From Nitrospira sp. (lineage in GTDB: Bacteria; Nitrospirota; Nitrospiria; Nitrospirales; Nitrospiraceae), in assembly GCA_020697375.1 (NCBI GenBank), contig JAJFBJ010000046.1, positions 1 to 39,689 on the forward strand: 39,689 nucleotides of DNA, given 5' to 3'. A program made the translations under genes and the position numbers. The notes under the pieces are model-generated. The model did not search any database. It saw only the letters and a program-made list of their open reading frames with translations, and was not told the origin of the DNA. This document shows, in pieces, positions 1 to 39,689 of this stretch. Within the stretch, counting starts at the first letter, position 1. Every line of letters begins with the position of its first letter.

Positions 1-1044
1 GCTTTCGACGACTTTCACGTCCACCAGCTGACCGTCGTTATTGATAATGGCCTCAAGTATCACTAGACCTTCCCATCTATTTGTTCTGGCAATGTAAGGG
101 TAGCCTTTCAATCGTTCAATACGATTCCATAATGCTTCCCGCAACCATCCATAGTCTGTTCTTGTCCCTTGATTAGAATGCAATGGATTGTTCTTTAGTG
201 ATGGCTGGAGATCGTGTAACGCCGATGGTTTTCCATCAGCAGATTGTTGCACCGTAGAAGAGCTGTGGCTAGCAACCGCCTCGTCTGTCTGAATGTGGCG
301 GTTTTCAACTTTCGGCTGGCCAATCAATGACTCAGTATCCTGCCTCGTTTGAATGGTAGTGGTCTCTACGGGAACGGAAGCCGCTTCCACACTTTGCGCC
401 TCGAGCACCCTTTCAACAATGGGTGATTGCTCTACGACAGTTGAAACAGCGCTATGTTCGACAACCTGTTGTGTCACTACAGAATGTTCATGTGATTCTG
501 CCGTGACATTTTGCTGTGCAATGGCCGGGCTTAGAGCGACTATGTTTTCTTCGGTCGGCACTGGCTTGGTTTCCACCATGTGTGTTTCAGCGGTCTTGCT
601 GATAGAATCCGCCTCTGATGTCACGGCGGTCTGATGGCGGATGGTTTCCTTTGGTATCACTTCGGCTTCTACCGCAAGTTTAGCGGGCTCTGATTCTCTG
701 GTTATGACGGGCGCCTGTGACTGAATCGGCCGTGATATTGGCCGACTCTCAACCACGCGTCGCTCCGTCGGTGCGGCAGAATTCATCTCGGCACGCTTGG
801 GGAGCATTTTCTTTACGGGCTTTAACGGTGCTTGCTTAGCTTCTACAGCCTCGGCCTTAGTCACGTGGGCTGGAGCCTGTGTGACTGAGACGTCCCACCG
901 AAATGGCTCAGGGGCACTAACTAGATGAATACCACTAAGAAAGAAGACGATTATGCCAATACCAATTGCATGTGTCGCGAATGAAATTACCCATCCAGAG
1001 GTGCGGTATCGTGGAATTATTTGGTGATACGCAGTGGGAGTCAT
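1..1044 (-). CDS. TonB-family energy transducer, C-terminus cut by window edge
   Basis: Couples the inner-membrane proton-motive force (through ExbB/ExbD) to outer-membrane TonB-dependent receptors. Reading the minus strand from the ATG at 1044 gives 348 codons without a stop before the window edge. A short cytoplasmic N-terminus is followed by one membrane anchor at about residues 18-41. A very long periplasmic linker of about 250 residues follows, rich in Val, Glu, Thr, Pro and Ser. The start of a TonB C-terminal domain lies at about 297-348, with the recognisable pieces RIERLKGYPYIAR, WEGLVILEAIINNDGQLVDV and a following KVVES. The last part of that domain lies outside the window. The ribosome site is weak (purine-rich ACGGAAA directly before ATG). 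The linker is longer than in E. coli TonB. A broken TonB-dependent receptor lies at 27065-29111, but nothing shows the two work together. Confidence 0.85.
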   Translation of the reverse strand, partial: MTPTAYHQIIPRYRTSGWVISFATHAIGIGIIVFFLSGIHLVSAPEPFRWDVSVTQAPAHVTKAEAVEAKQAPLKPVKKMLPKRAEMNSAAPTERRVVESRPISRPIQSQAPVITRESEPAKLAVEAEVIPKETIRHQTAVTSEADSISKTAETHMVETKPVPTEENIVALSPAIAQQNVTAESHEHSVVTQQVVEHSAVSTVVEQSPIVERVLEAQSVEAASVPVETTTIQTRQDTESLIGQPKVENRHIQTDEAVASHSSSTVQQSADGKPSALHDLQPSLKNNPLHSNQGTRTDYGWLREALWNRIERLKGYPYIARTNRWEGLVILEAIINNDGQLVDVKVVES

Positions 1045-1390
1045 TTTCCGTTTACCGATTACTGTAAGACTAATTAAACTGACCGAATTATCTGCTAATA
1101 AGTGTTACTCATGACTGCGTGCTTGGATGGGAATTCTGCATTTCGTGGAGTAGCTGTTACGTAATCCCATTCGCCAACTCCTTCCAAAGCGCGAGAATGA
1201 TAATAAGTCTCAATCGAGCAGTCAAGCGGAATCGGGCGCTAGCCGCACATGCACTTTAACCGTCTGTCTTCATGCAGGCGCTACAGTTTCGTATAGCTCC
1301 AGCTTATATCCATTGAAGTAATAGCCTTGGCGGGTGGCGAGGATCGGCAGAGCGTCCTTGCTATTGACCTTTATCTGCGGGATCTGCCTT
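1045..1390. other. Intergenic region upstream of tonB, with possible truncated gene end
   Basis: No convincing gene. The first half is AT-rich and should hold the promoter of the leftward TonB gene, but I cannot pick a clear -35/-10 pair. On the minus strand a short open frame (ATG at 1419, stop at 1270-1272) would encode 49 residues ending in RQGYYFNGYKLELYETVAPA. It reads like the C-terminal end of a protein and starts inside the edge of the adjacent IS remnant. I do not recognise the family. It may be the tail of a gene cut by the insertion, or chance. Confidence 0.3.
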
Positions 1391-1439
1391 GATTTTACGG
1401 ACACCTTAATTAAGGCCATAATGGGTCAGGATGGGTGTC

Positions 1440-1700
1440 ATGAACCAAAGGCGGAAGTTTTCAGCCGACAAGCGAGAAGCGGTAACGATGCTCGAGTCTC
1501 CGGCGTGAGTGTCTCACCTACATCGCCGCGACTGGGGACTGGGACGAAGTCCTGGGGCGCTGGCGCCGGGAATTGCGCCGGCAGCCGGCGCAGGCCTTTC
1601 AGTGCAATGGCGACCGCGAGATGAAGAACTGGCCCACCTGCGTCGGGAGTTGGCGCGGGTGACGAAGGAGCGAAAGTTTTTGTGAGAAGCGGCCGCGTGC
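1440..1700 (+). pseudogene. IS3 transposase orfA remnant (HTH protein)
   Basis: Starts at ATG 1440 with MNQRRKFSADKREAVTMLES, the typical start of an IS3-type helix-turn-helix orfA. After 22 codons the frame closes in a TGA because a base has been lost near 1498-1503. Downstream, in another frame, the expected continuation is readable: GTK, the WRRELRRQPAQAFQ stretch and then [19 protein letters not shown], the leucine-zipper part. Decayed, non-functional. Confidence 0.7.
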
Positions 1701-1716
1701 TCGCGAGAGCGTCGCG

Positions 1717-2463
1717 ATGAAGTATCGAATGATCGAGCGGTGCCGCGACGCATTCCCCATCCGGATGATGTGCCGATGTTTACATATCTCTCCCAGCGGG
1801 TACTATGGCTGGGTCGCTTGGCCGCCGAGTGCGCGAGTCCAGGAGAATGCTCTGTTGTGGAGCAGATCAGCGGGTTGCATGTACACCATGACGAGGTCGT
1901 GGGGAGTCCGCGCATGGGGGATGATCTGCATTACGCCGGCGAGCGCTGTGGCCGCCACCGCGTGACGGTCTGATGCGCCGGGCCAATCCATGGGGTGCCG
2001 CAGCGTCGGCAGTGGCCGAAGAAGCCAGAAGGTCCGCCCCAGTGGAACCCAGAACATCTGGACCGGGACTGCCGCGCGGCAGTCCCAACACCAATGGGTC
2101 ACTAATATCACGAATATTCGCACGGCCGAACACTGGTTGTACCTCTGCATCGTGTTGAATTTGTTGTCGGGCTGGTCGATGAGTCCACGTCAGGACCGCC
2201 AGTTGCTCGTGCAAGCCGTGCTCATGGTGTTATGGCAGCGGCCTCCCTCCAATCATTCTGCACTCGGATCGCTGCTGTCACTTTACCTCCGAATACCAAC
2301 GATTCCTGAAGCCACATCAGGTCATTTGCAGCATGAGTGCGGTGAGCAACTGCGCTGACAATGCCGCCGCCGAAAGGTTCTTCGGCATGCTCAAACGCGA
2401 ACGGGTGAACCGGCAGCACTACCAGACAAGGGCCGAGGCGAGGGCCAGGATATGCAAACACTG
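1717..2463 (+). pseudogene. IS3 transposase orfB remnant (DDE integrase)
   Basis: Begins with [20 protein letters not shown], then SPSGYYGW and PPSARVQ, the standard start of an IS3 orfB product. The rest is scattered over frames: [21 protein letters not shown] at about 1899-1965, then WVTNITNIRTAEHWLYL at about 2095-2145 with GWSMSPRQDRQLLVQAVLM after it (the first catalytic Asp region). The tail at about 2335-2455 is SAVSNCADNAAAERFFGMLK followed by RERVNRQHYQTRAEARA (the catalytic Glu region). Internal stops and several indels make it a clear pseudogene. Confidence 0.75.
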
Positions 2464-2547
2464 ATCACCAAGCGCCTCGAACATTATTATACATTCCATT
2501 CCGAATTTTCCGTTGTTAGCCTGAAACCGCTCCAAAGAAACACCGTA

Positions 2548-2577
2548 TTGAAAATGAATACCAAAATCTCCTATGAT
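2548..2577 (+). promoter_or_regulatory. Possible sigma70-type promoter before the polysaccharide block
   Basis: TTGAAA at 2548-2553 and TATGAT at 2572-2577 with an 18-base spacer form a reasonable vegetative-type promoter in AT-rich DNA directly upstream of the first glycosyltransferase. Transcription would start near 2584, which fits translation from ATG 2622 better than from the TTG at 2577. Prediction by eye only. Confidence 0.4.
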
Positions 2578-2621
2578 TGCAAACGGCGCTGTCTGCAAAT
2601 AACCCTCAAGAGCTCAATGAA

Positions 2622-3710
2622 ATGAATCCCGACTTGACGATCTCTATGGTTATTCCTGTCTACAGGGGGGGGACCAACTTCAGGCTATGCCTCCAAGCGC
2701 TAATGCGCATGGCCCCACCGCCTTTGGAAATAATTGTCGTATCGGATGGGGATACGGCCAGTAGCAAAATCGCAGCAGAATTCAACGTAAAAATTTTTCA
2801 GCTACAGCAGCGTGGGGGTCCCGCCCGTGCGAGGAATGTTGGAGCGTCCCATGCAAGAGGCGATATCCTATTTTTTATTGACGCGGACGTTGTAGTTCCA
2901 CCGGATCTTCTCCATCGTTTCGGCGAAGCATTTCATGCCAAACACGATACGGCTGCGGTCATAGGTTCTTATGATAGCGATCCAGCTGCGCCAGGCGTCG
3001 TATCGCAATACAAAAATCTTCTCCACCATTATGTACACCAGCATTCTAGGAACAATGCTGCCACCTTTTGGGGTGCCTGTGGAGCAGTCCGGCGGGACGT
3101 ATTCTTATTACTTGACGGGTTTGATGAGGGGTATCGCCGGTCCTGTGTTGAAGATATTGAATTCGGCTATCGATTGCGAGTTGCGAGGTATTCCATTCTG
3201 CTTTCAAAAACGCTACAAGTTAAACACCTCAAACAGTGGTCATTTTTTTCACTTCTCAAAGCTGACGTTTGGGACCGAGGGGTACCATGGACTGAGCTGA
3301 TCTTACGATATCACCAGTTTAATAACGACCTTAACCTTCGACATTCCGATCGCGCCAGTGTCATTGTCGTTTATTCTCTTATGCTCCTGCCTCTTATAGG
3401 GGCCCGCGTGTCGCATTCATATGCGGCGATATTCCCTCTGATAGCGTTGCTCCTCCTGCTCAATAAACGTCTTTACAAGTTTTTTATCTCACAGCGTGGA
3501 ATTGCATTCACTGCCGCTGCTATGGGGCTGCATTGGCTCTCTTTCGCATACAGTGGCATAGCATTTTTATTTGGCACGGTGCGCTACGCAAGTTTACAGC
3601 TTTGCAAAATTATTTTTAGCTATACTCCTTGGCAAAAAGAGACTCGTCCTAATCGGGAAGTCCCAACCATGGTGCGTGGTTCAGCCGGACGTCCGGGAGG
3701 AGAGTCGTGA
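2622..3710 (+). CDS. Family 2 glycosyltransferase with C-terminal membrane segments
   Basis: Transfers a sugar from a nucleotide-sugar donor, probably at the cytoplasmic face, in polysaccharide assembly. The N-terminal GT-A domain shows SMVIPVYRGGTNFRLCLQAL, then IIVVSDGD, then RGGPARARNVGASHARGDI followed by FFIDADVVVP, where DAD is the metal-binding DxD. CVEDIEFGYRL is the usual ED motif. The C-terminal 100 residues hold two to three hydrophobic segments. I chose ATG 2622 (362 aa), with AAGAG nine bases upstream. A TTG at 2577 would add 15 residues but overlaps the predicted -10 element. It overlaps the next gene by four bases. Acceptor and donor are unknown. Confidence 0.85.
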   Translation: MNPDLTISMVIPVYRGGTNFRLCLQALMRMAPPPLEIIVVSDGDTASSKIAAEFNVKIFQLQQRGGPARARNVGASHARGDILFFIDADVVVPPDLLHRFGEAFHAKHDTAAVIGSYDSDPAAPGVVSQYKNLLHHYVHQHSRNNAATFWGACGAVRRDVFLLLDGFDEGYRRSCVEDIEFGYRLRVARYSILLSKTLQVKHLKQWSFFSLLKADVWDRGVPWTELILRYHQFNNDLNLRHSDRASVIVVYSLMLLPLIGARVSHSYAAIFPLIALLLLLNKRLYKFFISQRGIAFTAAAMGLHWLSFAYSGIAFLFGTVRYASLQLCKIIFSYTPWQKETRPNREVPTMVRGSAGRPGGES

Positions 3711-5164
3711 ATACAACAAACAATGGGAAGAAGCCAACTACCGGCAGCCCGCAAGACGGAATTCTTGTCGTAGGCGCGGGGCCCGCAGGATTAGCCGCGG
3801 CTTTGCACCTTGCCCAATCTGGCACCAAGCCTGTGGTCATCGAGCGGTCGGATAAAGTTGGAGGCATGGCGCGCACGGAGTGTTACAAGGGCTTTCGCTT
3901 TGACATGGGAGGACACCGCTTTTTTTCGACCCATGAAGCTGTCGTCAAATTCTGGAAAGAAATCTTAGGGAAGGAATTTCTTACTCGACCCCGTTTATCC
4001 CGCATTTATTACAATAAACGATTCTTCCACTACCCTCTTCAGCCACTTAACGTACTGCGTCATCTGGGTTTGATGGAATCGATCCTTATCATTCTCAGCT
4101 ATTTGTATGCGCAGTGCTTTCCATTTAAGCGAGAAGAAACTTTCGAGCAATGGGTCACGAACAGGTTCGGACGACGCCTGTTTGAGACATTTTTTAGGCG
4201 TTACACCGAAAAGGTATGGGGCATTTCTTGCGCCGAACTGAAGGCTGAGTGGGCAGCGCAACGGATTAAGGATCTATCCTTAAAGACCGCCCTTTTGAAT
4301 ATGCTGTGGAAGCGCAAAGGCACCATTCGTACACTTATCGAGGAATTTTCCTATCCCCGTTTGGGGCCAGGGATGATGTGGAATGCGGTTCGGGAACGGG
4401 TGCAGGAGTACGGTGGCTCGGTACTTTTAAACTCATGCGTAACAGAAATATGGCATCAGGGCGAAATGATCGATTCTGTTGTGCTGGAAACACCTCGCGG
4501 GTTTCAGAAGTTCCCTGTCTCGCATGTTATCTCCAGCATGCCGGTAACTGAATTCGTCGCCAAACTGAGGCCCCGTGCTCCTGAGCATGTTCTAGCCGCC
4601 GGTCGGCGATTACACTATCGAGATTTTCTCACCGTCTGCTTGATTGTCAACAAGGCTCACCTATTTCCGGACAATTGGATCTATATCCACGATCCTTCAG
4701 TCAAAGTCGGGAGAGTCCAAAACTTTAAGAATTGGAGCCCGTATATGGTGCCGGATCAAACGAAGTCAAGCCTCGGCTTGGAATACTTTTGCCAAGAGGG
4801 CGACGAGTTCTGGCAACTCTCGGATGACGAATTGGTCGTTTTAGGTACAAGAGAGAGCGCGAAAATAGGCTTGCTCCGGCCCGAGGACGTTGAAGATGCT
4901 TGTGTGTTTCGTATGCCAAAAGCATATCCAATCTATGATTCCACTTATCGAGACTCCTGGGAGACCATCAAGCAGTACCTCACGCGCTTTTCCAATGCTC
5001 ATACTATCGGTAGAAACGGGTTGCATCGGTACGATAATCAGGACCATGCGATGCTGAGCGGGATGCAAGCCGCTGCTGATGTTCTACGCGGAGAAAAGCA
5101 AACCAGCTGGTCCCACTGGGGTGCAAAACAGTATTTAGAAGAAGTGAAAGAGCTGCGGACATGA
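3707..5164 (+). CDS. FAD-dependent amine oxidase/UDP-galactopyranose mutase-like oxidoreductase
   Basis: Flavoprotein of the NAD(P)-binding amine-oxidase superfamily common in polysaccharide clusters, often labelled protoporphyrinogen-oxidase-like. The dinucleotide-binding fold is clear near residues 20-50 (VVGAGPAGLAAALHLAQSG, then VVIERSDKVGGMARTE). It is followed by FRFDMGGHRFFS, which resembles UDP-galactopyranose mutases. The C-terminal flavin-contact stretch is GLHRYDNQDHAMLSGMQAA. GTG start at 3707 overlaps the preceding stop by four bases, so translation is probably coupled. The role in haem synthesis is unlikely in this context; I infer a redox or ring-contraction step on a lipid- or nucleotide-linked sugar. 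Substrate unknown. Confidence 0.8.
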   Translation: MNTTNNGKKPTTGSPQDGILVVGAGPAGLAAALHLAQSGTKPVVIERSDKVGGMARTECYKGFRFDMGGHRFFSTHEAVVKFWKEILGKEFLTRPRLSRIYYNKRFFHYPLQPLNVLRHLGLMESILIILSYLYAQCFPFKREETFEQWVTNRFGRRLFETFFRRYTEKVWGISCAELKAEWAAQRIKDLSLKTALLNMLWKRKGTIRTLIEEFSYPRLGPGMMWNAVRERVQEYGGSVLLNSCVTEIWHQGEMIDSVVLETPRGFQKFPVSHVISSMPVTEFVAKLRPRAPEHVLAAGRRLHYRDFLTVCLIVNKAHLFPDNWIYIHDPSVKVGRVQNFKNWSPYMVPDQTKSSLGLEYFCQEGDEFWQLSDDELVVLGTRESAKIGLLRPEDVEDACVFRMPKAYPIYDSTYRDSWETIKQYLTRFSNAHTIGRNGLHRYDNQDHAMLSGMQAAADVLRGEKQTSWSHWGAKQYLEEVKELRT

Positions 5165-5212
5165 AGAAAGAATGCATTGCATGAATTCCCGGCGTTAGTC
5201 AGGCTTCGGAAC

Positions 5213-6283
5213 ATGAATGACATCAAGATCGGAATCATAGGATGCGGCTGGGCAACGGAGACTCTCCATTTGCCGTCCTTGCGCCGCGTGGGGGGTTACC
5301 AGATCGCGGCCGTGGCTGACCTGGATACAATGCGATCGGAATTGCTTGCCTCTCGCATGGGCATAAGACAATGGTTCAGTAAGCCGTCACAATTGATAGA
5401 ACATCCAGACGTTGAAGCCGTAGCGATATGTGTCCCCCCGGACCACCATGCGTCCTTAGCAGTAGAAGCTATAAATGCTGGGAAACATGTGTTTATTGAA
5501 AAACCCATGACTCTCAGTATTGATCAGGCTGACCGGTTAGCGGCCGCCGCGAAGGGTAGCGGATCCAAGGTATTAGTAGGGTTCAACCTTCGCTGGCATC
5601 GGCTGTTGCTACATGCCAAACGGCTGGTGGACGCGAGTTCCGTGGGTTCGCTTATTTCTATGCGCACGGTATTCACCAATGCACTTCAACATGACGAAAC
5701 CTCTCCAGCTTGGCGAAAGGACCGGGGCTGCGGAGGAGGAGTCATCCACGATCTTGCAGTACATCATTTCGACTTGTGGCGGTTCCTTTTGTCTACCGAA
5801 GTGCGGGAGATCTCAGCATCATGTAGGTCTGACAGCGGGCAGGATCAGGCTGCCATAATTTCCGCCCGCATGGCAAATGGCCTTCTTGTATCTTCCGTGT
5901 TCGCGCATGGAACGAGTAACGACCATCAGGTGGAATTGTATGGCACCAAAGGTAAGGTGCACATTTCCCTTTACCGACATGATGGTTTGCAATGCGATGC
6001 TGACGGCGAAAATCGGTTCTCCAAAACGTTGCAGCGCGTCTCGGCGAAGGTAATGGCCCTGCCCACGGCGTTCGCAGCCGCACGAAATGGAGGGATGATT
6101 TTTGCTACCTATGATGAACAATGGAGACATTTTTATGATTGCATTCGAAGCGACGCTCCCATTAATTGCACAATTGATGATGGGCGACGAGCTGTGGAAC
6201 TGGCAGTTGCAGCCGTAGAATCGTCTGCCACAGGCCGTCCCGTTACCATGAATCTCTTACCGGTCGGGGAAACATATGACTAA
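5213..6283 (+). CDS. Gfo/Idh/MocA-family sugar oxidoreductase
   Basis: NAD(P)-dependent oxidoreductase of the glucose-fructose oxidoreductase/inositol dehydrogenase family, likely acting on a nucleotide sugar. The N-terminal Rossmann fold starts IKIGIIGCGWATE, followed by DVEAVAICVPPDHHASLAVE and the catalytic-Lys motif HVFIEKPMTLS. The C-terminal half has the family's GGGVIHDLAVHHFDLWRFL, which carries the catalytic-region Asp and His residues. I prefer ATG 5213 (356 aa); a TTG at 5177 in the same frame lacks a better ribosome site. It overlaps the next gene by eight bases. It probably makes a keto or deoxy-amino sugar precursor for the neighbouring transferases. Confidence 0.87.
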   Translation: MNDIKIGIIGCGWATETLHLPSLRRVGGYQIAAVADLDTMRSELLASRMGIRQWFSKPSQLIEHPDVEAVAICVPPDHHASLAVEAINAGKHVFIEKPMTLSIDQADRLAAAAKGSGSKVLVGFNLRWHRLLLHAKRLVDASSVGSLISMRTVFTNALQHDETSPAWRKDRGCGGGVIHDLAVHHFDLWRFLLSTEVREISASCRSDSGQDQAAIISARMANGLLVSSVFAHGTSNDHQVELYGTKGKVHISLYRHDGLQCDADGENRFSKTLQRVSAKVMALPTAFAAARNGGMIFATYDEQWRHFYDCIRSDAPINCTIDDGRRAVELAVAAVESSATGRPVTMNLLPVGETYD

Positions 6284-7250
6284 ATCGAATGAGCCTCTTC
6301 TGTCAGTTATCCTGGTCACACCTGATACTTACGCCACCATTCGAACAACAATCCGTCATCTTCTTCGACAAGGAATTCGAGATCGCATTGAATTGGTTTT
6401 AGTCGCGCCGAGTCTGAATGCTCTAGACATAAACACAGATGAGGTGAGGCCATTCTGGCAATATCAAGTCGTTGAGGCGGGCGACATTCAATCGATCGGC
6501 CACGCCAATTGCGCTGGCGTTCGAAAAGCTACAGCTCCGATTGTGGTGCTTGCGGAAGATCATGCTTTCCCCGCACCTGGTTGGGCAGAAGCTCTGGTGA
6601 AGGCCCACGAATCCCCCTGGGCAGCTGTCGGTCCCGTGATCCGCAATGGTAACCCTCGAGGTGTAGTAAGTTGGGCCGATCTCCTAATTGCTTATGCACC
6701 TTGGCTCCACCCAGGACGGAAAGGCGAGGTCGATCATCTTCCTGGTCACAATAGCAGCTATAAGAAAGATATCCTTCTCGCGTACGGCCCGAACCTTGAA
6801 GGGATGCTGGATGCGGAGAGCGTGCTGCACTGGGACCTACGTCAGAAGGGTTATCAGTTGCTTTTGGAGCCCGATGCTCAGATTGCCCACCTAAATTTTG
6901 GGCGTCTTTCCTCTTGGCTGCAGGCACAATTTTACAGCGGTCGTGTTTTCGCCGCTTCCCGGGCGACAACCTGGAGAGTGGTTAGACGAAGTTGCTATGC
7001 AGTTGCGGCTCCCCTCATACCATTGGTTCGAATGAACCGAATCATCAAACAAACCCGAAGCTCCGGTTCATGGAACAAGGTTCCCAGAGGAGTCCTGCCG
7101 ATGTTGTTGCTGGGATTATCGGCGAGCGCCTTGGGCGAATTTATGGGGTATGCGGCCGGGCATGGGGAAGCCAGGCCTAAACTGGCAGAGTTCGAATTTC
7201 ATCGCGTTCGTCACCTCGGAGCCTATGATGCTGGGAGCCAGATGGCATAG
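6276..7250 (+). CDS. Family 2 glycosyltransferase with an EDH in place of DxD
   Basis: GT-A-fold transferase of 324 aa. It starts LLSVILVTPDTYATIRTTIR, which fits the nucleotide-binding strand of GT2 enzymes. The usual metal-binding DxD region reads VVLAEDHAFPAPGWAEAL, with Glu-Asp-His instead of Asp-x-Asp. Further on, GHNSSYKKDILL and a LDAESVLHWDLRQKGYQLL stretch match the acceptor-side ED motif. A weak hydrophobic stretch lies near the C-terminus. The start overlaps the upstream gene's stop by eight bases. The last 74 bases overlap the 3' end of the antisense gene at 7177-8196. Whether the EDH form is active, or a distinct subfamily, cannot be decided from sequence alone. Confidence 0.8.
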   Translation: MTKSNEPLLSVILVTPDTYATIRTTIRHLLRQGIRDRIELVLVAPSLNALDINTDEVRPFWQYQVVEAGDIQSIGHANCAGVRKATAPIVVLAEDHAFPAPGWAEALVKAHESPWAAVGPVIRNGNPRGVVSWADLLIAYAPWLHPGRKGEVDHLPGHNSSYKKDILLAYGPNLEGMLDAESVLHWDLRQKGYQLLLEPDAQIAHLNFGRLSSWLQAQFYSGRVFAASRATTWRVVRRSCYAVAAPLIPLVRMNRIIKQTRSSGSWNKVPRGVLPMLLLGLSASALGEFMGYAAGHGEARPKLAEFEFHRVRHLGAYDAGSQMA

Positions 7251-8196
7251 CTCCTCTCTTTCTCCACCACGCCAATCCCCATACTGCCATGGCAAATGCA
7301 ACCGTCACCTCTCTGAGTTCTGATGGAATGTTTTCCCGGCTCAGTTGGTCCAGTAGGGCGCCGTCTGGGGGAATGAGGGCTGATACGAGGAAATATGCTT
7401 GGCTCGTCCAAGGGGGTGTGGGAACATCCAAGGATACAACGAGTCGGCGAACCGATTGACTGAATAGTAAGCACAGCGGGAGGACGGCTCCTCCAACAAG
7501 TGATATCACCCAAAGTGCGGCATTGGACCAGTGGCGACCAGGCAAACCAGGCAGTTCAATATTATGTAGGCTAACCTCTTCTTGAATGTTCGTGCGGACA
7601 AGAAAGTCAGGCGTGGAATACTGCACCAGACTCTGGCCCCAATTTATTTCTTCACCTGCCACTCCGATGCAACCTACCGAGAGGAACAGCATCCACCATT
7701 TCATAAGCCCGCCCTGGGATCCAAACGCACGAGTGCGACTGAAACTTGCGAAGAAAAAAAAGGTCGCAAGCACGTATAGAGCGACCGTAACATCCTGCAA
7801 CAACCCATTTTCTATCGTGAGCTTGGCCGCCACACGGTCATCTATTAGCAGGCTCCATGAGATCCACGAAGCCCACAGCACCAGCAAACACAAAAGTGAT
7901 TTTCGAACGAAAAAAGGTAATGGCCTCGGTCCGATGGCATTAACTTGTACCATTGCGGGGAGAACTTCGCGAGAGGTCGAGACATGCCAGTCGTGACAAA
8001 TGGTCCGACGTAGAAACCAGAGCATCAAGCCTCCCAAACTGACGATTAGGCAGCCAAGAATGAGCAAGTGTCGCCGCGCTTCCGCGATTGACTGCTCGTC
8101 TACGGATTGGAAATAAAAGAACGCTGCCATGCAGGCCATCAAGAAAGCGAGTGCGAGGAATGCATGCCAGATCCAGTGAGGGGTGCTCTTACTCAT
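7177..8196 (-). CDS. Conserved multi-pass membrane protein with EEINWGQ motif, function unknown
   Basis: Predicted integral membrane protein of about 339 aa with seven or eight hydrophobic segments. The third quarter contains the charged sequence VAGEEINWGQSLVQYSTP followed by NIQEEVSLHNIELPG. I recognise this EEI-WGQ ... TP ... N-Q-E-LHN pattern from uncharacterised bacterial membrane proteins, but know no experimentally assigned function. Start choice is uncertain: ATG 8196 gives a clean first membrane segment (HWIWHAFLALAFLMACMAAF), ATG 8229 would add 11 residues and touch the divergent flippase start, and neither has a good ribosome site. It is antisense to a co-directional polysaccharide block and overlaps the convergent glycosyltransferase by 74 bases. 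A role as polymerase, ligase or regulator of the glycan pathway is possible but unproven. Confidence 0.7.
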   Translation of the reverse strand: MSKSTPHWIWHAFLALAFLMACMAAFFYFQSVDEQSIAEARRHLLILGCLIVSLGGLMLWFLRRTICHDWHVSTSREVLPAMVQVNAIGPRPLPFFVRKSLLCLLVLWASWISWSLLIDDRVAAKLTIENGLLQDVTVALYVLATFFFFASFSRTRAFGSQGGLMKWWMLFLSVGCIGVAGEEINWGQSLVQYSTPDFLVRTNIQEEVSLHNIELPGLPGRHWSNAALWVISLVGGAVLPLCLLFSQSVRRLVVSLDVPTPPWTSQAYFLVSALIPPDGALLDQLSRENIPSELREVTVAFAMAVWGLAWWRKRGAMPSGSQHHRLRGDERDEIRTLPV

Positions 8197-8227
8197 ATTG
8201 AGCAGTGTTTGGCGATAGTGAACGGCC

Positions 8228-9706
8228 ATGCTAACCGAACCTAATACACAGATCAACCGATCCTCCGGGACAAGTTGGTCTATGGTTTTCAATGCCAGTT
8301 CCCTCATTTTCGCAGGTGACCTCCTTATGCTTCCTGCGGGACTCATTATCGTAGGGCTGCTGACGAGAGGACTAGGCCCCGACGGGTACGGCTCTTTTGC
8401 TATTTCAGCCTCATTGGTCGTGGGAATCGAATGGGCATTGGCCTCCGTACTCTCTCGCTCTACGATTCATGGTGTGAGTCAAACAGAGGACTGGCGCCCC
8501 GTGGGTCGCACGCTCCTCAACTGGCATCTGAGTCTTGGTATAGGTGCTCTCTTACTGTTGTGGATTGTGGCCGGGCCTCTTGCCTCATTGCTCCATGAAC
8601 CGTCATTTGCTTTGCACTTCGTGTTGTTTGCCTGCGACATTCCGCTCTTCATGTTAGGTCAAGCCTATCGCAATATTCTTATGGGACGAGGTAGGTTTGC
8701 ATTACGCACGTTAACGGGGCTGAGTCGATGGTTGTCGAGGCTTGCCTTCACCGTCATTGCGGCGCTGGCGGGGATAAGTATTGTTGCTGCGATAGCCACA
8801 TGCATCGGGGCTTCCATAGTCGAACTGATAGTAGGTCGGTGGGCTCTTGGTTCCCTAAGCATCTCGGGCATTGACAATACTGCACCTCTGAGGCGTCTGG
8901 CAGCCAGCCTCATGATTTCCACACTAAGCGTTGCGATCATTGGCAGGATGGATTTATTGCTTATAAAAATCCTCGGATGGCCCGCCGAACAAGCCGGATT
9001 TTATGCGGCTGCTCAAAACCTCGCTCTTATACCCGGCTTGTTTGGACAAGCAATCTCAGGGGTTTTACTTTCTACTCTAACAAGAATAAGCGCCGGCAAA
9101 GACGTGGAGATGTTCAGCAAGATCACCCAACAGTCAATGACTGCCAGCCTTTGTCTAGTACCCGTGGCCGGGGTCGTGGCTGGCGGTGCTGCTGACATAG
9201 CTGCGGCTTGTTTCGGCATAACGTTCGAACCGGCCGCTGATTTCTTGCCACTTCTTTTCCTAGCTGCCACGGCCCAAGTGTTCTTCGGATTACTAATGGC
9301 ACCTCTCATTGCTCGTGGCCGTGCGAATATGACAGCGGTAATCGCTGGCCCACTCGTGTTCATAGCTGCAGCGGGACATCTTTGGGCCATTCCAATCTGG
9401 GGACCTGTCGGCGCCGCTTGGACAACCGCAATCACGATGCTGGTGGGAGCCGGAGCCGCCTATGTCACTGTGCAAAAGTTGTTTCTTGCGCGGCTGTCAT
9501 TCAGTAGCCTCGTCCGAGCAGTGACCCTGGGCTGTATTGGTTGGGCGGCAATGGTTAATACCCCACCCGATCCGCTATGGCGATTAATCTGCATCACGAG
9601 TTTGTCACTTTTCCTAGCAGCCATGTTCGCCCGGCAGGAATCGCTCATAAGCATGAATATTTTTAGCGCCTGGCGTCATGCGTGGCTCGGAGAACATCAG
9701 GCATGA
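8228..9706 (+). CDS. Wzx-like oligosaccharide flippase
   Basis: Polytopic protein (492 aa) of the polysaccharide-synthase/MATE-like MOP superfamily, which flips undecaprenyl-linked oligosaccharides across the inner membrane. It has about 12-14 hydrophobic segments. The N-terminus is typical of Wzx proteins: LPAGLIIVGLLTRGLGPDGY followed by GSFAISAS. LGWPAEQAGFYAAAQNLA in the middle is also characteristic (family pattern with G-x-Y-x-x-A). Start ATG 8228 is close to the divergent antisense gene; a later ATG at 8285 would cut 19 residues. The stop overlaps the next glycosyltransferase by four bases (ATGA), indicating translational coupling. No obvious Wzy polymerase is found beside it. Confidence 0.87.
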   Translation: MLTEPNTQINRSSGTSWSMVFNASSLIFAGDLLMLPAGLIIVGLLTRGLGPDGYGSFAISASLVVGIEWALASVLSRSTIHGVSQTEDWRPVGRTLLNWHLSLGIGALLLLWIVAGPLASLLHEPSFALHFVLFACDIPLFMLGQAYRNILMGRGRFALRTLTGLSRWLSRLAFTVIAALAGISIVAAIATCIGASIVELIVGRWALGSLSISGIDNTAPLRRLAASLMISTLSVAIIGRMDLLLIKILGWPAEQAGFYAAAQNLALIPGLFGQAISGVLLSTLTRISAGKDVEMFSKITQQSMTASLCLVPVAGVVAGGAADIAAACFGITFEPAADFLPLLFLAATAQVFFGLLMAPLIARGRANMTAVIAGPLVFIAAAGHLWAIPIWGPVGAAWTTAITMLVGAGAAYVTVQKLFLARLSFSSLVRAVTLGCIGWAAMVNTPPDPLWRLICITSLSLFLAAMFARQESLISMNIFSAWRHAWLGEHQA

Positions 9707-10626
9707 GCAAGATGCCTCCTTCGTTTTCCATCATCATTCCTACTTATAGGCGCCCTGAGGCGCTATTACGTTGCATGAATGCCCTTTGCAGGTTGGAATA
9801 CCCTCGACCAAGCTTCGAGGTAATTGTAGTAGACGACGGAGGAGACATCCCTCTAAAGCCTTTGCTAATCCGATTTTCAAATCAGCTTCGTATGAACATA
9901 TTGTGGCAGACGAACACAGGACCTGCGGCTGCTCGCAATTTCGGAGCCAGGCATGCATCGGGTGACTATTTGGCTTTCACTGATGATGATTGTCAGCCAG
10001 AACCGCAGTGGCTGCAGGCGTTGGGCTCAGCGCTGGAATCAAAAACAGACATGCTCGTCGGTGGAAAAACAGTAAATGCGCTGACTTCAAATCCATATGC
10101 GCAGGCAAGCCAAACCATAATTGACGTCGTTTATGCGCATTACAATTCTAGTTCACGGAATGTTCAGTTCTTCGCATCTAATAATATGGCGGTTTCTGCG
10201 AAAACGTTCGACTCAGTTGGTGGCTTTGGCCCTAAATTTCGAACGTCTGAAGATCGGGATCTTTGCGATCGCTTAAAAGCTAAGGGTTGCACTCTTCAAT
10301 ACGTTCCGCAAGCCGTCATTTTCCACGCTCATACGTTGTCTTTACGATCTTATTGGAAACAGCACTCCGGTTATGGCCGTGGCGCATGGCTTTATCATTC
10401 TGCCCGCGCTCGACGCGGCACTGGACAGTTCAAACCAGATTGGAGCTTTTATTGGTCATTACTCTCCGCGCCGTTTCAAAGAGGACCACGAGGGAATGCG
10501 GTGAGGAATTTTTTGCTAATTCTAATTGCACAACTAGCCAATGCGGCGGGATGTACGGCGCAAGGGATCAGAAGCATAAGCAAAGGGGAAGACGGCTCGA
10601 AATCCATGGATTCAAAGCACCAATGA
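9703..10626 (+). CDS. Family 2 glycosyltransferase
   Basis: Cytoplasmic or membrane-associated GT-A transferase of 307 aa. PSFSIIIPTYRRPEALLRCM opens the fold, followed by FEVIVVDDGGD and GPAAARNFGARHASGDYLAF. FTDDDCQPEPQWLQAL carries the metal-binding DDD. The acceptor region reads GGFGPKFRTSEDRDLCDRL with the conserved ED. The ATG at 9703 forms an ATGA overlap with the flippase stop, so I reject the longer GTG start at 9682. The C-terminus contains one hydrophobic segment of an amphipathic type. Probably adds one residue of the repeat unit moved by the flippase. Specificity unknown. Confidence 0.88.
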   Translation: MSKMPPSFSIIIPTYRRPEALLRCMNALCRLEYPRPSFEVIVVDDGGDIPLKPLLIRFSNQLRMNILWQTNTGPAAARNFGARHASGDYLAFTDDDCQPEPQWLQALGSALESKTDMLVGGKTVNALTSNPYAQASQTIIDVVYAHYNSSSRNVQFFASNNMAVSAKTFDSVGGFGPKFRTSEDRDLCDRLKAKGCTLQYVPQAVIFHAHTLSLRSYWKQHSGYGRGAWLYHSARARRGTGQFKPDWSFYWSLLSAPFQRGPRGNAVRNFLLILIAQLANAAGCTAQGIRSISKGEDGSKSMDSKHQ

Positions 10627-10675
10627 TCCATATCCGCTTTGCCCCGCTCAATTGCTGGCCGCCAGTTATTCCATA

Positions 10676-12745
10676 ATGTTGTTACTAATGTGCGCATTTT
10701 TTTTTGCATCGCCATTCTGGAGTTGGGCCGCGCCTTTGCCAGAATCAGTGGTAAGCGTTGAGGTCCGCTATGAGGTGCCAGCAGCAGGAGAAGTTGATTT
10801 TTTTTGGGGGATTAATGGGTGGCACCCGGTGGATGAGCAGATCCGTCCTCAAGGGACAAAAATTATCAATGCCATCATGTCCTCGCCCATGACTCGCATG
10901 GACGGTGTGTTTACCGCTACGATCCACACTGAAAGTGGAAACTTAGTGGACTATGGCTTTTTGATAAAAAAGACAGCAAGCGGGGCTCCCGTAGAAATGT
11001 GGGATGGAGACAATTCATACCATTTCACTGTAAAGGAGTCTGGAATAGTTCACTTACGGTCCAAGAGATTATACCCATTTGCCCACGTACTGACAGATCG
11101 AGCAGGCATCGCCTTCATGACCATTCTTGGAATTGGCTTTGCAACGATGGCTGTAGCGTATGCTTTATTTCTACTCAGACACCGAAAGGGGCTTAGGTAT
11201 GAATTTACCCGGCATTCTCCTGACCCCCGATTCGCTATCACTTTGTCTCTGTTAACAGCAATTCTGGGGCTCACCGTAATACTGAACCACGAAATGTGGC
11301 GGGATGAATTGCAAGCTTGGCGGATAGTCACGAGCAGCGACACCATTGGCGACTTGTTGAATAACTCCCGCTATGAAGGCCATCCAGCGCTTTGGTACTT
11401 ATCGCTTTACTTGGTTAGCAGATTATCCGCTAGTCCTACTGCCATGCAGCTATTGCATCTTCTCATAGGAACATCAGCCACTTTTATCCTTTGCAAATAC
11501 TCCCCCTTCAACAGATGGCAGAAGACAGCGTTATGTTTTGGATATTTTATGTTCTTCGAATATTTTATCGTGAGCCGCAATTACGCGTTGGGGGTTCTGG
11601 CTTTGTGGAGTTTCTGCGCCTTAAGAGTACAGAATCCAGGGCGGATATTCGCTAGCGCCGCTACTCTTGGAATACTGGCCAACACGAGCGCATTTGGAAC
11701 TATACTTGCTGTATCTCTAGGGGTGTGGCTTCTCATTGAGACATCCTCAAAAGGTCAAGAAACGTCCATCCTTCAGCGCGTCGGAATAGTCTCAACTCTT
11801 GCTGTAGGCGTTTTTCTTGCCGGAATACAAAGCGCGCCACCCGACGACAACTCTCCTCGGATGCTAACCTGGAACACCGCACTTTTGGGCGCTCCCCTTG
11901 AGAAAACATTTGGCTCAGTGTGGAAGTCCTATGTTCCATTGCCGGGCGATATCCCCCATTTTTGGAACACCAACCTGCTGGACGGCTTACCACCCATCAA
12001 CGTTGGAACTCAGACGCTGGAGTCTCGTGACGTCCAGGTCCTGCTTTCGTTGTCGTTGATTGCGATATCAGCTTTTGTACTAATGCGTACTCCCACAGTT
12101 ATGCTCGCCTATATTGTTACCACCTTGGCACTACTTTTCTTTTTGCACACTAAGGTGAATCACGGGGTGCGCCACACTGGACACTTGTTTCTATTGTTAA
12201 TAGCCTGCTTGTGGCTTTCGCATCAAACCAGCGTATTGAGCAGCAGTTTCTCTAATAGGAAACTTGCGTCCATTTACACCGCTATCCTTTTCACGATTCA
12301 GCCGGTAGCGGGAGCTTTATGTGCGTCGACCGACCTCGTGTATCCGTTTTCGGCTGGAAAGGCGGCGGCCGAGTATATTCGAGAACGGCAGTTGATAGGC
12401 ACTATGATGGTTGGCAGTAATTACGCTATTGTCTCTACCGTCGCTGGCTACCTTAACTATCCGATATACTATGTGGAAAATGGACAGACGGGAATATACA
12501 CTCTCTGGGGGAAAAAGCGCTCAGGGTTTCCGCCTGCGGAAGTGATAGACAAAGCAACGCGCCTGCACCATGCCGCGAATCGAGACGTTCTTCTAATTTT
12601 GAGTTACGATCCAGGAGCCTCTGCCGCCGGACTTCTTAAGCTTGCCTCTTTCGAGCACAGTGTTTTGCGCGAAGAACGTTACTGGCTATTTCTACTACCT
12701 AAAAAATCTGAAGAACAAAGAGTTCTTGAGAAAGCGTCCCCCTGA
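10676..12745 (+). CDS. GT-C-like membrane transferase with N-terminal extracytoplasmic beta domain
   Basis: Large protein of 689 aa. A signal-like hydrophobic start (MLLLMCAFFFASPF) is followed by about 110 residues of predicted beta-rich, non-membrane sequence (VVSVEVRYEVPAAGEVDFFW, GINGWHPV, then MDGVFTATIHTESGN). This looks like an immunoglobulin-fold or carbohydrate-binding module in the periplasm. Then come about ten membrane segments. The first periplasmic loop after membrane entry has HEMWRDELQAWRIVTSSD and, shortly after, SRYEGHPALWYLSLYLVSR. The acidic residues there fit GT-C transferases that use polyprenyl-phosphate sugars. TTG 10652 is an alternative start. It lies 49 bases after the preceding transferase. 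It could transfer a sugar to a finished glycan or a protein, or act as polymerase or ligase; I cannot tell. Confidence 0.72.
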   Translation: MLLLMCAFFFASPFWSWAAPLPESVVSVEVRYEVPAAGEVDFFWGINGWHPVDEQIRPQGTKIINAIMSSPMTRMDGVFTATIHTESGNLVDYGFLIKKTASGAPVEMWDGDNSYHFTVKESGIVHLRSKRLYPFAHVLTDRAGIAFMTILGIGFATMAVAYALFLLRHRKGLRYEFTRHSPDPRFAITLSLLTAILGLTVILNHEMWRDELQAWRIVTSSDTIGDLLNNSRYEGHPALWYLSLYLVSRLSASPTAMQLLHLLIGTSATFILCKYSPFNRWQKTALCFGYFMFFEYFIVSRNYALGVLALWSFCALRVQNPGRIFASAATLGILANTSAFGTILAVSLGVWLLIETSSKGQETSILQRVGIVSTLAVGVFLAGIQSAPPDDNSPRMLTWNTALLGAPLEKTFGSVWKSYVPLPGDIPHFWNTNLLDGLPPINVGTQTLESRDVQVLLSLSLIAISAFVLMRTPTVMLAYIVTTLALLFFLHTKVNHGVRHTGHLFLLLIACLWLSHQTSVLSSSFSNRKLASIYTAILFTIQPVAGALCASTDLVYPFSAGKAAAEYIRERQLIGTMMVGSNYAIVSTVAGYLNYPIYYVENGQTGIYTLWGKKRSGFPPAEVIDKATRLHHAANRDVLLILSYDPGASAAGLLKLASFEHSVLREERYWLFLLPKKSEEQRVLEKASP

Positions 12746-12931
12746 GCGACCGGTAAACCGCTTCGGACTTCCGGGAGGTATTATCCTAACCGCTGACGAG
12801 TTGGCTTTTAACATAATAAGTATCTTCGCGTATCCATCTTGGTCTCCCGATTCACAGGTCATGCGTCTACCTATTCAGCAGTATGCCAAGGCGGATTCTG
12901 CGGTGAACGGTGAGCATCGCGCGATGAAAAA

Positions 12932-15900
12932 TCAAACCTGACAATCCATTATTTCACCCGATACAACTGATCCGAGACCGCCCCCGGGGGTGAGACTAGG
13001 AACCAATGATTCAATGTTGCGGGGAAGCTGTTGCATCCAGGAATTGCTGCCCCCTTCAGAGGGTTTGGGGATTGTCCGCCAGAAGTGTTGCCGAGCGATT
13101 TGCCAGCTGATCATCTCTAATCTGGCTTTGCTGCACTCACGCAGGTCTATTTCACCACATAAAAGATCTATCGAACCTCTTCGCTGAAAAGATTCCAGCG
13201 CCCTATGGGTAGCACCCAAGGCAGTAACCTTTAGAAGACGGCAGTGTACGATATCAAATTTCCGGAACAATCCTTCCAGAGTGATCGTATCAACCAGCCC
13301 ACTACGGAGCACGCGCTGCGACGATATCATGCCAGCGTCCATGGTCGCCCACGAACTCTCGCGGGCACTCGTATACAACATTCGAGGATACTCATCTCCT
13401 GATAAGGCCATCTGGAGTGCGATGACATTTTTGATCCCATTTCTCTCAATGTTTTGCATTAAAGACGCATAATTCAGTGGGTCGGGTTCCAGCGCGTATA
13501 TTTTAAGAAAAGGGTATTTCTTGGCTAACATGATTGACAGCACCCCCACGTGCGCCCCGACATCTATAACAGTATCTCCTTCTCGAAAGGAGGCCACCCT
13601 CGTCAAGTAATAGTCATTCTCTGCTCTCCAGATTGCGTCCGCCAAACCGGCTCTGTAAGAGGGATAAGAGAAAAAGAGTGTTTCTTGGCCAAGCTTGCAC
13701 ACCTCAGTTAATGGGTCATTCTCAGCAGACGTGCACTCTCGGATATTTATCAGGTGATCCACCTTTGCTTCCAGCACATGTAACTTTGTTTCGAGGTGCC
13801 CGATGCTCATTGCTCGGCTAATCAAGGATCGACAGTAGACAATGGTGCGATGCTGAAGAGTACTAAGGCAACGCTTTATGCTGCGCTTGACGACGCCGCG
13901 CCCAGGATGGTTGACGTAAACCTCTAAGAGTGGATGCAGGGGCCAGCGGTGCCGAGAGACGCTTTGATATGTGCTGAGGCTGTTTCGTCGCATACAAAAG
14001 AGCATGAGACGTTCATGAGGATTCGTATAATGGATCGCTTGTTTATAGCCTATCTCAGGAATCTTTTTGAATGCTTCTGCAACTCCTGTCATAAATTCCC
14101 GCCGATCAGAGGATTGGACGCGGTCTTTCAGCATCCAGTCGAACTGCCGAAGCTGCACCTTGATCAGCATCGCCCACACCTGCTCTGACACGTTCCACGC
14201 CGTGAGGTTGTCGTGGATCTTCCGAAAGACCTCGAACACTTCAAAGATCTTGCGATTAGTCCTTCCCGAGATTTGCCCAGGACGATTCTGCCGATAAAAT
14301 AAGAAGGGTTGGTCTATGAGCGAGATTTTGTTGGCCTTCAAGAGCACCCAAAAATGGAAGCATATGTCCTCATAGGAATTCATTCCCTCTTCGAAACGCA
14401 TGCCGTGCGTTTGAATGAAGGAGCGTTTATAGATTTTTGTCCAGGCAACAGGCTCTAACAGAAGCGCGCGAGGTTCATTGCAGACTTCAAAAGGTCTCTT
14501 CCTGAGCCTGGGATCTAATGATTGTCGGATATGCTTATCGAAATGCTCCCCGAAGGTTTTGGAGGTTTCGTATAAAACTGTTGCATCCGCCACCAATACG
14601 TCGAGGTCGTCGGCCGCTGCTCTGTTGTAGAGAACTTCGCACATTCTGACGTCTGCCCAATCGTCACCGTCAGTGAAGGCTATATACTGACCAGTGGCAT
14701 GGTTCAGACCGATGTTCCGAACGCTTGCAAGGCCCCTGTTGGTTTCGCAATCAAACACTCGCACGCAGGCATGCTTCGCAGCATATTCATGCGCGATCTT
14801 TCCGCTATTGTCGGTTGAGGCGTCGTTAATTACTAACACTTCAATGTTCTTGAGTGTTTGGTGAACCAATGAGTCCAAGCAATGACTGAGATACGTTTCC
14901 ACATTGTAGGCAGCCACGACAATGGAGACCAAAGGCAGATTCTCTTGTTCCAAAACGTCTCCTATTGAATCTATGGAGGCCCGCGGTCTAGAAGAGGCTC
15001 CATTTAAGATAAACGGGTTGGCTGCGCGATCTGCCGCTTCGTCGAGCCTGATCTCACCGGCCCTGCCTGACGGCCCAGCGGAAGTAATGGCGGATGCGAA
15101 GATATCTACCAGACGATCTCCCATTTTCTCCCTCCTATACCATTCCTGTGCAAGCTCCAGGCTTCCAATGCGCAACTGATGTTGGAATTCTTTCGAGCCA
15201 CTGACAAGCTCTATCGCCTCTGCAAGAGAGTCGGGATCTTTAGGTGGGCAGAGATAAGTATTTCGACCATGCTTCAGCGACTCATCTCGTCCATTCGATA
15301 ATTCCGTGGCAATCACAGGCAAACCATGAGTGGTTGCGGCGGCCAGGGAACTGTTATTGAGGGTCACGCCATAGTCAAACGGAAGCACGCATGCATCGCT
15401 CCCTCGCATAAAAAATGAGCCCTCGTCACTGTCCCAACTGAAGGTTCCGGTCCAGGTGACCTTTTTCGAGATGCCAAAGGTCTCTGGAAGTTTCCGCACC
15501 ATGTCATAGTACCGACGGCATTCAGCCGCTTTGGTTGGTATCTCAAGGCAGCCTCCGACTAAAACAAGCCGCATGTTCGGGTTCCGGGTACACACCATAC
15601 GAAATGCTTCTAATAGGGTCTCCACCCCTTTGCCGGGGTAAATATAGCCCCAATAAACTAGGACAAAATCATCCACCGTTGCGCCTATAGCCGTGCGCGC
15701 CCTCTGCCGGTCCATCTCGGGCCGATCTGGACAGAGCCGAATGAGCGGAGGAGGAGGGAGAAGCGCTATCTTTTCGCCTATGCCTGGTGTGTGACGGTTT
15801 AGGCGGTCTCGGTGAGGACCGCTCAGGGCGATGATTCGGGCGCTGTCTCGAAGGAGCGTTCCGAACAGCCAATGAATGTCCTTCGCGCCCGCCCACAGAC

Positions 15901-16306
15901 TCATCAACTTTCGCGGAATGCGCGAAGGAACGGATCTCGTGAGGGGATCGTCATCGATCGCCTCAAATTGAGTAACTACAGGGACGCCTGGGAGCACAGA
16001 TCTGCAGATAGAGGGGAGAAAGGTGATCATCGGATGGTGACGGTAAATCCAGCCGATGTAGATCAGAAGCACGACATCAGGCCGGCACTTCTTCAAATGC
16101 CTGACAAGTCTCGGAAGATTAGACCAGTTCCATTCATCAATGTTTGAATGAATCACAATACCCGGCAGAGTCGCGGCGATACTTCCTTTCTTACACACTA
16201 CCTGGACGGTGTGGCCGGAACACGCCAGGCATTCACTAATGTGAAGCGCATGGTTGGCCTCAGGCGCAGGATCTGGCGGATAGGCTGAGATGATAAGTAC
16301 ATTCAT
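12932..16306 (-). CDS. Trimodular protein: GT4 glycosyltransferase, GT2 glycosyltransferase, FkbM-like methyltransferase
   Basis: One frame of 1124 residues. Module 1 (about 1-405) is a GT4/GT-B transferase: MNVLIISAYPPDPAPEANHA at the N-terminus, YWGYIYPGKGVETLLEAF at 218-235, and PFDYGVTLNNSSLAAATTHG for the donor-binding site. Module 2 (about 456-770) is a GT2 transferase with SIVVAAYNVETYLSHCLDSL and YIAFTDGDDW (541-550). Module 3 (about 870-1070) is FkbM-type methyltransferase: TVIDVGAHVGVLSIMLAKK at 912-930 and YALEPDPLNYASLMQNIERN, so AdoMet binding looks kept. The later family motif, normally K-I-D-V-E-G, reads KVTALGATHRALES, with the Asp and Glu lost. Start ATG 16306 has AAAGGAG at good spacing. 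It is downstream of the ABC exporter genes and faces the left-hand block convergently. It probably builds and caps a glycan; methyl transfer is doubtful. Confidence 0.85.
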   Translation of the reverse strand: MNVLIISAYPPDPAPEANHALHISECLACSGHTVQVVCKKGSIAATLPGIVIHSNIDEWNWSNLPRLVRHLKKCRPDVVLLIYIGWIYRHHPMITFLPSICRSVLPGVPVVTQFEAIDDDPLTRSVPSRIPRKLMSLWAGAKDIHWLFGTLLRDSARIIALSGPHRDRLNRHTPGIGEKIALLPPPPLIRLCPDRPEMDRQRARTAIGATVDDFVLVYWGYIYPGKGVETLLEAFRMVCTRNPNMRLVLVGGCLEIPTKAAECRRYYDMVRKLPETFGISKKVTWTGTFSWDSDEGSFFMRGSDACVLPFDYGVTLNNSSLAAATTHGLPVIATELSNGRDESLKHGRNTYLCPPKDPDSLAEAIELVSGSKEFQHQLRIGSLELAQEWYRREKMGDRLVDIFASAITSAGPSGRAGEIRLDEAADRAANPFILNGASSRPRASIDSIGDVLEQENLPLVSIVVAAYNVETYLSHCLDSLVHQTLKNIEVLVINDASTDNSGKIAHEYAAKHACVRVFDCETNRGLASVRNIGLNHATGQYIAFTDGDDWADVRMCEVLYNRAAADDLDVLVADATVLYETSKTFGEHFDKHIRQSLDPRLRKRPFEVCNEPRALLLEPVAWTKIYKRSFIQTHGMRFEEGMNSYEDICFHFWVLLKANKISLIDQPFLFYRQNRPGQISGRTNRKIFEVFEVFRKIHDNLTAWNVSEQVWAMLIKVQLRQFDWMLKDRVQSSDRREFMTGVAEAFKKIPEIGYKQAIHYTNPHERLMLFCMRRNSLSTYQSVSRHRWPLHPLLEVYVNHPGRGVVKRSIKRCLSTLQHRTIVYCRSLISRAMSIGHLETKLHVLEAKVDHLINIRECTSAENDPLTEVCKLGQETLFFSYPSYRAGLADAIWRAENDYYLTRVASFREGDTVIDVGAHVGVLSIMLAKKYPFLKIYALEPDPLNYASLMQNIERNGIKNVIALQMALSGDEYPRMLYTSARESSWATMDAGMISSQRVLRSGLVDTITLEGLFRKFDIVHCRLLKVTALGATHRALESFQRRGSIDLLCGEIDLRECSKARLEMISWQIARQHFWRTIPKPSEGGSNSWMQQLPRNIESLVPSLTPGGGLGSVVSGEIMDCQV

Positions 16307-16323
16307 ATACTATTCTCCTTTGA

Positions 16324-16347
16324 CGCCCTGAGCGCCCCGTCAGGACG
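16324..16347 (-). promoter_or_regulatory. Hairpin between the exporter ATPase and the trimodular gene
   Basis: On the minus-strand transcript, CGTCCTGA pairs with TCAGGGCG (8 bp, one G-U) around an 8-base GC loop. It lies just upstream of the AAAGGAG ribosome site of the 1124-residue gene. There is no U-run, so it is not a standard intrinsic terminator. It could tune expression of the distal gene or be chance. Confidence 0.3.
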
Positions 16348-16383
16348 CCGAGTCGGGGCAGAAATCTATAACGGTCGATGTTG

Positions 16384-17628
16384 TCAAGTTATGCGAACAT
16401 CCAGGAGCAGCATGCCTTGCGAATAAACCCCCGGCCTCGATGTATTAGTGCCCGTTATGTTTAACGGGTACATCTGCCAGTGGCGATCGTACAGATAGCT
16501 CCAATCAGGCGGATAAAGGCCGAGATTGATGAAGTACCGTCCTGGAACCAGAGGAAGGGAAGTGAGATCAATGCGCATCCTGTGGCCGCTCTTAATTATG
16601 CCAAACACCGCTTGCAGAGAAGGAATGGCGGCCTCCCAACACTTAACGTGTGAATCGCTAAATATTCCAACGGTGCAGGCCAGATCTGCAATATGGTCAG
16701 GTTTTTGGAGTTCAAACTCAATAGTAAGACCGCTTCCGGTCTCCAGAGAGTCCGTTAATGCTCCCCTACCATCGTAGACACGGACATCGAAGAGGCTGCA
16801 TTCGTGGGTGCCTTCTCGGTTGCCTTGCACCATCGGCAAGAGTGAAGGTGTGCGGGCGGCATGGGTCTGCTGAGTCCGCTTTTCAGTTCGCTGCCGCATG
16901 AGGTCGTAATAACAGCTCAGAGCGCTTTTAGCATCACTCTGGGTGACCACTCGTCCTTCGTCTAATACCAGCACCTCATCACAAAGTGTTTTGATCTGCT
17001 CTGCATCATGGGAGGTCACGATCAATGTTTTCCCTTCGCCGCGAAAACGGGATATCCGATCTATGCATTTTTTTTGAAAACGTTCGTCTCCGACGGCAAG
17101 AACTTCGTCTATCACCATGACCGACGGGTTAAACTCCATCGCGGCAGCGAAGGCGAGTCGCAAGTACATGCCACTTGAATAGGTCCGCACGGGCTGGTCG
17201 ATGAACTCTTCCATTTCTGAAAAACTCACGATGTTCTCCTCGCATTCACGAAGATTGTCGCCCAAGCCGTTTAGAATGGTCACCGTTTTTATATTTTGTC
17301 TGCCGGTCAGATCTGGATGAAATCCCCCGCCCAATTCCAGTATGCCGCTCACATGTCCGTCGTTGACGATACTTCCAAATGTTGGCCTTCCCAATCCGCA
17401 CAATAGCCTTAACAATGTGCTTTTCCCGGCGCCGTTGTGGCCGATGATTCCGAAGACCTGACTATGTTGCACGGCGAAACTGACGTCTCGCAAAGCCCAG
17501 ATGGTTCTCCCTCTATCCCACCCCCGGGCAAAAATCTGCTGCACCGTTTCACGAAGTGTGGAGGGACGGTTTCGCTGGATGCGAAAACGCTTCGAGACTT
17601 GCCTGACACTGACGGCGTAGGGCAGCAT
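16384..17628 (-). CDS. ABC exporter ATPase with C-terminal Wzt-type carbohydrate-binding domain
   Basis: Powers export of a finished polysaccharide together with the permease encoded just upstream. From ATG 17628 the protein has 414 aa. Walker A GHNGAGKST is at 63-71, the signature SSGMYLRLAFAAAM starts at 151, and Walker B VMVIDE is at 170-175, followed by VLAVGDERFQ, typical of TagH/Wzt-type ATPases. Residues about 265-414 form a beta-rich Wzt_C-like domain (LTIEFELQKPDHIADLACT, VPGRYFINLGLYPPDW), which in Wzt proteins recognises the terminally modified glycan. I reject the longer frame to 17748 because it overlaps the permease by about 100 bases; ATG 17628 sits 17 bases after the permease stop. 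Presence of this domain suggests the exported chain carries a capping group. Confidence 0.9.
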   Translation of the reverse strand: MLPYAVSVRQVSKRFRIQRNRPSTLRETVQQIFARGWDRGRTIWALRDVSFAVQHSQVFGIIGHNGAGKSTLLRLLCGLGRPTFGSIVNDGHVSGILELGGGFHPDLTGRQNIKTVTILNGLGDNLRECEENIVSFSEMEEFIDQPVRTYSSGMYLRLAFAAAMEFNPSVMVIDEVLAVGDERFQKKCIDRISRFRGEGKTLIVTSHDAEQIKTLCDEVLVLDEGRVVTQSDAKSALSCYYDLMRQRTEKRTQQTHAARTPSLLPMVQGNREGTHECSLFDVRVYDGRGALTDSLETGSGLTIEFELQKPDHIADLACTVGIFSDSHVKCWEAAIPSLQAVFGIIKSGHRMRIDLTSLPLVPGRYFINLGLYPPDWSYLYDRHWQMYPLNITGTNTSRPGVYSQGMLLLDVRIT

Positions 17629-17645
17629 GGTTTTGGGTACTTTTG

Positions 17646-18455
17646 CTAAATTGTGTCCACGACGTCCGGTTCGAGGCGTCTGTACGTCCAGTAACCGAGC
17701 CCGCAAATCAGCGCACTCAGCATTCCGGTCTGCGCAATAGACGACCACACAGGACCCGCTCCTTCGAACAAGACTGCACGATACCCATTGATGAGAGGAA
17801 CCATGGGGTTCAGGGCCAGCAGGGCAAGATATTCATTCGCCACAATTGGTCGGTAAAATATTGGCGTGAGGAAAAACAGGAGAGAGAGACAGATACCCAC
17901 CAGTTGAGCAATGTCGCGATAGAAAACGTTCCACGTGGCCACCATGAAACTGAGTCCCACGGTGAGAGCTGCCTGAATAGCCAACAGAGACAGAAGTGCG
18001 ATCGGATTCCATGCTACAAACCGTCCATACCAGCCGAGTATCAGATAGAGCAGCGGTAGACTAATGAGGAACGTGATAAGGTGCGAAAGCGTGTTGACTA
18101 ACACCAAAACCGCCGACGGAAAGGCAGGTCGCCGGACTAAGTCGCGGTGATTAAAAAACAGGGTGCCTGCTGAGGACAATGAATTGGTAAACCAGCTCCA
18201 TGGCAAAAGGGCGCTAAAGACGAAGGCCGGATAATCTTCGATGTCCACCCGTATGATGCTACCGAATGTAAACGATAGGACGCCGAGTTGAGCCAGTGGA
18301 ACGATCAGCGACCATAGGACCCCTAATGCAGAGCCCGTGTGTCTCAAATAAAAATCGCGTTTGACTAGATGCCATATCAAATTGCAAAAGTGTGTCATCC
18401 GGTAAGGCCATTCTGCTTCCGCATTTATCGACGATGTTAAATTATTCATAGCCAT
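17646..18455 (-). CDS. ABC-2 polysaccharide export permease
   Basis: Membrane component of the exporter, TagG/Wzm type, 269 aa from ATG 18455. Typical landmarks are LIWHLVKRDFYLRHTGSALG and VLWSLIVPLAQLGVLSFTFG at the N-terminal amphipathic helix and first segment, then FSALLPWSWFTNSLSSAG. ALNPMVPLINGYRAVLFEG near the end is characteristic of this family. About six membrane segments. Alternatives are ATG 18449 and a longer frame from 18536; no start has a strong ribosome site, so the N-terminus is uncertain by a few residues. It is followed after 17 bases by its ATPase, so the two are one operon read leftwards. Confidence 0.87.
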   Translation of the reverse strand: MAMNNLTSSINAEAEWPYRMTHFCNLIWHLVKRDFYLRHTGSALGVLWSLIVPLAQLGVLSFTFGSIIRVDIEDYPAFVFSALLPWSWFTNSLSSAGTLFFNHRDLVRRPAFPSAVLVLVNTLSHLITFLISLPLLYLILGWYGRFVAWNPIALLSLLAIQAALTVGLSFMVATWNVFYRDIAQLVGICLSLLFFLTPIFYRPIVANEYLALLALNPMVPLINGYRAVLFEGAGPVWSSIAQTGMLSALICGLGYWTYRRLEPDVVDTI

Positions 18456-19252
18456 GCAAGGATTACCGGCAGGTCTGCAGTACGCGTGAATTACAACGGT
18501 AATCCCGGCTTTGATCGAAGAATGCGACCTGCTCAACGATAGAAAAGTCTTGAATTATCATTTTGATGAACAAAACCAATGACGATAGTCAACGAGCAGA
18601 GGACACCCAAGCAATCCATAGGCAAGCACACCATAGGAAGCACTTCCGGCAGACTGTCGTGGTACAGCAATCACAACAGAGAGACGTGGCAAAAGAAAAT
18701 AACCGGCTAAGAACACTCCAGTTCTTGATTTGCGAGGCAATCTGATTGGTCTGTCAAATACCCTCGAGCCAAGGTGTAACGGCGGCCATTCTTCACAAGA
18801 AGGTCGCCTACCACACCATGCTTTGCTGTCTCTTACCCCGTTGCATGGCTTTTGCTTCGCCGGCCGTTCCCGAGCCGAAGGTACGTGAAAAAACTTGTGG
18901 CGGAAAGTGGCACAGGTAAAGACAATTGCAAAGTCTCTGTCCCCGTCAAGAAAAGCGACCGACGGATTACCGTCAATTATCAGGATTTAGGTATCCGTAG
19001 AGCCACAAGCCCATAACTTTTTCGTAGCCGCACAAAGGTGAACTCAGCCACCAAAGAGATACGCCAAATCCAGAAGCCGCCAGGAGCCGAGCCTTCCTTA
19101 AAGCTAGTGAAAGAGCAGGTAGTACACTCAGCGCGAGCACTTCATCGTTACTTCAGTTCTCTGCTTGCCAGTTTAGTGCGACAAAACGATCTGGAGCTCA
19201 ATACGGCGGATCACGATTGAGCTGTGGCTGAAGTCGCACAATAACAGGATCG
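18456..19252. other. Intergenic stretch without supported gene
   Basis: About 800 bases between the exporter operon and the GH16 gene. Both strands hold only frames of 60-70 codons without ribosome sites or family resemblance. A minus-strand frame near 18558-18740 contains a hydrophobic VLAYGLLGCPLLV stretch that could be debris of a membrane protein, but I cannot support it. The promoter of the leftward exporter operon should lie in the first part. Confidence 0.4.
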
Positions 19253-20089
19253 TCACCTTCTACTAGAATGTGATGATTCTAACGGAACGTCGCCCCAGCG
19301 GTACACGCGCACATAGTCCACCAGCATGGATGCCGGAAGAAACGTGGAAGCGTCCGGTGGCCCGCCATACCCGTCGAGCGCTAGGTCGAGAACCAGCATA
19401 AATGGTTCACTCGGAACGTGTTCTGTTGTTCGATGCCGCTCCACTCCGTCGATATACCAGACGAGGGTGTCGGGTGCCCATGCCAGCCCGTACACATGGA
19501 AGTCTTCTGTAAAATCGGAACCCTCATAAGCGACCTCTGCGAAGTGATCTCCGCTAAAGTCTACCTGTTCTGGATGCTCGCGGACTATTCCGTCCTCCGA
19601 CCAATGCACGGTCATGTAGACATTCGTAGGCTCCGATCCTTTAATCTCTGCAATGTCGATCTCAGGTGGCCATTCGTCGGACTGGGGCCATAGCCACCAT
19701 GCGGGATGCACACCGCGTCCTGCGGGCATTTTTATGCGGGCCTCAAAATAACCATACTGCTGATGAAATATATCTCGGGTGTCAATCTCCCCGCCCGAAT
19801 GTTTCATGGAGAGATAAGGAGTAGGTCGGAGGTCGATCTTCAGGTAGCCATTCTCAACTGACACCATATTGGGGTTGTGCGAGCTCAGAACGCCCGGATA
19901 AAAAATATTACGTGAAATGACATTCCACTTCGAGGAGTCTACATTACGCCCATCAAACTCGTCCCCGAAGGTCAGCACGGCTCGGGTTAAATCCGGCGAG
20001 GAAGAAGGAATATAGAAAAATCCGCAGCCAGCGAAACTGAGATAGAGAACTAAAAAAATTAAAGAGGATTGCCTGATCAGTGCCTGCAT
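19253..20089 (-). CDS. Glycoside hydrolase family 16 lipoprotein
   Basis: Endo-acting beta-glucanase/galactanase-type hydrolase, 278 aa. A hydrophobic leader ends in LSFAGC with Cys22, consistent with a lipoprotein signal, so it should sit in the periplasm or outer membrane. The GH16 beta-sandwich begins at FGDEFDGRNVDSSKWNV. The catalytic signature is EIDIAE at 143-148, with nucleophile Glu143 and acid/base Glu148. YGYFEARIKMPAGRGVHPAW precedes it and MLVLDLALDGYGG follows, both normal for the family. ATG 20089 has AAGGTG just upstream. Such hydrolases in export loci trim or release the chain; the substrate cannot be named. It is read toward the exporter but 800 bases away, so operon membership is doubtful. 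Confidence 0.9.
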   Translation of the reverse strand: MQALIRQSSLIFLVLYLSFAGCGFFYIPSSSPDLTRAVLTFGDEFDGRNVDSSKWNVISRNIFYPGVLSSHNPNMVSVENGYLKIDLRPTPYLSMKHSGGEIDTRDIFHQQYGYFEARIKMPAGRGVHPAWWLWPQSDEWPPEIDIAEIKGSEPTNVYMTVHWSEDGIVREHPEQVDFSGDHFAEVAYEGSDFTEDFHVYGLAWAPDTLVWYIDGVERHRTTEHVPSEPFMLVLDLALDGYGGPPDASTFLPASMLVDYVRVYRWGDVPLESSHSSRR

Positions 20090-20143
20090 GTCACCTTCTC
20101 AATTACGATTGCAGACTCGTGACATTACGTCCCGAGGAACCGA

Positions 20144-20325
20144 TTAGCACTCTACAGAGTTGATCCCTGTACCGTCGACTCGCCCAATTGATTGGGCAAC
20201 GGCAAGAATGGCCTCATTCTGGCCAGCCTCATCTCCCTCTTTAACTAGAGCAATCCGGAGGAATGTATACCAATATCCACAGGACTGGGTCAAAACATTT
20301 GATTGCTTAACAAAAGAGCAAAACC
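20144..20325 (-). pseudogene. Possible C-terminal gene fragment truncated by an IS remnant
   Basis: A minus-strand frame reads FVKQSNVLTQSCGYWYTFLR, then IALVKEGDEAGQNEAILAVA and IGRVDGTGINSVEC before its stop. It looks like genuine protein sequence with a mixed amphipathic character. Its 5' side runs directly into DNA that codes for IS3 transposase on the other strand at about 20327. I infer a gene whose 5' part was lost on insertion. Family not recognised; it could also be chance. Confidence 0.3.
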
Positions 20326-20326
20326 G

Positions 20327-20595
20327 GACATCCATGACCGGCTCGTGACGGGCCGGCGATCCAAGTGTTTGACGACGGCCGGTCCCTCCTCCTAAGGAGG
20401 TGCCAGTGATTGAGATGGACGTTTCCCGGTGCCGGAGTCTCGATCGACTGTTTACCACGCGGCCATTGCCCGGGACCGTGATCCTCGACAACAGCCACGA
20501 ATTCGCCGGCACATCGTTGGATGCATGTGCTGCCCGGCATGGCGTGCACGCATTTATTCAGCCTGGCATTGCTAAAGCTGAGGCGTTGGGCACGC
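20327..20595 (+). pseudogene. IS3-family transposase (integrase core) fragment
   Basis: Internal piece of an IS3 orfB product. It reads DIHDRLVTGRRSKCLTTAG, then, after a frame break with a stop at about 20390-20400, VIEMDVS, LDRLFTTRPLPGTVILDNSH, EFAGTSLDACAARHGV and FIQPG. These match the DDE integrase core, with the second catalytic Asp in the LDNSHEF motif. Only about 90 codons survive, with no ends recognisable. It abuts the stop of the PagL-like gene on the other strand, so insertion may have changed that gene's 3' side. Confidence 0.7.
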
Positions 20596-21204
20596 TTAAT
20601 ATCGGTAGATCAGCTCGATCATATGCAGATCGACTCCGCGGGTTTCGCTGCCGTAAACCGTGCCGTCGGAATAATGCTGGAATCGATACCCGAGGCTGAA
20701 CGGTCGAAATAACCTGACACTGGCTCCAAGTGTCGCAACGAATTGGAACGGACCGCCTAGGTTATGCCGCCCGAAATGGTATACGTTGACCGCTGCGCCT
20801 CCAAGCCCCCCATCAATGGAGAATTTGTCGTCTTGCGTACCAAAGGCGACCACCGGCACAATGGAGCCGATCAATCCTATCTTCTCTTTTGCGGTAAGAA
20901 CTCCGGCGCTGGTGATGAGCCTGGTTCCCACACCCCACCCCGCGGCCGAATACCAGCTCCACGGCAGACGGAACACACCGAATATATCCGCCCCGGAAAA
21001 AGATTCTCTCATCCTTTCGCCAAGCGGAGATTCACCCTTCACGCTGACACCACCGCGCAGACCGATGGCCATTAAGCCGGTCTCATCGCAATAACTCAAT
21101 CCAGCTGAAAGCAATACCAGACCAGCCGCCATGAGGCATGTGATTGCCTTGATGCCACATTGACCGTTGAGTCGGCAACAATTCCTCATCACCTTACAAT
21201 CCAT
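20596..21204 (-). CDS. PagL-like lipid A 3-O-deacylase/acyloxyacyl hydrolase family protein
   Basis: Predicted outer-membrane beta-barrel of 202 aa. A signal sequence covers about residues 18-38 (AITCLMAAGLVLLSAGLSYC). Alternating beta strands follow: MAIGLRGGVSVKGES, FGVFRLPWSWYSAAGWGVGT, LGASVRLFRPFSLGYRFQHY. The C-terminal FQHYSDGTVYG carries the His-x-Ser pattern of the PagL active site, and the protein ends in an aromatic residue, IELIYRY, as barrels do. The third catalytic residue, a Glu, may be in GSETRG or MIELIY. PagL removes the 3-position acyl chain of lipid A. ATG 21204 or 21189 could be the start. The gene stands alone beside an IS remnant. Confidence 0.78.
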   Translation of the reverse strand: MDCKVMRNCCRLNGQCGIKAITCLMAAGLVLLSAGLSYCDETGLMAIGLRGGVSVKGESPLGERMRESFSGADIFGVFRLPWSWYSAAGWGVGTRLITSAGVLTAKEKIGLIGSIVPVVAFGTQDDKFSIDGGLGGAAVNVYHFGRHNLGGPFQFVATLGASVRLFRPFSLGYRFQHYSDGTVYGSETRGVDLHMIELIYRY

Positions 21205-21658
21205 TCCCTCGGACAGACCCGCGATTGCGTATTCAATTACGGCACGATTGTCACGTCCGGCGTCTGCTGCTCAGTACAATCGGCGGCAAGACAATTGGAA
21301 GCGGAAGAGACTCTTCCGATCTTGCCATGGGACCCAGGCGATTGGATAACAAACCTCAGCTTCACACTGCGCCGTAAATTAGCTTTTCCGCCATACTGCA
21401 ATGGGTTGATATACGCCACAGCGAATGTTTTCTCCATCGCACGCAACCATGCTCATACCAGTCGCCTTTCACGACCACAGTCGCCGCGCTCCATGCCGTG
21501 ACTATACGGCTGCTCCGTCGAGAGCCCGTAAAAACATAAGGCAATGCTCTAGCTTGCTCCGGATGCTCCACCCGGCGCATGGTTGGTACGACCGACTATC
21601 GTTTCCGAATTCTCGGGTAACGCCTCGGGCTGTGGCGACTCTCCGAGCTGCTCCTGCT
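21205..21658. other. Intergenic stretch without supported gene
   Basis: About 450 bases between two leftward genes. Frames on either strand are shorter than 115 codons, overlap one another and show no family motif or ribosome site. It should hold the promoter of the PagL-like gene. Confidence 0.4.
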
Positions 21659-22456
21659 CTATGGAAGAGGAAACTTTACGCTGATGGCGCCTCCCAAACT
21701 ATCCTCCTGTGCGCCTTCACGTGGATATCCTGTCATGTCTCGCTCACCTTTCGGAGAACCATGGCAACTTAGGCAAGCTTTTACATAGTACAACGGCAGA
21801 AGTATACGTAGGCTTTTTCCTCCATCCACCACTTCGCTCACCATTTGCTCCCCATCGCGAGGATAAGACCGATCCTCCATTTTCTTCATCACGGCGCTTT
21901 CAAAAGCATCCGGTTGGTTCTTCGAATTACGAAGGAGATGTTCTGGCGCAGTCTGTTTCAGATAAATACCGGACCATAGTTGGAATCGAGACCCTGTTTC
22001 GGTACCGAATGTGGCTGGGATCAAGCCCTTGTACTTAATCCCCTTCACGTTGATGACGGTCTGATACGTCGCCACGGTTTTTTTGCTTTCCTCCAATAGT
22101 CGATCGAGGAGTGGCTTCACCATGGCAGGGACCTGCGCGGTAGTGAGGTTCTTCAAATCATGTCCCGTCCGCTCCTTGAACAAGGCGATCGTTTGTTGCG
22201 CAAATATCTCAGGGGTGAAACCCTTGTCTCCTTTATCGGGATCATTGATCAAGTCCTGATTTCGTCCGATTGCCACACGACCGGAGTCCAATAATACTGC
22301 CAGCAGGCGGCCGGATTCGCGCACATTAGACTCCTCCTCCGCAACGGCCAACTGGTAAGGAGTTCCCAAAAAAATGGCGCAAAGCACCACAGTACCGTTG
22401 ACCCACCAGCCAAGCGACCAGTGCGACCTCGTACCTGCACTGTGATCGAGATCCAT
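21659..22456 (-). CDS. Tll0287-like (DUF3365) periplasmic haem-binding domain protein
   Basis: Secreted or membrane-anchored protein of 265 aa with one N-terminal hydrophobic segment (NGTVVLCAIFLGTPYQLAVA) and a single Tll0287-like domain. The domain contains AFESAVMKKMEDRS and, near the C-terminus, LPLYYVKACLSCHGSPKGER, where CLSCH is a c-type haem attachment site (CxxCH). The family is known as a sensor module of histidine kinases and cyclases and as stand-alone cytochromes; here no signalling domain is attached. ATG 22456 has GAGGAGG at optimal distance; ATG 22459 directly upstream is possible. A redox or gas-sensing role is inferred; no partner is visible nearby. Confidence 0.82.
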   Translation of the reverse strand: MDLDHSAGTRSHWSLGWWVNGTVVLCAIFLGTPYQLAVAEEESNVRESGRLLAVLLDSGRVAIGRNQDLINDPDKGDKGFTPEIFAQQTIALFKERTGHDLKNLTTAQVPAMVKPLLDRLLEESKKTVATYQTVINVKGIKYKGLIPATFGTETGSRFQLWSGIYLKQTAPEHLLRNSKNQPDAFESAVMKKMEDRSYPRDGEQMVSEVVDGGKSLRILLPLYYVKACLSCHGSPKGERDMTGYPREGAQEDSLGGAISVKFPLP

Positions 22457-22930
22457 CATGACCCTCCTCCTCTGCCATATGGGCGCTCTGTTTGTGATCA
22501 AGCTTTTCAAGAGACGACAAGGCACACCCTGACGTGAACCTGGTAAAGTCCTATTAGCCTCTAGCCGTCACCTGATCGACACTAGCCGGCTGGCGGACAA
22601 GGCGACAAAGACAATCAGGAAAAGTAAGCCAGACGCGTTTTTATTCATTTTTTTAGATTATGAATTGACCTCCTTCCGCTCAGCCACTGGTGTTTTCCCC
22701 TGTCCCACCTGAGAAGCTGTAGTCAGCGATCTACCCACACACCGAAGACCATCACGTTGCGGGCTTTTGGTTCGAGTGTAGAATGGAGGCCTTGAAGTGT
22801 CTTCTCAGGTTTTTCCTTATTGACGAGAGACAATGGATGTCACCCATACTGCCACTTATGTGAATCCAAACTCTTAGCTTAGTGGACCTGTAGCTGTCGG
22901 GTTTCATGGCACATTGAGGAGGTACTTCTC
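22457..22930. other. Divergent intergenic region without supported gene
   Basis: Separates the leftward haem protein from the rightward dioxygenase pseudogene and should contain both promoters. AT-rich stretch with T-runs around 22638-22665. A possible short minus-strand frame from ATG 22649 was examined and does not hold up. No operator-like palindrome stood out. Confidence 0.4.
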
Positions 22931-23646
22931 ATGGTCACTGAGCCGGTCGGCCTTGTCTCCCCTCCCACCCCTTCGACGCCTCGCATATTCCGCTCGCATA
23001 TCGCAAAATTCGATAGGCATGGTCGTCGCATTTTAGATGCCCTATCACTAATCCAATTTAAGGAGCAAGGCTTCCTGAGCATCTCTACACTCGCGCGGCC
23101 AAGTGATATTACGCAAGTACGGGCTATTATTGATGACCTCTACACCGAAAACGGACGCGAGTACGGCTCCTTCAATAACCTCTTGCATCTCGCGCCTGAA
23201 CTAGGAGGTAGTCGGGTGTTTCGTTCATGCTCCGCAATAGCAAAACAGCTCCTAGGACACACAACGAGGTATGCCTGCGATAACGCGCTGTATAAGGAAC
23301 CCCACGGAAAACACGGCACCCCGTGGCATCAGGATGCCGCATTTCATAGTAATACTCTCCGAATAACACCATCATCTTTTGGATTCCGCTCCAGGACGTG
23401 ACACCCGAAAACGGCTGCATGCATTTCATTCCCCTTACAGAACACCAAGCTTTATTCCCTCATCGCCCGTTCTACCCGAATGATTATGCGTCCATGATGA
23501 CGGACCATGTCGACCTAGCACAAGCCATTGCCTGCCCGCTTCGCACTGGAGATGCCTCAGTCCATGGGCCGCTCACTTTGCATGCGGCTCTGGCCAATAA
23601 GACCGCTTCCATCCGTCGTACATGGACAATTACATTCACGCCATGA
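22931..23646 (+). pseudogene. Phytanoyl-CoA dioxygenase (PhyH) family protein, single frameshift
   Basis: Fe(II)/2-oxoglutarate oxygenase of the PhyH family split by one frameshift. The first part runs from ATG 22931 (GAGGAGG eight bases upstream) and contains HGKHGTPWHQDAAFH with the iron ligands His133 and Asp135. Near 23365-23370 the frame breaks, and the second part continues NNTIIFWIPLQDVTPENGCM, then HFIPLTEHQALFP, and later DASVHGPLTLHAALANKTA with the third iron ligand His and RRTWTITF with the 2-oxoglutarate-binding Arg. All active-site residues survive; a single lost base between CTCCG and AATAACACC explains the break. Either a fresh pseudogene or a base-calling error; restored length is about 238 aa. 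Confidence 0.8.
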
Positions 23647-24348
23647 GGGAAATGGGGGTTTCTTACTCCCGCCCGATTACTACAACGTGCAAGATTGCTT
23701 CATGATCGCTTAGCTGAGAAGAGAGACGGTTGCACAGCAGACGAAAAATAAGCCCTCTGCATTTACATTGAGCTGTAGTAGTGGTTCCCAGGCCTTTCAA
23801 CCTCCACAGCGTACAATTCCTTGCAGCAAGCACCTGGAATGAATGTGTACTAGACCCTAATTTTCACGAAAAAGGTCGCTTTGCTTTCGACTATTAGATC
23901 GTCTATTCCACTCCCATTTCAGATGAGAAGCCCTCACTCCGAACAATTACGCACTTGCGGTACAACAGGGACTCGTGGTTGATTGACAAAGGGTGAAGGT
24001 GCCTGCTTTGGTTGTGCCCACCCAAGGCAGCAAGAGGTCTCGGCATCCTCCTGGCGAGATCTGCCTTCACCCACGAACTTATTTTTCGATTCATGTGGCG
24101 ATAAAAGCACATCACATACGTGAGCTAGGTATCGCAAACCATTATTAAGGATCATTTCTTCATTGCATTCATTGGGCATGAATTCCATTCGTTGACGCCC
24201 CCCTCTTCCGCCTAATACCTTCCCCCCTCCTCTACGGTATTCTCGCCATCCCACTTGCTGGGTATTGTTGGGAATCACAACAAGACGCGACGGGAACCTA
24301 GCTCGCACCGGATTCACCACAACTACTGCCGTCTCTTTAGGAGGGCCT
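23647..24348. other. Intergenic stretch without supported gene
   Basis: About 700 bases with only short, overlapping frames. None shows a ribosome site with a plausible product. Contains C-rich and T-rich runs near 24195-24240. The GAGGAGGGCC-type ribosome site of the next gene lies at its right end (AGGAGGG at 24339-24345). Confidence 0.4.
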
Positions 24349-24552
24349 ATGCATAAACAAATTGGTAGAATCGGACTCGTGCGCAGGGAACTTCGCGGGA
24401 AAGCTTGTCCCTTTTGCGGAGGGCATACATATCAACTTGTCCTTCGTTCCCATACCCCTGCCAATGTGGAGAGCGGTCTCTTCGCTCGCTGCAGTCAATG
24501 CCATCGCGCCAAGGAAGTGGACGATGAGCTCGGCCGCATACTTTGGATGTGA
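24349..24552 (+). CDS. Small zinc-ribbon protein, 67 aa
   Basis: ATG 24349 has AGGAGGG at ideal spacing, so translation is likely. The protein has two Cys pairs: KACPFCGGHTYQLVLRS and, after about 25 residues, ARCSQCHRAKEVDDELGR. This CxxC-(~26)-CxxC layout is a zinc ribbon that could bind nucleic acid or a protein partner. Basic N-terminus (RIGLVRRELRGK). No neighbour gene suggests a role; it stands alone between long untranslated stretches. I do not recognise a named family. Confidence 0.75.
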   Translation: MHKQIGRIGLVRRELRGKACPFCGGHTYQLVLRSHTPANVESGLFARCSQCHRAKEVDDELGRILWM

Positions 24553-25070
24553 CGTTCACGGTTTCAGCTTCCTTCACACATTTGTCACACTCAAAATGAG
24601 GATAGATGGCAGTCTCTTTAAAGAAGACACGCGAACGAATCAGACAAAGATCGAACTCTCTGCGCATGATGTTGACCAGCGGAGTAATTCGAACTGCGAC
24701 CTGTGATCCTCCCTACATAATAAATCCGCACCTCGCACACTCCTTTCTCACCCCATCCTCTAGTGAATCTGTATATGAACAAGCAGGTATAGCCATAAAG
24801 CATATTCTTCACAAAAGCGCCTGTGTTCATTGGAACAAGCGGCTCTGGGATATTCTCAAGGAATTCAGCAGGAGGTAGTTCGATCTCCCGGATGTTCTCA
24901 CAAGCCAATTAGGTATGGATTCACAAAGAAATTCTCTCTCAAATCATTCAATGGAATCACTTGAGTGCATTCCATGCTCTGGGGTATGATCCCCCTTCTT
25001 CGAGGAAAACCTTGGTTTAGGGCCAGCATCAGCGAGACCGCCAAAATCGATTTGGCATATGACGGGTTGT
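24553..25070. other. Intergenic stretch upstream of tRNA genes
   Basis: About 520 bases with no supported gene. Minus-strand frames here run into the tRNAs and are not credible. The promoter for the tRNA pair should lie in the last 100 bases, but I cannot define it reliably. Confidence 0.35.
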
Positions 25071-25161
25071 GGAGAGGTGGCCGAGCGGCCGAAGGCACCG
25101 GTTTGCTAAACCGGCACAGGTCAAAAGCCTGTCGCGGGTTCAAATCCCGCCCTCTCCGCCA
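25071..25161 (+). tRNA. tRNA-Ser (anticodon GCT)
   Basis: Cloverleaf of 91 bases with encoded CCA. Acceptor GGAGAGG pairs with CCTCTCC. The anticodon stem CCGGT/ACCGG encloses loop TTGCTAA, giving anticodon GCT for AGC/AGU codons. A long variable arm, CACAGGTCAAAAGCCTGTC, is typical of serine tRNA. The T-loop GGTTCAAATCC is standard. Reads on the plus strand. Confidence 0.95.
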
Positions 25162-25236
25162 TACCGACCATGGAAAAGTTGATTTTTCTTCAATGATCCT
25201 GTAGACAGAAACCCCTCCTCGCCGTCCTGCCTGAAT

Positions 25237-25312
25237 GCCGAGGTAGCTCAGTTGGCAGAGCACAGCCCTGAAAAGGCTGGTGTCGACAGTTCGATTCTGT
25301 CCCTCGGCACCA
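25237..25312 (+). tRNA. tRNA-Phe (anticodon GAA)
   Basis: Cloverleaf of 76 bases including CCA. Acceptor GCCGAGG pairs with CCTCGGC, discriminator A. The anticodon stem CAGCC/GGCTG encloses CTGAAAA, giving anticodon GAA. D-arm AGCTCAGTTGGCAGAGC is normal. It follows tRNA-Ser by 75 bases and is probably co-transcribed. Its 3' end is duplicated in tandem right after the gene. Confidence 0.95.
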
Positions 25313-25336
25313 TCGATTCTGTCCCTCGGCACCATC
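25291..25336 (+). repeat. Tandem duplication of the tRNA-Phe 3' end (22-base period)
   Basis: The last part of tRNA-Phe, beginning CGATTCTGTCC in the T-arm and running through the CCA and following AT, is at 25292-25313. It is repeated without change at 25314-25335, and the matching run extends one base on each side. The copy recreates the T-loop half and the acceptor 3' strand. Such duplications are typical of attachment sites used by tRNA-targeting integrases, but the two copies touch, so no element lies between them. Replication slippage is the simpler alternative. Confidence 0.9.
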
Positions 25337-25798
25337 TTCCTCCTAAGAAGGATACTCCATGTACGCTGACCGCCCTTGGGCCCCGCTGAATCGGCCGTCA
25401 GCATTAATAAAATGATGTTCCACTCAACCTTCTGATCGTCTAACAATCCTCGTAAAGTCGGACCTCAAAATCTCTGAATACCCTCTCTTACCTGACTATC
25501 CCAACCTAGAACAGTCCTACGCATTTCGGGAGCTCTCAATACATTACTGGGGGGATCCCAGCAATGGTCTCGCTCGCGAGTAAAAGATACAGAATGGTTT
25601 GAAACGCGGGAAGCACCTAGTATCAAACAGTACCAACCTCCTGTCAGACTCAGAGGTGATTCACGCTCTTCGATCTCGCTTTCAGGCGAATACTGAAGAC
25701 GTGATCCTGATGTGCGAAGCTTTATCTCATGGAGAGGCACCCTGACTGGCCGATACGTGCGGCTTATTTCTAAACAAGGCCTTCCGGTGGAGGCGATG
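25337..25798. other. Intergenic stretch between tRNA-Phe and the response regulator
   Basis: About 460 bases with no supported gene. No integrase remnant is visible near the tRNA 3' duplication. The ribosome site of the next gene (GGAGG at 25789-25793) lies at the right end. Confidence 0.4.
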
Positions 25799-26203
25799 AT
25801 GATGCAGCACGACAAAAGGATTCTTATCGTTGAAGATGACGAGGACATACGACACCTGCTCGCTGACCTCTTCACAGATGAAGGTTATCGTATTGATGAA
25901 GCATCAGATGGAGCAGAGGCGCTGGTGAAGATGCATCAACGGCATTACGATGTCGTCTTATCCGACTACCACATGCCTCGCATAGACGGAGGGACGTTGC
26001 TTCAAGTCGTTCGACTCTTTTCGCCCGATTGTCCGGTGATCCTTACGTCGTGTGATCCCGAGTTCACGGAACTGTCCAATAACGGGCATTTCCACGAAGC
26101 CTTTGCATGTCTATCCAAGCCCTTCGAGCTTGAGCAACTCCTGCGGACCGTACACGAGGCGACGAATTCAATCAGAGCATCGGCTCTTCAGGGAACCGCA
26201 TAA
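25799..26203 (+). CDS. Single-domain response regulator (receiver only)
   Basis: CheY-like receiver domain of 134 aa without output domain. KRILIVEDDEDIRHLLADLF gives the acidic pocket Glu12/Asp13/Asp14. VVLSDYHMPRIDG contains the phospho-acceptor Asp56. ILTSC holds Thr83, and LSKPFELEQLL holds the conserved Lys107. Three consecutive ATG codons (25796, 25799, 25802) follow GGAGG; 25799 has five bases of spacing and 25802 eight. No histidine kinase is adjacent, so the partner is elsewhere. It could act by phospho-relay or protein binding. Confidence 0.88.
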   Translation: MMQHDKRILIVEDDEDIRHLLADLFTDEGYRIDEASDGAEALVKMHQRHYDVVLSDYHMPRIDGGTLLQVVRLFSPDCPVILTSCDPEFTELSNNGHFHEAFACLSKPFELEQLLRTVHEATNSIRASALQGTA

Positions 26204-26248
26204 TCAACCCCTGGAATACGCCTGTTGTGAGGGTCCTGCGAGCACAGC

Positions 26249-26265
26249 CCGCCATGTCTTGGCGG
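26249..26265 (+). terminator. Weak hairpin downstream of the response regulator
   Basis: CCGCCA and TGGCGG pair as a 6-bp stem around a 5-base loop, 46 bases after the stop. A T-run is missing, so it is at best a weak terminator. Confidence 0.22.
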
Positions 26266-26509
26266 ATAATCACTGATAAAGAGATGAATCGCTCGGATCG
26301 CACATGCATTTACATCCATCATCATCCTTGGTTCTCAGTTCGCACCTGGCTATGTACTACGCAAGCGTGCCACAGCTGAGAAGACCATCTGTTTTTTAAG
26401 AGCCGTTATCACGCATGAGCCGTTCTACGCCATTGCCGGTATGGTTATTGTGCTCGGCTATCACCTGGAGTGTGTTCTCCAACTTGCAAGGGACAGCCGA
26501 GTCATCCCA

Positions 26510-26627
26510 ACGACCGGAGCCGATCCCACCGGCCCCAATACCATCTCCTGCACCCAGACCCATCCCTCCCTCTCCGCTTCCCCCTCCTTCCCCGGCTCCG
26601 ATTCCTCCCGCACCACCGGGCCATTGA
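26510..26627. repeat. Low-complexity tract coding Pro-rich (+) or Gly-rich (-) repeats
   Basis: A pyrimidine-biased tract made of short irregular units. On the plus strand it reads PEPIPPAPIPSPAPRPIPPS and similar; on the minus strand it reads GGIGAGEGGGSGEGG and GMGLGAGDGIGAGGIG. Either frame could belong to a small protein (plus-strand start 26415, minus-strand start 26704), but neither start has a Shine-Dalgarno sequence. The minus frame ends in an ordinary-looking tail (DDSAVPCKLENTLQVIAEHN), making it slightly the better candidate. Confidence 0.5.
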
Positions 26628-26870
26628 AGATATTGCCTCGTGAAACGGCTTGTGTGAAGCGTTCCTAAGCCGAGAGCTGTCCATAGCGATCTCTGCATGC
26701 TCATTGCTTAGGATCATAGTTCAGGATCACTCATTGTGCGGCCCGTATAAGGACGCGATGTTGAGCGATCGAGACCATTGAGGTCAGTACGCATGACGAG
26801 TATCATGCGAACTGCATTCTGTGATCGCAGCGCAATGGAACAAACGCATACCATGCGACTGGAGATACTC

Positions 26871-27071
26871 ATGCGTTATTGCTTTGATCCGCGTTATTTC
26901 ATACCCCGCCTTGTCATGCTGGCCTGTCTGTGCGGACTACTGACGCTTCAAGGTTGTTATGAATGGAGAAGCCCTGCTGGCGGCAGCCAATCCACCTTCT
27001 CTGGCGAGCGCCCTATCCATACGGGCGATGTCACGCTTCCACCGGGATATAATCCCGCCGACGCGTGTTGA
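26871..27071 (+). CDS. Small predicted lipoprotein, 66 aa
   Basis: ATG 26871 has GGAG seven bases upstream. The N-terminus is a signal of lipoprotein type: RLVMLACLCGLLTLQGC with Cys29 in the lipobox. The short mature part (YEWRSPAGGSQSTFSGERPI, then TLPPGYNPADAC) has no recognisable domain and ends in Cys. It overlaps the broken TonB-dependent receptor by seven bases, so it was probably part of the same transport operon. Function unknown. Confidence 0.6.
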   Translation: MRYCFDPRYFIPRLVMLACLCGLLTLQGCYEWRSPAGGSQSTFSGERPIHTGDVTLPPGYNPADAC

Positions 27072-29111
27072 GCCGTCTGCTCCTGCTCACTTCGCTTTCC
27101 TTCTTCGTTCCAATCGACTGGGCTCGCGCGTCAGAACAACCCCTGTCTCCGGACCAGTCCGAAGAAGCCGTCCCGCTTAAAACACCTGAGATCCTGGTGA
27201 CGGCCACCCGTGTTCCCCTCCCGGGCGGCACATTGCCTTCTCCGGCGACCGTATTGACTAGGGAGTTTATTCAAAGAACCCCATATAGGAGCGGATACCA
27301 GGTCGACGATCTATTACGGTCCGTCCCTGACGTGCGGCCGAGCAATTTAAGCAGCCGCTACAACCATCCGACGGCACAGGCGGTATCGCTGGGGGACTCG
27401 GCAGCCGGCGTGTCCTGGTATTGCTCGATGGAGTGCCGCTCAATGATGGCTTTGGCGGATGGATCAATTGGGGGCTGGCACCCGATACCTTACGGCAAAT
27501 TGAAGTCATCCCCGGCGGAAATTCAAGCCTGTACGGCACCTGGGCCATGGGAGGCGTCATTCATCTCCTCACTGAACAAGCCGATCAGGGAATCGCAGCG
27601 CGAGCAGACAGCCGTGCGGGAAATCTACAGTAATGCCGTCACCGCAAGATATGGAACGACCAATACAGGTTTCCTGCTGTCCGCAAGATGGTTCCACAGC
27701 AACGGCTACATAACCGTGCCCAGTTATCAATGGGGCGCATCGATCGGTTCGACGATTCGCGGGATGGAATTTCTTCGGATCTTTTACGACAAGACTGGCT
27801 CGGATGTTCGATTCAAGCTGTCCGGCGGGCTCTTCCATGAGGACCGCACGTTCGGTACAGCCTTAAGTGTGGCGACCCGCACCATCGGCACGATTTCAGC
27901 CGCGCTGCAGGGCGAGACGACTCGAGGCAATCACTGGAAGACGACCGCCTTCGCACACTTGCAGACCTTCCGTAGTTTCACCTCTCAAATCACGCCCTCT
28001 CCCCTGCTCAGGGCCGGAGAATTGCGTGATCGAATTCAAATCATTCCCTCGAATGATTTCGGCGGGCTCAGCCAATACACGATGCGGCTGGATGACCATA
28101 CTCGTCTGGTGATCGACGCACATGCGCGGGCGATCCTCGCCCGATCAGAGGATCACATGTTCTCGCCGTCCGGACCGGCAGGACGTACCCTCGCCAAAGG
28201 AAAACAAGTGGGAGGCGGCGTCTTTTGCGGAATGGATCTCCATCACGTTCGAACGGCTGACGGTCATTCCGCGTCTCCGTGTGGACTGGTGGAACAATTT
28301 CGACGCCCGCCTCGAAGCCGCGAACGGCGCCCTGACCATTCCGCGCGACAATGTCCAAACCGCGCTCAATCCCAAAGTCGGCATGCTGTATCGCTTCCAT
28401 GACCGCATCAGAGTCGGCGCATCGTTCTATCAAGCGTTTCGCGCTCCCACCTTGAACGAATTGTATCGTGGCTTCGGCTTCGCCGGGTTTTCATTTCTTC
28501 CCAATGAAAACCTTAATCCCGAACGCCTGATCGGTGGCGATGCCAAGCTCGAAATAGACCTCATCCCAAACGGGCGGATCACGTTGAGGATGGTGGCTCC
28601 CCATGATGAGATCAAAGACCAAATCCTCTTCGTCTCTCAAGATCGCGCGACGGCGCGCCGGCAAAATGCTGGCCGCACGACAACGGACGGCGGCGATGTC
28701 ACCATCACGGCCAAGTCGAGTGATTGGTTGAGGCTGAATCTGAGGTATGCCTATACCCATTCGATTATTACCAGCTTTCCTCAAGATAGGAGCCGCGAAG
28801 GCAAGGCGGTTCCAAACGTGTCGCCGCATCAAGTCATCGCCGGCGTGACCATTGGTAAGGTCACCGGCTTACAGGTGACGCTTATGGCCCGCTACCTGTC
28901 ACGCCAATTCGCAGATGATCTCAACAGTCATCCTAGTTGCGGATTTCGTGGTCCTCGACGCATCGATTCAACATCAACTGACCAAACATTGGCGCGTGAT
29001 GCTGGACGCGGAAAATTTAACGGATCGTCAGTACATTGCCACACAAACTGGTCCTATCAAGACGCTTGGCGTCCCCACGCTGATCCTCCCGGCCTTCGCG
29101 CAGAATACTAG
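27065..29111 (+). pseudogene. TonB-dependent outer-membrane receptor, broken by about five frameshifts
   Basis: Outer-membrane uptake receptor for a siderophore, cobalamin or similar ligand, now decayed. The N-terminal signal is MLSRLLLLTSLSFFVPIDWA, then the TonB-box region EILVTATRVP and plug-domain start. At about 27390 one base is lost and the plug motif continues in another frame: RRVLVLLDGVPLNDGFGGWI, then IEVIPGGNSSLYGTWAMGGV. It shifts back near 27630 (NAVTARYGTTNTGFLLSARW), again near 28223 (ERLTVIPRLRVDWWNNFDAR, VGASFYQAFRAPTLNELYRG), near 28940 (LDAENLTDRQYIATQTGPI) and near 29085, ending LRAEY with the terminal aromatic. Corrected length would be about 680 aa. Confidence 0.85.
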
Positions 29112-29703
29112 CCCGCAATACGACGGCTGCTCATACTCTTCTGCACATTTCCTTCTCTCCCCTTCCTCTCACCTTCTCTTGTAGGAGCGTTGCTCTCTCC
29201 AAGGCACTCTGAAATGCAGTCGGAACAATTTCTCTTATATCGGCGCAATAGGACACGACCATGGCTTGCTTTCATGAGTCATCCACAAATGGACGCATAG
29301 ACCCCTCGACCCACAGCCGATCTTTGTTATGCCGCGCCCTGTATGACTGAAACCATCTCCACTTCGGTCAATAGAACTCCCCGATGTTCTCATTGTGTCA
29401 TTCCGCGACAGCTCAGTCAGGGCGTCATCCATCATAAAACCACTCGACCTGATTTCTTCCGGGGTCAGGAACTTTTTATAATTCCCATAGGCCCCGGCAC
29501 TTCCGGACAGGCTGTCCCAGGAATGACAGTCTGTCCGACTCCTGTTATGCATCGCCGATTCGCCAAACCAGGCATCCTGCATAATCTCTTCATGTAGCGC
29601 TTACTTCTCTCTCGATGTGCCTAGGACGGGATGCGATCGCACACGGTCTACGTTTTGCACAGACGAGCGCCCGTGGAACAGATCACTATTTATGAGGTCC
29701 GTT
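29112..29703. other. Intergenic stretch without supported gene
   Basis: About 590 bases between the broken receptor and the DUF6335 gene. Short frames on both strands lack ribosome sites and family features. It should contain the promoter for the downstream stress-type genes, but no pair of promoter elements is convincing. Confidence 0.4.
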
Positions 29704-30195
29704 ATGAAAACGAAACGACCTAAGGAAGTCATCGGTGCCGATCAGCAAGTTCGTGAATACTACGAAAATCAGCCGCCGTCCGAGAGCGAAGCGTTTCCTG
29801 AACCGCTGGAATCCGTCTCCACCACAGCGCAGCTTGCGGGAAAACTCGATGTACCAGATCAACGCACAGCAAGACTGAGCGGCGGGGACCCCGATGTCTC
29901 GTCTCAAGGCATCGATGCAGGCACTGAAACCCCAGGGGGATCGAACCCCACGCCGGACCAAGATCTGGTCGATGAGATCGGTAAGGCGGCCGGTGTGACC
30001 TATCAGGACGATGAACCACTGAAGTTCGGCGAGAAAGTCGCCGCGCGCGACGAGGATCGCTGGGAACTCAATCCGGCTTCTTCCGATGATTACCTGGAAC
30101 GGCAGGCATCAGAGAACCAAACAAGTTCTTCATCCCACGATAGAGCCGGAAATTCGGCAGCCACGTCTTCGACCCGACAGAAGCGCTCCGGTTGA
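29704..30195 (+). CDS. DUF6335-family protein
   Basis: Hydrophilic, acidic protein of 163 aa from ATG 29704, with GAGGT five bases upstream. The N-terminus KRPKEVIGADQQVREYYENQ is followed by a disordered Ser/Pro/Gly-rich part. The conserved block NPTPDQDLVDEIGKAAGVTY and then DEPLKFGEKVAARDEDRWEL is what I recognise as DUF6335. The tail is low-complexity Ser/Thr. Members occur in cyanobacteria and Nitrospirota without a known function. It precedes the stress-protein gene by 115 bases and may share its regulation. Confidence 0.78.
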   Translation: MKTKRPKEVIGADQQVREYYENQPPSESEAFPEPLESVSTTAQLAGKLDVPDQRTARLSGGDPDVSSQGIDAGTETPGGSNPTPDQDLVDEIGKAAGVTYQDDEPLKFGEKVAARDEDRWELNPASSDDYLERQASENQTSSSSHDRAGNSAATSSTRQKRSG

Positions 30196-30310
30196 TCAGT
30201 ATCGGAGGCAAGGCATGCCGGGACTGGTGCATTGTTCAATGTCCACAAAGGCTTAGAAGTCGGGGCCTATAGTGACTGCCTCAGAAACAGTACCCGTCGA
30301 GTAATTAATC

Positions 30311-30868
30311 ATGACCAGCGCGACATCGGTTCATGCATCGTCCGGCTCGGCCGGTCACACAGTCATCGGTCTGCTCCCGGATCTTAACGCGGTCAAAGAG
30401 GCGCTTCAAACACTGCGATCACACGGGGTCTCCGACGAACAGATCGGGCTGGCGATGCGGCAAGCGGACAACGAAGTCTCTTCCATGGAAGAGGCTCCGT
30501 CCCCGACGGGGCAGGACGCGACGAGCGGAGCCGTCGGCGGAGGTCTCATCGGCGGGCTTGCCGGTCTTCTTGCGGCAACCGGCATCGTGGCCATTCCCGG
30601 ACTGGCGCCGTTGTTGGCCGGCGGAGCTCTCGTTTCATTACTCGGTGCGACAGGAGCCTCGATTGTCGCCGGATCGGGCGTAGGGGCCGTAGCCGGTGGA
30701 TTGGTCGGCGCCTTGATCAGCATCAACGTCCCTGAAACCGCCGCCCGGCAATACGATGAGGCCGTTCGCCAAGGCCGCATACTCATTACGGTCAAAACGG
30801 ACGGGAATGTGGCGCCGATTCAGGAACTCCTCGCACGCCATGGGGCCGATACGGCGGTCCGGTCATGA
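30311..30868 (+). CDS. YflT/DUF1269-like stress protein with glycine-zipper membrane segment
   Basis: Protein of 185 aa. The N-terminal HTVIGLLPDLNAVKEALQTL and HGVSDEQIGLAMRQAD are a ferredoxin-like alpha-beta domain as in general-stress proteins of the YflT or DUF1269 type. A long hydrophobic Gly/Ala-rich part follows (GAVGGGLIGGLAGLLAATGI, GASIVAGSGVGAVAGGLVGA), a glycine-zipper membrane hairpin. The C-terminal half repeats the alpha-beta fold: EAVRQGRILITVKTDG. The stop overlaps the next start as ATGA at 30865, so it is translationally coupled to the glycosyltransferase operon. I infer a stress-responsive membrane factor tied to that operon. Confidence 0.78.
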   Translation: MTSATSVHASSGSAGHTVIGLLPDLNAVKEALQTLRSHGVSDEQIGLAMRQADNEVSSMEEAPSPTGQDATSGAVGGGLIGGLAGLLAATGIVAIPGLAPLLAGGALVSLLGATGASIVAGSGVGAVAGGLVGALISINVPETAARQYDEAVRQGRILITVKTDGNVAPIQELLARHGADTAVRS

Positions 30869-31992
30869 TGCCTCAGGCGACCGACAACTCACAGCTGCTG
30901 TCACGCTTACGCCATGCGCCTCGCACCATCGCCGTCTTGCGGGCGCTCCAACTGGGCGATCTTCTCTGTTCCGTGCCGGCCTTGCGAGCGCTTCGCCAAG
31001 CCCTCCCTCATTCCCACATTGTACTGATCGGCCTTCCCTGGGCAGCCGGATTCGTATCCCGCTTTTCTCGTTATCTAGACGAACACATCGAATTCCCAGG
31101 ATTCCCTGGGCTTCCTGAGCGGCCTGTCGCGGTGGAAATGGTGCCTCGCTTCCTCGCCGCGATGCAACAGCGACGTTTCGACATGGTGCTCCAGATGCAT
31201 GGCAGCGGCCATTACAGCAACCAGGTCGCGGTTCTGCTCGGTGGAGACAAAACCGCAGGGTTTTTCCAGCCGCCGGAATTTTGTCCGGACGACGAGCTCT
31301 TCATGCCCTATCCGGACGACTTGCCCGAGGTCCAGCGCCATCTTCAATTGATCCGGCGCCTCGGGCTGCCCGTCCACGATGAGGAGTTGGAGTTTCCCGT
31401 CACAGAGGAAGACGAAGCGGCATTCTCCGGACTGAGCAGCGTACAAGCGCTCCAACCCGGCAGCTTCATCTGTGTGCATCCCGGGGGACGGGGACAGAAC
31501 CGCCGCTGGTCTCCTGAGCAGTTCGCAATCGTCGCAGACCGGCTGGCCTGTGAAGGGTATGAAATCGTAGTCACCGGGACAGCCGAGGAAGAATCGATCG
31601 TCCGGACCATGGCGAACCACATGCGATTCGAACCTATCGTGCTGGCTGGACAGACGAATCTGGGAACCATGGCCCTGCTGTTACGGCGCGCCAGACTGCT
31701 GCTGGCCAATGATACCGGAGTGTCCCATATGGCCGCGGCGCTGAAAGTCCCTAGCGTCATTTGCTGCATCGGCTCGGATCCCCTGCGTTGGAGTCCGTCC
31801 GACCATGAGCGACACAGGGTACTGGCCGGCTCGATGATCACGATCGAGTCGGTATGCGCTGAAATTCAGCACGTATTGAATGCCGGTCACTGCGCGCCGG
31901 TCATGGCGATGGGGCGCGACCCTGTTCCGTCGTTGCTGGGAACGCCGGCGTCGCTTTCGACCTGGCATCACCAGTATCTGACAGGCATGTAA
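30865..31992 (+). CDS. Family 9 glycosyltransferase (heptosyltransferase type)
   Basis: GT-B transferase of 375 aa related to ADP-heptose:LPS heptosyltransferases. N-terminal: RTIAVLRALQLGDLLCSVPA, the acceptor-domain strand with the conserved Asp. C-terminal: CVHPGGRGQNRRWSPEQFA for phosphate contact, then ANDTGVSHMAAALKVPSVIC, the nucleotide-sugar-binding motif of GT9. It overlaps the preceding stress gene by four bases and is followed after eight bases by a GT4 gene. Two GT9 enzymes in one operon with a heptose-type phosphatase suggest heptose transfer, but other nucleotide sugars are possible. Confidence 0.88.
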   Translation: MMPQATDNSQLLSRLRHAPRTIAVLRALQLGDLLCSVPALRALRQALPHSHIVLIGLPWAAGFVSRFSRYLDEHIEFPGFPGLPERPVAVEMVPRFLAAMQQRRFDMVLQMHGSGHYSNQVAVLLGGDKTAGFFQPPEFCPDDELFMPYPDDLPEVQRHLQLIRRLGLPVHDEELEFPVTEEDEAAFSGLSSVQALQPGSFICVHPGGRGQNRRWSPEQFAIVADRLACEGYEIVVTGTAEEESIVRTMANHMRFEPIVLAGQTNLGTMALLLRRARLLLANDTGVSHMAAALKVPSVICCIGSDPLRWSPSDHERHRVLAGSMITIESVCAEIQHVLNAGHCAPVMAMGRDPVPSLLGTPASLSTWHHQYLTGM

Positions 31993-32000
31993 GGACGACA

Positions 32001-33032
32001 ATGGTTGCAATGGGCGCGCGCATGGATCGGTTGCGTATCTTCACCTGGCATGTTCACGGTAACTATCTCTATTACCTGACTCAGACTCCGCATGAGTTTT
32101 ATCTGCCGGTCGGAAGGCCCTCCCACGGGTATGCCGGCCGTGCCGCCGGCTTTCCCTGGTCCGATCGGGTGCACGATATCCACGTCGACCACATCCGGGA
32201 CAGCGAGTTCGATTGTGTGCTCTTCCAATCCCGCCAGCACTATTTGAGCGATCAATACGATGTGCTGTCGGACCGGCAGCGCCGGCTTCCCGCCATTTTT
32301 CTGGAACATGATCCGCCACAGGAGCATCCCACGAACACGCGGCATGTGGTCGATGATCCATCTATGCTCCTGGTGCACGTCACGCCCTTCAATGCCCTTA
32401 TGTGGGACAGCAATCGCACACCGGTACGGATCATCGAACATGGCGTCGTCGTGCCGCAAGGCTTGTCCTATCAAGGCGATCTCGCGAAAGGTCTGGTGAT
32501 CATCAACGGGTTGAGAAAGCGTGGCCGAAGATTGGGCGCCGACATCTTCGAGCAGGCGCGAAGGAGGATTCCGCTCGACCTGATCGGAATGCAATCCGAA
32601 GAACTGGGCGGGGTGGGAGAAATCTCTCATGATGACCTTCCCCGTTTCATGTTGCGCTATCGGTTCCTGTTCAATCCCATCCGCTATACCAGCCTCGGTC
32701 TGGCCGTATGCGAATCGATGGCTTTAGGGCTGCCTGTCGTGGGCCTGGCCACCACCGAGATGAGCACAGCCGTGGAAAACGGCGTCTCCGGTTATGTCCA
32801 TACCAGCATTGAATCCTTGATAGAACGGATGCGCCACCTGCTGGATCATCCGGATGAAGCGCAACGGTTGAGCGACGGCGCGCGACAGGCGGGCCGCGCC
32901 CGATTCGACATCGCGCGCTTTGCGAATGATTGGGACCGCGTGTTTTCGGAAGCAGTCCGGCAGGGCCGGGATGTTTCTTCCAACCTCGTACGCAACGGCG
33001 AACCTCTTATTGCGGGACGGAGTCACCCATGA
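32001..33032 (+). CDS. Family 4 glycosyltransferase
   Basis: GT-B transferase of 343 aa. N-terminal: MDRLRIFTWHVHGNYLYYLT, the sugar-acceptor domain start. A central FQSRQHYLSDQYDVLSDRQR and PAIFLEHDPPQEHPTNTRHV lie in the cleft region. C-terminal: FNPIRYTSLGLAVCESMALG followed by LPVVGLATTEMSTAVENGVS and GYVHTS, the ExxxxxxE donor-site region of GT4. ATG 32001 has AAGGA five bases upstream; ATG 32010 or 32022 are possible. It is coupled to the next gene by an ATGA overlap at 33029. Donor unknown. Confidence 0.85.
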   Translation: MVAMGARMDRLRIFTWHVHGNYLYYLTQTPHEFYLPVGRPSHGYAGRAAGFPWSDRVHDIHVDHIRDSEFDCVLFQSRQHYLSDQYDVLSDRQRRLPAIFLEHDPPQEHPTNTRHVVDDPSMLLVHVTPFNALMWDSNRTPVRIIEHGVVVPQGLSYQGDLAKGLVIINGLRKRGRRLGADIFEQARRRIPLDLIGMQSEELGGVGEISHDDLPRFMLRYRFLFNPIRYTSLGLAVCESMALGLPVVGLATTEMSTAVENGVSGYVHTSIESLIERMRHLLDHPDEAQRLSDGARQAGRARFDIARFANDWDRVFSEAVRQGRDVSSNLVRNGEPLIAGRSHP

Positions 33033-34972
33033 CCAGACAAGTGGCCCTGATCAGTGAGCATGCGTCGCCGCTCAGCGTCTTGGGCGGCGTGGATTGCGGC
33101 GGACAAAACCTCTATGTGGGCCAAGTGGCAAAATCCCTTGCGTCTTTGGGCTATGACGTCGACGTGTTTACTCGCCGGGACAGCGAAGTGCTTCCCGAGA
33201 CGGCGGAATGGGTCAACGGCGTCCGCATCATCCATGTGCCTGCCGGACCGCCCTCCTTCGTGCGTAAGGAAGATCTCCTTCCCTACATGAAGGAATTCAC
33301 CGAATACATGCTGAAGTTTTGCCGATGCCAGCGCAAGGCCTATGACCTCGTCCATGCCAACTTCTGGATGTCCGGTCTGGTGGCGGCGGAGTTGAAGAAG
33401 CAACTAGGCACGCCGTTCGTCATCACGTTTCACGCCTTGGGTCGGGTGCGCCGCCAGTTTCAGCGGCAGGCCGACGAGTTTCCCGATGCGCGGTTCGAGA
33501 TCGAAGACCGCATCGTCGCCGAAGCGGACCACATCATCGCCGAGGCGCCGCAAGACGAAGAAGATCTGATTCGGCTCTACAACGCCGACCCTTCCAACAT
33601 CACCATCATCCCTTGCGGGTTCGATTCCACTGAACTATGGCCGATCAGCAAGACCCTGGCGAAAATTTCGCTGGGGCTTCCGCCGGAAGAGCGTGTCATC
33701 TTGCATTTAGGCCGGATGGTTCCCCGCAAAGGCACGGAAACCGTCGTGCAGGCATTCGGACGCCTGGTGCACAAGCACGGAATTGCCGCCCGGCTCCTGA
33801 TCGTCGGTGGAGAATCAGACGACCCGGACCCGGCTGCCACTCCGGAAATTGCGCGACTTCAACAGATTGCCCGTGATGAAGGCGTCGCCGACGGCGTCAC
33901 ATTCGTGGGCCGGCGCGGTCGCGATACGTTGAAGTTTTATTACAGCGCGGCGGATATCTTCGTGACCACCCCCTGGTACGAGCCCTTCGGCATTACACCG
34001 GTCGAAGCCATGGCCTGCGGTACCCCGGTGGTTGGATCCAATGTCGGCGGAATCAAGTTCACCGTGCGCGATGGAGAGACCGGATACCTGGTTTTTCCGA
34101 AGGATCCGGACTGTCTGGCAGAAAAGATCGCGCACCTCTATGCGAACCCCAAACTGCTGACTCTATTCGGGCGTCAAGCCATCCAACGGGTCAACGATCT
34201 CTTTACCTGGAACAAAATTGCCAAGGGATTGAGCGCGCTCTACGAACAGGTGGTGAGCGCCAAGCAGCCGGCCGACATACATAGGGAGGATCACCTGGCC
34301 CTGGTGGACGCGGGGTTTGACGCGGCCATGGAGTCCATGCAGGACCAGAAGCGTCGTCTCCGTTCCGTGATTCTGGATGCGGCTCATGTGCTCCGCGAAA
34401 CCTTCGTGCGCGGAGGAAAAGTGTTGATCTGCGCCTCGCCGGGCCGAACGGACGCGGCTGAGCGATTGGCCATGCATTTGCGCTGTCTGACTGTCTCGGG
34501 GAATCGCCCCGGACTTCCCGCCCTTTGTCTCGATGACCATTCATCCACAGCCGACCCGTCCCTGCTGGAAGACAGCCTTGTCCGACAGGTCCACCTGTTC
34601 GGGCGGCCCGAGGATGTGCTCATCGGTATCGGATTCGAAGGAGACTCGTCCGCGCTCCGGGGGGCCTTCGAAGCGGCAGGCGAACGCGGGTTGCACTCCA
34701 TCGCAATCCTCGGGACGGAAGCCACGGATATCCGCCGGCTGGTCCATCTCACCGTAACCCTTTCACCGCCGGGCCGGGAGGCGGTGGAGTCTCTGTACCA
34801 CATCATGCTCCAGGTCTGGATCGCCGTGCTCCAACAACAGCTGGCATTGGCAGATCAAGAGCGGATGCCGGCGACGACCTTGCATTCCATGTGGGGGCTG
34901 CCACGCACGGTCAAGGTATCGAATTCGCGTCGTCGTATGCCGGTTCAACGGACAAAGGAGGTTATCAAATGA
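33029..34972 (+). CDS. GT4 glycosyltransferase fused to a GmhA-like SIS domain
   Basis: 647 aa from ATG 33029. Residues 1-415 form a GT4 domain of sucrose-phosphate-synthase/MshA type: SVLGGVDCGGQNLYVGQVAK near the N-terminus, LHLGRMVPRKGTETVVQAFG and TPWYEPFGITPVEAMACGTP for the donor site. Residues about 434-620 form a sugar-isomerase (SIS) domain like phosphoheptose isomerase GmhA, with RPGLPALCLDDHSS, GRPEDVLIGIGFEGDSSALR and ESLYHIMLQVW. The normally invariant G-N-G-G-S loop reads ASPGRTD (near 467-475), and the GmhA catalytic Glu of the following helix is replaced in LAMHLR. A phosphosugar-binding rather than isomerising role is inferred. Coupled at both ends by ATGA-type overlaps. Confidence 0.85.
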   Translation: MTRQVALISEHASPLSVLGGVDCGGQNLYVGQVAKSLASLGYDVDVFTRRDSEVLPETAEWVNGVRIIHVPAGPPSFVRKEDLLPYMKEFTEYMLKFCRCQRKAYDLVHANFWMSGLVAAELKKQLGTPFVITFHALGRVRRQFQRQADEFPDARFEIEDRIVAEADHIIAEAPQDEEDLIRLYNADPSNITIIPCGFDSTELWPISKTLAKISLGLPPEERVILHLGRMVPRKGTETVVQAFGRLVHKHGIAARLLIVGGESDDPDPAATPEIARLQQIARDEGVADGVTFVGRRGRDTLKFYYSAADIFVTTPWYEPFGITPVEAMACGTPVVGSNVGGIKFTVRDGETGYLVFPKDPDCLAEKIAHLYANPKLLTLFGRQAIQRVNDLFTWNKIAKGLSALYEQVVSAKQPADIHREDHLALVDAGFDAAMESMQDQKRRLRSVILDAAHVLRETFVRGGKVLICASPGRTDAAERLAMHLRCLTVSGNRPGLPALCLDDHSSTADPSLLEDSLVRQVHLFGRPEDVLIGIGFEGDSSALRGAFEAAGERGLHSIAILGTEATDIRRLVHLTVTLSPPGREAVESLYHIMLQVWIAVLQQQLALADQERMPATTLHSMWGLPRTVKVSNSRRRMPVQRTKEVIK

Positions 34973-35700
34973 AGGACGTATCCCTTTCGAAGCAAGTCGC
35001 GTTCATTACCGGAGGCGCACAAGGATTGGGCGAAGCCTTGTCCCGCGTGCTGGGAGAAGAAGGCGCCACCGTGGTGATCGGCGATATCCGGCGCGACAAT
35101 GCCGACGCCCTGGTGACCAAGCTTAAACATGACGGGATCGAAGCGATGGCTGTCTCTCTCGACGTGGCGGATGAGCAGCAGGCTCAAGCAGGCGTGGATA
35201 GTATTCAAAAAGCCTATGGTGGCATCGATATTTTGGTCAACAACGCCGCGGCCGACAAAACGGTGTCTATCGAAGAACTCTCCTTTGCGGAATGGGACAG
35301 GATTCTGGGCACGAATTTGCGAGGCCCGTTCGTCATGTCCAAGATCGTCTTGCCCTTGATGAGGCAAAAGCGGAGCGGCCACATCATCAATATCGCCTCG
35401 ACGGCTGCGAAGCGGGCCTGGGCCAACGCCTCCGCCTACCACGCGAGCAAGTGGGGAGTGCTGGGATTCAGCCACGCGCTCCATGTGGAAGCCCGCGCGG
35501 TCGGCGTGAAAGTCACCGCGATCGTGGCCGGCGGCATGCGGACGCCGTTTCTCTTGGACCGGTTTCCGGATATCGACATCGGGACATTGCAAGACCCGAG
35601 GAATGTCGCGGAAACGATCCGCTGTCTCCTCCACCTGCCTGTGGACAGCGTCGTGCCGGAAATCACCATCATTCCTATGCGTGAAACCTCGTGGCCATGA
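34969..35700 (+). CDS. Short-chain dehydrogenase/reductase (SDR)
   Basis: Classical NAD(P)-dependent SDR of 243 aa. The cofactor loop TGGAQGLG is at 14-21. NNAAA is at 91-95. Catalytic residues Asn116, Ser144 (NIASTAAK), Tyr157 and Lys161 (YHASK) are all present. AAAGGAGG precedes the ATG at 34969, which overlaps the previous stop. In this operon it probably oxidises, reduces or epimerises a sugar or sugar nucleotide. An unrelated lipid substrate cannot be excluded. It shares an ATGA overlap with the phosphatase gene. Confidence 0.87.
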   Translation: MKDVSLSKQVAFITGGAQGLGEALSRVLGEEGATVVIGDIRRDNADALVTKLKHDGIEAMAVSLDVADEQQAQAGVDSIQKAYGGIDILVNNAAADKTVSIEELSFAEWDRILGTNLRGPFVMSKIVLPLMRQKRSGHIINIASTAAKRAWANASAYHASKWGVLGFSHALHVEARAVGVKVTAIVAGGMRTPFLLDRFPDIDIGTLQDPRNVAETIRCLLHLPVDSVVPEITIIPMRETSWP

Positions 35701-36305
35701 ATTGCAAAGCCGTCTTCGTCGACAAGGATGGAACGCTGATCGAAAACCGCCCCTTCGACTGGGGCGGCGAAGATATGCGGATGCTGCCGGGCTCGGTCGA
35801 AGGACTCCGGTTGCTACACCTCGCCGGCTATGCCTTGATCGTGGTGACGAACCAGGGCGGGATCGCGCACGGCTGGTTCACCGAGGAGGCCATGACGAAT
35901 GTGGAAATCACGTTGCGCATTCGCCTTGCTGCCGCCGGTATTCCATTGGCGGGATTCTACTATTGCCCGCACCATCCTCAGGGGTCCGTGCCTCGCTACA
36001 CAACACATTGCGCATGCCGCAAACCCAAGCCCGGGCTGCTGATGCAGGCCGCGCGCGAGGTTCATGTGGATTTGGAGCAATCCTGGATGGTGGGAGATAT
36101 TTTACATGATGTCGAAGCAGGACGATGGGCGGGATGCCAGACGGTTCTGTTGACCAACGGCAACGAAACCGAATGGGAGATGTCCGCCATGCGATGGCCG
36201 GACCTGCTCGCGGACGACGTGCTGGAGGCTGCGCGTGTGATCGTGGCGACGGACCAACGACAGGCCAGCGGATCGCGCAAGCCATTCGAACAGGAGGAGG
36301 AATGA
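35697..36305 (+). CDS. HAD phosphatase of the D,D-heptose 1,7-bisphosphate phosphatase (GmhB) type
   Basis: HAD-superfamily phosphatase, 202 aa from ATG 35697. Motif I is VFVDKDGTLIEN with nucleophile Asp9 and Asp11. VVTNQGG near 49-55 is motif II. The zinc-binding loop CPHHP (Cys90, His92) pairs with CACRKPKPG (Cys105, Cys107), the hallmark of GmhB and histidinol-phosphatase relatives. MVGDILHDVEAG provides motif IV Asp134/Asp138. GmhB removes the C7 phosphate from heptose 1,7-bisphosphate on the way to ADP- or GDP-heptose. No kinase/nucleotidyltransferase (HldE/HddA type) is in the window. Overlaps neighbours by four bases at both ends. Confidence 0.85.
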   Translation: MNCKAVFVDKDGTLIENRPFDWGGEDMRMLPGSVEGLRLLHLAGYALIVVTNQGGIAHGWFTEEAMTNVEITLRIRLAAAGIPLAGFYYCPHHPQGSVPRYTTHCACRKPKPGLLMQAAREVHVDLEQSWMVGDILHDVEAGRWAGCQTVLLTNGNETEWEMSAMRWPDLLADDVLEAARVIVATDQRQASGSRKPFEQEEE

Positions 36306-37453
36306 GCGAGGCGCATGCGCAACCCTTCTCACCCCGGCTCGAAGCATGGCGGCAAGCGCGGCGTATTCTCTGCGTGAGGCTTGACCAGCTGGGTGATGTC
36401 ATCATGACCAGTCCCGCCCTGCGAGCCGTCAAGGACTCGATGCCCGGACGCACCATCACGCTGTTGACGTCCCCCGGCGGAGCTGAGGCCGCCAGGCTGA
36501 TGCCATTCGTCGATGACATTCTCGTATACGAGGCCCCATGGATGAAGGGCTGCGCCTTTCGGGATAACGCGTCGGCGGACCGGCAGTTCATCGATCAATT
36601 GCGCGCCTCGGCATTCGACGCCGCCATCCTCTTCACCGTGTATAGCCAAAGTTCCCTGCCGGCTGCTCTCATGTGTTACCTGGCGGACATTCCATTGCGG
36701 CTCGCCCACTGCCGGGAGAACCCCTACCAGATGCTGACGGACTGGGTCCGTGAACCTGAACCCGACGCCGCAATCCGGCATGAAGTCCGGCGGCAGCTGG
36801 ATCTGGTCAGCGTCATGGGAGCTCACAGCCTGGATCAGCATTTATCCATGACGATTCCTCTACCCTCGCGTGAACTGATCGGTCATTTGCTTCGCCGATT
36901 ATTGGGTGCGGTGGAAAGACCCTGGGTCGTCATCCACCCCGGAGCGTCGGCAGCGTCCCGCCGCTATCCTCCCGAGAGTTTCGCCATGGTCGCGCGGCAG
37001 CTCATCCAGGATTTCGGCTGGACGGTAATTTTTACCGGCACACAGCCGGAGCGCAGATTGATTGAGACGATCCGCGAGCAGACAGCCGCGCCGACCCATT
37101 CGCTGGCCGGTGAACTCGACCTCGGAAGCCTTGCCGCCTTGCTCGAACGGGCGCCGCTCGTTATCTCCAACAATACGGGCACGGTTCATGTCGCCGCCGC
37201 AGTCGGTACCCCGGTAGTCGATCTCTATGCCCTCACGAATCCTCAACACATGCCCTGGCTCGTTCCCCACCGCGTGCTGTTTCACGACGTGCCTTGCAAA
37301 TTTTGTTACAAGAGCATTTGTCCTGAAGGTCATCAGGATTGCCTGCGGCTCGTGACGCCGGAAACCGTAGTGAACGCGGCTACGGAGTTGCTGGCCGTTC
37401 AACCTCTCGCGAACAGGCAAGGAGAACGTCATCTTGTATACGCTCGGGATTAA
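36302..37453 (+). CDS. Second family 9 glycosyltransferase (heptosyltransferase type)
   Basis: GT-B transferase of 383 aa. RRILCVRLDQLGDVIMTSPA opens the acceptor domain; VRLDQLGD holds the GT9 Asp. VVIHPGASAASRRYPPESFA and ISNNTGTVHVAAAVGTPVVD are the donor-side motifs. The C-terminal CKFCYKSICPEGHQDCL has the Cys cluster seen in many heptosyltransferases. ATG 36302 follows GGAGGAGG and overlaps the phosphatase stop. The longer frame from 36125 overlaps the phosphatase and is rejected. It differs clearly from the GT9 at 30865, so the two probably add different residues. Confidence 0.88.
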   Translation: MSEAHAQPFSPRLEAWRQARRILCVRLDQLGDVIMTSPALRAVKDSMPGRTITLLTSPGGAEAARLMPFVDDILVYEAPWMKGCAFRDNASADRQFIDQLRASAFDAAILFTVYSQSSLPAALMCYLADIPLRLAHCRENPYQMLTDWVREPEPDAAIRHEVRRQLDLVSVMGAHSLDQHLSMTIPLPSRELIGHLLRRLLGAVERPWVVIHPGASAASRRYPPESFAMVARQLIQDFGWTVIFTGTQPERRLIETIREQTAAPTHSLAGELDLGSLAALLERAPLVISNNTGTVHVAAAVGTPVVDLYALTNPQHMPWLVPHRVLFHDVPCKFCYKSICPEGHQDCLRLVTPETVVNAATELLAVQPLANRQGERHLVYARD

Positions 37454-39158
37454 CGCGGCCTTTCATGATTCCGCTGCCTGTCTCGTCAAGGATGGATCGG
37501 TCGTCGCGGCAGCCGAAGAAGAGCGCTTCACCCGCATCAAACATGGCAAGCGGCCCATCCCGTTCAGCACCTACGAGTTGCCGTTCCATGCCGTCGATTT
37601 TTGCCTGGCCGCCGCTGGTCTTTCGCTTCTCGACATCGAACACATTGCCTATTCCTACGACCCTTACCTGATGCTGGGCCGGCACGCCGGCGATGCGACC
37701 ATGACGCTTCCTCTCGAACCGAGCGGACAACCGACTCCATCGGAATGGGAAACTGCCTGGGATCCTCTGTTTCTCTCCTACATCGTCAACGCGCCACGGC
37801 ATCTTGCCGGCGGAGCGCCTCACCATCTGAGCCGCCGGTTCGAGGGCGTCACGCCGCAAGGACCATTCACTTGGCATTTCGTATCCCACCATTTGGCCCA
37901 TGCAGCGAGCGCCTTCTACGCCTCTCCGTTTGAAACAGCGGCCGTGCTGACGTTGGACGGCCGTGGGGAACAGGCGACTACGACCTACCATCTTGGAGAA
38001 GCGCAAAAGCTACAGCACCTGGGTCAGGTCAATATGCCCCACTCCCTGGGACTCCTGTATGAGGAAGTCACGACCTATCTGGGATTCCTTCATTCCTCGG
38101 ATGAATACAAAGTCATGGCGCTGGCCTCTTACGGGAAGCCCCGCTATGTGGAAGACTTCCGGCAGATCGTCCGGCTTCAAGAGGATGGCCGATATGAAAT
38201 TCATGCGACAAAGCTCGAAGAGCGTTTTGGATCGCGTCGCCGGCGCGGGGAATCACTCGATGCCAGGCATTACGATATTGCCCGTTCCCTCCAGCAGGTG
38301 TTGGAGGAAACCGTCGTAACCATCACCGCCTGGCTTCACCGGGAGACGGCTCAGCCTAATCTCTGTTTAGCGGGCGGCGTCGCGCTGAACTGCGTCATGA
38401 ATGCCCGCGTGCGGGACCAGGGACCGTTCAGCTCGGTGTGGGTTCAACCGGCGGCTGGAGACGCCGGCACTGCGCTCGGAGCCGCCCTCTTGGTTGACCT
38501 CGAACAAAGGAACGCGACCGAATCGAAGCCGTACCATATGGACCATGCATTCCTCGGCCCTTCGTATGAAGACGACGAGATCGAGGCTTGCTTGCGACGC
38601 GCCAAACTCCGCTATCGCCGCCTTACCGACATCGCACAAGAGACCGCGGACCTGCTGGACCAAGACCGCATCATTGGCTGGTTTCAGGGAGCGATGGAAT
38701 TCGGCCCGCGCGCGCTCGGCGCCCGTTCCATTCTCGCTTCCCCGGTCAGTCCGGCGATGCAGGATCGCTTGAACGAGATCAAGGACCGGGAGGATTTCAG
38801 ACCGGTGGCGCCCGTCGTCCTCGAGGAAGCCGCGGCTCAGTGGTTCGAAGGCGCGATCTGTTCTCCCTTCATGCTGTTTACCTATCAAGTCGTACCGCAA
38901 CAGGCGCACCGCATCCCGGCCGTCCGCCACGTCGATGGATCTGCCAGGGTTCAAACGATCAACCGGTTGCAGCACCCCCTGTACTACGACTTGATCAAGG
39001 CCTTCGAGCGCCGGAGTGGAATTCCTGTCCTGGTGAATACCTCCTTCAATACACGCGGTGAACCGGTGGTTTGCACACCGCGCGATGCCATCGAAGCCTA
39101 TAGTAGTTCGCCGCTTGACGCATTGGTCATCGGATCGTTCCTGCTCAGGAAATCATGA
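37434..39158 (+). CDS. O-carbamoyltransferase of the NodU/TobZ family
   Basis: 574 aa. Transfers a carbamoyl group from carbamoyl phosphate, through carbamoyl-AMP, to a sugar hydroxyl. The N-terminal Kae1-like domain has YTLGINAAFHDSAACLVKDG, FVSHHLAHAASAFYASPFE and VLTLDGRGEQATTTYHLGE, and GGVALNCVMNARV further on. The C-terminal domain has MEFGPRALGARSILASP and NTSFNTRGEPVVCTPRDA, as in NodU/CmcH/TobZ. TTG 37434 with AGGAG nine bases upstream is the only start that keeps the family's N-terminus; it overlaps the GT9 by 20 bases. The gene implies that the operon's product is O-carbamoylated. Confidence 0.92.
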   Translation: MYTLGINAAFHDSAACLVKDGSVVAAAEEERFTRIKHGKRPIPFSTYELPFHAVDFCLAAAGLSLLDIEHIAYSYDPYLMLGRHAGDATMTLPLEPSGQPTPSEWETAWDPLFLSYIVNAPRHLAGGAPHHLSRRFEGVTPQGPFTWHFVSHHLAHAASAFYASPFETAAVLTLDGRGEQATTTYHLGEAQKLQHLGQVNMPHSLGLLYEEVTTYLGFLHSSDEYKVMALASYGKPRYVEDFRQIVRLQEDGRYEIHATKLEERFGSRRRRGESLDARHYDIARSLQQVLEETVVTITAWLHRETAQPNLCLAGGVALNCVMNARVRDQGPFSSVWVQPAAGDAGTALGAALLVDLEQRNATESKPYHMDHAFLGPSYEDDEIEACLRRAKLRYRRLTDIAQETADLLDQDRIIGWFQGAMEFGPRALGARSILASPVSPAMQDRLNEIKDREDFRPVAPVVLEEAAAQWFEGAICSPFMLFTYQVVPQQAHRIPAVRHVDGSARVQTINRLQHPLYYDLIKAFERRSGIPVLVNTSFNTRGEPVVCTPRDAIEAYSSSPLDALVIGSFLLRKS

Positions 39159-39168
39159 GCGCGTGATC

Positions 39169-39689
39169 ATGGAATCGTCGCAGCCGTCCTCTCTCCCACA
39201 TGTGAATGTTCCTCCTGTCGCATGTCGCGATCGGGATCACCGTGGCCCGGAGGAACAAACCAGGGGTAGCATCTGCATCTCCGTGGTGATCCCGACCTAC
39301 AAACGGCCGGCTCTCCTGCGCCGTTGTCTGTTGGCGCTCTGCGCGCAGACCATGAATCCGCGCCGTTTTGAAATCATCGTCGTGGACGACGCGCCGACGG
39401 ACGATACGAAAAAAACGGTCGCTTGCATCGCTGCCGCAGTTCCATGGCCGGCGATCAGCTATATCGCGGCGGTCGGACCACGCGGCCCGGCGGCGGCCCG
39501 CAACCGGGGATGGCGCGCGGCACGAGCCGACCTCATCGCCTTTACCGATGATGACTGTGTGCCCCTTCGCAATTGGCTCAGCGAAGGATGGAACATTTTC
39601 CGCATGCCCGGCATCTCCGGCGCCTGGGGTGACATCATTGTTCCACTCGGCGTCAGCCCCACGGACCATGAACGCAATACCAAGGGGCT
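39169..39689 (+). CDS. Family 2 glycosyltransferase, C-terminus cut by window edge
   Basis: Starts at ATG 39169, ten bases after the carbamoyltransferase stop, and runs open to the window end (173 codons). A hydrophilic leader of about 35 residues precedes the GT-A fold: CISVVIPTYKRPALLRRCLL, FEIIVVDDAPTDD, then GPRGPAAARNRGWRAARADL and LIAFTDDDCVPLRNWL with the DDD metal site. Likely the third transferase class of the operon. Its C-terminal part and any downstream genes are outside the window. Confidence 0.87.
   Translation, partial: MESSQPSSLPHVNVPPVACRDRDHRGPEEQTRGSICISVVIPTYKRPALLRRCLLALCAQTMNPRRFEIIVVDDAPTDDTKKTVACIAAAVPWPAISYIAAVGPRGPAAARNRGWRAARADLIAFTDDDCVPLRNWLSEGWNIFRMPGISGAWGDIIVPLGVSPTDHERNTKG

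Follow-up and report, generated by a model that had tools for sequence, protein, structure and literature searches.

The run of nine genes at the end of the analyzed Nitrospira sp. DNA (a stretch of 39,689 nucleotides, hereinafter the window) is best interpreted as the Nitrospira variant of a gene cluster found in many bacterial groups, which would build a heptose-containing oligosaccharide or glycoconjugate, with the precursor supply off-loaded in this variant; we give this interpretation a probability of roughly 0.6. The cluster itself is real and widespread; it apparently encodes a heptose-glycan pathway that has not been described before, with a branch for carbamoylation and a predicted product. 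We infer the substrates, the order of the steps, a single product, the placement of the carbamoyl group on heptose and export; likewise, any role of the product in stress would be a putative one. The retention of the gene order over ten phyla implies that the product is of real use, and the cluster suggests that cyanobacteria and Chloroflexota have heptose glycans that are not part of LPS. Furthermore, the natural series of variants, in which the SIS domain is intact, decayed or lost and HldE lies in or out of the cluster, is well suited for asking which of the steps are essential.

Gene content and layout of the run

All nine genes lie on the + strand and are read in one direction, and the open reading frames and domain profiles place them in the families named in the preliminary description of this DNA, which holds in this respect (Table 1). 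The junctions had been described as four-base overlaps or gaps of up to ten bases, which is correct for most of them. Four-base ATGA overlaps are found at five junctions (30865, 33029, 34969, 35697 and 36302, the one at 35697 provided that the phosphatase starts at ATG rather than GTG), a gap of 8 bases (31993-32000) separates GT9a from GT4a, and the gap between the carbamoyltransferase (CT) and GT2 genes is 4 or 10 bases depending on the GT2 start. Missed in that description was the overlap between GT9b and CT, which amounts to 20 bases and recurs in another Nitrospira genome, G069 (locus L100; GT9b end 14360, CT start 14341). The G+C content per kilobase rises from 0.48-0.58 in the upstream part to 0.585-0.618 beyond 30 kb, and close homologues of the encoded proteins point to Nitrospira. 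A promoter scan returned 0 sites against 3.3 expected, RNA folding upstream of the run gave no signal, and the 12 terminator-like sites found against 7.8 expected were given no weight.

Table 1. Genes of the run, with their positions in the window and the main evidence for each assignment
Gene product	Position	Strand	Remarks
YflT-like (PF11181-related) small stress protein	30311..30868	+	first gene of the run; ORF and homologues
GT9a, GT9, heptosyltransferase superfamily	30865..31992	+	PF01075, 90 bits; 49/55 loci
GT4a, retaining glycosyltransferase	32001..33032	+	PF00534/PF13692; 51/55 loci
GT4-SIS fusion	33029..34972	+	GT4 residues 1-410; predicted GmhA-type SIS ~430-600, degenerate active site
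Classical short-chain dehydrogenase (SDR)	34969..35700	+	PF00106, 185 bits; 44/55 loci
GmhB-like HAD-IIIA phosphatase	35691..36305	+	start GTG 35691 or ATG 35697; HAD and zinc motifs intact
GT9b, GT9, WaaF-like	36302..37453	+	TIGR02195; 51/55 loci
NodU/TobZ-type O-carbamoyltransferase (CT), predicted	37434..39158	+	TTG start; PF02543 and PF16861
GT2 glycosyltransferase, 3' part beyond the window end	39169..39689	+	PF00535; start GTG 39163 or ATG 39169

Within the window, a heptose-specific curated cut-off is passed by GT9b only (148 bits for the curated heptosyltransferase model TIGR02195, cut-off 134.6). GT9a does not reach the cut-off of any heptosyltransferase equivalog listed among the NCBIfam profiles, and the GmhB-like phosphatase falls below the curated GmhB cut-offs (PRK08942, 148 bits against 178; TIGR00213, 134 bits against 149.6). 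The best PDB match of the latter is a D,D-heptose 1,7-bisphosphate phosphatase (5e-35), and it keeps the motifs DKDGT, CPHHP and CxCRKP, so that both the HAD and the zinc motifs are present; in the GmhB alignment (69 rows), 2 rows are gapped at motif I and a few are without the zinc motif letters. The SDR stayed below the NCBIfam cut-off of each of the 25 families shown out of 220. The homologues of the incomplete GT2 in N. moscoviensis and G069 are 344-345 aa long, and genes for a methyltransferase, a PIG-L deacetylase and a GT2 come after them.

Conservation of the gene order across phyla

An alignment of 24 GT4-SIS proteins was used to scan a collection of species genomes; this yielded 262 relatives, of which the best 80 were kept as loci, so that the locus sample leans toward close relatives. 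These best 80 loci span ten phyla by record title (Pseudomonadota, Chloroflexota, Acidobacteriota, Bacillota, represented by one MAG, Methylomirabilota, Cyanobacteriota, Actinomycetota, Nitrospirota, Bacteroidota and Planctomycetota); counts given out of 55 refer to the loci with flanks of 4 kb upstream and 5.5 kb downstream. Among the hosts are Chitinophaga and Mucilaginibacter, and the cyanobacterial fusions include one of the Scytonema type (L022). The common order, on which tblastn, all-against-all clustering and profile searches agree, is GT9a, GT4a, GT4-SIS, SDR, GmhB, HldE, GT9b. Synteny outside this genome was the check set beforehand, and the succession GT4-SIS, GmhB, GT9b is kept in the same order and on the same strand in 50 of the 55 loci. 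HldE is present in 48 and lies between GmhB and GT9b in 47, GmhB is present in 50, and the frequencies of the other core genes are given in Table 1; the full order with HldE is broken in eight loci (L006, L034, L036, L040, L044, L063, L070 and L071). Such conservation across phyla lies far beyond chance and supports the earlier proposal that the genes form one pathway. A cluster confined to this genome was also considered and is ruled out by the synteny in other phyla.

The ADP-heptose route and its decay in Nitrospira

The gene that relatives carry between GmhB and GT9b and that is absent from the window is HldE, which in these relatives combines a PfkB kinase with a CTP_transf_like domain and, by this domain content, is a bifunctional heptose kinase/adenylyltransferase. 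Neither HldE nor the combination of HldA and HldC, by which an ADP-heptose locus would be recognized, was found in the run up to the window end, past which the operon may extend. The ancestral cluster encodes an isomerase, GmhB and HldE and thus a route to ADP-heptose, and it is the presence of HldE inside the cluster in relatives, beyond the similarity of the GT9 and GmhB proteins alone, that underlies the heptose prediction. Judged from the sequences, the heptose reading is supported far better by the relatives than by the window alone; the heptose-type glycan of the preliminary description is strengthened by the in-cluster HldE of the relatives, while the product itself stays a prediction.

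The isomerase would be the SIS half of GT4-SIS, which is assigned as a GmhA-type SIS domain from its sequence. The SIS motif S,H,E,S,S,S,Q,H, in which we assume catalytic roles for H, E, Q and H from GmhA, reads R,R,H,G,E,S,E,Q in the window, with one position kept and R, H, E and Q at the four catalytic positions; the corresponding readings are G,Y,S,S,D,C,E,H in L036 and Q,L,R,G,D,S,E,H in L100. All four residues are kept in 68 of the 80 loci, in none of the four Nitrospira loci, and in 40 of the 120 best GT4-SIS proteins listed in protein searches that scored the 7,997-7,999 candidates sharing most words. The domain is also degenerate in the acidobacterial loci L003, L007, L015 and L023 and absent from L068 and L078. 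The SIS half encoded in the window is probably no isomerase; a functional isomerase there was considered and discarded on the lost catalytic residues.

HldE is missing from the cluster in all four Nitrospira loci (the window, L036 of N. moscoviensis, L042 and L100), where GmhB is directly followed by GT9b. Stand-alone GmhA-type genes lie outside the cluster in three Nitrospira genomes, with gmhA model scores of 196 (G001), 199 (G002) and 206 bits (G069), all under the curated cut-off of 209, compared with 72 and 63 bits for the fused SIS domains of G001 and G069, respectively. In N. moscoviensis, an HldE of the cluster type lies half a megabase from the cluster, and behind it come GT2, radical SAM/SPASM and GT9 genes that are likewise of the cluster type; in G069, only separate kinase and adenylyltransferase homologues were found. 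With HldE gone and SIS decayed, ADP-heptose in Nitrospira would thus probably come from the general pathway of the cell. Each of three Nitrospira genomes also encodes a second, better-scoring GmhB, so that the copy in the cluster may have a role different from supplying precursors; its retention in Nitrospira is more than off-loading by itself would account for. Given that L070 and L071 keep an intact SIS domain without a cluster HldE, the two losses are not strictly linked.

In the GT4 tree (44 rows, built by a quick method, with 17 of its 40 inner branches left open), the four Nitrospira rows form one clade (100*) within a larger, poorly resolved group that mixes rows with intact, degenerate and missing SIS domains; accordingly, the loss of SIS looks derived. 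The tree leaves out 37 loci (all cyanobacterial except L061) as well as L003, L011, L035, L062, L065 and L074, marks L002, which has lost one residue, as intact, and contains an absurd and untrustworthy branch for L077. The cluster was detected in 2 of 79 genomes of the genus of N. moscoviensis (E <= 1e-60, scoring up to 15 candidates in each genome), which makes the gene accessory.

The scenario that we favor starts from an ancestral cluster making its own ADP-heptose: the SIS domain would convert sedoheptulose 7-phosphate to heptose 7-phosphate, and the HldE kinase, GmhB and the HldE adenylyltransferase would then lead to ADP-heptose. Two or more GT9 enzymes would transfer heptose, two GT4 enzymes would add other sugars, the SDR would modify an intermediate, and an optional module of CT and GT2, sometimes with a radical SAM/SPASM protein, would attach one more sugar and an O-carbamoyl group. 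In the Nitrospira lineage, HldE would have departed from the cluster and the SIS half of the fusion would have decayed, with the assembly enzymes kept together.

Many Chloroflexota and cyanobacteria, which are largely monoderm or have heptose-poor LPS, also carry the cluster, and this distribution argues against the cluster decorating the LPS core, as do the location of the stand-alone GmhA-type genes of Nitrospira elsewhere in the genome and the lack of Kdo, lipid A or core genes among the families shown in the domain searches, of which the flank tally listed 25 of 71. Such a role, in which the GT9 enzymes would be core heptosyltransferases and CT would decorate core heptose along the lines proposed for WapO of Pseudomonas (PMC8005017), is consistent with the score of GT9b above the WaaF-type cut-off and with the other ADP-heptose genes of Nitrospira genomes; on balance, we regard it as unlikely.

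The GT4 half of the fusion protein

The 50 matches listed for each of the Foldseek and VIA searches with the 647-residue GT4-SIS model are GT4-type and related glycosyltransferases. The GT4 half is closest to MshA and sucrose-phosphate synthase in sequence and, in fold, to these two and GlgM, all of which act on phosphorylated acceptors. With the curated MshA model TIGR03449 it scores 297 bits against a cut-off of 462.5 and hence is not classified as MshA. Two of the four residues that we take to be phosphate contacts in MshA, K78 and R154, align with the invariant K80 and R155 of the GT4-SIS alignment, and the other two differ (F112 and A136).

Two readings give the GT4 half a phosphorylated acceptor. 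The first, which appears decidedly unlikely, is that GT4-SIS is a channelling enzyme: the SIS half would make heptose 7-phosphate, the sucrose-phosphate-synthase-like half would glycosylate that acceptor directly, and the GmhB-like HAD would then strip the phosphate, so that the cluster would yield a new class of heptose-cored oligosaccharide, common to roughly ten phyla including monoderms, with a carbamoylated branch and, in Nitrospira and Burkholderiaceae, a role in stress. The second, very unlikely in our view, is a compact glycoside made by the synthase/phosphatase logic of sucrose and mycothiol, where GT4 glycosylates a sugar phosphate, the GmhB-like HAD dephosphorylates the product and the other transferases decorate it. 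The kinship of the GT4 half, its two matching contacts, the retention of GmhB where HldE and SIS were lost, and the GH13-family genes near two Nitrospira loci all fit such a glycoside, but the other two contacts do not, HldE in most loci points to the use of ADP-heptose, and at least five transferases is much for a small solute.

The carbamoyltransferase module

With both PF02543 and PF16861 above the gathering score, the conserved His motif HHLAHAASAFYASP, and PDB matches to decarbamoylnovobiocin carbamoyltransferase, GdmN and TobZ, the CT of the window is a full-length, intact NodU/TobZ-type enzyme and a predicted O-carbamoyltransferase. The His motif is present in 15 of 16 aligned CT rows and broken in L016. 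Identity to the window enzyme (tblastn) is 60-71% in 13 of the 15 CT loci, 51-57% in L016, where the gene is split, and 45% in L031; plasmid-borne CTs are 62-66% identical in nine Burkholderiaceae plasmids and 39-48% in eight other plasmid records. Altogether, CT is found in 15 of the 80 loci, among them L075 of Chitinophaga, and is accompanied in 12 by a cluster-type GT2 and in 5 by radical SAM/SPASM; the CT and GT2 module is optional in the cluster. The carbamoylated product proposed originally is backed by the intact enzyme in the window but does not extend to the cluster at large. The tail of the cluster differs between loci: a PucR-type regulator occurs in 23 of 55 and a second GT2 type in 33 of 55, both mostly cyanobacterial. 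A secreted specialized metabolite, namely an aminoglycoside-like carbamoylated oligosaccharide with radical SAM/SPASM and PIG-L tailoring, is hardly probable: the PDB matches of CT, the radical SAM/SPASM genes near it, the PIG-L genes (N. moscoviensis, G069 and, by annotation, four of five Burkholderiaceae regions) and the ABC exporters scoring >700 bits in 4 of the 80 loci (L060, L072, L073 and L078) would suit it, but the very broad phyletic spread and the at least two GT9 enzymes better suit a cell-envelope glycan.

Stress-related neighbors and Burkholderiaceae megaplasmids

The first gene of the run had no Pfam match at 1e-3. Among its homologues, P0245 (75% identity) carries PF11181, presumably the YflT-type stress protein domain, and P0307 is named 'general stress protein', so that the label 'stress protein' is fair. 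A profile search found no relative of this gene in the Nitrospira clusters L036 and L100, and one upstream of the Chloroflexota locus L012. In the Pfam tally of the flanks at 12 CT loci of other phyla, which took 80 of the 92 flanking ORFs listed, none of the 25 families shown out of 71 was a stress family.

Megaplasmids of five Burkholderiaceae strains encode a GT4 without SIS, HAD-IIIA, two GT9, CT, GT2, GT4a and a UDP-glucuronate decarboxylase, i.e., the assembly module without SIS and without an annotated HldE. Four of the five regions have PIG-L and a second GT2 by annotation, and the two ABC proteins examined in these regions carry a receiver domain. Four of the five adjoin hemerythrin, Mn-catalase, CsbD, BON or DUF892-type genes, and L120 does not. 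The G069 cluster is adjoined by an SDR and a hemerythrin gene, with PIG-L downstream both there and in N. moscoviensis. Putative downstream ORFs of N. moscoviensis have a start resembling the SDR and hemerythrin genes of G069. The stress link is lineage-limited, applying to Nitrospira and four of the five Burkholderiaceae regions, and is not general; the operon had been described as stress-linked, which agrees with the neighbors in these lineages and not with the families listed for the 12 CT loci elsewhere. A general linkage to stress was considered and is unsupported beyond the two lineages, the relative near L012 being the one exception.

Comparison with known systems

The open-access full-text literature, which was the scope of the search (subscription papers lie outside it), yielded no description of the cluster and no close cluster with a known product, related or unrelated, in agreement with the initial statement that no named pathway with this set of genes was known to its author. 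In passages of PMC8005017, PMC8305402, PMC3966863, PMC3759415 and PMC7364216, the other carbamoyltransferases are HypF, PyrB, ArcB or ArgF, and those of PMC6127331 mention no carbamoyltransferase. The closest precedent by description is WapO (PA5005), a NodU-type putative carbamoyltransferase for LPS heptose in Pseudomonas, which according to PMC8005017 is proposed to act on heptose and is encoded together with glycosyltransferases; it differs in that its gene belongs to an LPS core locus.

The ADP-heptose pathway (GmhA, HldE, GmhB, HldD) with WaaC/WaaF shares the SIS, HldE, GmhB and GT9 families with the cluster, and most relatives hold this set. Unlike in that pathway, the GmhA-type domain of the cluster is fused to a GT4, a classical SDR (PF00106) is present with no HldD identified there, and the form in the window is without HldE and has a dead-looking SIS domain. 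MshA and sucrose-phosphate synthase are similar to the first 410 residues of GT4-SIS in fold and sequence, whereas the C-terminal SIS domain, the two differing presumed phosphate contacts and the score below the MshA cut-off set the fusion protein apart. TobZ, decarbamoylnovobiocin carbamoyltransferase, GdmN and NodU, which modify antibiotics or Nod factors, share both Pfam domains and the His motif with the CT of the window; the CTs of the cluster relatives are mostly 60-71% identical to the window enzyme, compared with 39-48% for the eight other plasmid-borne ones.

Genes around the cluster and its relatives

Upstream of the nine-gene cluster, the window contains a polysaccharide or O-antigen-type region that is separate from the cluster and has a lower GC content. 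Closer to the cluster lie two ORFs that differ in frame and overlap at their ends, and that resemble a single, broken outer-membrane receptor gene; a Pfam search with the first of these ORFs returned no match. The gene directly upstream of the cluster encodes a DUF6335 protein, and a relative of this protein likewise precedes the Nitrospira moscoviensis cluster. The latter genome carries a second locus about 0.5 Mb from its main cluster.

The related loci vary in composition. In four of them (L034, L040, L044 and L063), the SDR gene is the last gene of the cluster, and GmhB, HldE and GT9b were not found downstream of it within the locus although the contig continues. At another locus, a single carbamoyltransferase is split between two frames, the second ORF also has a UDP-glucuronate-decarboxylase-like match, and the next gene encodes a UDP-glucose dehydrogenase. 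The ABC exporter that adjoins the Burkholderiaceae cluster is fused to a receiver domain, an uncommon combination. A PucR-type regulator with a GGDEF-like domain, possibly a control gene, is encoded near the cluster in 23 mostly cyanobacterial loci of the 55 with sufficient flanks, drawn from the best 80 of 262 GT4-SIS relatives.

Features near the cluster and its relatives
Feature	Location	Content
Polysaccharide/O-antigen-type region	window 2577-20089	GT2, flavin amine oxidase, Gfo/Idh/MocA, Wzx-like flippase, Wzt-like ABC protein, GT4-GT2 fusion, GH16
Receptor-like ORFs	window 27065-28402 and 28122-29111	
DUF6335 protein	window 29617-30195	
Second N. moscoviensis locus	L099 9464-14722	cluster-type HldE, GT2, radical SAM/SPASM, GT9
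Split carbamoyltransferase	L016 15854-18479	
ABC exporter	L118 10810-13497	C-terminal response-regulator receiver domain
PucR-type regulator	L048 5156-6352	present in 22 further loci
Stress-protein relative (Chloroflexota)	L012 2627-3439	related to the YflT-like protein of the window; upstream of the cluster copy
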